NCBI RefSeq assembly: GCF_041821025.1
Contig: NZ_JBGUAY010000002.1
Location: 186,001-250,000, forward strand
DNA from: Egicoccus sp. AB-alg6-2
Lineage (GTDB): Bacteria; Actinomycetota; Nitriliruptoria; Nitriliruptorales; Nitriliruptoraceae
Direction: 5' to 3'
Length of the DNA stretch: 64,000 nt
Shown here: piece by piece, positions 1 to 64,000 of the stretch
Numbering within the stretch: the stretch's first letter is position 1
How the letters are laid out: each line of letters starts with the position of its first letter
Notes under the pieces: model-generated
What the model was told of the DNA's origin: nothing
What the model saw: the letters and a program-made list of their open reading frames with translations, nothing else
The model's database searches: none
Program-made: the position numbers and the translations under genes

Positions 1-2
1 GC

Positions 3-908
3 GTGCGCAGCGAGGTGATCCGGGTCGGCGACACCGACGTGCACGTGCTGCGGGCCGACGGCCCCGACGGGGGTGATGGGTCCGGCGGTGGCGGTACGCC
101 GCACCTGCTCGTCCACGGCCTCGGCGGCTCGGCGACCAACTGGATCGAGGTGATCGCGGGGCTGGCGAAGCACGGCCCCGTGGTCGCTCCCGACCTGCCC
201 GGCTTCGGCAACACCGAGCCGCCCAACCCCCGGGCCAGCCGGATCCCCGCCAACGTCACCTTCCTCGAGGCACTGCTGCGCCGGCTCGGCTGGGACCGTG
301 CCGTCGTCCACGGCAACTCGATGGGCGGCATGCTGGCGGTGCTGCTGACCGACCGTGCCCCCGAACGGGTCGAGCGGCTGGTGCTGGCGGCACCGGCACT
401 GCCGGCGTCACGGCGCCGCATGCACGAGATCCACCCGCTGACCGCGATGCGGTTCCTGCCGTTCCTCGTGCCCGGCGTCGGCCGGATCGCCGTGCGGGCC
501 ATGCAGTCGCGGGTCAGCCCGGAACGCGAGTGGGCCCAGACGGCGCGGTTCCTCCACGGCGACGCGGAGCGGCTCTCGCCCGAACTGCAGGCCGTCGGGC
601 TGGAGAACCTCGCGGCGGGACGCGAGGCCCCGTGGCGGCTGCCGGGCCTGGTCGGGGCGGCCGAGTCCCTGCTGTCGGCCCTGCTGCGCGGGCGCGGCCT
701 GGTCAAGGCGATCGACGACATCGTCGTGCCGACCCTGGTGGTGTGGGGCGAGGCCGACCGGCTCGTCGGCCGCGCCGTGATCGACCACCTCGCCGACCGC
801 CGGCCGGACTGGGAACTGACCTCGCTGCCGGCCGTCGGCCACGTGCCCATGGCGGAGGCGCCCGACGACTACCTCGCCGCCGTGGCCGGCTTCCTCAGCA
901 CCGACTGA
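3..908 (+). CDS. alpha/beta hydrolase
   Basis: Predicted cytoplasmic alpha/beta-hydrolase fold enzyme of 301 aa; the substrate is not predictable. The oxyanion segment HGLGG lies near residues 38-42, the nucleophile elbow is GNSMGG with Ser106, the probable acid is Asp252 in WGEADRLVG, and the catalytic His is His280 in AVGHVPMAEAPDD. The GTG at position 3 is the first possible start, so the true start may lie left of the window. It converges with a second hydrolase downstream, 60 bp away, and both carry the same GNSMGG elbow, so they may be paralogues. Family assignment is secure; the reaction is not. Confidence 0.85.
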   Translation: MRSEVIRVGDTDVHVLRADGPDGGDGSGGGGTPHLLVHGLGGSATNWIEVIAGLAKHGPVVAPDLPGFGNTEPPNPRASRIPANVTFLEALLRRLGWDRAVVHGNSMGGMLAVLLTDRAPERVERLVLAAPALPASRRRMHEIHPLTAMRFLPFLVPGVGRIAVRAMQSRVSPEREWAQTARFLHGDAERLSPELQAVGLENLAAGREAPWRLPGLVGAAESLLSALLRGRGLVKAIDDIVVPTLVVWGEADRLVGRAVIDHLADRRPDWELTSLPAVGHVPMAEAPDDYLAAVAGFLSTD

Positions 909-949
909 ACCGCCCGGGTGTCACCACGGTCGCGGCGGGCGGGGTCGTG

Positions 950-967
950 GCGGGCGGGGTCGCCCGC
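950..967. terminator. hairpin between convergent hydrolase genes
   Basis: A 7-bp perfect inverted repeat, GCGGGCG and CGCCCGC with a 4-nt loop, sits in the 60-bp gap between two convergent genes. There is no clear T-run, so its role as a bidirectional terminator is inferred from position. Confidence 0.35.
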
Positions 968-968
968 G

Positions 969-2222
969 TCAGCGCGGGGCGTCGATCCGCTCGATCCAGT
1001 CGCGCACGGCCGCCGTCGCCCGCTCGGGCAGTTCGAACTGCGGCACGTGGCCGACGTCGTCCCACACGTCCACGGTCGCGGCGGGCAGGCTGTCGGCCAC
1101 GCGGGCGGCGTAGCGGTGTCGGACGAGGCGGTCGCGGGCCCCGAACACCCAGAAACTGGGCGTGTCCATCGTGGCGAGCCGGGTCCAGAAGCAGCGACGG
1201 CCGCCGGAACGCTCGGCGCCGAGGTGGCGGGCGCAGGCCAGCAGCGCGAGGCGGTAGCCGGGGTCGCGGAGGTAGCGCATCGTGTCGTCCGCGGCGGCAC
1301 GGAAGTTGGCCGCGGGCACGCGGGACGGGTCGCAGAACAGCTCGCGGATGCCGGCCTCGACCCAGGGACGTCGGACCGGGACGGGTGCGGCACCGAACCA
1401 GTGCGGGCGCGTGAACCGCAGCAACGGTCCGAAACGCTGGTATTCGTCGAACGCCACGGCGGCGCCGAGGCCGATCACGCTGCGCACCGACTCGGGGTGG
1501 CGGAGGGCCAGTTCGACGGCGATGCGGCCGCCCATCGAGTTGCCGACGACGTGGACGTCGCGGATCCGGTTGCGGACCAGGTAGCCGTGCACCATGTCGG
1601 CCATCCACGCCATCGTGTAGCGACGGCCGGTCGGCAGCGGCTTGTCCGACTTGCCGAACCCGGGCAGGTCGAGCGCATGGACCTCGTGCCGGTCGGCGAG
1701 GCCGTCGAGCAGCGGCAGGAACGACACCTTGTTGGCCCCGAGGCCGTGCAGCAGCAGCACCGGCGGGCCGTGGCCGGCGACCAGCGACTCCAGGCGGACG
1801 CCGCGGACCGGGGTCTCGACCGTGCGCAGCAGGCGGGTCGCTTCGGGCCCGGGCGCGAACATCGTCTCGAAGCGGGCGGCGAGGTTGAGGTCGCCTTCGA
1901 TCTCGATCTGACCGGCGAGGAACGCGGCGACGCCGTCGCGGCGACCCGAGACGAGGTCGAGCCAGGTCGCGGCATCCGTGCGCAGGCGAGCGTCCGGCCC
2001 GTCGGCGGCACCGGGGGAGACCAGGATGCGGCCGCCGGCGACGTGGAAGGTGGTCGCTGCGGCAGCGTGGTCGGTGAGTTCGATGACCCACCGGGCGTCG
2101 AGGCCGCGCGCCTCCTCGGGCGAGAACCGCTCCGCGAGGTGCAGGAATGCGCCGCGCACGTCGTCGGTCGTGGACGCCCGCAGGACGAGCGGCGTGTCCT
2201 CGGGGCGCTTCGCGACCGTCAT
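969..2222 (-). CDS. SCP2-like domain fused to alpha/beta hydrolase
   Basis: Protein of 417 aa. The N-terminal ~130 residues look like a sterol-carrier (SCP2-type) lipid-binding domain. The C-terminal part is an alpha/beta hydrolase with LLLHGLGANK near 156-165 and the elbow GNSMGG with Ser229; the His is in DDVGHVPQFELP. The ATG at 2222 is chosen because AGGAGG lies about 6 nt upstream, although the frame stays open further. An SCP2-hydrolase fusion suggests a lipid or ester substrate held by the N-terminal domain; this is inference. Convergent with the preceding hydrolase. Confidence 0.8.
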   Translation of the reverse strand: MTVAKRPEDTPLVLRASTTDDVRGAFLHLAERFSPEEARGLDARWVIELTDHAAAATTFHVAGGRILVSPGAADGPDARLRTDAATWLDLVSGRRDGVAAFLAGQIEIEGDLNLAARFETMFAPGPEATRLLRTVETPVRGVRLESLVAGHGPPVLLLHGLGANKVSFLPLLDGLADRHEVHALDLPGFGKSDKPLPTGRRYTMAWMADMVHGYLVRNRIRDVHVVGNSMGGRIAVELALRHPESVRSVIGLGAAVAFDEYQRFGPLLRFTRPHWFGAAPVPVRRPWVEAGIRELFCDPSRVPAANFRAAADDTMRYLRDPGYRLALLACARHLGAERSGGRRCFWTRLATMDTPSFWVFGARDRLVRHRYAARVADSLPAATVDVWDDVGHVPQFELPERATAAVRDWIERIDAPR

Positions 2223-2289
2223 GGCTGTCCTCCTGCCGCGACAGCCTACGGGTCGTTGCAGGCCGAACGACGGTGGTTCGGCCAGTCCT

Positions 2290-3522
2290 TCAGTCCACAG
2301 ATCCGAGGTCGCAGTCGATTGCACGAAGGAATCGCAGGCCGCGGCTGCCGGGGACACGGGTCACGACGCCGGCCTGGCACAGTCGTTCGACGGCGGTGCG
2401 GGTGGACACGAGGTCGTCGGCACCCAGCCGGTCGCGCGCCTCCGCGAGGGTGAACTCCGCGCCGAGCCCGTCGAGCGGGTCCGCCCCGATGCCCGGTCGA
2501 CCGCCCGCTCGATCGAGGGACGCGCCCGCGATCCCGAGCGCGCGGGCGGAGCCGGCGAGCCCGTCCACCACCGCCTCGGCCCACCGCTCGAGCCAGATCG
2601 TGGCGTCGCGCCGGCGCAGCGTCCGCGCGACCTCCTCGTGGTAGCCGAGCGCGTCGGCAGCCAGCGCCACCTCGGCGGCGGCCAGCCCGGACGGATCGAG
2701 GCCGTTCCGGCGCAACCACAACCGCGAGGCGACCCGGGCGAGCCGGCCGTTGGCCGCGTCGAACGGGTGCAGGCGCAGCAGTTCGAGGTGGAGGATGCCC
2801 GCGGCGAGCAGCGGTGGCAGCTCGCCCGCCGGTCCCCGGAGCCAGTCGACCAGCGCCGCGAACCCCTCGGCCAGCTGGGCCGGCTCGACGGTGAAGTACA
2901 GGATGCGTCCGACGCTGGCGTCGTGGACCGCCTGCTCGCTGGTGCGCAGCCGGGCGGCCCGTTCGGGGGCGACGAGGCCGTAGGTCAGGCGCCGGTGCAG
3001 GTGGGCGAGCGCCGCCGCGGGGTCGGTCACCAGCTCGGCGGCGAGGTCGTCGGCCGCCATCGCGCTGCGGACCCCCAGCAGCTCGCGGGCCAGCAACACC
3101 TCGTCTGGCACGTCGAAGAGCCGCATCGCGTCGAACCAGCTCCCGCGCACGGCGGGATCGGCGCCGGCGCCGGCGTCGGCAGGAGCAGGGGCGGTGGCGG
3201 TGCCCGGGGCGGCGGAGTCGAGGTCGGCGCCCCCGTCGGCGTCGGCGAACTCGGCGTCGGCGAGGTCGGTGGCCAGCGTGGCGACCGTCATCAGGTCGTC
3301 GTCGGGCCACGCCTCGATCGGGGAGCCGTCCAGCCGCAGCGACGCCAGCATCGCCTCCCGACGCCGCGCCTCCGCGGCGGCCGACGCGCCGGCTGCGGAC
3401 GCGCCGTCGGCGTCGGCGTCGGTGGCGTCGGTCAGGGCACTGGCGAGGTCGTCGGCTTCGGCCTGCAGGGTGTCGAGGTAGGGGCCGACCGTGTGGCCGG
3501 CGATCACGCCGCTCAGCGCCAC
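2290..3522 (-). CDS. Fic-domain protein with altered active-site motif
   Basis: Protein of about 410 aa with a Fic core in the C-terminal half; Fic enzymes usually AMPylate protein targets. The motif is HPFDAANGRLAR near residues 252-263. The usual form is HxFx(D/E)(G/A)NGR, so the metal-binding acid position holds Ala here and activity may be altered. An Ala/Asp-rich stretch near residues 25-110 looks like a low-complexity insert, and the last ~60 residues look like a winged helix. The GTG at 3522 gives a 10-nt overlap with the upstream HAD gene, which suggests translational coupling; GTG 3507 is an alternative. No antitoxin-like partner is visible. Confidence 0.75.
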   Translation of the reverse strand: MALSGVIAGHTVGPYLDTLQAEADDLASALTDATDADADGASAAGASAAAEARRREAMLASLRLDGSPIEAWPDDDLMTVATLATDLADAEFADADGGADLDSAAPGTATAPAPADAGAGADPAVRGSWFDAMRLFDVPDEVLLARELLGVRSAMAADDLAAELVTDPAAALAHLHRRLTYGLVAPERAARLRTSEQAVHDASVGRILYFTVEPAQLAEGFAALVDWLRGPAGELPPLLAAGILHLELLRLHPFDAANGRLARVASRLWLRRNGLDPSGLAAAEVALAADALGYHEEVARTLRRRDATIWLERWAEAVVDGLAGSARALGIAGASLDRAGGRPGIGADPLDGLGAEFTLAEARDRLGADDLVSTRTAVERLCQAGVVTRVPGSRGLRFLRAIDCDLGSVD

Positions 3523-4319
3523 GGGCGCAGCAGCCTCGCCGTCGCCGCCTCGGTGCTGATGCGGCCGTGCCGGCGGCCGAGCAGATAGGTCAGCGTCGCC
3601 GCGGCGGCCGAACCACCCGCCGCGGTCGTCACCTTCACGACCTGCTTGGTCTTGCGCGAGAAGATCACGATCGGCCAGCCGCGCTGGTGCGCGACCGATT
3701 CGAGCGGCCGGTCGGGGTTGACCGCGACCGGGTGGCCGACCATCTCCATCATCGGCAGGTCGGAGGCCGAGTCGCTGTAGCTGTAACACAGGCGCAGGTC
3801 GTAGCCGCGCTCGGCGGCCAGCTTCTCGATCGCTTCGGCCTTGCCCTGGCCGTACAGGAACGGGCCGTCGAGCCGCCCGGTGTAGTGGCCGTCGACGACC
3901 TCGGAGACGGTGCCGAGACCACCCTCCATGCCCAGCGCCTCGGCGAGCGGGGCGACGAGTTCGACGGGGGAGGCGGACAGGATGTAGCAGTCGCGTCCGG
4001 CCTCGTGGTGCATGTCGATGAGGCCGCGAGACTCGGGGCGGACCTGTTCGAGGATGCGGGGGATGAACTGCTCGTTGAGCGCGATCAGTTCCGCCTGTGC
4101 CGCGCCCTCGACGGCGTGCAGGATCCGGTCGCGGACGGCCTCGGAGCGCTCGTCGGTGGCGCCGAACAGCTTGTAGGTCGCGGCGTTGAGCGCGTCGCTG
4201 AGCAGGTCGCCGGTGGGGATCAGCTTGTTGCGCCAGGCGGCGATGCCGAAGTGGAAGGCGGACGAACCGCCGATCAGGGTCCGGTCGAGATCGAAGAATG
4301 CGGCGGCAGCTTCGGCCAC
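3513..4319 (-). CDS. HAD-superfamily phosphatase (subfamily IB, SerB-like)
   Basis: Cytoplasmic HAD hydrolase of 268 aa. Motif I is FFDLDRTLIGGSS with the nucleophile Asp10 and Asp12; motif II lies in CYILSASP, and the SDSASDLPMMEMVG segment is motif IV with the Mg-binding acids. This layout is typical of HAD-IB phosphatases such as phosphoserine-phosphatase-like enzymes, but the substrate is unknown. The GTG at 4319 is chosen because GCAGGAGC lies 5-6 nt upstream. The frame is open further to 4658, but that extension looks non-coding. First gene of a two-gene unit with the Fic gene. Confidence 0.85.
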   Translation of the reverse strand: MAEAAAAFFDLDRTLIGGSSAFHFGIAAWRNKLIPTGDLLSDALNAATYKLFGATDERSEAVRDRILHAVEGAAQAELIALNEQFIPRILEQVRPESRGLIDMHHEAGRDCYILSASPVELVAPLAEALGMEGGLGTVSEVVDGHYTGRLDGPFLYGQGKAEAIEKLAAERGYDLRLCYSYSDSASDLPMMEMVGHPVAVNPDRPLESVAHQRGWPIVIFSRKTKQVVKVTTAAGGSAAAATLTYLLGRRHGRISTEAATARLLRPWR

Positions 4320-4508
4320 GGTCGCTCCTGCGGTGGGGCGGGGGACGGGTCCCGGCACAGGGTAGTACCGCGGTCCCGGCCGCTGACACGGCGAAGTCCC
4401 CAGCCCGGTGCCGTCGCGACGCTCCCTTCCCCGTGGAGCGTCACGCCGGTCCGGAACTGGGGACCTCGCGGGCACCGTACGGCCGGCGGCAGGCGACTGT
4501 CGAGCGGC

Positions 4509-4671
4509 CCGTCCACAGGCCCTGGGGACGAAGTGGGGTCCACGTGTGGATCGCCTGTGGATGGCGCCGCGGGCCGTGCGCGCGGTCGTGCCACACTTCC
4601 CGCGTCGTCGCAGGTGGGACGGGGCGGGACGGCCCGTCACCGTCCACAGCCCGTCCACACCCTGTGGAACC
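4509..4671. promoter_or_regulatory. cluster of DnaA-box-like sites
   Basis: The 464-bp gap between the divergent HAD and metallopeptidase genes holds a run of TCCACA/TGTGGA motifs. CCGTCCACA occurs at 4509-4517, 4640-4648 and 4651-4659, and TGTGGATGG (the reverse of CCATCCACA) at 4556-4564. All four fit the Streptomyces-type box (T/C)(T/C)(G/A/C)TCCACA. Weaker matches lie at 4545-4553 and 4663-4671. No dnaA or dnaN gene is adjacent, so this is more likely a DnaA-binding or titration site, or a DnaA-controlled promoter region, than oriC itself. Confidence 0.5.
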
Positions 4672-4783
4672 GCCGGTCCGGGGCGGCCCGCTCCTGCTCG
4701 TGCGAGGCTCGCACGGCTCGGGCCGGGTCGTGCGTGGTGCGCAGCCGTGTGCTATCCGGGGCCCGCAGTCCGAAGGAATTCCC

Positions 4784-5401
4784 GTGCCCGTCGAACACCG
4801 CCCGGCCGCCGCCGGCCGTCCCGAGCTGCACATCCATCGCAGCCCGAAACGGCGCCGTTCGGCCTCCGCCGCACCCGAGGGCGGACGCATCGTGGTGCGG
4901 TTGCCCGCCGGCCTCGAACAGGCGGAGGAGGAGCGCCTGATCGACGACCTGGTCGACAAGGTGACGCGCCGCCGCTCACGCGATCGGCTCGGTGGCGACG
5001 CGGCGCTCGAGGCGCGGGCCCGGCGCCTGGCGCAGCGCCACCTCGACGGGGTGGCCTTCTCCTCGGTGCGCTGGTCGGCGCGGATGGGCCGTCGCCACGG
5101 CTCCTGCACGCCCGCGACGGGCGAGATCCGCATCAGCGACCGTCTCGCGCAGGCGCCGACCTGGGTGCTCGACGCCGTGCTCGTGCATGAGCTGGCGCAC
5201 CTGCTCGCACCCGACCACGGGCCGGACTTCGCCGCGCTCGTGGCGCGCTACCCGCAGGCGGAGCGGGCCCGCGGCTGGCTCGAGGGCTTCGCCGCCGGCC
5301 AGCTCGCGTCCGCCACCCCGTCGGACGATCAGGGCGATCAGGCGGGGTCGTCGCCGGAGGGATCGTCGGACGAGCCCTCTCCGGAGTCGTCGCCCCGGTG
5401 A
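4784..5401 (+). CDS. YgjP-like (DUF45) zinc metallopeptidase
   Basis: Protein of 205 aa related to the YgjP/WLM zincin group. The metal site is VHELAHLLAPDHGPDF: His135, Glu136, His139 and a third ligand His145, followed by the GPDF signature of the family. The N-terminal half is Arg-rich and the C-terminal tail (about 175-205) is acidic and Ser/Pro-rich. The GTG at 4784 is chosen because GAAGGAA lies just upstream and the preceding open frame looks non-coding. The 3' end overlaps the convergent DUF2342 gene by 64 bp, so the last ~20 codons are read in both directions. Confidence 0.8.
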   Translation: MPVEHRPAAAGRPELHIHRSPKRRRSASAAPEGGRIVVRLPAGLEQAEEERLIDDLVDKVTRRRSRDRLGGDAALEARARRLAQRHLDGVAFSSVRWSARMGRRHGSCTPATGEIRISDRLAQAPTWVLDAVLVHELAHLLAPDHGPDFAALVARYPQAERARGWLEGFAAGQLASATPSDDQGDQAGSSPEGSSDEPSPESSPR

Positions 5402-6822
5402 CGACGGAGACGTTCCTCGGCGCTGTCCTCGACGGGAGCGTCGCCGAAGTCGCCGCCGAGCAGTTCGCTGAGGTCGTCGGGGACGTCGTGGTCGTCCGAG
5501 GTCCGGGCCAGCCAGGCCGCGGGGTCGGCGAGCTCCCTGGCGTCGGGCAGGTTCTCGGGATGGGCGAGCGCCCGGTGCAGGCCGACCGGGCCCAGCGCCG
5601 CCTCGACGGCGGTGACGAACGCGTCGCCGAGCGTCTCGTCGTCGGGCTTGAGGTCGAGACCCAGCAGGGCGGCCAGCAGCTCCTCGCCGTCGCCGCGGGT
5701 CGCCCGGCGGCGTCGCAGCACCTCCTCGACACGGCCACGTCCGGGGAGCCGGTCGCCGGCCACGCGTGCCGCCTCGTGGCGGGCCCAGGCACCGACGAGG
5801 CAGACCACGGCCTGCAGGCGTTCGAGCACCCGCAGCTGGTCCGCCGTCGGTTCCATCCGCAGGCCGGCGGCACGTTCCATGGCGGCCCGCAGCGAGTCGG
5901 GGTCGTCGGGGTCGACGCCCAGCATCAGCTCCTCGGAGACCTCCCGCATCCGCTCGGCGTCGATGGTCGTGCCCGCGGCGAAGCGCGCGACCAGGGACTG
6001 GATGTGGGCCTCGAGCCACGGAACCGCGTGGAACAGGCGGCGGTGGGCCGCCTCGGTCAGTGCCAGCACGACCGCGACCTCCATCGGGTCGAGGTCCCAG
6101 CCGTCGAACTCGGCGTGGACGTTGACGCCCAGCAGGTAGGCCTCGGCGCGTGGTGCGGTCGGGATGCCGAGGTCGTACTGGCCCAGCAGCTGCCGTGCCA
6201 GCTGACCGACCACCTGCCCGGCCTGCAGGCCCATCAGCGCGGCGCCGGCCGGACGCAGCATCGCGCCGAGGTCCATGCCGCCGAGGTTGGCGATGAAGTC
6301 GCCGAGGCCCGCCGGCAGACCCTCCATGCCCGGCAGCGCGGCCGGGCCCGCTTCGCCGAGCTCGCCCAGCTGCTCCTGCGCGAGCGAGACCATCGCGTCG
6401 GTCGAGGCACGGGCGACCGGCTCGACCATCGGGCGCAGGGCGGTCAGGGCGGCGTTGACCCACGTCTGGCGTGAGGCGACGACCAGCCGGCCGGCGTCGG
6501 GCGGGGCCGGCAGCGGGGAGTCGTCGAGCCAGTGCTCGGCCAGCTCCAGCGCCTGCCGTCCGCGGGTCTCCTCCTCGGGCGTCGGGCCGCGATCGCCGTC
6601 CGCGGCGATCTGCAGCGCGACGCGGCTGGCGAGGTTCCAGTCGACGGGTCCGGACTGGCCGAGCCCGCCGGCGAACAGCTGCGACAGCTGGGCGCCCATG
6701 GCGGCCAGGCCCTCGCTGCCGCCGATCTGTTCGAACATCGCGCTCAACTCGGGAGGCAGCGCGCCACCGAACAGGTCGTCGGGCTCCTCGTCGTCACCGG
6801 GACGGAACGGGTCGTCGCTCAC
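5338..6822 (-). CDS. DUF2342-type putative zinc-dependent metalloprotease
   Basis: Protein of 494 aa from the GTG at 6822; an upstream in-frame ATG at 6879 would add 19 residues, but AGGAC spacing favours 6822. The segment LTEAAHRRLFHAVPWL matches the conserved core of the DUF2342 'zincin-like' family (Rv3195-type, also called coenzyme F420 biosynthesis-associated); there is no plain HExxH. The N-terminus has a Gly/Leu-rich DPF-type stretch and the last 50 residues are acidic. In mycobacteria this family neighbours the S16-PDZ and UPF0182 genes that also follow here. The biochemical role is not established. Confidence 0.8.
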   Translation of the reverse strand: MSDDPFRPGDDEEPDDLFGGALPPELSAMFEQIGGSEGLAAMGAQLSQLFAGGLGQSGPVDWNLASRVALQIAADGDRGPTPEEETRGRQALELAEHWLDDSPLPAPPDAGRLVVASRQTWVNAALTALRPMVEPVARASTDAMVSLAQEQLGELGEAGPAALPGMEGLPAGLGDFIANLGGMDLGAMLRPAGAALMGLQAGQVVGQLARQLLGQYDLGIPTAPRAEAYLLGVNVHAEFDGWDLDPMEVAVVLALTEAAHRRLFHAVPWLEAHIQSLVARFAAGTTIDAERMREVSEELMLGVDPDDPDSLRAAMERAAGLRMEPTADQLRVLERLQAVVCLVGAWARHEAARVAGDRLPGRGRVEEVLRRRRATRGDGEELLAALLGLDLKPDDETLGDAFVTAVEAALGPVGLHRALAHPENLPDARELADPAAWLARTSDDHDVPDDLSELLGGDFGDAPVEDSAEERLRRHRGDDSGEGSSDDPSGDDPA

Positions 6823-6947
6823 TTCGGGTCCTGCCTCGTCGACGCTCGGATGGGCGGTTTCGGCGGAGGTGCGGTGCACCGGTCGGGACCGGACACCGGA
6901 CCGTGCCCCCTCGCTACGGTACGCGTCGAGCGGCCGAGGAGGAGACC

Positions 6948-8015
6948 GTGACCACCGTCGCGATCACGGGAGCGGGCGGCTTCGTCGGCCGGGGGCTGGT
7001 GACCGCGCTGGAGGCGCAGGCCGACGTCGAACGGGTGCTCGGGCTCGACCTCGTCGCGCCGAAGGGCGTGGACGCCGCCAAGCTGGTGTTCCGGCGGGCG
7101 GACGTGCGCGACGCCGACCTCGCCGAGGTGTTCGGTCGGGCGGACACGGTGGTCCACCTCGCCTTCCGGGTCGACCCGATGCACGACGAGCCGACGATGC
7201 GCGAGATCAACGTCGACGGCACGAAACGGGTGTTCGAGGCGGCGGCCGCGTCCGGCGTCCGGCGCATCGTCTTCGTGTCGTCGGTGGCGGCGTACGGTGC
7301 CCACGCCGACAACGACGTACCGCTGACCGAGGACAGCCCGGTCCGCGGCACCCCCGACTTCAACTACGTCCAGCACCAGGCCGAGATCGAGCGCTGGCTG
7401 CAGACCTGGGTCCCCGAGCATCCCGAGCTGCGGGTCACGGTGCTGCGCTCGGCCGTCGTGCTGGGACCCGGCGCGCAGAACTTCCTCACCCGCGTGTTCG
7501 AGTCGCCCCGGATCACGCTGGTGCGCGGGCACAAGCCACCGCTGCAGTTCGTCCACCTCGACGACGTGGTCTCGGCCCTCGTCCACGTGCTCGAGCACGA
7601 CCTCGACGGCGTCTACAACGTCACCGCCGAGGGCTGGCTGTCGATGGACGAGGTCACCGCCATCGTCGGCCGCCGCACCGCCGCGGTCCCCGAGGAGGTC
7701 GCGTTCTCCGTCACGGAGCGGATGTGGCGGCTCGGGATCGGCGACCAGCCGCCGGGGCTGGTGGCCCACTTCATGCATCCCTGGGTGGCCACGCCGGAGA
7801 AGCTGGTCGACACGGGGTGGCAGCCACAGCACAGCAACCGCGACGCCCTGGTCGCCATGGTGCGCGAGCACGGCCGTTACGTGGCCCTGGCCGGCATGCG
7901 GGCCGAGCGCCGGACGGTCCGCTCGGCGACGCTCGCCGCCATCGGCGTCCTCTCCATCGCGGCCGGCCGCGAGGTGCGACGCCGACAGCAACGCCAACGG
8001 CGCGCGGCGCGCTGA
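6948..8015 (+). CDS. NAD-dependent epimerase/dehydratase (extended SDR)
   Basis: Protein of 355 aa with a Rossmann nucleotide-binding motif GAGGFVG at residues 8-14 and the SDR landmarks VVHLAF and FVSSVAAYG. The catalytic YxxxK is replaced by YVQHQ (in DFNYVQHQAEIE), so it may not be a standard epimerase and could be an atypical or binding-only SDR. The C-terminal 40 residues hold a short hydrophobic stretch and an Arg-rich tail, which suggests membrane association. The GTG at 6948 follows a strong GAGGAGGAG ribosome site. It is divergent from the DUF2342 gene. Confidence 0.8.
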   Translation: MTTVAITGAGGFVGRGLVTALEAQADVERVLGLDLVAPKGVDAAKLVFRRADVRDADLAEVFGRADTVVHLAFRVDPMHDEPTMREINVDGTKRVFEAAAASGVRRIVFVSSVAAYGAHADNDVPLTEDSPVRGTPDFNYVQHQAEIERWLQTWVPEHPELRVTVLRSAVVLGPGAQNFLTRVFESPRITLVRGHKPPLQFVHLDDVVSALVHVLEHDLDGVYNVTAEGWLSMDEVTAIVGRRTAAVPEEVAFSVTERMWRLGIGDQPPGLVAHFMHPWVATPEKLVDTGWQPQHSNRDALVAMVREHGRYVALAGMRAERRTVRSATLAAIGVLSIAAGREVRRRQQRQRRAAR

Positions 8016-8133
8016 GCGCGCGACCACCGTCGCGGGCAGACGTCCGGGTCGTGTCGCAGTAGCGCTGCCGGCGTCCGCTCGTTGAGGTCCCCGATGCCGC
8101 GGACCGCGCGGCGCACGTCGGGAAGGCGGGTGT

Positions 8134-9426
8134 TTGCCCGGGTGGCGGGGTCGGCGCGTGGCGGGATGGCTCCCCGTCCTGCTGCTGTTCGCGCCCGCCG
8201 TGGCACTGGCCGCCGGCGACCCCTACCGCGGCGAGCAGTGGTCGCTGGACCGCATCGGCGTCGAGGACGCCTGGGCCGCCACGCCACGCGGTGAGGGGGT
8301 GGTGGTCGCGGTCGTGGACACCGGCGTCGACCTCGACCATCCCGACCTGCGGGAGCGGTTCGTCCGCGACGCCGACGGCGAGGTGGTCGGCCTCGACCTG
8401 GTCGGCGAAGGGCCGCCGCAGGACGAGCACGGGCACGGCACGCTGGTGGCCGGGGTCATCGCGGCGACGGCCGACAACGGCATCGGGGTCGCCGGCATCG
8501 CCCCCCGGGCCCGGCTGCTGCCGATCCGGGTGCTCGACGAGGTCGGTGCCGGCGAGGGCCGCGACGTGGACGCCGCCATCCGGTGGGCCGTCGACCACGG
8601 CGCCGACGTCATCAACCTGTCGCTGGAGAGCGTCAAGTCCTCCGACCGCGCCACGGTCGGCCCCGGCGCGCCGACCGACGCCGTCCGCTACGCCTGGGAC
8701 CGCGGGGTCGTCGTCGTCGCGGCGGCCGGCAACGCGGCCGCCCCCCGCACCGAGTACCCCGAGGACTCCCCGGTCCTGCTCGTGGGCGCGGTGGACCGCG
8801 ACGACCGGCGGGCCGCCTTCTCCTCGGGGGTGCGGGCCGACGCGGTGCTCGCGCCCGGCGTGGACATCGTCAGCACCTGGTGCCGTGACGCGGGCGCATC
8901 ACGCTGCGAGCCGGGGATCCACACCTACGGCCTGGCGGAAGGCACCTCGTTCGCGGCGCCCCACGTCAGCGGGGCGCTCGCCCTGCTGCTGTCGGCCGGA
9001 CACGGACCCGAGGAGGCGGTCGAGCGCCTGCGGGCGACCGCGGTGGACCTCGGACCTCCCGGCCCCGATCCCGACCACGGCCACGGCCGCATCGACGTCG
9101 GGGCGGCGGCCGCGACCGACCTCGAGGTGGCCGCGCTGCGCCCACCGGTGGATGCAGCCGCACCCGACGACGAGGCGGGTACGGGTCAGGCGGAGCCGCC
9201 CGCCGTCGCGGCCGAGCCGACGCCAGCTCCCGAGCCGGCGGCGCAACGCGGCCCGGAACCGCCCGCGGCACCCGACCCCGAGCCGCAGGTGGTCGCGCTG
9301 CCGACCGAACCGAGCCCGCCGTCGCCCGGACACGTCGCGCCCGACGGGGTCGTCCACCTCGTCGCGGCGGTGTGCCTCGGTGTCACGCTCGCGACCTGGT
9401 CGGCCGTGGCGAGACGGCACGTGTGA
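8134..9426 (+). CDS. membrane-anchored subtilisin-like serine protease (S8, mycosin-like)
   Basis: Secreted, membrane-tethered peptidase of 430 aa. A signal peptide (LPVLLLFAPAVALAA) is followed by the S8 triad: Asp62 in VVDTGVDLDHPDL, His101 in HGHGTLVAG and Ser272 in GTSFAAPHVSG. A Pro/Glu/Ala-rich linker (about 340-405) leads to a single C-terminal TM segment with an RRHV tail. This is the layout of mycosins, but no ESX genes are nearby. The TTG at 8134 is preceded by GGAAGG with good spacing; GTG 8158 is the alternative. Confidence 0.85.
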   Translation: MPGWRGRRVAGWLPVLLLFAPAVALAAGDPYRGEQWSLDRIGVEDAWAATPRGEGVVVAVVDTGVDLDHPDLRERFVRDADGEVVGLDLVGEGPPQDEHGHGTLVAGVIAATADNGIGVAGIAPRARLLPIRVLDEVGAGEGRDVDAAIRWAVDHGADVINLSLESVKSSDRATVGPGAPTDAVRYAWDRGVVVVAAAGNAAAPRTEYPEDSPVLLVGAVDRDDRRAAFSSGVRADAVLAPGVDIVSTWCRDAGASRCEPGIHTYGLAEGTSFAAPHVSGALALLLSAGHGPEEAVERLRATAVDLGPPGPDPDHGHGRIDVGAAAATDLEVAALRPPVDAAAPDDEAGTGQAEPPAVAAEPTPAPEPAAQRGPEPPAAPDPEPQVVALPTEPSPPSPGHVAPDGVVHLVAAVCLGVTLATWSAVARRHV

Positions 9427-9472
9427 GGCGTCGGTACCCTCGGCTGGTCGGGGGCGAAACGGTGGAGGACAC

Positions 9473-10573
9473 GTGCGTCGTTGGCTCGTGCTGCTCGCCG
9501 TCGTCGTCGCGTTCGCCGCGCTGTCCGCGGGCGGCGCCATCGCGCGCGGCGTCGTCCCGTGCGAGCTGCTGCGGGCCCAGCCGACCTGTTACGTGGCGCT
9601 GCGTCCGGGACCGGCCGAGGACGTGCTGCGTCTGGTCGAGGTGACGGGGGCGCGGGCCTACGGCTCGACGGGAGAGTTGCTGCTGACGACGGTGGCCGTC
9701 GACGAGGAGCTCGGCCTGGCCGAGTGGTTGCGCGCCAGCGTCTCGTCGGGGATCGAATCGGTGCCGCGCGACACCCTGTTCCCGCCGGGCAGCGACCGTG
9801 ACGAGGTGGCCGAGTACAACGCCGCGCTGATGGCCGACAGCCAGCTGACGGCCACGCTGGCGGCGCTGGAGGAGCTCGGCTTCGACGTCACCGGTGAGGG
9901 GGCACTGGTGACCGCGGTGGTCGAGGACGCGGTGACCGACCAGCTCGAGGTCGGCGACGTCATCACCGCGGTGGACGGGGCGCCGGTCACCGACAACCGT
10001 GGGGTCGTCACGGCGGTGCAGTCGCGCGCTCCCGGTGACCGGTTGGCGCTGTTGGTGCGGCGTGGCGAGGGCGAGCGCGAGGTGGAAGTGGTGCTCGGTT
10101 CGGCCGCCGACGACGAGCTGCGTCCCTACGTCGGCGTGTTGCTGTCGACGGAGCTGGCGCTGCCCGTCGACGTGCGGATCGACGCCGGCGTCATCGGTGG
10201 GCCGTCGGCGGGGCTGATGTTCGCGCTCTCGATCATCGACGTGCTCGGACCGCAGGACCTCACCGGCGGGACGGTCGTGGCCGGGACCGGCACGCTCGCC
10301 CGAGACGGCGCTGTAGGTGCCATCGGCGGGATCCGCCAGAAGGTGCTCGGCGCCATCGACCGTGAGGACGGCGGCCGTGCCGCGAGCGTCTTCCTGGTTC
10401 CGAGCGCCAACCTCGACGAGGCACTGGGCACGCCGGTGGAGCGCGACGTCCTGCTCGCGCCCGTCGCCACCCTCGACGACGCCCTGGCGGCGTTGTCCGC
10501 CGTCCGTGCGGGGGAGCAGCCGGCGGGGGCCGTGCAGCTGCAGGGGTCGGGCACGCGGGCCGCGGTCGGCTGA
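9473..10573 (+). CDS. PDZ-domain Lon-like (S16) protease, YlbL family
   Basis: Protein of 366 aa. An N-terminal TM/signal anchor (WLVLLAVVVAFAALSAGGA) is followed by a lumenal region, a PDZ domain (about 150-205, with VGDVITAVDGAPV) and a C-terminal S16 Lon-type peptidase domain. The catalytic dyad is Ser245 in GGPSAGLMFAL and Lys290 in GAIGGIRQKV, with the spacing usual for Lon. The GTG at 9473 has GGAGG upstream; the longer open frame reaching back to 8291 is a shadow of the subtilase. It lies between the subtilase and UPF0182, as YlbL homologues do in other actinobacteria. Confidence 0.85.
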   Translation: MRRWLVLLAVVVAFAALSAGGAIARGVVPCELLRAQPTCYVALRPGPAEDVLRLVEVTGARAYGSTGELLLTTVAVDEELGLAEWLRASVSSGIESVPRDTLFPPGSDRDEVAEYNAALMADSQLTATLAALEELGFDVTGEGALVTAVVEDAVTDQLEVGDVITAVDGAPVTDNRGVVTAVQSRAPGDRLALLVRRGEGEREVEVVLGSAADDELRPYVGVLLSTELALPVDVRIDAGVIGGPSAGLMFALSIIDVLGPQDLTGGTVVAGTGTLARDGAVGAIGGIRQKVLGAIDREDGGRAASVFLVPSANLDEALGTPVERDVLLAPVATLDDALAALSAVRAGEQPAGAVQLQGSGTRAAVG

Positions 10574-10735
10574 CGTCCCGCCGGGGCGGACCTGAGTGCG
10601 CTCATGGTCGTCAACTGGCCCCCGATGTGGGCGCTGGCTAGCCTCGTTCGTCCGCGGCCCGGCGCATCCGCGGACCTCGCCGTACCGAATTCTTCCCGGG
10701 GGTGAGTGCCTCTCCAGCGCCGTGAAGGGCCAGTC

Positions 10736-13699
10736 GTGGGCGATTTCGTACGGCGGCGTCTCGGCACCGTCGTGGTGCTCGGTGTGTTGCTCGTCCTGTT
10801 CAGCGCCAACCGCATCGCGGTGCTGCTGACCGACCTGTGGTGGTTCGACGCCCGCGGCTACCGCGACGTCTTCACCACGGTGCTCACGACCCGGATCGGG
10901 TTGGGACTGGGCTTCGGGCTGTTCCTCGCCGCCCTGATCGCCGTCAACCTGCTGGTCGCGCGACGACTCCGGCCGTTCTACATCCCGGCCACGCCGCAGC
11001 AGGCGCAGATCCAGCGCTACCGCGAGCTCGCCGACCCCTACCTGCCGTGGCTGATCGCGGGTGTGGCGGCCATCTTCGGGTTCACCTCCGGCGTCGCCGT
11101 CAGCGCCCAGTGGCAGAACTTCCTGCTGTGGCTCAACGGCGGCACCGTCGGCCGCTCCGACGCGCTGTTCGACGTCGACCTCGGCTTCTACCTGTTCGAC
11201 CTGCCGTTCCTGTCGTTCATCCAGACCTGGCTGTTCACCTCGCTGATCCTGACGGCGATGCTGACGACCGGTGCGCACTACCTGCTCGGCGGCATCCGGC
11301 CCGAGTCCGAGGGCGAGAAGCTGCTGCCGTCGGTCAAGGTGCACCTGTCGGTGCTGCTGGCCGCGATCCTGCTGGTGCGCGCCTGGGGCTACTGGCTCGA
11401 CCGCTACCAGCTGCTGTACTCGCCGCGCGGAACCGTCACCGGTGCCTCCTACACCGACGTCAACGCCGAGCTGCCGGCGCTGTACCTGCTGCTCGGGGTC
11501 AGCGCGATCGCCATCGTGCTGGTGCTCGTCTCCATGCGTCAGCGCGGGTTCCTGCTCCCGGGTGCCGCGGTCGGGTTGCTGGTCGTCGCCTCGATCATCC
11601 TGCAGGGCGCCTACCCGGCGGCGATCCAGCGTCTGCGCGTCGACCCGCAGGAGCTCGCCCGCGAGGAGACGTTCATCGAACGCAACCTCGCCGCGACCCG
11701 CGAGGCGTTCGCGCTCGAGGACGTCGAGCTGCGGCCGTTCGACATCGCCAACGACCTCGACGCCGACGACGTCATCGAGAACGACGTCACCCTGCGCAAC
11801 GTGCGCCTGTGGGAGCCCGAGGTCCTCGAGACGACCTATCAGCAGCTGCAGGCGTTGCGGCCCTACTACCGCTTCAACGACGTGGCCATCGACCGCTACG
11901 AGATCGACGGTGAGCTGCGCCAGGTCATGCTCTCCACCCGTGACCTCGCCGAGCTGCCCGAGGACAACGACTCGTGGCAGAACCGCCACCTGACCTACAC
12001 GCACGGGTTCGGTGTCGTCGCCTCGCAGGTCAACACCGCCAACGCGCAGGGCCAGCCGGTCTTCATCGCCTCCAACATCCCGCCGGCCGGTGCCGACGAG
12101 GTGCTGCCAAGCGAACAGCCCGGGGTCTACTACGGCACGTTCCGCAACCCCGCCTACAACCTGGTGCGCACCGACGCGGTCGAGCTCGACTTCGAGTCGC
12201 CCGACGGCGAGACGCAGGTCGCGACCGTCTACGACGGTGCCGGCGGGGTCGACATCGGCACGTTCACCCGGCGGCTCGCCTTCGCGCTGCGCTTCGGTGA
12301 CTACAACCTGGTGCTGACCAACTTCATCACCGACGAGTCGCGCATCATCTTCAACCGGCAGGTCAGCGACCGCGTGCAGCAGATCGCACCGTTCCTCGAG
12401 CTCGACTCCTCGCCCTACCCGGTCGTCACCGACGGGCAGGTCAAGTGGATCGTCGACGCCTACACGACCGCGACCTCCTACCCGTACTCCGAGGTGTCGA
12501 CGCTCACCCTCGGTCAGCGGCAACTGCCGGTCAACTACGTCCGCAACTCGGTCAAGGCGGTCGTGGACGGCTACGACGGCGACGTGACGCTGTACCGCGT
12601 CGAGGAGGACGACCCGGTCCTGGACGCCTGGGAGGGCGTGTTCCCCGGCATCGTGCAGCCCGCCGACGCCGCGCCCGAGGAACTGGTGGCTCACTTCCGC
12701 TACCCGCAGGACCTGTTCCGGCTGCAGTCGGACCTGTACCGCACGTACCACATCCCCGACGCGTCGGCGTTCTACAACCGGGCCGACGCGTGGTCGATCC
12801 CGCGCGACCCGGCCTTCGCCGCCAACCAGGGCACCGGCACCGCGGGTGACCTGACCGGGACACAGAACCAGCGCCTGATGCAGCCCTACTACCTGCTGAT
12901 GCGTCTACCCGGCGAGGAGACCGAGGAGTTCGTCCTCATCCAGCCCTACCTGGCACGCGACCGCGAGAACATGGTCGCCTGGCTGGCAGGACGCTCCGAC
13001 GGCGAGCACCTCAACGAGCTGTTCGCGGTCCGATTCCCGACCGACTCGCAGGTGCTGGGTCCGCTGCAGGCGCAGGCCCGCATCGAGCAGGACGACGACA
13101 TCTCGGCCTACATCACCCTGCGTGACCGCGACGGGGTCCAGGTGCGACGCGGCAACCTGCAGGTGCTGCCGATCGCGGACTCGCTGCTGTACGTACAGCC
13201 GCTGTTCCTGCTCAACCCGCAGGCCGAGATCCCGGAGCTCGCCCGGGTCGTGCTGGTGATGGGGACCCAGACCGCGTTCGACACCACCTTCGCCGGTGCG
13301 CTGGGGCAGCTGCTCGGCATCGACGTCCCCGACTCGATCGCCGAGGAGGAAGGCCGCGACCCGGGCCTGGAGCCCGGCACCGACCCGCCCGCGACCGACC
13401 CGGACGACGACGGCGAGCCCACCGACGAGGTGCCGGTCCCCGAGGACCTGCTCCGCGACGCGCTGGCCGCCTTCGCCCGTGCCGAGCAGGCGCTGCGCGA
13501 CGGCGACCTCGCCACCTACCAGGACGAGGTCGAGGCCGCGCGTGACCTGCTCCAGCAGGCTGCCGAGGCCCAGGGCATCACCGTGCAGGAACTGGTCGAG
13601 CCGGACGAGGACGAGCTCACCGACCAGGAACTGCTCGAGGAGGCCGGTGACGCCGGCGCCGGTGACGAGGCCGATGCCGAAGACGGCACCGGCGGCTGA
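10736..13699 (+). CDS. UPF0182 family membrane protein
   Basis: Large membrane protein of 987 aa. The N-terminal third carries about seven TM helices, with the family's LLTDLWWFDARGY and WQNFLLWLNG segments. The rest is an extracytoplasmic domain ending in an acidic Glu/Asp-rich tail (about 880-987). Family function is unknown. The GTG at 10736 is chosen because GAAGGG lies 5 nt upstream; GTG 10706 in the same frame is an alternative. It follows the S16 protease by 160 bp and ends in a strong terminator. Confidence 0.88.
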   Translation: MGDFVRRRLGTVVVLGVLLVLFSANRIAVLLTDLWWFDARGYRDVFTTVLTTRIGLGLGFGLFLAALIAVNLLVARRLRPFYIPATPQQAQIQRYRELADPYLPWLIAGVAAIFGFTSGVAVSAQWQNFLLWLNGGTVGRSDALFDVDLGFYLFDLPFLSFIQTWLFTSLILTAMLTTGAHYLLGGIRPESEGEKLLPSVKVHLSVLLAAILLVRAWGYWLDRYQLLYSPRGTVTGASYTDVNAELPALYLLLGVSAIAIVLVLVSMRQRGFLLPGAAVGLLVVASIILQGAYPAAIQRLRVDPQELAREETFIERNLAATREAFALEDVELRPFDIANDLDADDVIENDVTLRNVRLWEPEVLETTYQQLQALRPYYRFNDVAIDRYEIDGELRQVMLSTRDLAELPEDNDSWQNRHLTYTHGFGVVASQVNTANAQGQPVFIASNIPPAGADEVLPSEQPGVYYGTFRNPAYNLVRTDAVELDFESPDGETQVATVYDGAGGVDIGTFTRRLAFALRFGDYNLVLTNFITDESRIIFNRQVSDRVQQIAPFLELDSSPYPVVTDGQVKWIVDAYTTATSYPYSEVSTLTLGQRQLPVNYVRNSVKAVVDGYDGDVTLYRVEEDDPVLDAWEGVFPGIVQPADAAPEELVAHFRYPQDLFRLQSDLYRTYHIPDASAFYNRADAWSIPRDPAFAANQGTGTAGDLTGTQNQRLMQPYYLLMRLPGEETEEFVLIQPYLARDRENMVAWLAGRSDGEHLNELFAVRFPTDSQVLGPLQAQARIEQDDDISAYITLRDRDGVQVRRGNLQVLPIADSLLYVQPLFLLNPQAEIPELARVVLVMGTQTAFDTTFAGALGQLLGIDVPDSIAEEEGRDPGLEPGTDPPATDPDDDGEPTDEVPVPEDLLRDALAAFARAEQALRDGDLATYQDEVEAARDLLQQAAEAQGITVQELVEPDEDELTDQELLEEAGDAGAGDEADAEDGTGG

Positions 13700-13718
13700 G
13701 CCGCCTTGCAAGACCGAC

Positions 13719-13746
13719 CGCGACCCGGGCTTCGGCCCGGGTCGCG
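13719..13746 (+). terminator. UPF0182 gene terminator hairpin
   Basis: A perfect 12-bp stem (CGCGACCCGGGC and its complement) with a UUCG-type TTCG loop starts 20 bp after the UPF0182 stop. It lacks a T-run, as is common in high-GC actinobacteria. Confidence 0.7.
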
Positions 13747-13815
13747 TCATGTCCGCGTCGTGGCCTGAGTCGATTGGCGTTCCGGCGGGGGGAGCCGGTA
13801 CGTTGTGCCCATCGA

Positions 13816-13893
13816 CGCGGGGTGGAGCAGTTCGGTCAGCTCGCCGGGCTCATAACCCGGAGGTCGCAGGTTCAAATCCTGCCCCCGCTACCA
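13816..13893 (+). tRNA. initiator tRNA-Met (CAT)
   Basis: A full cloverleaf with encoded CCA. The acceptor strand starts CGCGGGG and ends CCCCGCTACCA, which leaves a C1 x U72 mismatch, an initiator hallmark. The anticodon loop CTCATAA is closed by the three G:C pairs (CCGGG/CCCGG) typical of initiator tRNA. The T-arm is GCAGG TTCAAAT CCTGC. Without the CCA it ends at 13890. The mobile genes start just downstream, so the 3' half of this gene is the likely chromosomal attachment site of the element. Confidence 0.93.
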
Positions 13894-13894
13894 C

Positions 13895-13918
13895 GAAAAG
13901 GCCCTTCGGGGCCTTTTC
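13895..13918 (+). terminator. tRNA terminator
   Basis: A 10-bp perfect stem (GAAAAGGCCC and GGGCCTTTTC) with a TTCG loop starts directly after the tRNA CCA and ends in a short T-run. This is a canonical intrinsic terminator that also insulates the tRNA from the inserted DNA. Confidence 0.85.
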
Positions 13919-13925
13919 GCATTTC

Positions 13926-13945
13926 ATGGGTGCCGTATGGGTGCC
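13926..13945. repeat. paired ATGGGTGCC repeats beside the tRNA
   Basis: ATGGGTGCC occurs at 13926-13934 and again at 13937-13945, an 11-bp period or about one helical turn, just inside the presumed left end. Short phased repeats here could be arm-type integrase binding sites; this is inferred from position only. Confidence 0.35.
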
Positions 13946-13990
13946 ATGGTTTTGTGAGGTGACGAACACGCTCCGTTACAGCCCGTTAGT

Positions 13991-14094
13991 GTGGGTCCGG
14001 TAGATGCTTGACACATTGGCTCCGGTGCTCGGGTGACAGGTCACGGACGCGGCTCCGGTAGCTGTGCGACAGTGGCTCCGGTAGCTGTGTGACA
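13991..14094. repeat. tandem degenerate repeats at an IS481-like end
   Basis: Four successive copies of a ~21-bp unit around GGCTCCGGTAGCTGTGTGAC lie in this interval: imperfect copies near 13992 and 14017, and close copies at 14051-14071 and 14074-14094. A fifth, partial copy follows at about 14099. They directly precede the transposase remnant and look like repeated transposase-binding sites at an IS terminus. Confidence 0.5.
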
Positions 14095-14150
14095 CCTGGG
14101 TCCGGTTCGGCTCGGCTTGTTCGATCTCGTTCGAGGTCGAGGAGGCCGTC

Positions 14151-14366
14151 GTGCTGGTGGTGTTGGGTGTGGTCGAGCAGCGTCATGCGGCGGTGCTGGA
14201 GGTCTGGTCGACGGCGCGCCGGCGTCGGAGGTGGCCCGCCGGTATGGCGCGCGGCAGAACGCTGCATCGGTGGTTGCGCCGAGATGCAACGTCAGAGGTA
14301 GCGGGGTTGGTGGACCAGGCCTCGAGGCCGAGATCGTGTCCGCATCAGGTGCCCCCGCGGGTCGAG
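14151..14366 (+). pseudogene. IS481-family transposase remnant (N-terminal, frameshifted)
   Basis: Only the helix-turn-helix N-terminus of a transposase is left. One frame reads VLGVVEQRHAAVLEV, a second continues LVDGAPASEVARRYG, and the first frame resumes with TLHRWLRR and EVAGLVDQASRPRSCPHQ, a typical IS481 start. At least two frameshifts separate these pieces, and the DDE catalytic part is missing. It is a relic between the tRNA and the defence operon and could mark how cargo was acquired. Confidence 0.55.
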
Positions 14367-14827
14367 ACGGCGAGTCGGGTTGCGGCGGGCGCATCCGGGG
14401 TCGGCTCCGGCATCTTCGTCGGTCGCTCGACACTAAGCCCAAAAGACTTCGTCGAAGCTAGGCTTGGGCCGACGGAGGACTGCGATCGAGGACCACGTTA
14501 ACGTGACGGACGGTACTGAGCCCATGTTGCCGTCTGGAGCACGCGGGAGCGCCGTCAGCAGCCAAGAAGTCCGCACGGCGACACGGCGGGGTCTGTCGTC
14601 CAGTGCACTCATTGCGCGGCAAGCAGAGCTTGTCCGCAATTTTGGGACAGCGAGGCGGCTCTGCCCCGACTTGGTCCCAGTGGGAGTCTCAGCAGTCCGG
14701 GCAGTCGCGTCGCGCGCAGTTGGAGGCTCAAGGAGATGGGATGGCGCGCGAGATTCTCACTCCGCATGGCGTGCGGGTACGGCTCGGGGACTGACAGATT
14801 GCTGAGGCTACGGCGGAGGCTGACCCG
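14367..14827 (+). other. gap before the defence operon, with palindromes
   Basis: No convincing gene. Several short open frames (for example one starting at ATG 14524 and one ending at 14794) have weak ribosome sites and look like chance, although AAGGAG before ATG 14741 could drive a 17-codon peptide that stops shortly before the helicase. Two palindromic features are described separately. This stretch probably holds the promoter and control region of the downstream operon. Confidence 0.4.
14495..14506. promoter_or_regulatory. 12-bp perfect palindrome upstream of the defence operon
   Basis: CACGTTAACGTG is a perfect 12-bp palindrome about 320 bp before the helicase start. A second dyad, CTTCG-T-CGAAG at 14448-14458 flanked by GCCCAA and TTGGGC, lies just before it. 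Either could be an operator; no regulator gene is adjacent. Confidence 0.35.
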
Positions 14828-17800
14828 ATGATGGACTGGTTGCCGCAGGCTGACGAGCGGATTGTCGCGCGCGAGCAACTCGTGCTCGTCGTACGTGCTG
14901 ATCGCCTCGGCGAGGATGCTGCTCAACTCTTCGTTCAGCTCCCGGATGGCTCACTCGACCGGGTGACGATGACCCGCGAGGAGGTGCTGGCCGGTCGTTC
15001 GGCCGTCGCTGGACGTTCGGCCGACCCTCAACGGACCCTTGCGGCTCTGCACGGACTGTGGATGCGCTCAGCTGCCGAGCAGATGCGTTCGGGGGCACTT
15101 GCGACCAAGCCGTTGCGACCGTTCGCCCACCAGGACGAAGCAGTTGACCGGATGTTGGCGCAGCCGCAACTGCGGTTCTTGCTGGGCGATGAACCGGGGA
15201 CAGGCAAGACAATCATGTCGGGCCTCTACATCGTTGAGGCCCGGCGGAAGATGTTGCTGCAGGGCAGGGCGCTGATCGTGGTTCCAGCTCACCTCGTGCC
15301 GAAGTGGGAGCGTGAGATGCTGGCCTACTTCGGCATCGAGGTCGGGGTGGTGACCTCGGAGGTGGGACGCGACTTACGCCCGCTGCGTGGCGATGTGGAC
15401 ACGTGGCTGGTGTCGGTCGACCTCTTCACTTACAACATGGACGTTCGCGCGAAGCTGGCGGGTTCTCACGCCTCCTGGTCGCTCACGATCTTCGATGAGG
15501 CGCACCGGCTCACACCGACCTCGCAGTTGCTCGGCGCTGCCCAGCAGGTCGTGGGTCGTTCGCGGCATGTGCTGTTACTGACTGCCACGCCGCACCGCGG
15601 CAAGGAGGACTTCTTTCGCGAGCTGATGCACCTGCTGGACCCGGCGGTGTACGCGGTTGACACCGACCAGCCGTGCGTGCCGTCGTCTGCGCACTTCCTG
15701 CGGCGGATGAAGGAGGACCTCAAGGACGCCGAGGGCAACCCGCTGTTCCCCGAACGGCTATCGGAGACGGTGCCGACGACGTTGCGGGTAGACGAGGCTG
15801 CGCTGTACCGCGACGTAATGGGCTACGTCGAGGCGTACTACCCGCACGCGCTCACGATCGCGCGGATCATCTACGGCAAGCGCGCCGCGTCGTCCACGGC
15901 GGCCCTTCGCGCGACACTTGAGCGACGCCGCGAGTTCGTCAAAGGGTTGAAGGCCGCCCGCGGGCGGGGCACGTTCGACCCGAGGTTCGTAGCGGCTCTG
16001 ACCGGGGAGCTGGCTGAGGTCGGGCTGGTCGAGGACGACGAGCGGTGGGCAGACGCCGAGCAGGTCCTTGTCGGTAGCGACACAACCGACAAGCAGGGTG
16101 AGCTGCAAGCCATCGACGGGCTGCTGACGAGCATCGACCGCGTCGAGGCGGCGGGGCCACCGACGAAGTGGCACCAGCTAGCCAACCGGGCCGAACAGCA
16201 TGGTGTCAGGCCCGGCAACGACCAGCTACTGGTGTTCACCGAGTTCACAGACACTGCGACATGGCTCGTAGAGCAGTTTCACAACGCTGGATTCACCGCA
16301 GAGCTGCTATCCGGCGGCGTTGGGCACAAGGAACGCGACCTACTGCAACGGCGGTTCCTCGCCCGCGACTTCCAGGTGCTCGTATCCACCGACGCAGGCG
16401 GGGAAGGCATCGACCTCCAGAGCGCCAACGTGATGTTCAACTGGGATGTGCCGTGGTCGATGGTGCGTCTGGAGCAGCGCATGGGACGGCTGCACCGGAT
16501 CGGCCAGCAGCGTCCAGTGTTCGTTTACCACCTAGTCTCGCCCGACACGGCCGAGGGTCGGGTCCAGGAGGTCATGCTGGACAACATCGCGGCAGCATCA
16601 ACGTCGCTGTCCGGCCGGATGTACGACCTGATGGACGCGACCGCTGCAAGGCTCGGATTCGACCTTGCCGCCCTGTTGGTCCGCGCCGTGGAGGGCCGGG
16701 CCGATCGAGAGGACGTTCCCGACTCTGAGCATTGGGAACGTGCTGCTGCGGAGATCGCAGACAACGACCTGCGGCTCACCCAGCAGACCAACCTTGACCT
16801 CGCCCAGAGACGCCTTCAGGACGACGTGCTCGAGCAGATCAATCCGGTCCACGTCCGCAGGTTCCTGGAGACGGTCGCCGCATGGCAGGACTGGAAGGTG
16901 ACCAACGGGCCGCACGACGGCATCTACGTCCTCGACGCGTCCCCACGCAGCCTCCCTGAGTTCATGGGCGGGAAGCAGATCAAGCTGGTCGCGACCCACG
17001 GCAAGCCTGTTGCCGACGCCATCTCCGCAGGGGCGGTCGGTCTGACCGACCAGGTCACGGTGTTCGGCCCCACGGAACCAGCACTCGCAGAGCTGTCCGA
17101 GATGGCAGTTGATGAGGGGATGCTGGACCTCACCTCGCCCGAACCCCCGGTGCTGGTCGACACCGAGTCCTACACCCCCTATGTGCTCGGGGTCTATGAG
17201 ACGACCATCACGACCGAGACGGACACCGGCCGCACATCACGCAGGTTGCCGTTCCTCGTCAGGCTCTCGGGGCCCGGCGAGGCGGTCGTGCCGGACTGGC
17301 CGTCCGTACTGCGCCTCTCTGCCGCCGCACCGAGTAGCGACCCGGGCGAGCTCACGCCCGGTGGGAGGGTCGACCTGAACGACGCCGCCATGCGCCACGT
17401 CAAACACGTCGCGGAGGAGCGTAGGGCGCTGCGAGTAGCTTGGGCGCAGGAGACCCGCAACGCGATGGAGGACGGCTACCTGCGCTACCAGCAGGAGATC
17501 TCGAACCGTCCAGACGACAAGCGCGCCGAGCTGCTCGCCGCGTACCAGCGGCGCATGCAGACGCGCCACGCTGAACTCGATCGGATGCTGATCGTCGACG
17601 CGGCACCTCCTCAGCTGATTGGCGCTATCCGCGTCTCCGCTGGGATGACTGTGGACGACCCGGCGCTTCGCGAGAACGGCGAGAAGGTCGCCATCGGTGA
17701 AGCGATAAAGGAACTAGGCCGCAACGACTTCCAGGTCCACGACATGCAGACCGCAGGGGTCGGCTACGACCTCAAGGCAGTCAACCACCCCGTCCAGCCG

Positions 17801-18055
17801 CCCAGGTGTGTCGAGGTCAAGAGCCTGCTCGACGGCCTCGATGGCGTCACCTTGGAGCAGTCCGAGTGGACCCAGGCCCAACAACTCGGCGACGCCTATT
17901 GGCTGTACGTGGTCATTGGCTGCCGTTCCGGGTCAACACCCCAGATTGCGGTGCGGCTCCAGAACCCAGCTGCTGTGCTCGCCAACACGCCGGAGGGCCA
18001 TCAGCGGTTCCGGATCAACGTTTCCCAACTCCGCCCCTTCGCAGAGAAGGCCTAA
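14828..18055 (+). CDS. SNF2-like helicase with C-terminal DUF3883 domain
   Basis: Protein of 1075 aa and first gene of a four-gene defence-like unit. The N-terminal half is an SNF2/SF2 translocase: Walker A GDEPGTGKT near 119-127, DEAH box IFDEAH near 221-226, helicase-C motif STDAGGEGIDLQ near 520 and the arginine-finger segment EQRMGRLHRIGQ. Residues ~960-1055 match DUF3883 (GYDLKAVN, VEVKSL, then SEWTQAQQLGDAYWLYVV), a PD-(D/E)XK-like fold often found in phage-defence helicases. The ATG at 14828 follows GGAGG at 9 nt. It resembles DrmD-type or Hma-type helicases. Confidence 0.88.
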   Translation: MMDWLPQADERIVAREQLVLVVRADRLGEDAAQLFVQLPDGSLDRVTMTREEVLAGRSAVAGRSADPQRTLAALHGLWMRSAAEQMRSGALATKPLRPFAHQDEAVDRMLAQPQLRFLLGDEPGTGKTIMSGLYIVEARRKMLLQGRALIVVPAHLVPKWEREMLAYFGIEVGVVTSEVGRDLRPLRGDVDTWLVSVDLFTYNMDVRAKLAGSHASWSLTIFDEAHRLTPTSQLLGAAQQVVGRSRHVLLLTATPHRGKEDFFRELMHLLDPAVYAVDTDQPCVPSSAHFLRRMKEDLKDAEGNPLFPERLSETVPTTLRVDEAALYRDVMGYVEAYYPHALTIARIIYGKRAASSTAALRATLERRREFVKGLKAARGRGTFDPRFVAALTGELAEVGLVEDDERWADAEQVLVGSDTTDKQGELQAIDGLLTSIDRVEAAGPPTKWHQLANRAEQHGVRPGNDQLLVFTEFTDTATWLVEQFHNAGFTAELLSGGVGHKERDLLQRRFLARDFQVLVSTDAGGEGIDLQSANVMFNWDVPWSMVRLEQRMGRLHRIGQQRPVFVYHLVSPDTAEGRVQEVMLDNIAAASTSLSGRMYDLMDATAARLGFDLAALLVRAVEGRADREDVPDSEHWERAAAEIADNDLRLTQQTNLDLAQRRLQDDVLEQINPVHVRRFLETVAAWQDWKVTNGPHDGIYVLDASPRSLPEFMGGKQIKLVATHGKPVADAISAGAVGLTDQVTVFGPTEPALAELSEMAVDEGMLDLTSPEPPVLVDTESYTPYVLGVYETTITTETDTGRTSRRLPFLVRLSGPGEAVVPDWPSVLRLSAAAPSSDPGELTPGGRVDLNDAAMRHVKHVAEERRALRVAWAQETRNAMEDGYLRYQQEISNRPDDKRAELLAAYQRRMQTRHAELDRMLIVDAAPPQLIGAIRVSAGMTVDDPALRENGEKVAIGEAIKELGRNDFQVHDMQTAGVGYDLKAVNHPVQPPRCVEVKSLLDGLDGVTLEQSEWTQAQQLGDAYWLYVVIGCRSGSTPQIAVRLQNPAAVLANTPEGHQRFRINVSQLRPFAEKA

Positions 18056-18056
18056 C

Positions 18057-20843
18057 ATGCACGACCGTGGCGTTCGCAAGATTGACCGATGGTTCCCCAT
18101 CGACGCGGTCGACGAGGCTGTTGGGAACCCCGCCGGATCGGGACGCTCCGAGAAGGCGTTGACCACGTGGTTTGCGGCGAGGCCCATCGCGCAAGCCCGC
18201 GCCGCGACTCTCACTGCGCTCCTTCCGGACGTCAACGGTCAGACCCAGAGGCTCATCGACATCGTCGTGCGCGGCTACGACAAGGCTGCCAAGGATGGCG
18301 CAGCGACCGACCTCATCGAGTTCAAGGACGCGGTCAGCAGGCTGGCAAGCCTAATCGAAGGGCGCTACCCAGAGGGGCCGCCCGTCGTACTCGATCCCTT
18401 CTCCGGCCGTGGGATCTTGCCCCTCGAAGCCGCGCGGTTCGGTGCTCGGGCCATCGGCGTCGACCTGGCGCCACTGGCCGTACTCGCCAGCCGCCTGCTC
18501 GCTGACTACCCCTACCGTGACTGGTCTGGCGAACCCGACCTTCCAGCTGGGTGGTACCCAGATTCCAAGGGGATGTTCGACGACGATCGCCCCAAGCTCG
18601 TCCGTGACGTCGAAGCCTTCCTGCTCGAGGTCGGCCGGCGTCTCGAGGTCAAGGCAGAGCAGTACTACCCCCGGAATGCCGACGGGCGGTTCCCGTGGGG
18701 CTACGTCTGCGCGGTAACCATCGCCTGCGATGGCTGTCAACGCCGGTTCCCCATAGTCGGATCACTGGTCCTTCGGCACCCCTATACGAAGACCGGTGAT
18801 CGCGGCCAGTGGATGAGGCTCGTCACAAGTGGCGACACCTTCCGCGCAGAGGTCGAAGACGGTACTCCTGAGCAGCAGCCCACCTTCACTGCTCCCCCTG
18901 GGAGCAGCAAGAAGACGGCCCGATGCCTGTTCTGCGGCCACGTGCACTCCCGCGACACCATCAAGCGGAAGGGCTTCGCCGGAGACTATGACGACATACC
19001 GCTAGTCGCTTCCGATGCGCAGCCGCGGCAGGGGGCCAAGGACTTTCGTTTCCTCCGCGACGATGAGATCAGGGCCTTCCTGGCGGCCCAGCATGCAAGC
19101 CTTGAGCCCGTCGGCGCGCTGTCCGTCGTACCGGACGAGCCGATCCCCGCAGGGAACAATGACACGGTCCGCGCCAGCGGGTACGGGTATCCGACCTATG
19201 GGTCGTTGATGAACCGTCGTCAGGCTGTGCAGTTCGCACTCAACGCAGAAGCAATCCGAGACCTCGCCGCGGACGCTAGGGGGGCGGGTGCATCGAGTGA
19301 CTACGTCACGGCACTGGCCGGGTTCGCCGCAGCGACACTTGGCCGACGGGTTCGCCGTGCGACGCGTGGTGCCCGACTACTCACCCACGGCAAGTCGGAC
19401 GGCTCGAAGCAGAACCGGGTCCAGACGTCCGACGTCTACGCGGACGAGTCGAAGGTCTCCGATGGGTTCGACTACATCGAGGCAGGCCCTGGGGAGGGAC
19501 CTGGGACCTGGGACTCGATCGTAGATACCTCGGTGAATGCGCTAACACGGGTGCTGGAGTGGCCTTCGAGCGAGGCGCGCAATGGTCGCTTCCGTCAAGG
19601 GTCAGCCACGGCCCTGCCATTGAGGGACAACTCGGTGGATGCGTGCATCACCGATCCGCCATACCTGAACATGATCGACTACTCGGACGCATCCGATCTG
19701 CTTTACGTCTGGGTGCGCCGGACACTGCACGATGTGATGCCCGACGTGTTCGGTCCGGAAGCGCCGTCGCTGCAACCCAAGGATGAGGAAATCATCGTCA
19801 AGCGCGGCGGTGGCGCGGTGAACGATCACCGAACTGGCGACTGGTATCACCAACAACTCGCCGCCGCCTTCACCGAGATGCGGCGCGTACTCAAGGACGA
19901 CGGCCATCTCACGGTCGTGTTCGGCCACCACGATCCTGATGCCTGGGTCCGCCTGCTCGGCGCGTTACATGAGGCACGGTTCGTCGTTACCTCGTCCTGG
20001 CCAGCGCGTACTGAGTCGGCCAACACCGGAGTCGCGTCGATCAAGGTCACGGTCACTATCGGGTGCCGGGTCGCTCCCGAACGACGTCCGGACGGGATGA
20101 TGTCGCAGGTCGACCTTGAGGTTCGTCGGGAGGTCGCCGCCCGGGTCAAGCGCTGGCGGCAAGACGGTCTCGCGATGCCCGACCAGCTGATGGCGGCATA
20201 TGGGCCGGCGATGGAGGTCTTCGGCCAGTACGCGAGTGTGCTCCAGCCCGATGGCGAGCACGCCAGTCTGGAGCGCTACCTGCTGCTGGCCCGCACCGTA
20301 GTAAAGGACGCAACAACGCTCGTGCTCGACTCGCTGCCACTTGAGACGTTCGATGCCGGCACTCGCCTCGCCGTCTACTGGCTGCAGGTCCACGGGCTGG
20401 GGGCTGTCGCCAAAGGTGAGGCACGGTTCATGGCGCAGGGCGACGCGATCCGGCTCGAAGAGGTCCGTGACCTGCTCAAGGAATCCAGCAAGGGTTTCAC
20501 ACTGCTGGTCGAGCCCGCAGATGCCGACCCGGATGAGCACACGCCGTTGTTCTTGCTCGCCCGAGCCATCTCCCACCGGTGGATCACCCAGGGCGCCGAC
20601 GGGGTCGCTGATGTGCTCGCGCAAGCCGTTGTGTCAGGGTGCATAACTGGCCCCTCTGATGCGCACCTGTGGGCCGTCATCTCTGAGTTGGAACGCGTGC
20701 TCTCGCAGTCGCACCCGACAGCCAAAGCGCTCGCGGCTGTGCAGCGATCGCGTAATCAGATCGTGAACTTGACCGGGCAGGCCGCTGACCGCGTCTCGAG
20801 TGGCCGGAAACAGCAGGTGCTGGAAGTGGGGGATGCACGATGA
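18057..20843 (+). CDS. DUF1156-containing adenine-specific DNA methylase
   Basis: Protein of 928 aa. The N-terminus carries DUF1156-like features, followed by the SAM-binding motif LDPFSGRG (113-119) and the catalytic motif DPPYLNMIDYSD with DPPY at 533-536, as in N6-adenine or N4-cytosine methylases. Two Cys pairs (CDGCQRRFP and CLFCGHVH) between them probably form a zinc ribbon. The ATG at 18057 starts 1 nt after the helicase stop, which indicates tight coupling. It probably modifies self DNA or acts as the DNA-recognition subunit of the defence complex; no specificity subunit is separate. Confidence 0.87.
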   Translation: MHDRGVRKIDRWFPIDAVDEAVGNPAGSGRSEKALTTWFAARPIAQARAATLTALLPDVNGQTQRLIDIVVRGYDKAAKDGAATDLIEFKDAVSRLASLIEGRYPEGPPVVLDPFSGRGILPLEAARFGARAIGVDLAPLAVLASRLLADYPYRDWSGEPDLPAGWYPDSKGMFDDDRPKLVRDVEAFLLEVGRRLEVKAEQYYPRNADGRFPWGYVCAVTIACDGCQRRFPIVGSLVLRHPYTKTGDRGQWMRLVTSGDTFRAEVEDGTPEQQPTFTAPPGSSKKTARCLFCGHVHSRDTIKRKGFAGDYDDIPLVASDAQPRQGAKDFRFLRDDEIRAFLAAQHASLEPVGALSVVPDEPIPAGNNDTVRASGYGYPTYGSLMNRRQAVQFALNAEAIRDLAADARGAGASSDYVTALAGFAAATLGRRVRRATRGARLLTHGKSDGSKQNRVQTSDVYADESKVSDGFDYIEAGPGEGPGTWDSIVDTSVNALTRVLEWPSSEARNGRFRQGSATALPLRDNSVDACITDPPYLNMIDYSDASDLLYVWVRRTLHDVMPDVFGPEAPSLQPKDEEIIVKRGGGAVNDHRTGDWYHQQLAAAFTEMRRVLKDDGHLTVVFGHHDPDAWVRLLGALHEARFVVTSSWPARTESANTGVASIKVTVTIGCRVAPERRPDGMMSQVDLEVRREVAARVKRWRQDGLAMPDQLMAAYGPAMEVFGQYASVLQPDGEHASLERYLLLARTVVKDATTLVLDSLPLETFDAGTRLAVYWLQVHGLGAVAKGEARFMAQGDAIRLEEVRDLLKESSKGFTLLVEPADADPDEHTPLFLLARAISHRWITQGADGVADVLAQAVVSGCITGPSDAHLWAVISELERVLSQSHPTAKALAAVQRSRNQIVNLTGQAADRVSSGRKQQVLEVGDAR

Positions 20844-23764
20844 GCGGGATGCCGAACTGGACCGAACGGCTGCAGTTGCGTGACGAGGTCATCGCCTCGG
20901 ACGGATCCGTCGGCGAGCTTCAGATGAGCCTCGGCAAGGTCGTCTACCAGACAGCTGACGTCCCGTACCGGAAGGCGTCGTACTGGTGCGACATCACCGA
21001 GCCGACTGACACGATGGTCGGGGTGTTCGCATCGGTCGCACGGAGGCTGTGGTCGTCATCGAGCACGGATGCAACGGCCCTGTTCCAGTTCGCCCAGGGC
21101 ATGGGCGGCGGGAAGTCGCACGCCCTGGTCGGCATGTGGCACATGGCCCGTGAACCGCAAACCTTCTTCACCTCCGAGGTCGGCCAGCGGGTCACCGCGA
21201 CGGCCCAGGCAGGGGGCCGCACCCTCGACGTCGGCGAGGTGCACACGGTGGCGCTCTGCGCGGACCAGTTCTCGCCGGGCAAGTCCTCCCCTCTGTTCGG
21301 TCCCGCCGAAACGCTATTTGAACGGTTCCTGTGGAGCTTGTTCCCGAATGACCGCGAGACCTACGACCGGCTTCGCGCGCGGGGGGCGGACAAGGCCACG
21401 GTCGCGGAGGCGCTCCGGCTGGTTGGCAAGCCCGTGCTCGTCCTCATCGACGAACTCATGGACTACGTCGCCGCAGCGGCATCCAACGAGTACGTCAACC
21501 GGCTGCAGTCCGACGAGCACCAGTTCCTGAACTCCTTGTTCGATGCCTGCGATGACGTGGAGCATGTCGCCGTCCTGCTCGTGATGATCCGCTCAGATCT
21601 CGACCAGCACGGCTACCCACAGGTTGCGCAGGACTTCCGTGAGTTCCTGCAGTCACGGGTGAACCGCAACGGCAAGCCCGCTCCAGTGTCTGAGTCCAAG
21701 GACTTCCTGTCGATCATCCGACGGCGGTTGTTCGTCACTCCGCCTGACGAGGCGCTGGTGTCTGAGGCGGTCGACGCCTTCCAGTCGACGGTAGACGACA
21801 CCTGGCGGGAGCAGGTGTTCGACCGGTTGCCGGGTGGACGGAACCTGACCACCGTCACCGATCGGCTCGCAGCGGCCTACCCGTTCCACCCCGACCTCGT
21901 CGCGCTCGTACAAGACGAGTGGTCGACGACGGTCGGATTCCAGCGGGTCCGCTCGACGGTCAGGATCTTCGCGGCCACCTTGCTGCATTGGTTTCAGGAA
22001 CACAATGAGGGACGGTGGGTGCCGCCGGTCGTAAGCATCGGGGATCTACCTCTCAATGGCCACGATGTGCTCGACAACATCCTGAATTCGGGACTGCTCT
22101 TGGGCAACGAGGCGGCGATGCAGGGCTTCGCGAACCTCGCATCGACCGACGTGATTGCGCTGTCCGGTACGACCGGCCGTGCAGTCGACATAGATCAATC
22201 AATCCGCGACGCCGGGATCTCGTCGCAACAGCCCGCACCTGCCGTGCGTATGGCGACTGGCCTATTCAACCTCTCACTGGTCAATCGCGCGCAGGGGGCG
22301 AGGGGAGCGACCAAGGCCGAGCTGCATGCTGCCGTCTGGGTGCCCGGCATGGAGTTCTCGGCAGCGGACGAGGTGCTCCTGCGCCTGACCGATACGGAGG
22401 AGGGCCTCGGATCCCTCGAGGTTGACCAGCCCGACAACCACCGCAACCGCTACTGGCTGTCGATCAAGCGCACGCTGCAGGCGGTGCAGAAGGCCGCCCG
22501 CAACCAGGTCCAAGCGGCCGACGTTCGCGCCACCGTCCTCGACGAGATTCGCACAATCGCTAGTCGCCATCAGAGCCCGTTCGGCAAAGTGATCGTCCTC
22601 GAGGATCCCGGGGAGGGCGTCGCTGCCGACCAGGTCGTTCACCAGATTGATGAGGCCGATACTCGCCTGGTCGTACTTGACCCGTTCCGTTGGACATTGC
22701 TCAACGGACGTGACTCTCAGACTCGGACCGACATCAGCGTCCTGCTGGGTATGGGCGATCGCACTGTTGCCCATGCTGCCTCGTGCGTGATCGCAACGGT
22801 CAATACCCAGCAGCGGCGTTACGTCGAACAGGCAGGTGAGGACGTTGTTGCGTGGAAGCACGTTCAGCGCCAGCTCGCCGAGAGCGACGAGGACACTCTC
22901 AAGCAGGTCAAGTCCAGCCTGGCCGATGCAGAGAGGCTGCTACGCGCACGTATCCAGACCGCGTACCGCCACTATGCATTCGTTGCTCCGGGACACGACT
23001 CGGATATCGCAGCCGAGGTTCAGCACCGTAGGTTCGATGAGGACACCCAGACGTCACTGCGTGGTGACAACGTCTGGACTGAACTGGTCAACGCTGGACG
23101 TGCGTCGCAGCCTGGCCAGCTTTCACCGAAGATCCTCGAGATACTGCTTACCAACTTCGGCCGCCCGCTCACCCCAAGAGAGATCGTCGCAGCGTTCTAC
23201 GGTGACCCGCGGTTCCCGCTGGTCACGTCTACCAGCGACATCACCGCTGCGTGGGACGGCCTGCTCGGCGTCGGTCTGAGCGCGCCCGGTGGCTGGCAGC
23301 TCGAAGGGAGTGATGGCACGGTCTTCGGTGTTGCAGGCCCCGGCCAGGTCGCCATAAACCGAATGGATGCCACGTTCGTTCCCGTTGGAGTCATGGAGAA
23401 CGATGATGCGGACAAGGGCAACGAAACGGACAGTTCCGGTGAAGGGTCGGGAGGCGCCTCGGACGGGACGGCGCAGCCCTCGGGTGGCTCTGGCGGTACG
23501 ACAGCGACGAAGGCGCCGCTGCGGGAGTACCAGATACATCTGCCGAGCGTCTCGCTCGGAAACATGCAGCACCAGCGGGAGGTGTGGGCCATCCTCACCA
23601 CCCTTGCGAACAGGCTGGACACTGCGAGCCGAGCGACCAACGATCCGCAGGTCATCGATCTTCGCGTCACCGTCACGATGCGGGAGACCGATCTGAGCCG
23701 AATCCAGCACGCCATTGAGACCATTGGCAAGGGATCGGTAAAGGACGACGAACCTCTTGCGTAG
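20840..23764 (+). CDS. DUF499-type P-loop ATPase
   Basis: Protein of 974 aa whose start overlaps the methylase stop by 4 nt (ATGA). Walker A is GMGGGKSHAL near 87-96 and Walker B VLVLIDELMDYV near 200-211, in a layout typical of the large DUF499 ATPases that accompany DUF1156 methylases in phage-defence islands. A Gly/Ser/Thr-rich linker lies near 855-890, and the C-terminal ~80 residues form a small separate domain. Helicase + methylase + ATPase is the content described for Hma (helicase-methylase-ATPase) systems; I could not compare it with them. Confidence 0.85.
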   Translation: MSGMPNWTERLQLRDEVIASDGSVGELQMSLGKVVYQTADVPYRKASYWCDITEPTDTMVGVFASVARRLWSSSSTDATALFQFAQGMGGGKSHALVGMWHMAREPQTFFTSEVGQRVTATAQAGGRTLDVGEVHTVALCADQFSPGKSSPLFGPAETLFERFLWSLFPNDRETYDRLRARGADKATVAEALRLVGKPVLVLIDELMDYVAAAASNEYVNRLQSDEHQFLNSLFDACDDVEHVAVLLVMIRSDLDQHGYPQVAQDFREFLQSRVNRNGKPAPVSESKDFLSIIRRRLFVTPPDEALVSEAVDAFQSTVDDTWREQVFDRLPGGRNLTTVTDRLAAAYPFHPDLVALVQDEWSTTVGFQRVRSTVRIFAATLLHWFQEHNEGRWVPPVVSIGDLPLNGHDVLDNILNSGLLLGNEAAMQGFANLASTDVIALSGTTGRAVDIDQSIRDAGISSQQPAPAVRMATGLFNLSLVNRAQGARGATKAELHAAVWVPGMEFSAADEVLLRLTDTEEGLGSLEVDQPDNHRNRYWLSIKRTLQAVQKAARNQVQAADVRATVLDEIRTIASRHQSPFGKVIVLEDPGEGVAADQVVHQIDEADTRLVVLDPFRWTLLNGRDSQTRTDISVLLGMGDRTVAHAASCVIATVNTQQRRYVEQAGEDVVAWKHVQRQLAESDEDTLKQVKSSLADAERLLRARIQTAYRHYAFVAPGHDSDIAAEVQHRRFDEDTQTSLRGDNVWTELVNAGRASQPGQLSPKILEILLTNFGRPLTPREIVAAFYGDPRFPLVTSTSDITAAWDGLLGVGLSAPGGWQLEGSDGTVFGVAGPGQVAINRMDATFVPVGVMENDDADKGNETDSSGEGSGGASDGTAQPSGGSGGTTATKAPLREYQIHLPSVSLGNMQHQREVWAILTTLANRLDTASRATNDPQVIDLRVTVTMRETDLSRIQHAIETIGKGSVKDDEPLA

Positions 23765-23841
23765 GAGTCGGCTGTTGCGGTGCTTGCCTACCCAGCCGAC
23801 TCACGCCTCCAGTGCATCGGAACGATGGAGAGTCCAGAGCC

Positions 23842-24552
23842 ATGAATGTCACCGACCGACTTGAGACCGCCATCGTTAGCCTCGAGGAAGAGCTCAAGCG
23901 CCGTTACCCGCCCCCGGAGCACAAGAGGTTCGAGTTCAAGGATGCGGCGTCGGCGGCATACCGAGACGGTCACCTCAATGAGGTACAGCTCGCTGACTGT
24001 CGGAGTCTCTGGGAAATCCGGAATCTGCTCAGTCACCGCCGTTTTGGTGGCCGGCGCCCGGTTGTTGCCACCGCGGAGGGTGCAGTACTAGCGGAGGGCA
24101 TACTCGAGGCATTGTCGGGTCGCGTCCCGCGCGTCGACATCTTCTCGGCGAGGCCGGGCAACGTCGCGACGGTACGACCGGACTCGACCGTACGCGACGC
24201 TCTGAAGCTCATGCAGAGCAACGACTACACCAGCCTGCCCGTCGTCGATCAGACGGTGAAGTTTCAAGGCTTGCTGTCGAGTCACGACCTCTTGGTGTGG
24301 ATAGCCAGCGAGTTGGAGAGCATCGGTCTCGTCGAGGATGCCCCCGTGGGCCGTGTAGCTCGGACCGGCGGTGTGGACTACCGGTTCGTGCCTCGTGACC
24401 TGCCCCAGCGTGACGCGCGGCGGGCGTTCCACACGCACCCGGACGAGCACGGTCAACCGTTGGCGGCCCTACTCATCACGAAGACCGGCGCGATCCACGA
24501 AGATCTGCTTGGCATCCTCACTCCATGGGACCTCCCGACCCTCGCGAGCTAG
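23842..24552 (+). CDS. HEPN-motif protein with paired CBS domains
   Basis: Protein of 236 aa, 77 bp after the ATPase and on the same strand. The N-terminal ~80 residues are helical and contain EIRNLLSHRRF, which fits the Rx4-6H motif of HEPN ribonucleases (Arg60 to His65). The rest is a CBS-domain pair, beginning DIFSARPGNVATVRPDSTVRDALKLM; such pairs usually bind adenine nucleotides. An RNase-like domain with a nucleotide-sensing module next to a defence operon suggests an effector or safety gene. The link to the operon is by position only. ATG 23842 has GGAG upstream. Confidence 0.7.
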   Translation: MNVTDRLETAIVSLEEELKRRYPPPEHKRFEFKDAASAAYRDGHLNEVQLADCRSLWEIRNLLSHRRFGGRRPVVATAEGAVLAEGILEALSGRVPRVDIFSARPGNVATVRPDSTVRDALKLMQSNDYTSLPVVDQTVKFQGLLSSHDLLVWIASELESIGLVEDAPVGRVARTGGVDYRFVPRDLPQRDARRAFHTHPDEHGQPLAALLITKTGAIHEDLLGILTPWDLPTLAS

Positions 24553-24721
24553 ATGGCAGCGGCAGAGCTCCCGCCTGATTGGCCTGTGGCCGCACAGGGT
24601 GACATGTGGGCACCGTCGTGTGCTCCGCAACCGCCAAGGCGGCGATATCTGGACGGCGTGCCGGCCCTCCCGTAGATGGAGCTTTCGACGCTGAAGCTCA
24701 CGGCACACGCTTCACAATTGA

Positions 24722-25987
24722 TCAAGTGTCGTCGGATGGCGGCCCCGCCTCTGCGTCGCCGAAGACGAGTTGGTCGAAGCGGCTGGCGGCAGCTTCGTCC
24801 ATGCCTGGGATGACGTGCTGATAGGTGTCGGCGGTGAAGGAGTGGGAATGGTGGCCGAGCCGCTCCTGGACGACCTTGACGTTCACGCCACCCTCGCCGA
24901 TCAGCAGCGTCGCGTGGGTGTGGCGTAGGTCCTGCATCGGCCGAATCCGCGGAAGGCCGCTGGAGGCCACGAGCTCCCGCAGCGTCGACGAGACGTGGTC
25001 GGGATGCCACGGTTTGCCGTCTTGGCGGCAGAACACCAGCGCCTCCTCGGGAGGGATCGTCCGAAGGAGAGCCTGCTCGGCCTGCAAGGCCCGCAGCGCT
25101 ATGAGCAGCTGGGTCACGCGCGGCGGAATGCTGATAGTGCGGAATCCGTGCGCGGACTTGGGGGCGTCCTTGAACTGTGCTGTGCCGCCGACCTTGACCA
25201 GCACTCGGCGGACGGACAGCAGACGTCGTTCGAGGTCGAGGTCGATCCAGCGCAGACCGAGCAGCTCTGATCGTCGCAGTCCGGTCGAGGCTGCTAGCGC
25301 CCACAGCTCGTGAAGCTCGTGGCCTTCGATGAACACGGCGAAGGCATTGACCTCCGCGGCCGACCAGGTTCGGATCCGCTTGCGTCGCTCGTTGCGTGCC
25401 GCGGTTGCCGATGGCGCGGTTGCCCGGTCCGACGGGTTGGTTTCGAGGTACTCCCACCGGACCGCGTCCTCGAGTGCTCGGTGCAGGGTCACGTGGACCT
25501 CGCGTACGGACTTCAGCGAGAGTGGCCCGGTGCCGCGCGTGCGGCCGTTGTCGCGGATGTCGGCGTAGAGCCGGTTGATGACCGGCGGGGTGAGCGCACG
25601 CAGCGGCAGGTCACCGACCCGCGGGACGATGTAGCGCTCAATGTTGCCGCGGTAGCCCTCCAGCGTGGTCACCCCGATGCTCAGCCGCATTGCGGGCAGC
25701 CACTGGTCGACGAGGAACTCTTTCACCGTGACCGTGGTGGGCTGCACCAGCTGCCCGCGGTCGCGCTTGTTGAGCACCTCACGCAGTGCGGCCTCGGCTT
25801 CCCTGCGCGTGGCGAACCCACCACCTCGACGTCGTCGCCGCTTGCCGGTCGCGGGGTCGTCGCCGATGTCGACGACGAAACCCCACGTGTAGTCTGAGCT
25901 GCCGCAGGCCGGGCAGTGCCGATCCCCCGCGCCCAAGCGGGTGCGCTTCGGACAGCGGGTGCAGCGCTTGTAGACCTGTCGGGTCAC
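24722..25987 (-). CDS. tyrosine recombinase integrase with N-terminal zinc ribbon
   Basis: Protein of 421 aa. The N-terminus has CTRCPKRTRLGAGDRHCPAC, a Cys4 zinc ribbon seen in many actinobacterial integrases, followed by an arm-binding AP2-like segment and a SAM-like core-binding domain. The catalytic region has Arg in TGLRRSELLGLRW, the LRHTHATLL box near 354-362, GHHSHS and the nucleophile Tyr389 in DTYQHV. The GTG at 25987 is preceded by GGAGG at 7 nt; the frame upstream is a shadow. It should catalyse site-specific integration at the tRNA. Confidence 0.92.
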   Translation of the reverse strand: MTRQVYKRCTRCPKRTRLGAGDRHCPACGSSDYTWGFVVDIGDDPATGKRRRRRGGGFATRREAEAALREVLNKRDRGQLVQPTTVTVKEFLVDQWLPAMRLSIGVTTLEGYRGNIERYIVPRVGDLPLRALTPPVINRLYADIRDNGRTRGTGPLSLKSVREVHVTLHRALEDAVRWEYLETNPSDRATAPSATAARNERRKRIRTWSAAEVNAFAVFIEGHELHELWALAASTGLRRSELLGLRWIDLDLERRLLSVRRVLVKVGGTAQFKDAPKSAHGFRTISIPPRVTQLLIALRALQAEQALLRTIPPEEALVFCRQDGKPWHPDHVSSTLRELVASSGLPRIRPMQDLRHTHATLLIGEGGVNVKVVQERLGHHSHSFTADTYQHVIPGMDEAAASRFDQLVFGDAEAGPPSDDT

Positions 25988-26046
25988 GGGGCAACCTCCG
26001 CGGGTGTCACTGCTCGGGCTTCCGCTCGGAGTTCGTGTCGACGGCT

Positions 26047-26321
26047 TCACACCTCGAGAACGAAACCGACCCAGGTGACGGCCGGGTTGTAGCCGGCGCG
26101 GATCTTGTCGAGTACTCGCCAGGTGTGCTGCTGGTCGGGTGCCTCGTCGGCCTGGGCGTGGACCACGAAGTCGCGGTGGAGGTACAGCCCGGCGAGCGCG
26201 CTTTGGATAGCGCGGCGAGGTTCGGCCAGTCGTTCGCGTCGGCGCTGATGCAGGCGACGGTGGGGTAGTAGCCGAACTCCTGACGCTCGACATTCGTGAA
26301 CAGATCGTCGTCGCCGTTCAC
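26047..26321 (-). pseudogene. small integrase-associated gene with a frameshift
   Basis: Two adjoining frames together read as one protein of about 90 aa. From ATG 26321 the first frame gives NGDDDLFTNVERQEFGYYP and WPNLAALSKA, then turns to low-complexity sequence. A -1 frame continues LAGLYLHRDFVVHAQADEAP and WRVLDKIRAGYNPAVTW to a stop at 26047. The switch point is near 26200. A single-base deletion is the simplest reason; a sequencing error or programmed slip is possible. It lies between the excisionase-like gene and the integrase in the same orientation, a common actinobacterial order. Function unknown. Confidence 0.55.
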
Positions 26322-26413
26322 GGTCTACCTCCACACATCGGATCCGACCACGATGCCGGGCGTCCCGAGGGTGTGCCCGCAGACGGGGCGCCGGCCTGTG
26401 GACGCCGGTGCCC

Positions 26414-26623
26414 TCAGCCGGTCGGGTCGGGAAGCCAGCCGAGCATGGCGTAGAGCTTGGCGGTGGGGACGAGCAGACGCCGCCCGATGCGGACCGAGGG
26501 GATCTCGTCGCGGGCCACGGCGCGGTAGGCGGCCGAGCGGCTGATGCTGAGCAGCTCGGCGGTCTCCGGGATGGTCATCGTCGCCGGCATGATTGTCTGG
26601 TCGGGGATCAGGGTCGCGGTCAT
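26414..26623 (-). CDS. excisionase-like helix-turn-helix protein
   Basis: Protein of 69 aa with a MerR/Xis-type winged helix: TIPETAELLSISRSAAYRAV, then EIPSVRIGRRLLVPTAKL. Proteins of this form direct tyrosine integrases toward excision or act as small DNA-binding regulators. The ATG at 26623 is preceded by AGAGGAGC. It is the first gene of the xis-small gene-int unit. Copy A of the 37-bp motif lies about 140 bp upstream, so excision is probably under the same control as transfer. Confidence 0.82.
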   Translation of the reverse strand: MTATLIPDQTIMPATMTIPETAELLSISRSAAYRAVARDEIPSVRIGRRLLVPTAKLYAMLGWLPDPTG

Positions 26624-27181
26624 GGCGGTGCTCCTCTCGTGGTCGGCTGTAGAAGGACTCCCCCCGACGCAACGTGGTTTGTGACATCGGTGGGTCCTTC
26701 GCACGCTTCGTGGTCGCGGTCCGCGCCGGTCAAGACCGCGCGGTGACGTGGTGTCGCGGGTGTGAAGGGAGTTGTCTTCGAGCCTGCCGCTGAGTGACAT
26801 CCGTGCGACCGTCGCACAATCGACGAGTCCATCTGCGAGCTCTACAACGAGGAACACTGCGACACCCACCGAGACGTCGCAGGACGACCAGAGACCACTG
26901 AGACGAGATCCTGCGAATCTGGCCCGCTGTCGAAACTCGCTCAGAACCGTGATTGCGTGCGGGTGGTGTCGCCTCAGGCTGACGCCCATCACTCGCAACA
27001 CTGGCAGGGTCAGATGCCTCTCTCCACTCGCAAGAACCACCCGCTCGCCCTAGGCCACGACCTCTCACGGCCCTGCTGAATCACGACCCGACGATTGCGT
27101 CATTTCAGCCTTCTTGCCCATAGAGTGATGACGGGTGCTGACTTGGACCGCTTCGGCACCAACCTCGCAGGGATGTGACCC
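26624..27181. other. gap upstream of the excisionase gene
   Basis: A 558-bp stretch without a convincing gene. It holds copy A of the 37-bp motif and a 15-bp palindrome (listed separately) and probably the promoters of the excisionase unit (leftward) and of the PD-(D/E)XK-like gene (rightward). Open frames on the minus strand here are extensions of the excisionase frame. Confidence 0.5.
26762..26817 (-). promoter_or_regulatory. 37-bp motif copy A plus 15-bp palindrome, upstream of xis
   Basis: On the minus strand, GTCAC (26798-26794) is separated by 13 nt from CGAAGACAACTCCCTTCAC, which ends at 26762. Four nt beyond the GTCAC lies the perfect 15-bp palindrome GTGCGAC-C-GTCGCAC (26803-26817). 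Length and spacing are identical to the copies at the relaxase and T4SS operons. Read as coding it could start with ATGTCACTC and stays in frame with xis, so a leader or N-terminal extension cannot be excluded. Confidence 0.7.
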
Positions 27182-27814
27182 ATGTCGTCTCGGGAATTCA
27201 CGGCTGAGGACCTCGGCTACTGGTACTTCCGGCTCAATGGGTTCCTCGCCATCCCGAACTTTGTCGTGCATCCAGACGAGGGAGTCAATCAGAGAACAGA
27301 TGTCGACATTATCGGAGTTCGCTTTCCACATCGGAGCGAGGTCGTCGGGGAACCTCTCCGTGACCACGATGCGATCACGAGGTTCGACCAGCGAAAAATG
27401 GTGCTGGTGTTCGCGGAGATCAAGAAGAGTAAGTGTCGATTGAACGGTCCTTGGACCACTCCCTGCGCCGGGAACATGCAGCGTGTGCTCGGAGCGGTAG
27501 GACCCGTCCCCCCACGTCGGCAGGACGAAGTGGCTCAGTCGCTCTACGACTCAGGTAGCTGGTCGGATTCTCACCTCCTTGTCTCCCTGTTCTGCCTCGG
27601 TAGTACGTATAACCGGAAACTCGCACTAGATTATCCGAGCGTTCCACAGGTTCTTTGGCCCGACGTCCTCAGCTTTATCTTCAGCCGATTCCGGTCGTAT
27701 CGGCTACAGAAGAGCCGGCACGATCAATGGCCCGAGTCTGGGAAGCGACTCTGGGACCAGGCCTGGGAGGTCGGGGATTCCGCGGATTTCATTGCCTCCG
27801 TTGAGATCGCTTGA
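27182..27814 (+). CDS. PD-(D/E)XK-nuclease-like orphan protein
   Basis: Protein of 210 aa with no family that I recognise by name. The motif set TDVDIIGVRF, followed ~45 residues later by VFAEIKKS, has the D...ExK spacing of the PD-(D/E)XK nuclease fold. A Phe/Tyr-rich N-terminus (DLGYWYFRLNGF) precedes it. The C-terminal half has no clear motif. Base composition is less GC-rich than the backbone. It stands alone on the plus strand between the integration module and a helicase, so it could be a single-gene restriction factor or part of a helicase-nuclease pair. Confidence 0.6.
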   Translation: MSSREFTAEDLGYWYFRLNGFLAIPNFVVHPDEGVNQRTDVDIIGVRFPHRSEVVGEPLRDHDAITRFDQRKMVLVFAEIKKSKCRLNGPWTTPCAGNMQRVLGAVGPVPPRRQDEVAQSLYDSGSWSDSHLLVSLFCLGSTYNRKLALDYPSVPQVLWPDVLSFIFSRFRSYRLQKSRHDQWPESGKRLWDQAWEVGDSADFIASVEIA

Positions 27815-28125
27815 AGCGGCTGACGCACTCGACGCGTTGGATACGCCGTCTGGATCGAGCTCCTCGATTGCCACACACTTGTCAGTCTGGTGGTCTCATG
27901 GGACGCCGCTTCGCGAGCCTCGGTTCCCCGCCGGTGCCGCTGTGGCGATCGTGCCCGAACGACTTGGCCAGAGGACTGGAGAGCGGTTTCAGGAGCCGCG
28001 CATCGCCGTGATGATGCGCGGTCGCGGTCACAGTGGCCTACGCCCATAGCTGCACATCACCGGTCCTCTGGAGAGGAGCTCACAGCCTCAGCGGTTCGAT
28101 CTCTAGGAACCGCTAAGGTGCCCGG
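27815..28125. other. gap between nuclease-like gene and small ORFs
   Basis: About 310 bp without a supportable gene. Open frames on both strands are short with no ribosome site. It ends with the inverted repeat described separately. Confidence 0.4.
28090..28114. promoter_or_regulatory. inverted repeat in front of a small ORF
   Basis: AGCGGTTC (28090-28097) and GAACCGCT (28107-28114) form a perfect 8-bp inverted repeat with a 9-nt centre, directly before the AAGGTG ribosome site of the ATG at 28126. It could be an operator or an RNA hairpin near the ribosome site. Confidence 0.45.
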
Positions 28126-28613
28126 ATGAGCGAACTTGACCCTCCGGAGCCAGACCGTCCCCAAGGTCAGGGGCTGCGGCCTACGACGGATGCTTCGCTA
28201 CCTGCCGCCGACGAGCTACCCCCACAGGTCCAGCTCGCCGCAACGTTCCACAGTCGTTCCTGGAATCGGACCATTCGGATGAACTGCTTGCATCGTTGGT
28301 CACACCGGAGTCCCTCGCGGCCTGGGTACAACAACGTGATGCAGTGGCAGACGCACTCGCTGAGCTGAACCTGGCGACGGGCGTACAGTTCGCGCATGAT
28401 GTCGAGCATGCACCTGTTGACGACGTGGCGTACGTCCGCTTCGTGCGCGTACCAAACCAAGACCAGAGCTACTACATCGATGCTGAAATTCTCGCGTCCG
28501 CTCAGGTGCTAACGCTGCAGCATCGCCCGGAACTTGGTCAGCCGTTCGATGGCTGGCGCATACACGCCGTCGGTGACTACGTGAAGCCGGAAGAGCTGCC
28601 CCGACCCTCGTAG
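28126..28613 (+). pseudogene. small hypothetical gene, probably frameshifted
   Basis: From ATG 28126 (ribosome site AAGGTG) one frame reads a Pro/Asp-rich start (SELDPPEPDRPQGQG) to about 28240. Another frame then continues plausibly as SFLESDHSDELLASLVTPES and AAWVQQRDAVADALAELN to the stop at 28613, with YVRFVRVPNQDQSYYIDAEI in the middle. Either this is one ~160-aa gene with a frameshift near 28240, or a separate 105-aa gene starts at TTG 28296. I do not recognise the family. The downstream part has good coding character. Confidence 0.45.
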
Positions 28614-28819
28614 TCTCATCCGTGCTGGTCTCGCTGCTATGCGACAACGCCCCTTGCAGCTCCGTGCACCGTGCATCTGGGTGGCGCGTTGGCGGATGCA
28701 TAGCGCCCATCGAGACCACCACTAGTGGTCGCCGAGATCCAAACCACGCCTAACCGGTTGTTCGGGGAGCGTGCGCCCTCAACCTGTCACTCGCTACGGT
28801 GGACGTCAGGGAGGAAGGG

Positions 28820-29017
28820 GTGCCAGTGGGGCTTCGATCTATCCTCGGGGTGGAGAAACCAAAGCTGGGAACTTGCGAGCACTGCGAGCACCACCGGCAG
28901 TCGCGGTCGCCGACCGGCTCATCGAGGGCCAGCGCGATCCGAAGCATGGAGGGCGTGGCGATCTTCAAGCAGCTGTGCACGCGCTTCCGGGCTGCACGAC
29001 AGTTTTGTGGGCAGTAG
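28820..29017 (+). CDS. short ORF with strong ribosome site ahead of the helicase
   Basis: A 65-residue frame begins at GTG 28820 directly after GGGAGGAAGGG, one of the best ribosome sites in the window. It reads MPVGLRSILGVEKPKLG, then CEHCEHH, and stops at 29017, overlapping the start region of the large helicase frame. It is either a small protein of its own, an upstream ORF coupled to the helicase, or the helicase's true N-terminus cut off by a frameshift. The helicase frame has no comparable ribosome site. Confidence 0.45.
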   Translation: MPVGLRSILGVEKPKLGTCEHCEHHRQSRSPTGSSRASAIRSMEGVAIFKQLCTRFRAARQFCGQ

Positions 29018-31719
29018 GGAGGTACGGAATCAGTACCGTCGACGAGCAGATACTGAGCGCCGCCGACGCGATCTCATCCAACATCGCGGCCCTCGGATAC
29101 GACCGGACCCTTCTCGCCCAGAACATCCTGAGTCAACTGCGCAACTTGGTCGAGGGAGTCGCCGTGCGGCTACACACGGGCCGTGGCGATGGCGAGTTCC
29201 AGTACGCCATGGTCGGCTCGGCGATCTCCTATGTCTCCAGTCAGGGCAAACTCAACTTTGTCTCACGGTTCCACAAGCTGCTGCAGATCAGTGCATCGCA
29301 CTACACGATGGGCGGAGACCCATCCGAGCGCCTCATGCTCAAGTACTACGACTACCTGTTACGGATCCGAGACCTGGCGAGCGCCCAGTTCGGGCTCAGT
29401 ACCCTTGCAAATCTCGAGGATTTCCCGGTCGATCTCGACCCCTCGCTTCAGGAGTACCACCAGAAGATTGCCGAACGCATTGTGGTAGCACAGGCGACGC
29501 CACTAGAGAAGCCTCGCAGGGATCGCTATTACGTTCACGCCGTGCGACCCTTCTACACGGGCGGGCGTGTTCTCTACGAGGTGACCTTCTACAACGCGGT
29601 TAACCGAATCAGCAAGTTCGACCGCGTCATCGGGTTCACTGACATCGATATCACTGACAAGTACGCGGCAAACCTCGTCCTCGCAGCCGATTCGATCGAA
29701 GTGCTTGGGCAGACCATGCCCATCACGATTATCCGAGACTGGGAGGTATCGATTCGACCCTGCGAGTTCGACAACTTCGCTCGGATCTTCGATGAGCGCT
29801 TGAAGACCTCCACCGCTAGCACCGAGTACCGGAACCTGATGCGGTACCTGACGGCGACATCTTCGAACCTGCTTGACGTCGTCGACATGGGCGACGAGCA
29901 GTACAGCACCCTCAGAGCCTGGGTAACGAAGACGTCCCAGCAGCCGCGGATCTTGCCGGTCCTCGACAAGGCACGCGCGCTCGTGCGCAGAGAGTCGCCT
30001 GGGTCAAACGTCATCCGCTACCTGATGCTGCGAATGAACAACCAGATCATCAAGCTGCAGCACACCAACCGAGCCTGCGGCGTGCTGTCGGACCTCCACC
30101 TTGAGTACGGCTGCACGCCATTCGATCGAATGCCCTTCTGCACCTCGCTCGTCGGACACAACCCCCGCTTCGCAGACCTCGCCGAGGGCCTTGACTCCAC
30201 GGGACGCGCCCACGAACTCCTCGCCCGCCGGGTCAAGACCAACGTTGAAAACCGCGGCATGCTCTACACGCCGGCCGGCGACGTCGAACGGCTGGGAAAC
30301 GTCGATCAACTGATGGCCGCCTACAACGGCCATGTCTACTACAGGCACACTGGCCGCAAGATGGTGAAGGACAAGGGTCACCTCTTCCTCCGCGAGTACG
30401 AGGACGGCACGGTCGCCATCATCGAGAAGCTGCAGGAGTTCGCCGCGACCGGCCTCGCCGGCTACCGAAACGCGGTGAAGCAGTGGCTTGCGCAGACAAC
30501 TCCTGCCCCGGACGACCCACTCAAGGTTCAGGCGCTCGAGGATCTGTTTGCTGACTCGCACGTCGCCCTGATCTATGGGGCGGCCGGGACCGGCAAGTCC
30601 ACGATGGTCAGTCTCATCGCGAAGTGCTTCAACGGTAACGAGAAGCTCTTCCTCGCCCACACCAATCCGGCCGTCGACAACCTCAGGCGTCGTGTGAACG
30701 CCCAGAACTCGACCTTCCGTACGATCAGCAGCCAAATCAACCGAAACGATGCGATCGACTACGACGTGCTGGTGATCGATGAGTGCAGCACCGTCAGCAA
30801 TTCTGACCTGCTCAAAGTGCTTGAGCGGACGTCCTTCAAGTTGCTCGTCCTTGTCGGTGACGTGTTCCAGATCGAATCCATCCAATTCGGGAACTGGTTC
30901 GGGTTGGCGCGCTCGTTCATCCCCGCTAGTGCGGTATTTGAGCTCAAGACACCGTTTAGGACGAAGAACGCCAATCTGCTCGACCTGTGGTCGGCCGTCC
31001 GCGACCTGAAGGACGACATCGCCGAGACACTGGCCCGGAACGGCTACTCCACGGTGCTCGACCAGAGTCTCTTTCAAGCCCAGCAGGACGACGAGATCAT
31101 CCTGTGCCTCAGCTACGACGGTCTCTATGGAATCAACAACGTCAACCGCTTCCTCCAGAGCAGCAACCCCGGCGCGCCGACAACATGGGGCGCCTCGACC
31201 TACAAGGTGGGCGACCCGGTGCTCTTCAACGAGACCGACCGATTCCGGCCCCTCATCTACAATAACCTCAAAGGGCAGATCGTCGACATCCAGACGTTGC
31301 CTGGTCGGATTCAGTTCGACGTATCGCTCGACCGACCAGTGACTGAACTCGATGTCGATGGCTTCGAGCTCCGTTATGTGGAGGACTCCACTGTCAGGTT
31401 CGATGTCTACGAGCGGGGCAGTGGCGACGACGATGACGATTCCACAATTGGTTCAGTTCCGTTTCAGGTCGCCTATGCGGTCTCAATACACAAGGCGCAG
31501 GGCTTGGAGTACGACTCGGTGAAGGTGGTGATTACGGATGCCAACGAGGACGACATCACGCACAGCATCTTCTACACGGCAATCACCAGAGCACGTGAGA
31601 ACCTGCGGATCTTCTGGACACCTGAAACAGAACACGCCGTCCTGAGCAGACTACGGCGCAGCGCCAACAATAAGGATGCTGCCCTGATGTCGGCTCGCCG
31701 TGGACTGACGCCGATGTGA
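28975..31719 (+). CDS. large RecD-like SF1 helicase (AAA / UvrD_C_2 type)
   Basis: Protein of about 914 aa. A long N-terminal region (from DEQILSAADAISSNIAALGY) has no named domain that I can assign. The C-terminal ~380 residues form an SF1 helicase: Walker A IYGAAGTGKSTMV near 535-547, Walker B VLVIDECST, motif LVLVGDVFQIES, and the C-terminal AYAVSIHKAQGLEYDSV and ITRARENL boxes. The start is uncertain: the frame is open to 28771, but no ribosome site exists there, and GTG 28975 is a placeholder. Relatives are large two-part proteins often seen near defence genes. It may work with the PD-(D/E)XK protein upstream. Confidence 0.78.
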   Translation: MHALPGCTTVLWAVGRYGISTVDEQILSAADAISSNIAALGYDRTLLAQNILSQLRNLVEGVAVRLHTGRGDGEFQYAMVGSAISYVSSQGKLNFVSRFHKLLQISASHYTMGGDPSERLMLKYYDYLLRIRDLASAQFGLSTLANLEDFPVDLDPSLQEYHQKIAERIVVAQATPLEKPRRDRYYVHAVRPFYTGGRVLYEVTFYNAVNRISKFDRVIGFTDIDITDKYAANLVLAADSIEVLGQTMPITIIRDWEVSIRPCEFDNFARIFDERLKTSTASTEYRNLMRYLTATSSNLLDVVDMGDEQYSTLRAWVTKTSQQPRILPVLDKARALVRRESPGSNVIRYLMLRMNNQIIKLQHTNRACGVLSDLHLEYGCTPFDRMPFCTSLVGHNPRFADLAEGLDSTGRAHELLARRVKTNVENRGMLYTPAGDVERLGNVDQLMAAYNGHVYYRHTGRKMVKDKGHLFLREYEDGTVAIIEKLQEFAATGLAGYRNAVKQWLAQTTPAPDDPLKVQALEDLFADSHVALIYGAAGTGKSTMVSLIAKCFNGNEKLFLAHTNPAVDNLRRRVNAQNSTFRTISSQINRNDAIDYDVLVIDECSTVSNSDLLKVLERTSFKLLVLVGDVFQIESIQFGNWFGLARSFIPASAVFELKTPFRTKNANLLDLWSAVRDLKDDIAETLARNGYSTVLDQSLFQAQQDDEIILCLSYDGLYGINNVNRFLQSSNPGAPTTWGASTYKVGDPVLFNETDRFRPLIYNNLKGQIVDIQTLPGRIQFDVSLDRPVTELDVDGFELRYVEDSTVRFDVYERGSGDDDDDSTIGSVPFQVAYAVSIHKAQGLEYDSVKVVITDANEDDITHSIFYTAITRARENLRIFWTPETEHAVLSRLRRSANNKDAALMSARRGLTPM

Positions 31720-32070
31720 CGACTGCAGTTGTCCCGAAGGAGGCATGTCTCTGCGCACGGTGGGACTTCCGGCTGATGCACCAGCCTCCATGTCATGTTG
31801 GGTGACGCGGTCGGCCCCTGACGCTTCGGGCGCTCTCGAAGCCACAGTCGCCCTTGCGGAGTCGCTCGAAGCGGGGACTTCGGCGCGGGTCAGGAGGCCA
31901 GCGACTAACGCCCGTGATTGCTACCTCGGCGGGCCTCGAACCGTAGTGTTCATGAGGAGTAGCGGGTGCAGGCGAAGCTGGTTTGGCTGATCGCCCTCAT
32001 GGTTTTCGAGACCAGTAGGTCGGTGGCCGGCGCGCGTGACGGCACAGGTCACTGCGATGCCGTCATCTCG
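31720..32070. other. gap between convergent helicase and Tad operon
   Basis: A 351-bp stretch between the ends of two convergent units. No gene is supported. It contains a terminator-like inverted repeat near 32037-32065. Confidence 0.4.
32037..32065. terminator. inverted repeat at the end of the Tad operon
   Basis: TGACGGCA (32037-32044) and TGCCGTCA (32058-32065) form a perfect 8-bp stem with a 13-nt loop, just past the stop of the minus-strand operon. There is no T-run. Confidence 0.4.
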
Positions 32071-35055
32071 CTAGGTGTTCGTCATGAGCTGGGAGAATGC
32101 AAGCTCTGTCTCGGTGGTGGGTGTGGTGATGATGCCTGCGAGTTCGTCGGCGTCATCGGCGTAGAGGCGGCGGAGCCGTCGCCAGAGGTGGGCGATGCGG
32201 TCGGCGCGCCCGCGAGCGTGCTCGATGCGTGCCCAGGTCACGTACAACGGTTCTGATGGGTCCCAGAGCCGTAGGCCTTGTTGGATGGCCCATGCGGCAC
32301 GGTCGTGCTCGCCGGCGTTGCTGAGCGCGGTCGCGGCCGCGACGGCTGCGTCTTGGAGTTGGGCGATGGCACGCTGCTCGATGTCGACGCTCCAGGAAAC
32401 CGTGAGGTCGGTGAACGGGCTGCCACGTACGAGCGAGAGTGCGGCGATCTGGTCGTCGAGTGCTTGCGCGTGGTCGTCGGTGCGGCGGGCGTTGGCGAGC
32501 AGTGCCAAGGCCTGGTCGAGGTCGGTCCCGACGTGGTCGGAGAGCCGTATCCGCTCCTTGACGCTCTCGCGGCGAGGGAGCAGTGGTTGGCCGTCGGGGC
32601 CGTCGCCGAGGCTGCGGCGCAGGCGGGTCAGCGCGGTGCGGGCCCGTTGCCCGGCGCGTGAGGGTGGACGGTCGGGCCAGATGGTGGCGTCGAGTTGCTC
32701 GAGGGTGACGCCGTCGCGGTGGGTGGCGAGGTAGGTGAGCAGTTGCCGGGCGATCGGTGTCAGCCCGTCGACGGGAGCGCCGTCGCAGGTCACGGTGATC
32801 GGCCCGAGAACGGCGACGTGGCAGTAGGGAGCGGCGATCTGCAGCAGGACCGCAGCTGAAGCCTCGTCGGGGGACTCGGAGGCCTCAGGGGCGAGGGCGT
32901 CGTCGGAACAGAGCTGGTCGAGTGCCTGGCCGATCACGGCAGGGTCGAGGTCGGGCAGTGTCAGCGGCTGCGCCGTCTTTCCTGGCGCGTGGAGCCAGCC
33001 GTGTTCGCCGTCGACGCGAAGCCCCCAACTGCCTTGCTCGATCACGCCGGCGGCAAGGAGTCCGCAGAACCGTGCGGCCGCTTCGGGCAGTGGGCTGTCG
33101 GTGGAGGCGTGGCAGATGACGGCGCGCGGCATCCGGTCGTCGTCGATGATGCCGGCGTCGGACTCCGCGATCGTGGCGTTGATCGCGTCGGACGGATCGT
33201 TGGCGGGGACGATCTGGTCGAGGTCAGCGAACTGGTCGTCGTCGCAGACGATTACTTCGAGCGGTCCGGCGGTGCGTGAGGTCGCGAGCTCGAGCGTCAT
33301 CGCCCGCAGTCGTGTCCGGACCTGCTCTTCAGGCCCTTGGATGGTGAGTGCGGGGAGGGCGCCGAGGTTGGCGAGCACAGTGGAGCTGCCGGTGTGCCCG
33401 AGCGTGACAAGCAGCGGCAGGCCGATCGATCGGCGCGGGCCGCGGTCGCCAGTTCGTGCGCTCCACCGTGCCGGCTCGCCCGGAGAGGCGGGGTCGAGTT
33501 CCCACGGCGCCGGCAGTTTGATGTCGTGGTCGTCGACGATGAGGCTGACCGGGCCGCTGTCGTGGAGGATGACCAGCGGCGGGTTGCACTCGGGCGGGAT
33601 GGTGGCCAGCAACGCGGTGAGGTCTTCGAGGACCGGGTCGTCGGGCGCAACGTGGGTCAGCGTGGCCAGGTGTTGTTCGACGTCTGGGGCCAGCGTTGGC
33701 AGCCGGTAGCCGGGCAGCCGTTGGTGCAGCAGGGTGCGACGACGCCGCTGTAGTAGCGCGACTATGCCGGCTGCGGCCAGGGCGGCGGCCGTGGCGGCGG
33801 GCGCTGCGCCACGTGGCACGCCCAGCGGGTGTTCGGCTACGTCGGAACCCACGCCGGACAGGCTGTCGTTGCCCTCGTCGGTGCGGTCGGTGGCCGCATC
33901 GGGCCCGGCGTCGGTGGTCGCATCCTCCTGAGTTGTCGGGTTCTCGGGCGTTGTTGTGTCGGTGGGCGGCCGGTGACGCCCGTTTGCTGATGGGCGCGCT
34001 TCCGGCTCGTCGGGTCGGTCCAGTTCTGCGGCGTGTGCGTCGGCGCTCGGATGCACTTCCTTGATCTCGCCCGTGGCCGCCTGGTCGGGCGCCTGTGGGT
34101 CGTGCGGCACGGCCGGGAGATGGAACTGTTGACCTGGGTGGATCAGGTCGGGGTCGTGTGGGGGCGCGAGACGGTCGCGGTTGGTCTCGACCAGGGTGCG
34201 CCAGTAGACACCGATCTCGTCGTCGGTGGGGGTGCGGTCCCAGGCGTGTTCGAGTGTGGTCTTGGCGATGTGCCAGAAGTGGTCGCCGGGCTCGACCTCC
34301 CACTGCTGCGACGGTGCCGATGTGCTGAAAGCGGCTTCGGGCGGTTTGGGCTGTGCTGGCTCGCGCGCCGGGGTGTGGGTGTCGGTGGGCACGAGCAGTG
34401 GCCAGCCGGGCTCGAGTTGGTCGGTGTCGGGCCGGATGGTGGTGCCGTCGGGCAGGGTGCGGTCGAGGTTGAGTTCGCGGATCTCGCGCCAGCGGCGTCC
34501 GTCGTCGAGGTGGGTTTCGGCGAGCGACCACCACGAGTCACGTTCGCCGACGGCCACGGTTTCGGTCGCCACCATCGTCGTCTCGACGGTCGGTGTGGTG
34601 GTCGGGGCGGCGGCCGGTTGGTAGATGGTTGCGGTGTCAGGGGTGGCGATGGCGGTTGCGGGGATCAGTTGCAGCGGCGCGGCGGCTACGGGGCGGGGCT
34701 GGACCATGCTGGCCAGCAGCAGGGTGGCGGCGACAAGTCGTGCGGCGAAGTGTTGGGTGCCGGGAAACAGCGGCAGGGTGCGGGCGGGGCGGTGCCGTAG
34801 CGCCGCGACGGTTTCGGCCACGATGGCGGTCGCGAGTTGGCCCCAGGCGATCCAGACGATGACGGCCAGCGTGGTGGTCACGAAGGTGTCGGTGACCCCG
34901 ATGGTGGTAATGCCGCGGAGCGTGTCGAGGTCGGGCCAGCTGGTCGGGATGGGCGGGCCGACGAGGGTGGTGAGCAGCCACGGCGGGAGGGCCAACAGCA
35001 GCAGGCTGGTGGTGGTGGCGGCAAGGCCGACGGTGAGCTGGCGCATGCGGGTCAT
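32071..35055 (-). CDS. membrane protein with LysM repeats and BTAD transcription-activator domain
   Basis: Protein of 994 aa and last gene of the Tad operon, overlapping the TadE-like gene by 4 nt. Three TM segments (near 5-30, 50-75 and 105-125) are followed by two LysM-like modules (about 170-225 and 255-320), an Asp/Thr-rich linker, a further TM (AAALAAAGIVALL), then a winged-helix DNA-binding part (ARQLLTYLATHRDGVTLEQL) and a BTAD repeat domain (about 860-985). Proteins of this form accompany Tad genes in actinobacteria. It could sense cell-wall or pilus state and act on transcription from the membrane; this is inference. Confidence 0.82.
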   Translation of the reverse strand: MTRMRQLTVGLAATTTSLLLLALPPWLLTTLVGPPIPTSWPDLDTLRGITTIGVTDTFVTTTLAVIVWIAWGQLATAIVAETVAALRHRPARTLPLFPGTQHFAARLVAATLLLASMVQPRPVAAAPLQLIPATAIATPDTATIYQPAAAPTTTPTVETTMVATETVAVGERDSWWSLAETHLDDGRRWREIRELNLDRTLPDGTTIRPDTDQLEPGWPLLVPTDTHTPAREPAQPKPPEAAFSTSAPSQQWEVEPGDHFWHIAKTTLEHAWDRTPTDDEIGVYWRTLVETNRDRLAPPHDPDLIHPGQQFHLPAVPHDPQAPDQAATGEIKEVHPSADAHAAELDRPDEPEARPSANGRHRPPTDTTTPENPTTQEDATTDAGPDAATDRTDEGNDSLSGVGSDVAEHPLGVPRGAAPAATAAALAAAGIVALLQRRRRTLLHQRLPGYRLPTLAPDVEQHLATLTHVAPDDPVLEDLTALLATIPPECNPPLVILHDSGPVSLIVDDHDIKLPAPWELDPASPGEPARWSARTGDRGPRRSIGLPLLVTLGHTGSSTVLANLGALPALTIQGPEEQVRTRLRAMTLELATSRTAGPLEVIVCDDDQFADLDQIVPANDPSDAINATIAESDAGIIDDDRMPRAVICHASTDSPLPEAAARFCGLLAAGVIEQGSWGLRVDGEHGWLHAPGKTAQPLTLPDLDPAVIGQALDQLCSDDALAPEASESPDEASAAVLLQIAAPYCHVAVLGPITVTCDGAPVDGLTPIARQLLTYLATHRDGVTLEQLDATIWPDRPPSRAGQRARTALTRLRRSLGDGPDGQPLLPRRESVKERIRLSDHVGTDLDQALALLANARRTDDHAQALDDQIAALSLVRGSPFTDLTVSWSVDIEQRAIAQLQDAAVAAATALSNAGEHDRAAWAIQQGLRLWDPSEPLYVTWARIEHARGRADRIAHLWRRLRRLYADDADELAGIITTPTTETELAFSQLMTNT

Positions 35056-35480
35056 GAGTCTGCCTCGAGCACGTCGGAGGTGGTGGACGACACGGCGGCG
35101 ACGGTGATGTGGCGGTCCGGCAGCGGCAGCAGCCGCATCGGTTGGATGAGCGTCACGGTCACGAACACGTCGGTTTCGGTGGCTCGGACGCTGCCGGTCG
35201 TGCCGGTGGCGGCCAGGAAGTCGGCGGCGGCCTGTTCTGCGGCTGCCGGGTCGAGCCAGGCACGGCCGGCGTGAACCTGGTCGGGGGCGAGCTGTTGGGC
35301 GCCGGCGCGGGCGGCGGCGCCGGCGAGATCGCGGGCGTGGGCTGTGGCTGCGATGATCTGTCCGCCGTCGTAGGCGAGCCCGGCGACTGCGATGAGCGCG
35401 ACGGTCAGGACGGCAACGAACGCCGAGATCGTCCCTTCCTCACCCGAAGACGGCTCACTTGTGCTGGTAGGGGGTTGCAT
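35052..35480 (-). CDS. TadE/TadG-like pilus assembly protein
   Basis: Protein of 142 aa. A prepilin-like start, EEGTISAFVAVLTVALIAVA, gives one hydrophobic helix after a Gly, but the usual Glu at +5 is missing (Phe). The rest is a small extracytoplasmic domain. This matches minor pseudopilins of the TadE/TadG or Rv3656c-3658c type. The ATG at 35480 shares one base with the stop of the preceding gene (TGATG). Third of three successive TadE-like genes. Confidence 0.75.
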   Translation of the reverse strand: MQPPTSTSEPSSGEEGTISAFVAVLTVALIAVAGLAYDGGQIIAATAHARDLAGAAARAGAQQLAPDQVHAGRAWLDPAAAEQAAADFLAATGTTGSVRATETDVFVTVTLIQPMRLLPLPDRHITVAAVSSTTSDVLEADS

Positions 35481-35893
35481 CAGCCGCCTCCCCGGTAGGT
35501 GTCGACGACCTGGGTCGCTGTCGCGGTCGACCAGCGGCGGCCGGGGATGGCGAGTAGTGCGAGGTCGGTGTTGGCCATTTCGCAGCCGATGTGCACGGTG
35601 ACGGTGCCGCCGGCACGGATGTCGGCGACGACGTCGATGTCGGTCGTTGTGCAGGCGATCCCGGCCGTGGCCAGGTTGGCCAGTGCGATCTCGTCCGCGG
35701 CCTTCTGGGCGGCCGAGTTGTCGGCGGTGAGCGAGGCGGCGCGGGCGGCGCGGGCCGCGGTGGAGCGGACGTCGGCGTCGGCGGCCGCGGCTCGGCCGGC
35801 GTAGACCACGAGCAGCATCAACACGAGGAGCACGGGCGCGACGATGGCGGCCTCGACCGCCAGCGTGGCGTCCTGGTCGCGCCAACGTGCCAT
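35480..35893 (-). CDS. TadE-like pseudopilin
   Basis: Protein of 137 aa. The N-terminus MARWRDQDATLAVEAAIVAP is a TadE-type pseudopilin start with Glu in the hydrophobic helix, followed by an ~80-residue extracytoplasmic domain with a Cys pair (IACTTT and IGCEMA). It is expected to be a minor pilin of the Tad pilus processed by a prepilin peptidase, which is not encoded in the window. The ATG at 35893 overlaps the neighbouring stop. Confidence 0.78.
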   Translation of the reverse strand: MARWRDQDATLAVEAAIVAPVLLVLMLLVVYAGRAAAADADVRSTAARAARAASLTADNSAAQKAADEIALANLATAGIACTTTDIDVVADIRAGGTVTVHIGCEMANTDLALLAIPGRRWSTATATQVVDTYRGGG

Positions 35894-36285
35894 CAGCGTT
35901 GTCCTTGGGGGATGAACCGCTCTGGGGTCGCGGCGGCGGACGCGGCGACCGACCACCGGAAACCCGGGACGACCTGCGGGGCCACACCGGTCACGGTCGC
36001 GATGACCATCCCGGTGGCCGGGTCGGTGGCGAGGTCGATGCGGATGTTGGTGAGGTGGCCGGCCTGGGCGAGAAGCCCGGCGGCCGCGGTCCGTCCGGCG
36101 TCGAGAGTGGAGTCGGGTAGGGCGGCGGTGTAGGTGGCCTCGTCTGCGGCGGCGCGGGCGAGCTGGGTGGCGTGGGCCCACAGGCCGAACTGCACAGCGA
36201 GCATGAGCAGTGCGAGCAGCGCGGGCATGAGGATCGCCAGCTGCGAGGCGATCACCCCATCTTGCGCGTCTGCCCTGCTACTCAT
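35893..36285 (-). CDS. TadE-like pseudopilin
   Basis: Protein of 130 aa. AQDGVIASQLAILMPALLAL is the prepilin-like helix with Gln where Glu is usual, then a helical segment and a small beta domain (TNIRIDLATDPATGMVIATV). It overlaps its neighbours at both ends, consistent with co-translation as a Tad minor pilin set. Confidence 0.78.
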   Translation of the reverse strand: MSSRADAQDGVIASQLAILMPALLALLMLAVQFGLWAHATQLARAAADEATYTAALPDSTLDAGRTAAAGLLAQAGHLTNIRIDLATDPATGMVIATVTGVAPQVVPGFRWSVAASAAATPERFIPQGQR

Positions 36286-36497
36286 CCTGCGGGCGCTGCC
36301 GGGACGGGGATGTTGTTGGCGTTGCTTTGCGCTGCGGTGTAGATGATGCCCATCACCACGATCGCCGCGCCCACCAGAAGGAAGGTGACCACGGCGATCT
36401 CCGTGGTGGTCAGCCCATCCTCGTCGTCTCGCAACCGGACGGTGGAGTCGTGGAGGTAGGCGGCCAGTGTCGCGAGCGTGCAGTAGATCCGGATCAT
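36282..36497 (-). CDS. Flp-family type IVc pilin-like protein
   Basis: Protein of 71 aa. The motif DEDG-LTTTEIAVVTFLLVGA carries Gly then Glu at +5, the processing signature of Flp-type prepilins, followed by one hydrophobic helix and a short tail. It has the size and position of the major Tad pilin, after TadC. The ATG at 36497 has AGGAGC upstream. No prepilin peptidase gene is in this operon, so a host TadV-like enzyme may be needed. Confidence 0.78.
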   Translation of the reverse strand: MIRIYCTLATLAAYLHDSTVRLRDDEDGLTTTEIAVVTFLLVGAAIVVMGIIYTAAQSNANNIPVPAAPAG

Positions 36498-36526
36498 GAA
36501 GGCTCCTGTCCGTCCATTCGTCGTCT

Positions 36527-37441
36527 TCAGGGTTTGGCGGTGGGGGTGTGGCAGTCGGGGGTGCCGGGGATGCAGCCGGTGTGGTTGACGCCGGTGATGG
36601 CGGTCACGGCCGGGAACACGATGAAGATCAGAAACCCGAGCAGCAGCACGGCGGTGGGCAGGTTCATCCGCTCGGTGGTCGCCTCGGCCGCTGCTTCGGT
36701 TTCGGCGATCTGGCGCGAACGCAGCGTGTCGGCCTTGACCGCCAGCGAGGCACGGATGCGGGCGCCCTGGGCGCCGGCCAGCCCGATGGCGGAGGCGAGG
36801 TCGCGCAGCTCGGCGACGCCGAGCTCGGCGCCGAGATCGTCGAAGGCCGTCCACAACGGCTGGTTGATCCGCTGCGCCCGGTGCAACGCATGCCGCAGCT
36901 TGCCGAACGCCCACCCTTCGCCGGCGTCTGCGGCGGCGACCAGGGCGGTTTCGATCCCACCACCGCCGGCGAGGATGACGTTGACCAGGTCGAGGTAGGC
37001 CGACAGGGCGTACTGAAACGCCTTCCGCCGCTGCGCGACCTGCTCACGTAACCGCAGGTCGGGCAGGAAGAACCCGGCCGCTGTGCAGGCGAGCGCCGCG
37101 AGTCCGGCGGTCGGGGGTAGGCCGATCCCGAGCGTGGTGAGTGCGGCCCAGACCGCCAGGGGCACGGTAAGGCCGGCTGCGGCGCCGAGCAGCTTGTCCC
37201 GTGCCCAGGCCTGCGGGCTGATGCCGGCCAGTGCGAGCTGCTGCTCCCGCCTCGGCGTCCAGGCACCCAACGACGTCACCAGATCGAGTGCCCGGCCAGA
37301 GACCGGCACGGTGTCGGGGCCGGGTGGGCGGTGCAGGTCGGCGATGGCGCGGGCGAGTGGGACCGGCCGCGGCTTGAGTGCGGCGGCGACGATCCACAGG
37401 CCCATCCCGCAGGCCAGGCCGAGCAGCAGCGAGACGGTCAT
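36527..37441 (-). CDS. tadC: TadC-like type II/IV secretion platform protein
   Basis: Protein of 304 aa with a T2SSF/GspF-type domain and TM helices at the N-terminus, centre (VPLAVWAALTTLGIGLPP) and C-terminus (VLLLGFLIFIVFPAVTAI). It pairs with TadB to form the inner-membrane platform of the Tad pilus. The ATG at 37441 overlaps the TadB stop by 4 nt (ATGA). The open frame extending to 37516 is not needed. Confidence 0.82.
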   Translation of the reverse strand: MTVSLLLGLACGMGLWIVAAALKPRPVPLARAIADLHRPPGPDTVPVSGRALDLVTSLGAWTPRREQQLALAGISPQAWARDKLLGAAAGLTVPLAVWAALTTLGIGLPPTAGLAALACTAAGFFLPDLRLREQVAQRRKAFQYALSAYLDLVNVILAGGGGIETALVAAADAGEGWAFGKLRHALHRAQRINQPLWTAFDDLGAELGVAELRDLASAIGLAGAQGARIRASLAVKADTLRSRQIAETEAAAEATTERMNLPTAVLLLGFLIFIVFPAVTAITGVNHTGCIPGTPDCHTPTAKP

Positions 37442-38292
37442 CGGCTCGCCTTCTGCGTGGTGCGGGGGACGAACCGTTCGGGCAGGTCGATGTCGGACAT
37501 GCGGGCCATCAGCCACGATCCGCCGGCGAATACCCCGCCGACGACAGCGAGCACGGCCTGGCCGCCGGGGCTGTCGTAGGCGTCGAGGTAGCTGCGGTTG
37601 AGCACCATCAGCATGATGACGGTCGCGACGACCGAGCCGAGGATGATCTTGGCGGAGGTCCGAAGCCGTTGCCGGCCCACCTCGACCTTGACCCGCATGG
37701 TGGCGTCGTCGCGTATCGACTCCGCCAGCCGCGAAAGGAGGCTGCCGAGGTCGGCGGCCTCCATCCGCGCTGCGATCGTCAACGCCGCGACAACCAGATC
37801 CGAGGACGGATGGTCGAGCTCGTCACCGAACGCGGCCAGCGCGTCGGTGAGCCGCTGATGCCGCAGCCGCTCAGCCAGCCGACGCACCGCCGGTGCGATC
37901 GGTGCCGGTGGGGCGACCGCGGTCGCGGTCAGCGCTTCTTCGAGTCCGGCGGCGGCGGCCATGGTGTCGCGTACCGACTCCGCCCACGACGCGATCGCTT
38001 CGGTCTTGTCGATCGCGTCCTGCCGTGCCCGACCTCCACCGAGCAGGCGCGGTGCCAGTGCGGTGCCGAATCCGGCGAGCGCGGCGGCGACCGGCCAGCG
38101 CGTCACCACCAGCACGACCATCGCTACTAGTACCGCCAGTCCGGCCCGTGTCGCCGTCTGTTGCAGGCGGGCAGTGCTGGCGGCGAGCTGGGAGCGGTCG
38201 GGGAGCAGCTGCCAGCCGGCGAGCCCGCCGATGGCGAGCCAGATGCCGATGCCGACGATGATGCCGGCGAGCAGGGCGACAAGCGTGCTCAT
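37438..38292 (-). CDS. tadB: TadB-like type II/IV secretion platform protein
   Basis: Protein of 284 aa: two N-terminal TM segments, a cytoplasmic T2SSF helical bundle (SWAESVRDTMAAAAGLEEAL and onward) and two C-terminal TM helices (ILGSVVATVIMLMVLNRSYL). The ATG at 38292 is chosen because it makes an ATGA overlap with the TadA stop; GTG 38304 is less likely. Confidence 0.82.
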   Translation of the reverse strand: MSTLVALLAGIIVGIGIWLAIGGLAGWQLLPDRSQLAASTARLQQTATRAGLAVLVAMVVLVVTRWPVAAALAGFGTALAPRLLGGGRARQDAIDKTEAIASWAESVRDTMAAAAGLEEALTATAVAPPAPIAPAVRRLAERLRHQRLTDALAAFGDELDHPSSDLVVAALTIAARMEAADLGSLLSRLAESIRDDATMRVKVEVGRQRLRTSAKIILGSVVATVIMLMVLNRSYLDAYDSPGGQAVLAVVGGVFAGGSWLMARMSDIDLPERFVPRTTQKASR

Positions 38293-39602
38293 GTGGTCCA
38301 CCACCCGTCACGGTTTGCGAGCAGCTGCGCCTCGAACCCGCACGCGATCAGCCGGTGCATGGTGTCGTCACGTGTCGGGGACCCTGGCACGGCACGCCCG
38401 TCTGGGCCGGGGGTGAAGATCTCGTTGGAGACGAGTCGGGCGCCGTCGACGTCGACGACCTCACGAACAGAGGTGACGGCACGACGGCTGTTGACCCAGC
38501 CGATGTGGACCACCAGGTGGACGGCGTTGGCGACCAGCAGGTTGGTGGTCTCGGCGTCGAGCCGTTCGGGGGTCATCGCGGCGTACATCTGGAACCGCTT
38601 GAACGTCTCTTTCGATGTCGAGGCGTGGATGGTGCAAAGCGACCCGTCGTTGCCCTGCGACATGGCCAGCAGCATCGGCAGAATCTCATCGCCGCGGACC
38701 TCGCCGACGATGACCCGGTCGGGCGACATGCGAAGGCCGGTGCGCACCAGCTGGGCGAGCGTGATCTGCCCGACCCCTTCGGTGTTGGCGGCGCGGGCGG
38801 TCAACGTCTCGTAGTCGGGGTGGCGGTCGGCAAAGCGTTCCAGGCCGATCTCGAGCGAGTCCTCGATCGTGATCAGACGCTCGCCCGGCTGGATCGCGTT
38901 GATCAGGCAGCGCAGCATCGTGGTCTTGCCCGAGTTCGTCCCGCCGGCGATCACGATGTTCAACCTGGCCAGCGTCGCGGCCGTGAGAAACGACTCGAGC
39001 GTGCGGTCGATCGCCCCCGCAGCCACCAGGTGGGAAAGCAGATGCAGGTCGAAGTTGTGCCGGCGGATGGTCACCCGTGGCCGTGACGCGGGCGGACTCA
39101 AGACGGCGTTGAGCCGGTCGCCATTGGGCAGCTGCATGTCCAGCTCCCAGTTCGCCGCATCGAAACGCTTCTCCGAGCGGTCGAGACGGCGGGCGGCGTT
39201 GGCGATGATGTCGACCAGCTCGGCCGGGCTGGACACGACCGGAGGGTGGATCTCTTTGCGGCCGTCGGCGTACTCGAGCCACACCGGATCGGCCCCAGGG
39301 ATCGCGATGTTGGTTACGCCCTCGAGAGCGAGCAGTTCCTGCAACGGCCCCAGGCCGAACAGCCGGTCGATGACCTGGACCGCCACACGACGTTCGCTCG
39401 GCGCGTCCAGCGGGTCGCGGCCCTCACGCAACGCCTCGGTCGCCAACCGTTCCAGTTCGCGGCTGACCAGGGCCTGTGCAAGCTGCCGTTCATCCTCACC
39501 GGACAACCGCCCTTGCTCGCCGTCGTCGGACGAGCGGGCGGTCAGCTCATCACCGACCCGCCGCACCAGCCGGTCAACCAACCCCACATCGGTGACGGCC
39601 AT
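38289..39602 (-). CDS. tadA: TadA/CpaF pilus assembly ATPase
   Basis: Cytoplasmic hexameric secretion ATPase of 437 aa. Walker A is AGGTNSGKTTML, followed by the Asp box ITIEDSLEIGL, the His box GQGNDGSLCTIHAST region and Walker B VIVGEVRGDE. An N-terminal ~100-residue coiled region precedes the VTNIAIPGADPVWLEY start of the CpaF core. This is the motor for assembly of the Tad pilus. The ATG at 39602 lies one base from the stop of the CpaE-like gene; the frame upstream is a shadow. Confidence 0.9.
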   Translation of the reverse strand: MAVTDVGLVDRLVRRVGDELTARSSDDGEQGRLSGEDERQLAQALVSRELERLATEALREGRDPLDAPSERRVAVQVIDRLFGLGPLQELLALEGVTNIAIPGADPVWLEYADGRKEIHPPVVSSPAELVDIIANAARRLDRSEKRFDAANWELDMQLPNGDRLNAVLSPPASRPRVTIRRHNFDLHLLSHLVAAGAIDRTLESFLTAATLARLNIVIAGGTNSGKTTMLRCLINAIQPGERLITIEDSLEIGLERFADRHPDYETLTARAANTEGVGQITLAQLVRTGLRMSPDRVIVGEVRGDEILPMLLAMSQGNDGSLCTIHASTSKETFKRFQMYAAMTPERLDAETTNLLVANAVHLVVHIGWVNSRRAVTSVREVVDVDGARLVSNEIFTPGPDGRAVPGSPTRDDTMHRLIACGFEAQLLANRDGWWTT

Positions 39603-39603
39603 C

Positions 39604-40395
39604 TCACGACCTTCCGTGCACCAGATCACGACCCCGCGGGTGGCCGTCGACCTGCGCCGACGTGCCGACGTCCGGCTGTGGTGCCGGACGGCTTGGGGCG
39701 ACCCGGTCGACGATGCCGCTCGCCGTACGCAACAACGCGCTGCGACCGAGCCATCGGGCCGTGCCACAGGCCGCCAACGCGTCGGCCGCATCAGGGTCGG
39801 CGGCCAAGACCCCGAGCACCGGGGCCCCGATCGCGTCGGCAACCTCGGCCGGGCCGTAGGGCCGATCGCCGACCAACAGCACGTCCGGTGCCGGCCCGAG
39901 GGTCGACAGGTGTGCGAGTCGGTGGGCGAGTGCGGCCAATTCCTCCACCCGCGGTCGCACCACCAGCACCAGTCGGTCCGCCGACTCGATCAACGGCGCG
40001 ACGAGCGGCGCAGCGGGCAGCCGCCCGGCATCGATGAGCACATCCGTCTCGGCCGACTCGAGCAGGCCGGCGAGCCGGCCGGCGCACGTGCGCAGCAGCG
40101 CCTGGGCCGGCTCCAACGCCGCCGGCCCCACGAGCGCCCCGATACGCCCGGTGCCCGGCAAGGGTCGGACATGCTCGTCGAGCAACCCCGCCGTGTCGCC
40201 ACCGAGGGTGTGGCGCGATGCGGCAGCAAGCGTGGTCAGCCCGGGCTCGATGGGTAGCCCGAACCTCGCCGCCAGCGCGCCACCATCCTCCGATGCCTCG
40301 ACCAGCAGCAGCCGGCCCGGCCACACCGAGGCGCACGCCAACACCGCCGTGGTCACCCCCGGCGATGACCGCGCCGACGCGAACACCACCCTCAT
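39604..40395 (-). CDS. CpaE/MinD-like protein with degenerate P-loop
   Basis: Protein of 263 aa in the place where CpaE (TadZ) sits. The N-terminus reads FASARSSPGVTTAVLACA. The deviant Walker A of MinD-type ATPases (KGGxGKT) is reduced to SSPGVTT without either Lys, so ATP binding may be lost. DVLIDAGRLPA takes the Walker B position. It probably localises the pilus machine. It overlaps the CpaB gene by 4 nt. Such degenerate CpaE relatives are common in actinobacterial Tad clusters. Confidence 0.68.
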   Translation of the reverse strand: MRVVFASARSSPGVTTAVLACASVWPGRLLLVEASEDGGALAARFGLPIEPGLTTLAAASRHTLGGDTAGLLDEHVRPLPGTGRIGALVGPAALEPAQALLRTCAGRLAGLLESAETDVLIDAGRLPAAPLVAPLIESADRLVLVVRPRVEELAALAHRLAHLSTLGPAPDVLLVGDRPYGPAEVADAIGAPVLGVLAADPDAADALAACGTARWLGRSALLRTASGIVDRVAPSRPAPQPDVGTSAQVDGHPRGRDLVHGRS

Positions 40396-41048
40396 GGCCG
40401 GCCCTCCACGTGATCGCGGGCAACCAGCACCAGGCGAACCTCGCCGGTCGCGGCCGCCTGCGCGACCGAGACGGCCTCCGTTTCGCCGGTGTGCAGCGAG
40501 ATGAACTGGAGCCCTTGCGTGCCAACCGGCTCGATCCCGACCACCTCGGCCGCCTCCACCAACACCACGAGCCCGTCGGAGACCTCCACGACCGAGACCA
40601 GGTCCCCGATCGTCAGCCGTGGGGTCGGGTACTGCCCCGGCGCCAACGCCAGACCGACCACCCCCGCACCCGGCGTCAACGCCGAGCCGGCAGAGACGTG
40701 ATCGGCCGTCAGCAACGTCCCCGCCGCCAGATCCGCCACGACCGCCTTGCCGACCAACACACCGGAGTCGGTGGCCGGGGTCATCGCCACGACATCGTCG
40801 GTACCGACATGCACGACCCGCAGATCGTCGACCTCGAGCACCTCGCCACGCGCGACATCGGCCGCCAGCACCAGCACCGCGGTGCGCTGCACCGACGCGG
40901 CGTTGAACAACACAAACCCCAACGCCGCCAACCCCGACAGCATCAGCCCCAACGCCAGCTGCGGGACCCGCATCCGGCGCACCGCAGGCTCAGGCGGATC
41001 CGGACGGCGTGGCGTGCGTGGCGGGGCTGGCGCTGTCGTGCTTGCCAT
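40392..41048 (-). CDS. CpaB/SAF-domain pilus protein
   Basis: Protein of 218 aa with one N-terminal TM (LALGLMLSGLAALGFVLF) and a SAF/CpaB domain: VLVLAADVARGEVLEVDDL, then GKAVVADLAAGTLLTADHV. CpaB-type proteins act at the outer face of the Tad assembly. The ATG at 41048 follows GGAAGGA; the longer start at 41069 is less likely. Confidence 0.82.
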   Translation of the reverse strand: MASTTAPAPPRTPRRPDPPEPAVRRMRVPQLALGLMLSGLAALGFVLFNAASVQRTAVLVLAADVARGEVLEVDDLRVVHVGTDDVVAMTPATDSGVLVGKAVVADLAAGTLLTADHVSAGSALTPGAGVVGLALAPGQYPTPRLTIGDLVSVVEVSDGLVVLVEAAEVVGIEPVGTQGLQFISLHTGETEAVSVAQAAATGEVRLVLVARDHVEGRP

Positions 41049-41074
41049 CGACCATCCTTCCAACCGCACCGGCG

Positions 41075-42001
41075 TCAGCCGGTGATCACCGCCTGCACCT
41101 CACCCACGGTGAGCTCCCACGAGTCCGACACCTCGATCGACCCGAACACCCCGCGGTCCGCACCGTTGAGCGACCACGAAAACTCCCACCGGACCGTCAC
41201 CGAGGCGTCGAACACCCCAGAGGGCCGGATCGAGGACGAATCGGTGAACGTGTACGTGCACGCCGGGTTCCCGGTCCCGCGGACCGACTCAGGCTGCAAC
41301 TCGTAATCCGCCTGAGCCGGCTCCGACCACGGCACGCCCGGGCCCTCGCAGACGCGCACCCCCTCGTCGAGATCCCAGATCGCTTCGACAGGCCGCGCCT
41401 CGACCGACACCTCGATGCCGGTCGGCGTCGACGCTGTCGCTGACCGCGGCTGCCAGTACGACTCGTCCAACCACAACCAGGTCGCAAACCGTGTCACCGC
41501 CTGCTCCGGCGACACGGCAAAGTCCGGCGTCACCGGCTCCACACGAGCCCGCGCCTGGGCACGTGCAGCGAAGACGCCCTCGCTGTCATCCGCACTGCCC
41601 GGTTCCGGAGACGGCACCCACAACACATCACTGCGCAGATCGCCGTTGCAGTCGCGATACACACCCAGCACGTGGCCCTCGGGCGCATCCAGCCAGTTGT
41701 GCTGCTGCCGATCCCGATACGTCTCTGGAACATGCTCCGGCGGCAGAAACGAGACCCACCACGCATCCGGATCTGCCGCACGCTCCGCAGTGCACTGCGG
41801 AGCTTCTGCCTGCCCGCCCACCGGCTGCGGAGTGCTGCCGTCAGCATCGCCGCCAGGGCACGTCCCGACAGCTTCTCCGCCTCGGTCATCTATTGCTCCC
41901 GACCCTTGGCAAGGAGCCGCTGCGGCCGGGGTCGTACTCAAGATGACGAAGACGATCGCCAGCGTCCAAGTCGACGCGTTCCGCCGCCTACTGCACGACA
42001 T
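41075..42001 (-). CDS. secreted hypothetical protein of the Tad operon
   Basis: Protein of 308 aa with a signal peptide (TWLAIVFVILSTTPAAAAP-like, cleaved after AAAA). The mature part has Cys pairs (CTAERAAD, YRDCNGD, VRVCEGPG, NPACTYTF) and a Trp-rich, beta-type C-terminus ending in an acidic, Val-rich stretch. I do not recognise a named family. Its place between a membrane-anchored lipoprotein and CpaB suggests a cell-surface part of the pilus. It overlaps the upstream gene by 14 bp. Confidence 0.65.
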   Translation of the reverse strand: MSCSRRRNASTWTLAIVFVILSTTPAAAAPCQGSGAIDDRGGEAVGTCPGGDADGSTPQPVGGQAEAPQCTAERAADPDAWWVSFLPPEHVPETYRDRQQHNWLDAPEGHVLGVYRDCNGDLRSDVLWVPSPEPGSADDSEGVFAARAQARARVEPVTPDFAVSPEQAVTRFATWLWLDESYWQPRSATASTPTGIEVSVEARPVEAIWDLDEGVRVCEGPGVPWSEPAQADYELQPESVRGTGNPACTYTFTDSSSIRPSGVFDASVTVRWEFSWSLNGADRGVFGSIEVSDSWELTVGEVQAVITG

Positions 42002-43220
42002 ATCGCGTACTTCCGGGTTCGCAGTTGGTGTCGCGCGTGCCCGCTTGATCGCTCACCCGCCAAACGCCGTCGTCACCACGGCGTAGTTCCACCGACTGAA
42101 GGTCGAGCTGGCCCTCTTGAACAGGCGGGATGAGATCGTCGAGGCGAGTGCCGGTCTCGAGGTCGAAGGCGCCACGCTCTGGGACCTGGCGCGCGCAGTC
42201 GGAGACTGTGGCAGCCCCGATGCCCACCTCGAACACGACGGCGTTGTCGGTCGGAGCCGGGTCGCGGATCACAATCCCGTCCCGTTGGTGCTCGGTGAGC
42301 AGATCGCGGATGAACTCGAGTTGCGCTCCGGTCATGGTGCGTTCGAGTTCCGGATGACCGGGATCGGGCGGGTCCCAGGCGGCGTCCTTCGCTGCTCGAA
42401 AGTCGCGGTAGGCAGCCAACAGTTGGTCGTTGAGTTCTTCGGCGATGCAGAACAGGTCTCGCTGCTGAGCGGTGTCGATCCGCCAGCCATCGTTGGTGGC
42501 GACGGCGGTGGCTTCCCAGCCGGTTGTGACGGTTGCGACGCTGTCGGGTTGTCCGTCGGGGTGCTGAGCGACGATGGCGCAATCGGTGATACTGGCCTGG
42601 TCGCCCGTGACCTGGAAGCGTGGCCAGAGCTCGGTGTCGCTGGTGACGAGTCGGCTGTCGCCGCGCTGGGCGACGAGCGCTTCGATGGCACGGTCGGGAT
42701 CGACCGCAACTTCTTGGAACTCTGCAGGATCTGGGTCGTCGACCGATGCCTGCTCGACCCAGGCTGTGTGGAACGCTTCCCAGGTCGCCGCCAGTTCGTC
42801 CTCATCTGGGCGGCTGGGTTCGGCGGTCGGGGGGGCGTCGGGTGTCTCGGTTTCAACTGCGGCGGCGCTGTTGTCGGTGGCGTCCGGCTCGCGAACCGAT
42901 GTCGACGTCGGGGCCCCGGTCGAACAGGCCGCCAGTACGGCCGCCAACGCGAACGGCACCGCGATGAATGCCAGGCGCGACGGGGTGTCGCCGTGATCCG
43001 CGACCGGCACCGTCGACACAGCTGTTGGATAGTCGAGGCCCCCCATGGCAGCCCCCGTGGCCACATGCGATGCGCATTCTGAGTGGTTCTGCATCGAGGG
43101 GAGTAGTCCATCTGGGCCCGTCAGGGTGACATGAATGCGCCTGTCGCTCCACATGGGGTGCGTGGCGCACGTCACGATCGGGGGCAGGGCGGGGCCGGTC
43201 TCGGTGGGAGCCCGGGGCAT
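41988..43220 (-). CDS. putative membrane-anchored or lipoprotein of the Tad operon
   Basis: Protein of 410 aa from ATG 43220, chosen for its AAGGAGC ribosome site at 7 nt. A hydrophobic segment with a lipobox-like end (AFIAVPFALAAVLAACSTG) comes only after ~80 residues. Either the N-terminus is cytoplasmic and this is a TM anchor, or the true start is inside (for example ATG 43047) and it is a lipoprotein. The extracytoplasmic part starts with a Thr/Glu/Pro-rich linker, then two similar halves carrying TDCAIVAQ and VSDCARQV. Function unknown. Confidence 0.6.
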   Translation of the reverse strand: MPRAPTETGPALPPIVTCATHPMWSDRRIHVTLTGPDGLLPSMQNHSECASHVATGAAMGGLDYPTAVSTVPVADHGDTPSRLAFIAVPFALAAVLAACSTGAPTSTSVREPDATDNSAAAVETETPDAPPTAEPSRPDEDELAATWEAFHTAWVEQASVDDPDPAEFQEVAVDPDRAIEALVAQRGDSRLVTSDTELWPRFQVTGDQASITDCAIVAQHPDGQPDSVATVTTGWEATAVATNDGWRIDTAQQRDLFCIAEELNDQLLAAYRDFRAAKDAAWDPPDPGHPELERTMTGAQLEFIRDLLTEHQRDGIVIRDPAPTDNAVVFEVGIGAATVSDCARQVPERGAFDLETGTRLDDLIPPVQEGQLDLQSVELRRGDDGVWRVSDQAGTRDTNCEPGSTRYVVQ

Positions 43221-43234
43221 GAGGCCGCTCCTTG

Positions 43235-43864
43235 TTACCTGGTCCGACGCAGGACACGTTGGGCTTGCTGGCCGTGTTCGAGCCGCTGGGTGAGTGTGAC
43301 GATTTCGCGGTCGAGTTCGGCCACGACCTTCTCCCAGGTTGTGGACAACTGGCTGGTGGCTCGTCGGCCGGAGCTGCCTTTGGGGAGCTCGTCCAGCCGG
43401 CGTTGCACGGCGCGGAGTGCGGCAGCGGCTTCTCGCCGGTCCGTGCGGGCCGCCGTGAGCCGCTGCTGCGGGGAGGGTTCGACCACGGGTCGGCGGGTCC
43501 CGGTCTGGTAGTGGCGTGCGGCGTAGAGCCGTTGCAGACCGGTGGCGCGCCAGCGGCCACCGACGGCTTCGAGTTGCAGGGTGAGCGCGCCCCAACGTTC
43601 GGCATCGGTGCGGGTGACCAGGTTCGCGATGGCTCGGCCGGTGTCGAGACGTTGGATGCGGGTGACGCCGACATCGGCGCGGCTGACGCCGCCACCGGTG
43701 AACGAGCCTGGCAGGCGGGTCTGCTGCCACCGTTGCCAGGCTTGCGGGGTCACGTAGGCGAGCAGCTGTTCGGGCTCGCGCAGACTGCGTTCGACCTCGA
43801 GGGTGGCGCGGGCGATGAAACGCGCGATGTCTTCGAGCTGGGCGTCGGTCGGGATCGGTCCCAT
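43235..43864 (-). CDS. Rv3235-like protein with coiled-coil tail
   Basis: Protein of 209 aa. The first ~120 residues resemble the small Rv3235 family, with DTGRAIANLVTRTDAERWG and LQLEAVGGRWRATGLQRLY. The C-terminal 80 residues are Arg/Glu-rich and probably coiled coil (TAARTDRREAAAALRAVQRR). Not a known enzyme. It lies between ArdC and the membrane protein in the long operon, 6 bp after the ArdC stop. Confidence 0.55.
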   Translation of the reverse strand: MGPIPTDAQLEDIARFIARATLEVERSLREPEQLLAYVTPQAWQRWQQTRLPGSFTGGGVSRADVGVTRIQRLDTGRAIANLVTRTDAERWGALTLQLEAVGGRWRATGLQRLYAARHYQTGTRRPVVEPSPQQRLTAARTDRREAAAALRAVQRRLDELPKGSSGRRATSQLSTTWEKVVAELDREIVTLTQRLEHGQQAQRVLRRTR

Positions 43865-43870
43865 GGCCCA

Positions 43871-44818
43871 TCACCGGCTTCGCGCGGGTGGGCGGGCGAC
43901 GGCTGCCGCTTGTTGGCGGGCGGCGTCGAGGGCCAGGTCGAGCCGGTCGGTTGGCAGCACGGTGGCGGTGACCTTGCCGACACGTTGGTGCAACGCCGTC
44001 AGCCGGTCGACGTCACCGTCGACCCAGCTGGCGATGTAGCCCGCCGCGTGGCCGGTGATGTCGAAGTTGAACCGGGCCGAGATCGCATGCGCGGCGGCCT
44101 CGGCGACCGCTTCACAGTCGGCCCGGTTGTGGGCGTAGTAGCGGCGGTCGCCTGCCGTGTGCGCGTCGCGCAGCTCAGGGTCGTGGCGGTGGGCGAGCTC
44201 GTGCGCGATGGTCGCCACCCGCTCACCGTCGCTGTTGGCAGCGGCGACCACAATCCGGTCGTGTTCGCGCTGGTAGTAGCCGTACAGATCAGCCGGTAGC
44301 TCGCGGGTCTCGAGCGTGACGCCGTGGTCGGCACACCAGCTGGTGAGGTGGTTGGCCAGCGCCTGCGGGGCCTGGTCGGGGGCGGGCCTGCCGAGCTCTG
44401 GGAGTGGGTCGCCGTCGGTCTGGGCGACGTCGAACACGTGCCCGACCCCGAAGCCGATGCGCTGTTCGTAGCGGGCACGCTCGCCCGCGGTGGCTGGCGG
44501 GCGGACCCGCTCACCGGTGGCGGGGTCGAGCCAGTAGGGCTTGGGATGGAAGACCATGATGCCGGTCTCGCCCTTGCGGACCTGCCGGCCGACCTGCTGC
44601 CAGGTCCGATACGACGCGACCTTGGTCGCCTGCGGTGCCTGCGCCACGATCCAGGCCGCGTTGGTAGGCGAGTAGCGGTGGAACGCGGCCATCTTGGTGA
44701 ACCAGGCGGCGTACTCGCCCGAGTCGATGATCCGGCGCAGCTCGGCCTCGAGCTGTCCTTGCACTTGGGCGCGACGGTCCTCGACCGAGAGCCGGCCCGC
44801 CTTGGTCGGGGCGCTCAT
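43871..44818 (-). CDS. ardC: ArdC-like antirestriction protein
   Basis: Protein of 315 aa: an N-terminal ArdC ssDNA-binding domain (AAWFTKMAAFHRYSPTNAAW, then WQQVGRQVRKGETGI) and a C-terminal zincin-type domain with the metal site IAHELAHRHDP. ArdC proteins protect incoming single-stranded plasmid DNA from host restriction during conjugation. The ATG at 44818 overlaps the stop of the upstream small gene (ATGA). Its presence in the same operon as the pilus genes ties that operon to DNA transfer. Confidence 0.82.
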   Translation of the reverse strand: MSAPTKAGRLSVEDRRAQVQGQLEAELRRIIDSGEYAAWFTKMAAFHRYSPTNAAWIVAQAPQATKVASYRTWQQVGRQVRKGETGIMVFHPKPYWLDPATGERVRPPATAGERARYEQRIGFGVGHVFDVAQTDGDPLPELGRPAPDQAPQALANHLTSWCADHGVTLETRELPADLYGYYQREHDRIVVAAANSDGERVATIAHELAHRHDPELRDAHTAGDRRYYAHNRADCEAVAEAAAHAISARFNFDITGHAAGYIASWVDGDVDRLTALHQRVGKVTATVLPTDRLDLALDAARQQAAAVARPPARSR

Positions 44819-45171
44819 GAGACCGGCTCGGCGGTCAACTGCTGCGCGAACGCGGCCGCGAGCCGGTGGGGCGGCAAGCTTCGAAGCGCGGCCGGGATCG
44901 AGGGCAGCACCCAGGTCCGCCACGCCTTGCCCGACGAACTCGCCGTCGGCGGCAGGCCCTCGAGGGGCAGGCGAAGCTGACGCGGCCTACCCGGCGCACC
45001 TGGCTGCGAGTCCGGCGGCAACGCCGGCGCCGGTGTGTTCGGCGTAAGTGGATGCAGGTGCGGGTGGCCGACCCCGTCGTAGGCCAGCACCGCGCACAGC
45101 TGCTCGCGGCCTGCCTCGTCGAGGTCGCCGAGCACGGCGAGATGGACGGCCCGAATCTCGATGGTGCCCAT
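44815..45171 (-). CDS. small hypothetical protein
   Basis: Protein of 118 aa. The N-terminus MGTIEIRAVHLAVLGDLDEA and YDGVGHPHLHPLTPNTPAP is followed by a Pro-rich stretch and a C-terminal helix (PPHRLAAAFAQQLTAE). No family recognised. It overlaps the neighbouring genes at both ends, so it is almost certainly translated with the sigma-like and ArdC genes. Confidence 0.6.
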   Translation of the reverse strand: MGTIEIRAVHLAVLGDLDEAGREQLCAVLAYDGVGHPHLHPLTPNTPAPALPPDSQPGAPGRPRQLRLPLEGLPPTASSSGKAWRTWVLPSIPAALRSLPPHRLAAAFAQQLTAEPVS

Positions 45172-45863
45172 CAGGCTGACCTGGCGAACTCGGCCAGCTG
45201 CGGTCGCAGCTGACGTCGCGCCCGCGCCATCCGCTGCTTGAGCGCGCTGTGGGTGAGTCCGTGATCGGCCGCTACCGGCGCCAGCGGGAGCCGGCACGCC
45301 GCCGCACGCAGCCCGGCGCTGGTGGGACGGTCGAGCTCGCTCAGCAGCTGCTCGAGCGCGGCGGTCAGTTCGGGGTGCGGCTCGATGTTGTTGGCCACCT
45401 CCACACGTGGCAGCCGTGCGGGATCGAAGGCCCGCTCGAGCTGGCGGCGAGCGAGTTCGCGCTCGACCAGGCGGCGCATGCGGTGGGTGATCTGCTGGGC
45501 GACCTGGCGTCGCAGCCAAGGCCCGCCCGATCCGGCATCGGCGCAGCGGGCCGCGGCCAGCAGAACCTCCAGGCTCGCGGCACCCCACTCGGCCGGGTCT
45601 TGTTCGAACAGCAGCCGGCCGCGCACCAGCAGCAGCGGACGGTGGGTGTCCGCCAGCCAGCCCAGCGCCACCGGGTCGCCGGCGAGTGCGGCGGTGAGCA
45701 GCCGGCGGTAGTGGTGGTGGCAGTCGGCGTCGGGGCGTTCGACACGTGCGTCGGTGAGCGCGACGCCGACGATGCGGCGGGACTGTTGGTCTTGCTCGTC
45801 AGGGTCGAGCGATCGCCAGCGTCGGGTGATCTGCCCGAACGGGTCTGCAGGGTGGCCATCCAT
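45171..45863 (-). CDS. sigma-factor-like regulator, first gene of the Tad operon
   Basis: Protein of 230 aa. The C-terminal ~60 residues (DRPTSAGLRAAACRLPLAPV, then ADHGLTHSALKQRMARARRQ) resemble a sigma region 4 helix-turn-helix. The central part (RRQVAQQITHRMRRLVEREL) resembles region 2-like helices. It could be an ECF-type or plasmid-type RNA polymerase regulator of the element. The ATG at 45863 follows AGGAGC. It leads an operon of about 16 genes in which most neighbours abut or overlap, so it is a good candidate for controlling the pilus or the 37-bp motif genes. Confidence 0.62.
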   Translation of the reverse strand: MDGHPADPFGQITRRWRSLDPDEQDQQSRRIVGVALTDARVERPDADCHHHYRRLLTAALAGDPVALGWLADTHRPLLLVRGRLLFEQDPAEWGAASLEVLLAAARCADAGSGGPWLRRQVAQQITHRMRRLVERELARRQLERAFDPARLPRVEVANNIEPHPELTAALEQLLSELDRPTSAGLRAAACRLPLAPVAADHGLTHSALKQRMARARRQLRPQLAEFARSA

Positions 45864-46344
45864 CGGGGCTCCTCTGATCGGGGAGCACCACGCTGAAAGT
45901 GGGCCGCTTCAACCCCGTGACAGCGGCGTGGCCGAAACCGATACAGCCGAACGAAGTTGGCGGCGTCCGTCGTGAAGCGGCGTGAAGCGGCCCGTAGACG
46001 CCCGTGTTGCCGCTTCAATCGCGTGACACCTAGCTCCACCGACCCGCGGCATCACGGCCACGGTCGGCGCCGATGCCGCCTCGCTGCGCCCGCCCGACGG
46101 ATGCTGACGACAACCTCGTTGGCGGCGGCCAGGTCGACCATGGACGTGGCGCGAGCGCGGGGCGACGGCGAGCGTCACTGAAGACGTGCCACCGGGATGT
46201 GCCGTCGCCTTCGTACCGGCGACCGGACGGAGGACGTGACCCAGCCGTCAACGTCTCGGCTCGCCCGACAGGCGGCCCCTTGCTCGTCGACGACCGTCTT
46301 GGTCGGCGTGCGGGTGGCTCCGTCAGCGCCCTCGCCGGCCGGTG
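45864..46344. other. control region upstream of the Tad operon
   Basis: A 481-bp stretch without a convincing gene. It contains four copies of a CCGCTTCA-type motif (listed separately). The rest shows no clear feature; longer open frames on the plus strand are low-complexity Arg/Ala-rich. Confidence 0.5.
45904..46028. repeat. CCGCTTCA / TGAAGCGG repeat cluster
   Basis: CCGCTTCAACCCCGTGACA at 45904-45922 and CCGCTTCAATCGCGTGACA at 46010-46028 are 19-bp direct repeats with two differences. Between them CGTGAAGCGG occurs twice in tandem (45971-45980 and 45981-45990), the inverse of the same core. Such mixed-orientation repeats upstream of the operon could be an operator array or iterons. Confidence 0.55.
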
Positions 46345-46707
46345 CTACTGCGCCGGCCGCAAGCGGTCACGTGCGTCCCAGAGCGAGTCGGTGAACTGGT
46401 CCCAGTCGCAGAGTGGATCGTGCTGCTGGCGGACGACGTCGAGCACCTCGTGGGCCCGCTGCAGGCGGCCCTCGGTCCGTTCGCGCTGGACCTCGGCGGG
46501 CAGGTCGGACCAGATGGTGTCGAGCCCCCAGGCGGCGTTCAGCGCCGCGACGAGTTCGCTGCGGAAGCCGGGCCAGTCCGCCGGGTCGTCGAGCTCTCGC
46601 GCGAGCGTGACGTAGTAGACGAACTGATCGCGCTCGACGAACGCCGCCGACCCGAACACCGCCGCATCGTCGTGGTCGAGCTCAATCCAATCGGACGCCT
46701 CAGCCAT
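46345..46707 (-). CDS. small acidic hypothetical protein
   Basis: Protein of 120 aa, Asp/Glu/Trp-rich (DWIELDHDDAAVFGSAAFVE, then DWPGFRSELVAALNAAWGLD), with a helical C-terminus. Family not recognised. The ATG at 46707 has GAGAGGTG upstream. It is divergent from the relaxase, and the shared 256-bp gap holds motif copy B and a candidate oriT hairpin. It could be a relaxosome accessory or an antirestriction-like acidic protein; nothing in the sequence decides this. Confidence 0.55.
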   Translation of the reverse strand: MAEASDWIELDHDDAAVFGSAAFVERDQFVYYVTLARELDDPADWPGFRSELVAALNAAWGLDTIWSDLPAEVQRERTEGRLQRAHEVLDVVRQQHDPLCDWDQFTDSLWDARDRLRPAQ

Positions 46708-46779
46708 CGCACCTCTCCGAACCGATCGCTGTCAACCATGGCAGCGATGTCTGGTCACTGCAGCTCGAGATACCGATCA

Positions 46780-46811
46780 GCTGTGGAAGACCAGCCACCT
46801 CCTCCCACAGC
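46780..46811. other. candidate oriT hairpin region
   Basis: GCTGTGG (46780-46786) and CCACAGC (46805-46811) form a perfect 7-bp inverted repeat with an 18-nt loop, directly upstream of the MobF relaxase, where oriT usually lies. CAGCGATG is also repeated at 46743 and 46809. No nic site can be recognised by eye. Confidence 0.35.
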
Positions 46812-46854
46812 GATGCACAAGGAGCGCTCACCCATGACCGCCTACCGCATCCAT

Positions 46855-46891
46855 GTCACTTTCCGACCTCCTCGAAGACAACTCCCTTCAC
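46855..46891 (+). promoter_or_regulatory. 37-bp motif copy B, upstream of the relaxase
   Basis: GTCAC (46855-46859), 13 nt, then CGAAGACAACTCCCTTCAC to 46891. Same length and spacing as the other copies, and it points toward the relaxase start 73 bp away. The palindromic centre seen in copies A and C/D is not conserved here. Confidence 0.7.
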
Positions 46892-46963
46892 GAACCGAAA
46901 CGGAGACACACCAATGCATCACCAGATCCAGCTGGGCGGCCGGGGCGGCCGGGCGGGTGTGTG

Positions 46964-49900
46964 ATGTTGAGCGTGAAGAAGATCCTGGCGGGCCGCGGGG
47001 CGGTCCACTATTACCTGGACCAGACCCGCCGCGGCCTTGCCGACTACTACCTGCCCGAACCCGACGGCGACGGTGCGGTGGGGGAGCGGCTGGCCGCGCC
47101 AGGCTCGGCGTGGTGGGGAGGCGGCGCCCAGGCGTTGGAGCTGGATGGGCCGGTGGAGCGGGCCCAGTTCGTGCCGCTGTACGCCAAGGGCGTCCGACCT
47201 GAAGGCGGCTATCTCGGCCGCAAGTTCCGCACCCAAGAAGACGCCGCCCAGACTCGCGCCGACCGGCTTGCTGCGACCGAGCAGACTCCCGATCCGTTCG
47301 AGCGGTGGCAGGCCCGCCAGCAGCTGGCACGGTCGGGACCTCAGGCGTCAGTGGCAGCGTGGGACGCGACATTCTCGCCGGTCAAGTCGGTGTCGTTGCT
47401 GTGGGCCGCAGGCGACCGCAACATCCAGCAGCAGACCTGGGCCGCACATCTCGCGGCGGTCGACGCCGGGCTCGGCTACCTGCAACAGCATGCGGCGTTC
47501 GTGCGTGCCGGCCGCAACGGCATCCGCGTGCTCGACACCGACGGGCTGGTCGTCGCCCGCATGAACGAGTGGACCTCCCGCGACGGGGACATGCAGCTGC
47601 ACACCCACTGTCTGATCCTCAACCGCGCCCGCACCACCGAAGACGGCCGGTGGCGGGCGCTCGACGGTCGGGCGTTGCTGGCGGCGAAGGTCGGTGCGGC
47701 GGCGATCTATCACCGGGTGCTCGAAGCTGAGCTGAGCCGCCGGCTCGACGTCGCGTGGCGTGACCGGCCAGATGGGCTACGCGAGCTCGACGGCGTCTCG
47801 GACGAGCTCATCGAGGCGTTCTCCACCCGACGGCGGGCCATCACCACCGAGGTCGACCGGCTCGCAACTGCCTACCAGGACCGCTACGGCACCCCACCAC
47901 CCGCGGCCGTGCGCCACCGCATGGCCCAAGACGCCACGCTCGCGACCCGCCGTTCCAAGCGCGATCCGACACCCGACGAAGCGCTCGACGCATGGGAGGC
48001 CACCGCCCGCCGACACGGCACCGACCTGGCCGCCCTGCCGCACCAGGTCGTCGGCCGCAGCGCACCGGGCGCCCACCACCAGTCGACGCGTGACGAACTG
48101 GGGCTCCTGCTCGAACGGCTCGCCGACACCGACCGCGCCAGCTTCACCCGCCACGACCTGCTCCGCGTTGCCCTCGACGTCGTGGAGGTCGGCACACAGC
48201 CCACCGCCGAACTCCGCGAGCACGCCGATCGCCTCGTAAACCGGCTGCTGGCCAGCGAGCTGGTCGTGGCGGTGCACGCCGACGATCCGCTCGAGGTCGG
48301 TGACAACTTCCGACGGGCGGATGGCAGCTCGGTGTTCACCCGTCACGCCCGCCAACGGTGGGCGTTGGCCACCACGCTCGACCGCGAGGCATGGCTGCTA
48401 AAGGTCGCCGGAGAACCTTGCCCCCTGAGCGTCGACGAGGGCACGGTCACCGACGCGGTGCGGCGGCACCGTCTCGGCGGCGACCAGGCCAGCGCGGTCC
48501 GTGAACTGCTCGAAGCGGAGCAGCGGATCGGGCTGCTGGTCGGTCCGGCCGGCGCTGGCAAGACCCGCACGTTGCGTGCCGTGGTCGACGCCTGGCAGGC
48601 AAGTGGCGGCAACGTGGTCGGGCTGAGCGTGTCGCAAGCCGCCGCTGAGGTGCTCGCCACCGAAGCGCAGGTCCGGGCGGAGAACACCGCGAAGTGGCTC
48701 TACGAGACACGCCGTGGACACTGGCAGACCCCCGCCCGTCCGCTGCTGTTGATCGACGAAGCGTCCATGATCTCCACCAACGACCTCGTGGCGCTCGTCG
48801 CCCAGACCCGGCAAGCCGGCGGAAAGGTCCTGCTCGTCGGCGACCCCGCCCAGCTGTCCGCCATCCGCATCGGCGGCGCGTTCGACCTGCTCGCCGAACG
48901 GCACGGTGCCGCACGGTTGCGCGAGATCCGCCGGTTCACCAACGCCTGGGAAGCCGAGGCGAGCCTGCTGCTGCGAAACCGTGACCCGCAAGCGATCGAC
49001 GCCTACGCGATGCGCGGCCGGATCCACGGCGGCCGTCTCGACGAGATCGAGACCGCGCTGTTCGACGCGTGGAAGGCAGACGCGCTCGGCACCGACGAGC
49101 ACGGGCAACGCGAGTCGGTGCTGATGATCGTGGCCACCAACGAACAGGCCGCCATGCTCGGCGAACGCGCCCGCCGCGCACTCATCGCCGCCGGTCACGT
49201 CGCCGACGGGCCGACCGTGACGTTGGCCGACAACCTGGCATCGGTCGGCGACCATCTTGTCACACGTCGAAACGACCGCCGGCTCACCTCCACTGACGGT
49301 GGTTGGGTCGTCAACGGCCAGACCTGGACCATCACCCACATCTATGCCCACGGTGACGCCGACGTGATCCGTCACAGCGACCGCGCCAGGCTGCGGCTGC
49401 CCGCTGACTATCTCGCCGTCCACGCCCACCTCGCCTACGCCACCACCGCGCATCGTGCTCAAGGCATGACCGTCGACCGGGCCCACGCCGCCGTCGATGC
49501 CGAGACCACCCACCAGCAGCTGTATGTGGCTGCCACCCGCGGTCGGCACAGCAACGAACTGTGGGTCGCGCTCGACTCCGACCGCGACCTCGTCGCCGAC
49601 GACACTCACCTGCCCGACCCGCATCAGCTGCTCGCCCGCATGCTGGCGCGGCGCGATCCTGATCGGCTCTCTGCCCATCAGCTCGCCGACGACAGCCAGC
49701 GCGAGATGCACTCCCTTGCACGGCTTGGCGCCATCTTCGAAGACGCCGCACGGCGCATGACCGGCAGCTGGCTCGCCGCCCGGCTCGCCGACCGCGGGCT
49801 CGACCGCGCCGTCGATGAAGCCGAATGGGGCAGCCTGCTTGACCGTGTCCGCCACCTCGCTCTTCAAGGCCACGACCTCGACCAACTCTTCGACCAGGCG

Positions 49901-50656
49901 ATCGCGATGCGTCCCCTCGACCAGGCCCACTCCGTCGCTGGGGTGCTCCACTGGCGGCTCGGACAACTCGCCGAGCAGACCCCGCCGACGCGTCGACCGG
50001 GCCCGCTGCGCTCGCTGCCCACCGTCGACCCCGCAGACGAACATGCCGCACTTGCGCGGACGGCAGGGGAGCTCATCCGTCACCGCTGGCAGCACATCCG
50101 TGCCCAGCTCGCCGACACCGACCAGCTGCCGGCCTTCGCCCGCACCCTCGGCCCTCGGCCCGCCGATCCGGCCGAGCGCCGCTCGTGGCTCAACGCCGCC
50201 ACGACCATCGTCGCCTACCGCGAGCGCTACGACCTACCCGGCCACGTCGAGCTGCTCGGCCAGCGTCCCGGAGCACTGCGCCCCGACGCCCAAGCGGCCT
50301 ACGACCACGCCCTCCACCAGCTCGACCTTCACCTCGTCCGCCCCTACCCCCGTCTCGATCCCACCGAACGCGACGTGCTCCGCCAGCAGCTCGACAGCGC
50401 CATCGACAACGTTCCCTTCAACCCTCAACAGTTGCAGGACGAACACTGCGCCGCAGCCGACAGCCGCCGTGCCTGGACCGCTGCCAGCGTGCCCGACCGT
50501 CCGCAGCGAAGAGCTGACTACGAGCAACATCTCGCTGCTGTCGACGCACTCGAAGCGGCCGCATCCGCCCACCAGCAGGCCCGACAGCAACGCGCCGACC
50601 GTGACGACCAGCGACGACGGTTCGGCATCGGCATCCGCCGTGCACAACGGAGCTGA
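46964..50656 (+). CDS. MobF (TrwC-type) conjugative relaxase-helicase
   Basis: Protein of 1230 aa. The N-terminal TrwC relaxase domain has Tyr-rich HYYLDQ and ADYYLPE, the FSPVKSVSLLWA segment, and the metal-binding LHTHCLILNRA near 211-221. The central RecD-like SF1 helicase has Walker A GPAGAGKTRTL near 527-537, LLLIDEASMIS, VGDPAQLSAI and the C-terminal AYATTAHRAQGMTV box. The last ~300 residues are helical. It nicks oriT and unwinds the transferred strand. The ATG at 46964 begins MLSVKKILAG, the family start; the frame is open back to 46853 through motif copy B. Confidence 0.9.
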   Translation: MLSVKKILAGRGAVHYYLDQTRRGLADYYLPEPDGDGAVGERLAAPGSAWWGGGAQALELDGPVERAQFVPLYAKGVRPEGGYLGRKFRTQEDAAQTRADRLAATEQTPDPFERWQARQQLARSGPQASVAAWDATFSPVKSVSLLWAAGDRNIQQQTWAAHLAAVDAGLGYLQQHAAFVRAGRNGIRVLDTDGLVVARMNEWTSRDGDMQLHTHCLILNRARTTEDGRWRALDGRALLAAKVGAAAIYHRVLEAELSRRLDVAWRDRPDGLRELDGVSDELIEAFSTRRRAITTEVDRLATAYQDRYGTPPPAAVRHRMAQDATLATRRSKRDPTPDEALDAWEATARRHGTDLAALPHQVVGRSAPGAHHQSTRDELGLLLERLADTDRASFTRHDLLRVALDVVEVGTQPTAELREHADRLVNRLLASELVVAVHADDPLEVGDNFRRADGSSVFTRHARQRWALATTLDREAWLLKVAGEPCPLSVDEGTVTDAVRRHRLGGDQASAVRELLEAEQRIGLLVGPAGAGKTRTLRAVVDAWQASGGNVVGLSVSQAAAEVLATEAQVRAENTAKWLYETRRGHWQTPARPLLLIDEASMISTNDLVALVAQTRQAGGKVLLVGDPAQLSAIRIGGAFDLLAERHGAARLREIRRFTNAWEAEASLLLRNRDPQAIDAYAMRGRIHGGRLDEIETALFDAWKADALGTDEHGQRESVLMIVATNEQAAMLGERARRALIAAGHVADGPTVTLADNLASVGDHLVTRRNDRRLTSTDGGWVVNGQTWTITHIYAHGDADVIRHSDRARLRLPADYLAVHAHLAYATTAHRAQGMTVDRAHAAVDAETTHQQLYVAATRGRHSNELWVALDSDRDLVADDTHLPDPHQLLARMLARRDPDRLSAHQLADDSQREMHSLARLGAIFEDAARRMTGSWLAARLADRGLDRAVDEAEWGSLLDRVRHLALQGHDLDQLFDQAIAMRPLDQAHSVAGVLHWRLGQLAEQTPPTRRPGPLRSLPTVDPADEHAALARTAGELIRHRWQHIRAQLADTDQLPAFARTLGPRPADPAERRSWLNAATTIVAYRERYDLPGHVELLGQRPGALRPDAQAAYDHALHQLDLHLVRPYPRLDPTERDVLRQQLDSAIDNVPFNPQQLQDEHCAAADSRRAWTAASVPDRPQRRADYEQHLAAVDALEAAASAHQQARQQRADRDDQRRRFGIGIRRAQRS

Positions 50657-50777
50657 CAACCATCACAGATGGGCTCGCAATGGGCGTCTCGGCGCGGCGC
50701 CGCGGTAGGCGGATTGCCTAGGCTCCAAGTGATCCCCGTCGGCGGGGAGTATGTCGGTCGCGATCACGGAGGTGGAC

Positions 50778-51044
50778 ATGCCTGCCGGACGGCGCCCATG
50801 CGAGGTCGACGGCTGCGACCGCCCCCGCACCTCCCGTGGCTGGTGCTCGGCGCACTACGCACGCTGGCGAACCACTGGGGACGTGCAAGCGGACGTGCCC
50901 GTAAAGCAGTTTCGGATCGATCGGCGCTGCAGCATCGATGGCTGTGACCGCCCCGTACGGCTACGAGCAATGTGCTCGCTGCACTACACGCGCTGGCGCA
51001 CCGGTCGGCCGCTCACCGCGCCGCCCGGCCCCAACGCAAAGTGA
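50778..51044 (+). CDS. small protein with two CCCH zinc-finger-like repeats
   Basis: Protein of 88 aa made of two near-identical repeats, each C-x4-C-x9-C-x2-H: CEVDGCDRPRTSRGWCSAHY and CSIDGCDRPVRLRAMCSLHY, each followed by an RW-rich linker (ARWRT, TRWRT). These fit zinc-binding fingers seen beside HNH-type or DNA-binding proteins; no nuclease core is present. The ATG at 50778 has GGAGG 5 nt upstream; ATG 50751 is an alternative. It lies after the relaxase and may bind nucleic acid. Confidence 0.62.
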   Translation: MPAGRRPCEVDGCDRPRTSRGWCSAHYARWRTTGDVQADVPVKQFRIDRRCSIDGCDRPVRLRAMCSLHYTRWRTGRPLTAPPGPNAK

Positions 51045-51075
51045 CGATGGGGCCGGCCCGATGCCGGCCCCATCG
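51045..51075. terminator. bidirectional terminator
   Basis: A perfect 13-bp stem (CGATGGGGCCGGC and its complement) with a 5-nt loop directly follows the CCCH-repeat gene stop and lies 8 bp from the end of the convergent MBL-SLH gene. Confidence 0.75.
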
Positions 51076-51082
51076 TCGAGGG

Positions 51083-52834
51083 TCAACTCTCGCAGCCCAC
51101 GCCGTCGCCGTCACGGTCCAGACGCGAGTGGTAGCCCGGGTCGCCCCGGTAGACCGGTGCTGCGCCGGCGTCGCGGGCTTCAGTGCAGTTCGCGAACGTG
51201 CCGTCAGGCATCGACCCCGGCCCGGACGGATCCGGCTCCGGTTCGGGCTCAGGTTCCGGTTCGGGCTCCGGTTGCGTGGGCATCGGCTGCGGTTCCGCCG
51301 GCGGGTAGTCCGCGTGACCCTCATCGACGAGCAGCGCCATGAACCGCGACAGGAAGGTCGCCATCTGCGCTCGCGTCACCGCGCCGGCCGGGTTGTAACC
51401 GGCGCCGGTTCCGCCGGTCAGCCCCGCGGCCGCCACGGCGTTGATGCTGGCCTCGTGCGTGTCACCGTTGTCGTCGGCGAAGTAATCCGCACCGGAGGGC
51501 AGCGGCTCGCCGGTGCGTGCTTCCCAGGCGCGTGCGAGGAACGTGGCCATCTGTGCGCGGTTGACGGTGCCGGCGGGGTTGTACCGGCCGCCGCCGACGC
51601 CCCCGATCACCTCGAGGTCGGCGAGTTGATTGATGCGCAGTTCGTGGGCGTTGCCGTTGTCGTCGTCGAACGCATTTGGCGGTGACGGCGGCAGAGTGGC
51701 GCCGGTCAGGTCGATCGCGCGTGCGACGAACGATGCCATCTGATCGCGGGTCACCGTGCCTGCCGGGGCGTAGGTCCCGTCACGGTTGCCGGCCGTGACC
51801 CCCCACCAACCGATGCATTCGATCGACCGCTCGTGCGTGATGCCGTCGATGTCGGGGAACCGGCCGGTCGTGGTGTCCTCACATGCCGGCTCGATCGACT
51901 GTGCATCGGGCGTCGCCACCGGCTCGGAGTCGGTCGAGGCGTAGGTGCGGCCGGTGTCGCCGGCGACAGTGAAGCTGCCATCCGTTTGGGCGGTCAGGAG
52001 GATGTCGCCGTCAGCGACGGACCCGTCGGCGTTGCCGGTACGGAACACGGTCGCGCCCGCGGTCTGCCAGTCATAGGTGACGTTCGCCGACGGGTGGCCA
52101 TAGCTGTTGGCACCGACGGTGAAGATCGCGACCTGCGGATCCAAGGTGGCGATGTAGGTCGGTGAACTCGACGTGTCCGAGCCGTGGTGGGAGACCTTGA
52201 CGGCTTCGACCTGACCGATGTCGTCGGCGGCCGCGGTCTCGACGTCGCCGTGCGCGTCGCCGCAGGAAGCGAGGTCGAACTGGCCGTACGAGATCGACAG
52301 GCAGACGGACCGGTCGTTCTCGTCCGACACGGCCACCTCGTCGGCTGCGGTTCCGTCGGTGCCTGCAGACACGACGTCGAACGTGACGGCGCCGCACAGG
52401 TCGAACTCGTCGCCAATGTCGACCGGCTGACGCAGACCGGACGTCGTGACCCACGCGTGGTAGTCGGCGTAGGCCTGCGAGCCGGCCGCGGTGGCGTCAC
52501 CGCCACGGTCATAGACGACGTCGAGGTTTACGCCGGCGGCGGTGCCGATGTCCTCGACCGCTCCGAAGTGGTCGACGTGGTAGTGGGACACCGCGATCCA
52601 CATGAGATCGTCACGGGCCTCCCACTCGTCGAGCAGTGCGAGGACCTCGTCGTCGGCGCCGCGGTTGGCGTCGACCAGGCCGACCTCGCCACAGGGGCCC
52701 CGGTACACCGCGGTGTCGCCGTTGCCAGTGTCGAGGTAGACGACTTCAAGGTGGTTGGTGGCGACCGCTGTGGTCGTCGGTACGAGTGCCGCGAGCATCG
52801 CGGTGATGAGCATGACGGAAAAACGGCGTCGCAA
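51083..52834 (-). CDS. secreted MBL-fold / SLH / excalibur protein
   Basis: Protein of 583 aa. A signal peptide (VMLITAMLAALVPTTTAVA) is followed by a metallo-beta-lactamase fold like the ComEC C-terminal domain, with SHYHVDHFG (HxHxDH) near 83-91 and VSHHGSDTSSSPTY as the later metal ligand. Three SLH repeats follow (about 325-505, each with AP/NPAGTVTRAQMATFLAR-like segments) that would anchor it to the cell wall. Then come a (EP)n linker and a C-terminal excalibur domain with a DRDGDGVGCES calcium loop. It may be a surface nuclease or phosphodiesterase acting on DNA or nucleotides; the combination is unusual. Confidence 0.82.
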   Translation of the reverse strand: MRRRFSVMLITAMLAALVPTTTAVATNHLEVVYLDTGNGDTAVYRGPCGEVGLVDANRGADDEVLALLDEWEARDDLMWIAVSHYHVDHFGAVEDIGTAAGVNLDVVYDRGGDATAAGSQAYADYHAWVTTSGLRQPVDIGDEFDLCGAVTFDVVSAGTDGTAADEVAVSDENDRSVCLSISYGQFDLASCGDAHGDVETAAADDIGQVEAVKVSHHGSDTSSSPTYIATLDPQVAIFTVGANSYGHPSANVTYDWQTAGATVFRTGNADGSVADGDILLTAQTDGSFTVAGDTGRTYASTDSEPVATPDAQSIEPACEDTTTGRFPDIDGITHERSIECIGWWGVTAGNRDGTYAPAGTVTRDQMASFVARAIDLTGATLPPSPPNAFDDDNGNAHELRINQLADLEVIGGVGGGRYNPAGTVNRAQMATFLARAWEARTGEPLPSGADYFADDNGDTHEASINAVAAAGLTGGTGAGYNPAGAVTRAQMATFLSRFMALLVDEGHADYPPAEPQPMPTQPEPEPEPEPEPEPDPSGPGSMPDGTFANCTEARDAGAAPVYRGDPGYHSRLDRDGDGVGCES

Positions 52835-53463
52835 GAGTGCCCCTTATCCCCGGTAGTGAGTGTGCCCGAGACAATAGATCAGTGGGCGACACGCGGCTCC
52901 CCCAGCGCAGAGTCCCGATCCCTGTGTCGGCCCCGGTCGCCGAACCCTGCCACGTCAGAAGTGGTGGCGATACTCGGGGCCGTCCTCGACGAACACAACA
53001 CGGGCATGGGAGTGGCAGGCAAGCGGTCCCCGATGACCTCTGGGTGCGCTGGCCAACGGTCGTAACGCCGCAGCAGGCGAATTGGCTGCCTGCCCACAGC
53101 CACGTGTAGGCAAGAGGCTTACGAGATCCCTCGTCTTCGGCTAGGCACGGTTCGGCATGCAGGTACTTGTCGCCGGTTGCCGATCGAACCGGTCTGCGGG
53201 CATCGAGCGAGATCCCTACCGACAGCGGTCCTGCGACTGCGACTTCTTGACGAACGCGCTCCTGTGGTGGCACTCGCCCGGCTGGCGTTCCAGCCCGCTG
53301 CATCCCACGTCCACGGACCTGCTCGATCCACGGATGTACCTTCCCGGCGATGCCCGGGGCTGGTGATGGCCAACTCCGCGGGAGCGCCTGGTGCCGAGGT
53401 GAGGGGCTACAACACAATAGCGCCATGCGCAAACAGCGCATTTGCCGCCCGGCAGCTGCTACG
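52835..53463. other. gap without recognised gene
   Basis: A 629-bp stretch between two minus-strand genes. Open frames on either strand are Arg/Ser/Pro-rich and lack ribosome sites. It may hold the promoter of the MBL-SLH gene at its left end. Base composition falls toward the right, where the orphan cargo gene begins. Confidence 0.4.
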
Positions 53464-54450
53464 TCACGCATCGGGCTGCCAGCTCAGCGGCGCATTGCCC
53501 GCCGCCTCGGGCCTCCCTGTTCTTATGTTGACCGAGAACCGGTGAACGGAGCGCGCCTTTGCGCGCTTCGGATCCCAGAGCAACGCGTACGAGTCAGCCA
53601 CATTGAAGTCTATACCAAGATGCGTTATGTAGGAGGTCTCGAGCTTCCTTATAAGCGATGGTAGGCCGTATCGCGGAAACTGCTTAAGCTTCGTATTCTC
53701 AACCGGCTGGAAGTACCTAATCAGGAGAGCCTCGACCGCATCGAGCGCGTTCTTTGGATCTTCCAATGCACCACCGAAGTTAGTCAGTAAATCCTCCGAT
53801 GCAGTTGCTATTTGTTCCAAGGTTTTCGGTCCAATGCTGCCATGAACCTCGGCACCCGCAAGACGGAGGTCGGCGATCATTACGCCAACGTGCTGATCTG
53901 GGTGATAGTCGTGAACTTCGGCAAGAATCTTCTGCAGATGCTCGTGGCCTTGCTCAATCCTATCTATAGCTGAACGCCGTTTGTCCCGCCCGTAAGCCTG
54001 CCCTACATATACAATCGAGTAGGTGAAGAATTTCTTGATTGTATGTTCATACCAGAATCTCTCCCGCTCAGCCGCTGACGCAAAGTTGGCGCGAAGGAGA
54101 GCTCGGACCAGGCTAATTGCTGCGTACTTTTTTTCGATTCCCTCGGATGAGCGGTGAACAACGTGATCCTTCACGTGCCGCAACTCTCCTCCGCCGAGCA
54201 GTTGCCTCGGTACGCGTACTGTTCGAGGCTTCCAAAGTCCGCCGTTTTCGAACTCTGTCCTGACGATCCACGTGCCATCCGTGCCATCCGTGTCATCTAC
54301 GGCGATTACGCGCACGCGGGGCCCCAAGGCAACCAAGTAGATGTGGTTGCCGCGCTCCAGCGCAACCTCTTTTAGCTCCTCTGAGTAGATCTCAGAAGAC
54401 ATGAGTGCGCGACTCGTATCGTTTCGAACCACTACCAACTTGGTCAGCAT
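53464..54450 (-). CDS. GIY-YIG-like orphan protein of AT-richer composition
   Basis: Protein of 328 aa. The segment YSIVYVGQAYGRDKRRSAID with RIEQGHEHLQKILAE resembles GIY-YIG nuclease cores (IYVGQ-like), but I cannot assign a named family. The N-terminal ~120 residues are a separate, beta-rich domain. The ATG at 54450 follows GGAGG closely. The gene is visibly less GC-rich than everything around it, with codons such as TTT, AAA and TTA rare elsewhere in the window, and it stands alone, so it is probably recent cargo, perhaps defence-related. Confidence 0.6.
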   Translation of the reverse strand: MLTKLVVVRNDTSRALMSSEIYSEELKEVALERGNHIYLVALGPRVRVIAVDDTDGTDGTWIVRTEFENGGLWKPRTVRVPRQLLGGGELRHVKDHVVHRSSEGIEKKYAAISLVRALLRANFASAAERERFWYEHTIKKFFTYSIVYVGQAYGRDKRRSAIDRIEQGHEHLQKILAEVHDYHPDQHVGVMIADLRLAGAEVHGSIGPKTLEQIATASEDLLTNFGGALEDPKNALDAVEALLIRYFQPVENTKLKQFPRYGLPSLIRKLETSYITHLGIDFNVADSYALLWDPKRAKARSVHRFSVNIRTGRPEAAGNAPLSWQPDA

Positions 54451-55053
54451 ATTCCTCCAACTGCTCCTCGCCCCCTGCTGCCTCGTTCCGGCGAAGATTA
54501 CCGCGGCCTCTGGCTGTGCGCCGCGGGGCGGCGGGCACTCGGCGACCACTTCAGGCTGTCCTATCGAGAAGTGCGGCGCGTGTTTGGTCCGCGAGTCCCT
54601 GATGAAGCTGCACCCCCATCGGCCCGTGTGTCGGCCCTTGCGCAGCGAACAAAGGGCTCGGGTTCTGATTCGAACAGTGGCGGGTTCGGTCCCTCAGGGC
54701 CCGCGGTTGCCGCAGTGGCCCGAGGAGTAGTTGTCGCAGTCGCGCTCGGTCTTCTTGATGAGCAGATTTCATCGCCTCAGCCCGCCTTGAGTAGCCGCCG
54801 TTAGGGGTGAAGCGAGAGCCTTGGCGTGCCATATCGCGGGCGTGCGAGTCAATGAAGACAGGCCGCACGTACGATGTCGTACCCAGTCGAAGAACGCTTC
54901 AAGCGACTCCTGATCATCGCCGACGAGCGACCCTACGGCGATGGTGTGCGCGACGACGCGGGCCGCTCGCCCATCAACCGGATTATCAACCCGGCTAGAC
55001 ACACAGCACAGCACTAAGCGTCACCTCACAGCGCTGAAGCTGGCGACAGGGTG
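54451..55053. other. gap without recognised gene
   Basis: About 600 bp with no supportable gene. Two minus-strand frames (54769-55014 and 54551-54868) have partial coding character (GDDQESLEAFFDWVRH and FIDSHARDMARQGSRFTPNG) and could be the halves of a frameshifted relic, but no family is recognisable. Confidence 0.35.
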
Positions 55054-55788
55054 CTATTGGTGTGGGCGCTGCCCACGGTGCAGTCGGTGTTGGCAGTGGG
55101 TTAGTCGCTCGGCGAAGTAGTCGAGCACGCGGTGTTGCAGGGCGTCGGTGCTGGCGCGGTGGGCGAGGATCGTTTGGAGGTGCTCGATCATCGCTGGGTT
55201 GGTGCGTGCTTGGTGGCTGAGTAGCTGCGTCAGTGACGTGGTGAGGCCGGAGGCCTGCGCTGGGGCGGCCATCTTATGCTCGACCCAGTTGGCGAGGTCG
55301 GTGAGGTCGGTAGTGGCGGGTGTGTCGATGTTGATGCGGCTGATCCGGTCGGCGAGTGCGGCGAGTTCGTCGAGGATCGGCCATCCGTCGCGGTTGACGA
55401 CCTCGACATGCGCCCTGTCCGGCGTTGCGGGCGAAATGTTGACTTCAATGAGCGAGCGTCGTGCGTCGCCGTCTCGGCAGTGAAGCTGGTTGCCCTGCCG
55501 TCGTAGGTCGAGTTGCCCGTCGGGGGGCCAGGGGGTGCGGCCGAGTTGGGCTTCGAGCCGATCGAGGAGTTCGGCGGCGGTATCGAGGGTTGTGCCGGTG
55601 GGGAGTGCGAGCCTGAGGTGGCGGTCGGTGGGCGGGGCGATGGTCAGTGCCCAAGGGTGCCAGGCGTGGGGGCCGGCCAGCCGTGCGGGGTAGCTCTCGT
55701 CGGGGCGGAGCCGGGGGAGGATGTCGGCGGGTTCGGCGAATCCGACGCAGCGGCCGACCGCAGCAGACGGGGCGGTGTCGGAGGCCAT
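55054..55788 (-). CDS. hypothetical protein at the end of the T4SS operon
   Basis: Protein of 244 aa, family not recognised. The first half is beta-rich with Pro (ADILPRLRPDESYPARLAGP), and the C-terminal ~100 residues are helical and His/Gln-rich. The ATG at 55788 follows AAGGAGC, 12 bp after the VirD4-like stop, so it is the last gene of the transfer operon. It may be a coupling-protein partner, but nothing specific shows it. Confidence 0.58.
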   Translation of the reverse strand: MASDTAPSAAVGRCVGFAEPADILPRLRPDESYPARLAGPHAWHPWALTIAPPTDRHLRLALPTGTTLDTAAELLDRLEAQLGRTPWPPDGQLDLRRQGNQLHCRDGDARRSLIEVNISPATPDRAHVEVVNRDGWPILDELAALADRISRINIDTPATTDLTDLANWVEHKMAAPAQASGLTTSLTQLLSHQARTNPAMIEHLQTILAHRASTDALQHRVLDYFAERLTHCQHRLHRGQRPHQ

Positions 55789-55800
55789 CGGCCGCTCCTT

Positions 55801-58086
55801 CTAGGCGACTGCAGTTCCGGTGGCGGGGTGGGCGTGGCGGATGTCGACGGCGAGTTGGGGGAGGCAGGCTTCCCAACATGCGCGCAGCTGGTCGGTGAGG
55901 TCGAGGTGGGGCCACTCGGCATGTAGTTGCGGGAAGCTGAGGTGCTGCTCGATCGAGGTAGCAGGGCCAACTTCGAGCCAGATGGGCAGCACGGCACGGC
56001 GGATGTGCACGTCGGCGAGGTCGGCGTGTGTGTGGCCGACGATGTTCGCGACCCTGTCGGGTAGCCGCACTTCGCGCCACGCACCGGGGCGGAGCCTCAG
56101 CTGATCGGGGACGGCTTCGCTGCCCGGAAACCAGATTTCGCGGCTGTAGCCGTCCGTAGGCAGCACCGTGTCGCCGACCTCGCTGCCGGTTGGCCGGGCG
56201 GCCTCAGGGGAGGTCTGGTCTGCAGCCGGGCGCGCTGTGACCGCGGGCAGGCGGGCGGACCAGTTGGTGGCGTCGAGGATTTGGCGGGTGGTGGCGGCGG
56301 CGGGGCCGTGGATGCGTCGGTGCTGTTCGAGCACGTGGGTGGGGACGTGACGTCGCCAGCGGGGCTGCTGGTAGTAGGCGTGGGTGGTGATCAGTGCGGG
56401 CGGGTGGTTGCCGGTGAGCATGACGGCGTTGCCGTGGGGCAGGGTGCGCAAGAACGCGGGTGGGGCGACGTCGATGCGTTCGGACCCTTCCGAGACCGAC
56501 AGACCGCCGTCTGGGGCGGCCGAGATGGTGGAGGAGGCGACCCACTGATCACCGATTAGGTCGGACAGCAGTTTGAGGGTGTCGAGATCTTGGGTTCCTG
56601 GGAGCCACACGGTGGTGGTGTGGTTGGCGATGACGGTGCGTTCGGCTTCGCCGTAGATGGCACGGATCTGGGCGCGGTCCTGCCAGATCGTCATCAGCGT
56701 GATGCCCTGCCCGGCGCCGGTGGACGCGATGGTCGGCAGGGTCTTGAGCGGGGCGATGTTGCCGGCTTCGTCGAGCATCATCAGCAGCGGCGGGCTCAAC
56801 GGTGCGCCTTGCAAGATGTTGGCGGAGAGCTCGACGGCGGTGCGGTAGACGGCCTGGACGAGCGCGACGAACAGCGGCCGCAGCTCGGCCTGTTCGTACT
56901 CGGGCGCGACGAGGTAGAGGGTGCCGTTGTCTTTGAGCATCTCGCCGATCGACAGGGCATTGTCGATATCGCCCGGCGTTGCCGAGGTGGCTTGCTTGAC
57001 GCGGGGGGAGCCGAATGCACGGAAGATGGCCATGGCGGTGCCGAACACCGATCCGCGCGTTTCGTTGGGAAGCCCACGGATCGCCTCCCACGAGGCGCGC
57101 GCATCTTCGTCCTCGAGCTGGGTCAGGATCTTGGCGACATCGTCGAAGGCGCCGCGATCGACCCAGTGCGACACATCCGACATGCGGCGGCCGGTCGTCG
57201 CGGCGGCGAACAGCATGGGGGCGAGCAGCTTGGTCGCCAGGGTCTCCCAGAACTTGGCGTTGTCGTGGTTGTCGGCGACCGCGGCGGCGTCGGCGAGCCA
57301 CCCGGCGGTGCGGGTCGCATCCGCGAACGTGGTGGAGGTCAACAGCGGTGACCAGCGGATCGAGTCGAGCCCGGTCGCGCCGGTGGGGTCGAACAGGTAG
57401 GTCGGGCCGAGTTGGGTGCGGCGGTCGACGGTGAGGTCGTAGACGTCGCGTTTGACCGAGGTGACCAGGGCGGGGCCGTCCCAGCGCAGCAGATTTGGCA
57501 CGACGAGTCGGCTGGTCTTGCCGGTACGGGTCGGTGCGATGGCCATCACCGATGTGCGTGCGGGGACGAGCACGTCGTGATGTTGATGGCTGCCGATGAT
57601 CAGACGGCCGGCGGCGGCAGGTTCGTCATGGTTGCCGGCGGGTGGGGCGGCCAGCAGGTCGCCCAGGTCGCGGCGGCGGGCCCACACCCGAGAGCCGATC
57701 CGTTCGGCGTGGCGTTGCCGGTGCCGCCATCCGCTACGCCACTCGAACCAGGCACGCCCGGCCCGCATCGCCACCGCCAGTGTGGCGATGGTGAGCAGCA
57801 TGGCGATGGCGGCGGGACGCCACCACACGTCCACGCTGTCGGCGAGTCTCGAGTCGGCGTGGTTGGCGGCCAGGTCGACAAGGGCGGCGGGCATGTCGAG
57901 CACACCGACCTCAAAGCGGCTGCCCGCGAACAGAGCTTCGATGTGCAGTGCGGTCCAGGCGATCGTGGAGACGGCCAGCACCGTGAGCGCGGCGGCCAGC
58001 GCGAGCATGGCCCACACGATCTCGAGCGCGTTGGGACCGCCTGCGGTGAGCTTGCCCGAGCGCGGTAGTGGCGGTATGGGGTTCAC
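55801..58086 (-). CDS. VirD4/TraG-like type IV coupling protein
   Basis: Protein of 761 aa. Two TM helices (near 20-45 and 90-110) are followed by a P-loop ATPase: Walker A APTRTGKTSRLVVP, Walker B PLLMMLDEAGNIAPL, and the coupling-protein landmarks WETLATKLLAPMLFAA and YLVAPEYEQ. The C-terminal ~200 residues are variable. It should connect the relaxosome with the mating channel. The GTG at 58086 overlaps the VirB4-like stop by 4 nt (GTGA). The frame open to 58209 is not needed. Confidence 0.87.
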   Translation of the reverse strand: MNPIPPLPRSGKLTAGGPNALEIVWAMLALAAALTVLAVSTIAWTALHIEALFAGSRFEVGVLDMPAALVDLAANHADSRLADSVDVWWRPAAIAMLLTIATLAVAMRAGRAWFEWRSGWRHRQRHAERIGSRVWARRRDLGDLLAAPPAGNHDEPAAAGRLIIGSHQHHDVLVPARTSVMAIAPTRTGKTSRLVVPNLLRWDGPALVTSVKRDVYDLTVDRRTQLGPTYLFDPTGATGLDSIRWSPLLTSTTFADATRTAGWLADAAAVADNHDNAKFWETLATKLLAPMLFAAATTGRRMSDVSHWVDRGAFDDVAKILTQLEDEDARASWEAIRGLPNETRGSVFGTAMAIFRAFGSPRVKQATSATPGDIDNALSIGEMLKDNGTLYLVAPEYEQAELRPLFVALVQAVYRTAVELSANILQGAPLSPPLLMMLDEAGNIAPLKTLPTIASTGAGQGITLMTIWQDRAQIRAIYGEAERTVIANHTTTVWLPGTQDLDTLKLLSDLIGDQWVASSTISAAPDGGLSVSEGSERIDVAPPAFLRTLPHGNAVMLTGNHPPALITTHAYYQQPRWRRHVPTHVLEQHRRIHGPAAATTRQILDATNWSARLPAVTARPAADQTSPEAARPTGSEVGDTVLPTDGYSREIWFPGSEAVPDQLRLRPGAWREVRLPDRVANIVGHTHADLADVHIRRAVLPIWLEVGPATSIEQHLSFPQLHAEWPHLDLTDQLRACWEACLPQLAVDIRHAHPATGTAVA

Positions 58087-59624
58087 GGCCGCCCCCGCTC
58101 GTCCAGTGCGGCCGCCATTTGGGTGTCGGTGTCCACCAGGAGCTGCTCGGCGGGGGAGAGCAGGTGGTCGACGAGGTGGGTGGTGCGTTGCTCGCCGTTG
58201 ACCACCCACAGGCCGCGGCCACGACCGAGCCGGGTGGCCAGCCGTGCCTGCAACGTGTTGAGCTGGAGCACGTCGCGTAGCAGCGGCTGTTCGCCGGAAC
58301 TCTGGCGGTAGATGATCCAGGTGCCGGCGTCGGCGATGACCCCCTCGGCGAGCGCGCGGGTTGCCGTGTCGGCGTTGCCGGCGGCGGCGGTATCCGAGAG
58401 ACGATGCAGGACGTTGACCACCGACAGCGACAGCGCGCGAGAAAGCTTGGCGTTGGTCTGCAGCCAGCGGGCGGACGCTTCGTCGGACAGCAGCGCCCAG
58501 GCTTCGTCGTTGACCTGGAACCGGCCGCGCCCGTCGGCGGTGTCGCCGGCCAGTTGCAGCCAGGCGGCCACGGCGATCATCACCAGCGGCAGCAAGGGGC
58601 GGTGGTGGCGGTAGATGTGGCGGATGTCGACCACCGTGAGCCGACCGAGCTGGTCGGTGTCGAGGGTGGTGGGTCCGGCGAACATGCCACCGAGATCGCC
58701 GTGGGGGTCAACGAGTCGGGCGGCCGCGAGGGCAAGTTCGCGTGACTCGTCGACGACCCGGGCCGGGTCCATGTTGAGCCGGCCGGCGACGTGGCTGTCG
58801 GGTGCGATCATCGCCTCGGCAACCATCGGCAACGTCACGGTCTGCCCACGACCGCCGACCCGCAAGTGGTCGTCGAGGTCGGTCAGTTCCAGTCCGGCAA
58901 CCCGCGCCAGTGAGGCAGCAGCCAGGACCAGCTCCAGTTGCCGGCATGCCCGTCCGAGCACGGCTTCGAGCAGTGCACGCAGGGTGGCGAGGTTTCGGTG
59001 AAACAACTCGGTCGGGGCGAGCCGGGCACCGGCCGTGCCCGGGTCGAGCGGGTTCAGGACTACGTCGCCGCCCGGACGCAGATCGATCGGGACGGTGCCG
59101 GCGGCGTCGGCGAGTGGGCCGTACTCGCCTTTGGGGTCGATGATGTGGGCGCCGCGGCCGAACTCCAGCCCTCGCCATACGAGAGTCTTGACCAGCGATG
59201 ACTTGCCCGCCCCGACGTCGCCGAGCACGAGGATGTTGGGGTTGGACAGCTTGCCTTGGGCGTAGCGGACCCACGGGTCGAAAGTGAACATCCCGCCGGT
59301 TGCTGACGGTCCGATCAGTATCCCGCCGGCGTTGGTGGCGGGTCGGGAGGCGACCTGGAATGGATAGACCGCTTCCAGGTGGCCGGTGGCCAGCTCAAGT
59401 GGCGGTACAGGGGTCTCGTACAGGATCCTTCCGGCGAACCGGCGTCGCTGACCACGGCGGCCGCCGAGCCCGCGGTAGCGGGCGGCGGTGGCCCGCTTCT
59501 GGGTGAGCTCGTCACGGCGTGCTGCGGCACGCTCGCGTTTGGCCGCTGCGGCGTCGGGCCGGCCGCCGGCAGGGGTACGGGCGGTGGTGGCGATCCGCCG
59601 TAGTCGTCGTGGCGGGCGGCGCAT
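58083..59624 (-). CDS. VirB4-like conjugation ATPase
   Basis: Protein of 513 aa. An Arg-rich N-terminus is followed by a P-loop with Walker A LGDVGAGKSSLVKT and Walker B FQVNDEAWALLSD, plus the VirB4-family IIDPKGEYG and FAGPTTLDTDQLGRL segments. It is shorter than proteobacterial VirB4 because the N-terminal VirB4 part is provided by the neighbouring SCO6880-like protein, the usual split in actinobacteria. The ATG at 59624 shares one base with the upstream stop (TAATG). Confidence 0.85.
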   Translation of the reverse strand: MRRPPRRLRRIATTARTPAGGRPDAAAAKRERAAARRDELTQKRATAARYRGLGGRRGQRRRFAGRILYETPVPPLELATGHLEAVYPFQVASRPATNAGGILIGPSATGGMFTFDPWVRYAQGKLSNPNILVLGDVGAGKSSLVKTLVWRGLEFGRGAHIIDPKGEYGPLADAAGTVPIDLRPGGDVVLNPLDPGTAGARLAPTELFHRNLATLRALLEAVLGRACRQLELVLAAASLARVAGLELTDLDDHLRVGGRGQTVTLPMVAEAMIAPDSHVAGRLNMDPARVVDESRELALAAARLVDPHGDLGGMFAGPTTLDTDQLGRLTVVDIRHIYRHHRPLLPLVMIAVAAWLQLAGDTADGRGRFQVNDEAWALLSDEASARWLQTNAKLSRALSLSVVNVLHRLSDTAAAGNADTATRALAEGVIADAGTWIIYRQSSGEQPLLRDVLQLNTLQARLATRLGRGRGLWVVNGEQRTTHLVDHLLSPAEQLLVDTDTQMAAALDERGRP

Positions 59625-61126
59625 TAGCGGGCCCCCCGACACAGCGGCAGCGTGAACGACGCGGCCTGGCGTTGTGTGCCGACCAGACGGCGCAGCTCGA
59701 GCCCGCAGCGGCGGGCGGCCGTCTCGACCTGCCCGACCGCGATGTCGAGCTCGGAGATGGCCGGCGCGGTGATGGTGATGGTCCACACGAGCCGGAACAC
59801 CGCCCGGCCATCGACCAGATCGGCTTCACGCTGCGCGGCGTCGCCGTGGCTGCGCCGGTGGCGGGCGGAGGCCGAAAACCCCCACCGCTGCCGCAGGGCC
59901 TGTTCGGATTCGGCGGTGACCTGTTGGGTCTGCGCCCGCCGTTCCGCCGTTTGTGGTGGGGTGGGGACGTACAGCAGCGACATGCGGCGTGTGGCCGGCA
60001 CACCGATGAGTAGATGTTGGAGGAACTCGCCGGTGACCGGCCGTGATGGCGGACCGGTGACCTGGCAGGTGGCGGCCCAACCGGACTCGAGGCGCAGCGC
60101 CGTCCAGGACTCGACCATGGCCGCGGGCCCGGCCGCGGTCGCATCGCAGCCGGCCCCGGTGTTGACGTCGTCGCCGCGGGCGTCGAGCTCGCCGGCCGCG
60201 GCCGGGTCGAACCCGGCGCGGAGCACGGCGGCGAGCTGTCGGGCGGGCAGCCATCCGTGGACCTCGATCCCGGCGCCTGCCAGGGCCGGTTCGAGCTGTG
60301 CGCAACGGTCGAGCAGCACGGTGGCGGCGCCGTCACGGCCACCGCCGGCGTGGCGGATCTGCCTACGGGCGCCACGCCGGTCCAGCGCCACCGCAAGCAG
60401 TAGCCGGTGCTGCTGGCCGGCCGTCGCGGCCGTCTCGAGCAGCTGCCGATACGAGGCGGCGGTCGCGTCGTTGCCGTGGCCGCCGTGCTGGCCGTGCCAA
60501 CCGGTGGTCGGTCCTGCAGTCGCTGGGGCGCACAGGTGCACCAGTTGCAGTCGGACCAGCTCGGGCATCGACTGGCCGATGTGGTCGAGCAGGCTGCCCC
60601 ACCCGGCGAAGCGGGCCTGTTGCTCATCGCCGTCGAGAAACAGCAGATCGTGGCCCGACACCTCGCAGATGGCGACCAGCCGGTCGCGGTAGGTGTCGAT
60701 CACGATGCCGTAGTCGGCGACGGTGGGGCTGGCGACACTCGCCCGCGGTTGCGTGGCGGTGTAGGCGTGCAGTTCGAGCCCGAACAGCTCGCCGGGTAGA
60801 TCGAGCACGCCGGCGGGCAGCGGCGGGTTGGCGAGATCGCACGACGCGTAGAACTCGTTGTTGCGGGTCGCCTGCCGCCACACGAACCCGACCGCAACAG
60901 GCAACCACTCCACCAGCGCCCGGCCGGCAACCTTGACGGCGGCCGCCGCGATCAGGCCGACGATCAGAAGCCCACCCGCCACGACCGCGGCCGGCGACGG
61001 GCGCGCCACGACGACGATCAGGATCACGCCTGCGCCGCCGAGCGTGATCAATCGTGACAGCGACAGACCAAACAGCAGCCCGACCGCCGGGCGGGCAGGG
61101 AAGCGGTAGGTCGGCAGCTCAGTCAC
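59624..61126 (-). CDS. SCO6880-like transfer protein
   Basis: Protein of 500 aa. Two N-terminal TM helices (ITLGGAGVILIVVVARPSPA, then VVAGGLLIVGLIAAAAV) precede a cytoplasmic region resembling the SCO6880 family and the VirB4 N-terminal domain (VIDTYRDRLVAICEVSGHDL, then VQLVHLCAP). It is expected to form one complex with the VirB4-like ATPase downstream. It overlaps its neighbours at both ends. Confidence 0.8.
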   Translation of the reverse strand: MTELPTYRFPARPAVGLLFGLSLSRLITLGGAGVILIVVVARPSPAAVVAGGLLIVGLIAAAAVKVAGRALVEWLPVAVGFVWRQATRNNEFYASCDLANPPLPAGVLDLPGELFGLELHAYTATQPRASVASPTVADYGIVIDTYRDRLVAICEVSGHDLLFLDGDEQQARFAGWGSLLDHIGQSMPELVRLQLVHLCAPATAGPTTGWHGQHGGHGNDATAASYRQLLETAATAGQQHRLLLAVALDRRGARRQIRHAGGGRDGAATVLLDRCAQLEPALAGAGIEVHGWLPARQLAAVLRAGFDPAAAGELDARGDDVNTGAGCDATAAGPAAMVESWTALRLESGWAATCQVTGPPSRPVTGEFLQHLLIGVPATRRMSLLYVPTPPQTAERRAQTQQVTAESEQALRQRWGFSASARHRRSHGDAAQREADLVDGRAVFRLVWTITITAPAISELDIAVGQVETAARRCGLELRRLVGTQRQAASFTLPLCRGAR

Positions 61127-62472
61127 GACTGGCCCCCAGCTGGCTCGCGAGTGAACGCCCCGCCCCAGCCCTGCTCAGCCCTGCTCGGCGACGTCGACGG
61201 TCGCTGCCCTTGTGTCGGGGAGCCGGCCGACGACACGGCAGCGGACATCCGGCTCGACGAGCCAACCTCGGTGCGAGCCGTCGTCGGCGCCGCGGACGAC
61301 CCGGACTGTGCAACCGCAGGACCGGATGCCGCGGTCGCGGACGAACCACCGCCCGTGCCGACGTCGGGCCCGCTGCCACCGGCCGAGCCCGCGCCCGCGC
61401 CGGGGCCCGGCCCGTCGCTTGCGGACCCTGTACCGCCTCCACCGCCACGGCCGCTGGCGGCTGCGGCCCCTGCGGCCGACGCGCCGGTGGCCGCGGCGAG
61501 CAGTGCGCCCTTGGCGGCCATGATCCCGGCCCCGGCAGCGACCACCCGGGAGCCGCGGGTCATCGACTGCACGGCCGTGTGTAGCTCTGGCAGGCCGATG
61601 ATGCGGGCCAGCGCGGCCGGGGCGAGTGCGGCAAGCAGCAGTCCGAAGGTGCCAAAGATCAGCCGGTCGACCCCTTGAGGCTGGCCGATGACGGTGTTGG
61701 TGACCGCGAACATGGTCAGGATCGCCGCGTCGGCGAGCAGCACCGCCAATCCCAGCGCCCACGTACGGACCTCGACGCGCCGCATCGGCGTCCATACCCC
61801 CAGGGCGTGGGCGATAGGCAGGAACACGATCACCGCCGCAAGCAGCACCGGCCGCATCGCCAGGGTGAAATAGATCGCCAGGGAGGTGAACACGATCACC
61901 AGCCCGGCCAGGAACGCGATGAACAGCTCCGCGCCCGCCTCGCGCTGCTCGGCGGTGTCCATGAGCACTTCTTGCAGCGGCACAAGTGGCGCGTCCACTC
62001 CGGCGCCCGACGCATCCAGCGCGATGCGGCCAATTTCGGACAGGGCGCCGCCGATGGCCAGCAGCAGCCCGGCACCGATGGTGGCGAGCATGCCGGCGAC
62101 GATCGCACGAATGACGGCCTGCACGATCCGGGTCGTATTGCCGGTCACGATCCCGGCGATGGTTTCGGCGATCAGCGTGGCGACCATCACCAGCGCGGCC
62201 AGTGCGTACAGCGGCAGTGCCGGCCCCTCGAGCACGGGCGTGTACCAGTCGGTCGTGGTCGGCGCCGTCGAGGCCTGCAGCGCCACCAGATCCAGCGCCC
62301 AAAAGGCCCCGCGCAGCACCCACGCGGTCAGCTCCCCGCCGGCCTGACCGAGAAGCATCTGCGACCACTCGCCGCCAGCCCACGCCGCGCCGAGCACCCC
62401 GCCCAGGGCGATGACCCCGACCACCACGAACGGGATCGCCCCCTGCTCGTCACGCAACCCGCGGCAGCTCAC
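61123..62472 (-). CDS. TrbL/VirB6-like polytopic transfer protein
   Basis: Protein of 449 aa with about six to seven TM helices in the first ~310 residues (for example VVVGVIALGGVLGAAWAGGE and LFIAFLAGLVIVFTSLAIYF) and a low-complexity Gly/Ser/Ala/Pro tail. Size, topology and place between the SCO6880-like and one-TM genes match TrbL/VirB6, the inner-membrane channel part of the T4SS. Confidence 0.78.
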   Translation of the reverse strand: MSCRGLRDEQGAIPFVVVGVIALGGVLGAAWAGGEWSQMLLGQAGGELTAWVLRGAFWALDLVALQASTAPTTTDWYTPVLEGPALPLYALAALVMVATLIAETIAGIVTGNTTRIVQAVIRAIVAGMLATIGAGLLLAIGGALSEIGRIALDASGAGVDAPLVPLQEVLMDTAEQREAGAELFIAFLAGLVIVFTSLAIYFTLAMRPVLLAAVIVFLPIAHALGVWTPMRRVEVRTWALGLAVLLADAAILTMFAVTNTVIGQPQGVDRLIFGTFGLLLAALAPAALARIIGLPELHTAVQSMTRGSRVVAAGAGIMAAKGALLAAATGASAAGAAAASGRGGGGGTGSASDGPGPGAGAGSAGGSGPDVGTGGGSSATAASGPAVAQSGSSAAPTTARTEVGSSSRMSAAVSSAGSPTQGQRPSTSPSRAEQGWGGAFTREPAGGQS

Positions 62473-63224
62473 GAGGTCGGCTCCACGAGCGCGAAGTCGG
62501 GTAGCGGCAGTGGCAGCACCGGCGCGGCGTCACGGACCATGGCCCGGGTACGGCCTGGCGCGGACGGGCTGTCGTACACCATCGGCACCGGGCCCTCGAC
62601 GGTGTCGAGCGTGGTGACTCGCCAGGTTCCGGTGGTGTCATCGGCGACAAGCTCGACGGTTGAGGTGGTGAACACCGCACCGCCGTTGTCGCCGACGCCG
62701 ACCAGCGTCATCGCCCACACCTCAACGCTGGCGGTCAGCGCCTGCGGATCGAACGCCGTGACCCGTACCGCGAGTGGGGAGAGGTGATACATCCGTCGTG
62801 AGGCGGGCTGCTCTGCCCAGCCTGAAAGCTCGAAGTTGGTCCGGGCCGTCTCGACCTGCCGCGCCTGCAGCTCGGCCTCCGCCGGTGTGAACATCGCCTT
62901 CGCGATCTGGGTAAACCGTTCCGGGTCGAACGCGAACTCGGCCTGGCCGGTAACGCCCACGACTGCAAGTGCTGCGGATGCGGCCCCGGGGCGGTCCAAC
63001 GCGAATCCCCAAGGCACCCCCTCGACCAGCTCAGCCACCTCAAACCCCGACCCGTCGGCCGTGGTGTTGGCGGGTGAGGTCTCGACCGGGGCGGCCGTGT
63101 CGGGTGTGCCGATGCCGCGCACGACCAGCCAGCCGCCGCCGACCGCCAGCACCGCCAGCAGCAGGCCGGCACCAACCAGCCACACGGTCTGCATCCGTGT
63201 CCGTGTTCCGTAGTCGTCTGCCAT
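62469..63224 (-). CDS. one-TM conjugation protein (TcpC/VirB8-like position)
   Basis: Protein of 251 aa: one N-terminal TM (VWLVGAGLLLAVLAVGGGWL) and an extracytoplasmic domain of NTF2-like build (KAMFTPAEAELQARQ, then VEVWAMTLVGVG). Gram-positive transfer systems carry TcpC/VirB8-type proteins of this form here. Family assignment is by topology and position. It overlaps the TrbL-like gene by 4 nt. Confidence 0.65.
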   Translation of the reverse strand: MADDYGTRTRMQTVWLVGAGLLLAVLAVGGGWLVVRGIGTPDTAAPVETSPANTTADGSGFEVAELVEGVPWGFALDRPGAASAALAVVGVTGQAEFAFDPERFTQIAKAMFTPAEAELQARQVETARTNFELSGWAEQPASRRMYHLSPLAVRVTAFDPQALTASVEVWAMTLVGVGDNGGAVFTTSTVELVADDTTGTWRVTTLDTVEGPVPMVYDSPSAPGRTRAMVRDAAPVLPLPLPDFALVEPTS

Positions 63225-63228
63225 CGCT

Positions 63229-63528
63229 CTAGCTCCCCAACCGGAAACCGGTGTTGACGATCGCGACGGCCGCGCCGATCACGATCGCGCCGACAAATCC
63301 TCCGATGACCATGAACCGGCCCCAGGTCACCCCTTGGGTGTGGGCGCGGTTGGCGGCCAGCGCCCATGTCGCGCCCCCGACGACCACGACCCCGGCGGCG
63401 AACAGCAGCCCCGCCAAGGTCAGCCCGTTGAGCGCCGAGATGAGCTGGTCGTAGTTCGGAATCCACTGCGCTCCCCGTGACGGGTCGAGCCCAGGGACCG
63501 GGTTTGCCTGTGCAAGCACCGTCACCAC
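63229..63528 (-). CDS. DUF6112-like small T4SS membrane protein (VirB2/TrbC-like)
   Basis: Protein of 99 aa. After a short N-terminus with NYDQLISALNGLTLAG come two TM helices (LLFAAGVVVVGGATWALAA and MVIGGFVGAIVIGAAVAIVN) around a basic loop. This is the form of VirB2/TrbC pilin-like proteins; DUF6112 genes hold the same first place in actinobacterial transfer operons. It is the first gene of the minus-strand operon that ends at 55054, and motif copy C lies just upstream. Confidence 0.75.
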   Translation of the reverse strand: MVTVLAQANPVPGLDPSRGAQWIPNYDQLISALNGLTLAGLLFAAGVVVVGGATWALAANRAHTQGVTWGRFMVIGGFVGAIVIGAAVAIVNTGFRLGS

Positions 63529-63570
63529 GGCGCACCTCCTTGCTGCCGGCCGTCGACTGGTCGCCGGCTA

Positions 63571-63667
63571 CGCAAGGGAGTTGTCTTCGAGGACGCCGAA
63601 AAGTGACATCCGTGCATCTGTCGCACGCTTGTCACCCGCGGACGGCGGTCGGAACAACTCCCTTCAC
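63571..63667. promoter_or_regulatory. symmetric dyad of 37-bp motif copies C and D
   Basis: Copy C (63571-63607, minus strand) and copy D (63631-63667, plus strand) face away from each other around a centre at 63619. Reading outward on both sides from GTGC-N7-GCAC (63612-63626) there are 4 nt, GTCAC, 18 nt, then ACAACTCCCTT. All spacings are equal on the two sides. Copy C points to the T4SS operon and copy D to the lipoprotein gene. This fits a shared divergent operator-promoter. Confidence 0.75.
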
Positions 63668-63679
63668 ACGGAGGGAGCC

Positions 63680-64000
63680 ATGCGCCTACCTGTCGCCGTG
63701 CTCGCGGTCGCCACGTTTGCGGTGGCCGCCGGTTGCGCCCGCCCGCCGGCACCGTCGCCGCAACACGCCGACGCGGCCGGGGCCGCCGCATCGCACGCGG
63801 CGTTGGGCCCCGCACCCGCCGAAGAACGGAGCCGGCCGTCGTACGGCCACGGGCTCGATCGGCCCGGTATGTACCGCTCGGGTTGGTCCCGACCGGCTGA
63901 CGGCGACGAACCCGGTCCGTCGGCAGTCGCGGCCAACGAGATCGTGCGACGCTTCGCGGACGAGCAGTTGACCGTCCTCGACCTGCAGGCAGATCCCGAA
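63680..64000 (+). CDS. lipoprotein, partial (runs off the window)
   Basis: The first 107 codons are visible. A short signal peptide (RLPVAVLAVATFAVAAGC) has the lipobox AAGC with Cys19. An Ala/Pro-rich linker follows, then the start of a folded region (NEIVRRFADEQLTVLDLQ). The ATG at 63680 follows GGAGGGAG. It is divergent from the T4SS operon and shares the dyad with it, so it is probably part of the transfer regulon, perhaps a surface or mating-contact protein. The C-terminus is outside the window. Confidence 0.75.
   Translation, partial: MRLPVAVLAVATFAVAAGCARPPAPSPQHADAAGAAASHAALGPAPAEERSRPSYGHGLDRPGMYRSGWSRPADGDEPGPSAVAANEIVRRFADEQLTVLDLQADPE

Follow-up and report, generated by a model that had tools for sequence, protein, structure and literature searches.

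The dyad at 63574-63664 of the window (the whole 64,000-nt stretch of Egicoccus sp. AB-alg6-2 DNA analyzed here) is read by us, with a probability of about two in three, as a divergent promoter pair of a transfer regulon that spans an integrative conjugative element (ICE) and is read by the element's own ECF-type sigma factor and a palindrome-binding activator. Each half of the dyad would form a complete promoter of about 50 bp, with an activator box, a -35 TGTCAC, an 18-nt spacer, and a -10 ACAACTCCCTT, and at 63.6 kb two such promoters would face away from each other over one common palindrome. RNA polymerase with the divergent ECF-type sigma factor encoded at 45171-45863 is proposed to read the -35/-10 pair, and a dimeric activator on the palindrome would assist the polymerase. 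Because the same unit also lies before xis, a Tad-like operon, and the relaxase gene, one signal could co-activate excision, DNA processing, the surface apparatus, and the mating channel. Little is described on the control of T4SS-type ICE transfer in actinobacteria in the literature that we found; the present proposal offers a complete predicted regulon with five promoters, one unit, and a named candidate regulator.

The near-perfect dyad with equal spacing that the initial annotation had reported was borne out. It is centered at 63619 with equal spacing to the left and right, every part described was found in place, and its core recurs far beyond chance. The T4SS-directed unit on the minus strand has a -10-like ACAACTCCCTT at 63574-63584 (the top strand reads AAGGGAGTTGT) and a -35-like TGTCAC at 63603-63608 (top strand GTGACA). 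The lipoprotein-directed unit on the plus strand has its -35-like TGTCAC at 63630-63635 and its -10-like ACAACTCCCTT at 63654-63664. N18 separates the two boxes in both halves. Between the units lies the central palindrome GTGCATCTGTCGCAC (63612-63626, assigned to neither strand), an operator-like box that reads GTGC-N7-GCAC and matches GTGCG-N5-CGCAY at 9 of 10 positions. Read toward the gene, the unit of about 50 bp is GTGC(G)-N5-(C)GCAY, 3 nt, TGTCAC, N18, and ACAACTCCCTT, with a start codon a short way downstream. We rejected a global symmetry score as proof of the dyad: 3 of 300 Markov-null sequences, each 250 bp long, also attain the 27 matching pairs at a half-width of 48, several other centers in the window score 27-30 pairs, and such symmetry is unexceptional in GC-rich DNA (69% GC here). 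Since units of this design also occur singly elsewhere, with no dyad, the 91-bp symmetry arises as a side effect of two divergent putative promoters with a common 15-bp palindrome. The stretch 63574-63664 is very probably a regulatory site, and most likely one for both sides, in line with the control of both directions first suggested for it.

Exactly four perfect copies of the core, AAGGGAGTTGT-N18-GTGACA, were found across the genome's 3.74 Mb, confined to a single ICE and oriented gene-ward; they precede xis, the MobF relaxase gene, the T4SS operon, and the lipoprotein/lytic-transglycosylase/WhiB operon. The rest of the genome, outside the element, has no exact core. At three or fewer mismatches the window contains five matches versus 0.06 expected, the fifth copy (two mismatches) being upstream of the Tad-pilus-like operon. 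A whole-genome DNA search with the dyad region returned two further places, both in the window and both in the same element. The half-motif also occurs at 26.8, 43.1, and 46.9 kb, sites that had been overlooked in the first reading. On the minus strand, the complete unit toward xis/int spans 26765-26817, with a 10/10 palindrome at 26803-26817, TGTCAC at 26794-26799, and ACAACTCCCTT at 26765-26775. A second, degenerate unit lies between this unit and xis (26652-26704, minus strand) and consists of a palindrome-like sequence at 26690-26704 (9/10), ATGTCAC, N18, and GGGAGTCCTTC. The unit before the Tad-pilus-like operon (43097-43149, minus strand) has a palindrome-like sequence at 43135-43149 (9/10), TGTCAC, N18, and ACTACTCCCCT, and the unit toward the relaxase gene spans 46836-46888 on the plus strand. 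Two tandem units, like those before the window's xis, were also seen at the xis promoters of L093, L095, L112, and L113 (G006 C94 and G009 C26).

The element was classified as an ICE because it encodes a tyrosine integrase (24722-25987, minus strand), an excisionase (xis, 26414-26623, minus strand; HTH_17, TIGR01764), a MobF (TrwC/TraA-type) relaxase (46964-50656, plus strand), a VirD4 coupling protein (labeled from Pfam), a VirB4-like ATPase, and Tad/T2SS-like proteins. With att repeats added to integrase, excisionase, MobF relaxase, VirD4, and VirB4-like ATPase, the features of a T4SS-type ICE are present. The T4SS operon (55801-63528, minus strand) starts with a 99-aa gene (63229-63528), followed by genes for VirB8-like, VirB6-like, VirB4-like, and VirD4 proteins; the VirB8-, VirB6-, and PrgI-like labels in this operon are putative and were assigned by position. 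A lipoprotein-like gene (41988-43046, minus strand) is the first of the Tad-pilus-like operon and is followed by SAF, T2SSE, T2SSF, and Tad proteins at 35-42 kb. On the other side of the dyad, the lipoprotein gene (63680-64000, continuing to 64144, plus strand) heads an operon whose next genes, past the end of the window, encode a lytic transglycosylase (L064:141-1187) and then a WhiB-like protein (L064:1187-1960; PF02467, 7e-17).

A 24-bp direct repeat, CATGGGTGCCGTATGGGTGCCATG, occurs at 13925-13948 and at 68828 (L064:4828-4851), and the copy at 13925 is 32 nt past a tRNA-Met (CAT). The same repeat brackets a 9.3-kb insert beside tRNA-Met in another genome (G010). The two copies are the probable att pair, and the ICE boundary is probable rather than proven because the integrase gene adjoins neither repeat. 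From the repeat here and in G010, tRNA-Met appears to be an integration hot spot. Three large genes at 14828-23764, encoding an SNF2/NOV_C helicase, a DUF1156-type methylase, and a DUF499 ATPase, resemble defense-system cargo. Past the right repeat, at L064:8072-10400, neighboring JAB-like and ThiF/E1-like ORFs possibly form a ubiquitin-like defense operon. The gap between the relaxase unit and its gene (46914-46964) contains a conserved ATGCATCACCAGATCCAG that is kept in several relatives; translated, it could give a 16-aa leader that overlaps the start of the relaxase gene, and it may be a leader peptide or part of oriT.

Five further genomes of the family, presumably the Nitriliruptoraceae, also have the two-box core, and a reversed control pattern gave no match. 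At high stringency, the core is absent from all other families in the class. Across six genomes, 20 units stand before the same kinds of genes, the relaxases being 33-82% identical; the unit precedes relaxase or xis genes even where the relaxase is only 33% identical to that of the window. TGTCAC is present in 20 of the 20 aligned units, as a part of the search key itself. An arm-blind search, with only the palindrome and TGTCAC, gave 15 matches in 36 genomes versus one for the control, and nearly all of these were the same promoters or their tandem neighbors. The T4SS/lipoprotein dyad occurs also in G011, and the motif is present at the homologous T4SS promoters of G011, G016, and G006 C148, where its absence would have spoken against the initial annotation. 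By these comparisons, a role of the unit in a regulon is well supported. Occurrence throughout the phylum was considered and rejected: outside the family just two single matches with one mismatch were found, which is chance level because three genomes had a match to the control. Viral contigs gave three exact core matches, none with a palindrome or ICE genes, and these were judged to be chance.

The -10 arm differs between ICEs in a coordinated manner. In the complete genome of G016, the ICE carries a sigma gene of 45% identity, and window-type units are absent. TGTCAC-N20-CAGTCCCT (one mismatch or fewer) occurs at five places in this 5.6-Mb genome, all in the ICE and none in the genome of the window. 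They lie at the lipoprotein and T4SS genes (as a divergent dyad), at the relaxase gene, beside the sigma/Tad genes, and at xis, and thus correspond to the five promoters of the window. TGTCAC and its spacing are retained, and the arm has changed from ACAACTCCCTT to GCAGT(C/A)CCT at five of five promoters. The arms do not drift freely, an outcome that the initial annotation had named as refuting; those of G016 changed together. Such a simultaneous change points to a reader of the -10 region that is specific to the element. A CAGTCCCT-type arm was also found at the T4SS/lipoprotein pair of G006 C148, where the units are 77 bp apart versus 22 and neither is lost, and both units of G030 have a third arm, GGCAGTGGT. 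G006 C78 encodes a relaxase 82% identical and a sigma factor 44% identical to those of the window, and its units are CAGTCCCT-type. This suggests that the arm type tracks the sigma gene and not the relaxase gene. The co-variation rests on three arm types because only five sigma genes are known. With three arm types for three lineages of sigma genes, nature provides a swap experiment.

The protein encoded at 45171-45863 (minus strand, 230 aa) had been suspected as the element's own regulator, and this fits the data, since it resembles a divergent sigma-70/ECF-type sigma factor. TIGR02937 (sigma70-ECF) is matched by all five members of its family, with 1.1e-6 at best, and Sigma70_r4_2 by three of the five; the window protein itself scores 17.5 bits on TIGR02937, under the curated cut-off of 42.9. 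A profile built from this family retrieves bona fide ECF sigma factors, i.e. canonical Sigma70_r2/r4 proteins. The AlphaFold2 model (mean pLDDT 78.7) was compared with solved structures by Foldseek, and the top 24 PDB matches were all sigma factors or holoenzyme entries, at weak E-values of 0.095 at best. VIA-align gave Z of 8-9 (up to 8.8), values that helical models commonly reach. Close relatives of the protein were found only in the order Nitriliruptorales among the collections searched, the plasmid collection gave no match, and a sequence search of solved structures gave nothing meaningful. This sigma factor is most likely the reader of the -35/-10 pair, which is the best inference. Autoregulation of its gene through the unit was rejected, as a unit was looked for upstream of the gene and not found. 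The region upstream of it, 45903-46028, has four GAAGCGG/CCGCTTC boxes and a 20-nt direct repeat, GCCGCTTCAA(C/T)C(C/G)CGTGACA, and resembles a separate operator array for the sigma gene. In G011 the boxes are kept at -47, -117, and -127, and the fourth is displaced by 10 bp.

ECF41 promoters have a -35 TGTCACA and a -10 CGTC at a distance of 16+-1 nt (PMC3426412). TGTCAC is identical with the first six bases of this -35. Unlike CGTC at 16+-1 nt, the -10 here is ACAACTCCCTT/GCAGTCCCT or GCAGT(C/A)CCT after N18, and the protein ends with its region-4 helix at residue 229, without the fused C-terminal regulatory extension. Because -10, spacer, and domain layout differ, we rejected 45171-45863 as an ECF41 sigma factor.

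The gap from the end of a strong palindrome to TGTCAC is either 3-5 or 13-15 nt, each in promoter families of its own, and gaps of 6-12 nt were not seen. The displacement equals one helical turn. This suggests a protein that has to face RNA polymerase, for which a shift by one turn is expected. The statistics of helical phase are indicative only, because related promoters are non-independent; they were treated as independent in the test, and the consensus was taken from the same data. Palindrome sites around 22-24 nt, whose scores are close to background or equal to it, were left uncounted. We rejected the palindrome as the box of a host regulon, since together with TGTCAC it matches only the xis unit in its own genome, and as an att or Xis arm site, since it does not cluster at the att repeats.

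The phasing of the palindrome, which suggests that a palindrome binder exists, agrees also with a mechanism like that of SetCD or AcaCD. Here a single activator on the palindrome and adjacent DNA would recruit the housekeeping sigma factor, TGTCAC and the ACTCCC arm would be no more than parts of a weak sigma-A promoter, and 45171-45863 would act elsewhere. In AcaCD promoters, too, a putative -35 comes after an activator box made of an inverted repeat, and sigma-70 is thought to be recruited through the activator (PMC4605294). We consider this mechanism unlikely, with perhaps a fifth of the weight to its credit. Within an element, the arm at -10 distance hardly varies, and it lacks TANNNT, a -10 that at 13-22 nt spacing is found in none of the five window units. 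The arm was altered at all five G016 promoters at once, and a Pfam scan of about 30 ICE proteins revealed no FlhC/FlhD-like protein.

The predicted regulon resembles known transfer regulons such as the SetCD regulon of SXT/R391 ICEs (PMC4344509) and the AcaCD regulon of IncA/C plasmids, which is exploited by SGI1 (PMC4605294, PMC5058578). As in both, the same box recurs ahead of xis and of multiple transfer operons (here five units in each ICE, in the window's genome, G000, and in G016), and an inverted-repeat box adjoins a -35; as with AcaCD and SGI1, mobilizable satellites have the same box before xis. Their activators are FlhDC-like and recruit sigma-70, whereas the candidate reader here is a sigma factor, the -35 and -10 both depart from the canonical sequences and are strongly conserved, and the element resides in a high-GC actinobacterium. 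In pSAM2-type AICEs, Pra activates repSA-xis-int and KorSA represses (PMC3218068). These are likewise actinobacterial ICEs with xis/int under positive control, as is predicted here. They use an FtsK-like translocator, unlike this element, in which a MobF relaxase, VirD4, and a T4SS all fall within the regulon.

Far less probable is regulation by the WhiB-like protein, which would act on sigma-A beside the -35 in the manner of WhiB7-type proteins. This protein is clearly a WhiB, is encoded in a dyad-driven operon, and is kept in G011 and G006 C148, but a search of 95 kb in the ICE region of G016, where all five units are present, yielded no WhiB homologue. To our knowledge WhiB proteins do not require a palindrome, which we also counted against this regulator. 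Slightly less probable again is the reading of the initial annotation, one very long repressor operator with cooperative binding of several protomers or a DNA loop. Three box pairs in perfect mirror spacing speak for it, but half-units without a mirror partner precede xis, relaxase, and Tad genes here and in many relatives, and both units of G006 C148 were retained with 77 bp between them in place of 22. Least probable is a role in DNA processing (as oriT, attachment site, or recombination hot spot), since the confinement of the site to mobile elements near relaxase and xis genes is outweighed by five oriented copies per ICE, including the T4SS region, each aimed at a downstream start codon, and by the separate candidate att repeat at 13925 and 68828.

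Returning to the ECF-type sigma factor as reader, a wider proposal is tentative, and we put it at somewhat below even odds: an actinobacterial ICE family would carry its own ECF-type sigma factor as transfer master switch, with a private -10 code for each lineage, a common -35 and phased palindrome, and satellites whose code is copied from the exploited ICE. If true, promoter code and sigma factor would define compatibility groups of ICEs and satellites, and satellites might be matched to helper ICEs by promoter sequence alone. Contigs of several relatives have xis, a divergent relaxase gene, and an integrase gene, with the unit before xis, and a profile search of these contigs found no sigma gene in the small elements. 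The small elements resemble integrative mobilizable elements and would probably respond to a co-resident or incoming ICE, much as SGI1 responds to AcaCD. In G011 they have the same arm type as the resident ICE. G006 has small elements of ACAACTCCC type, yet no close relative of the type-A sigma factor was found in its fragmented, 91% complete assembly, which leaves the satellite argument with a gap. The Xis proteins of small elements L046, L047, and L127-L130 are 65-87% identical to that of the window across the HTH, and the integrases and relaxases of the same elements reach just 32-38% identity, apart from a short segment of one integrase with up to 48%. Such conservation of Xis is unusual for a directionality factor.
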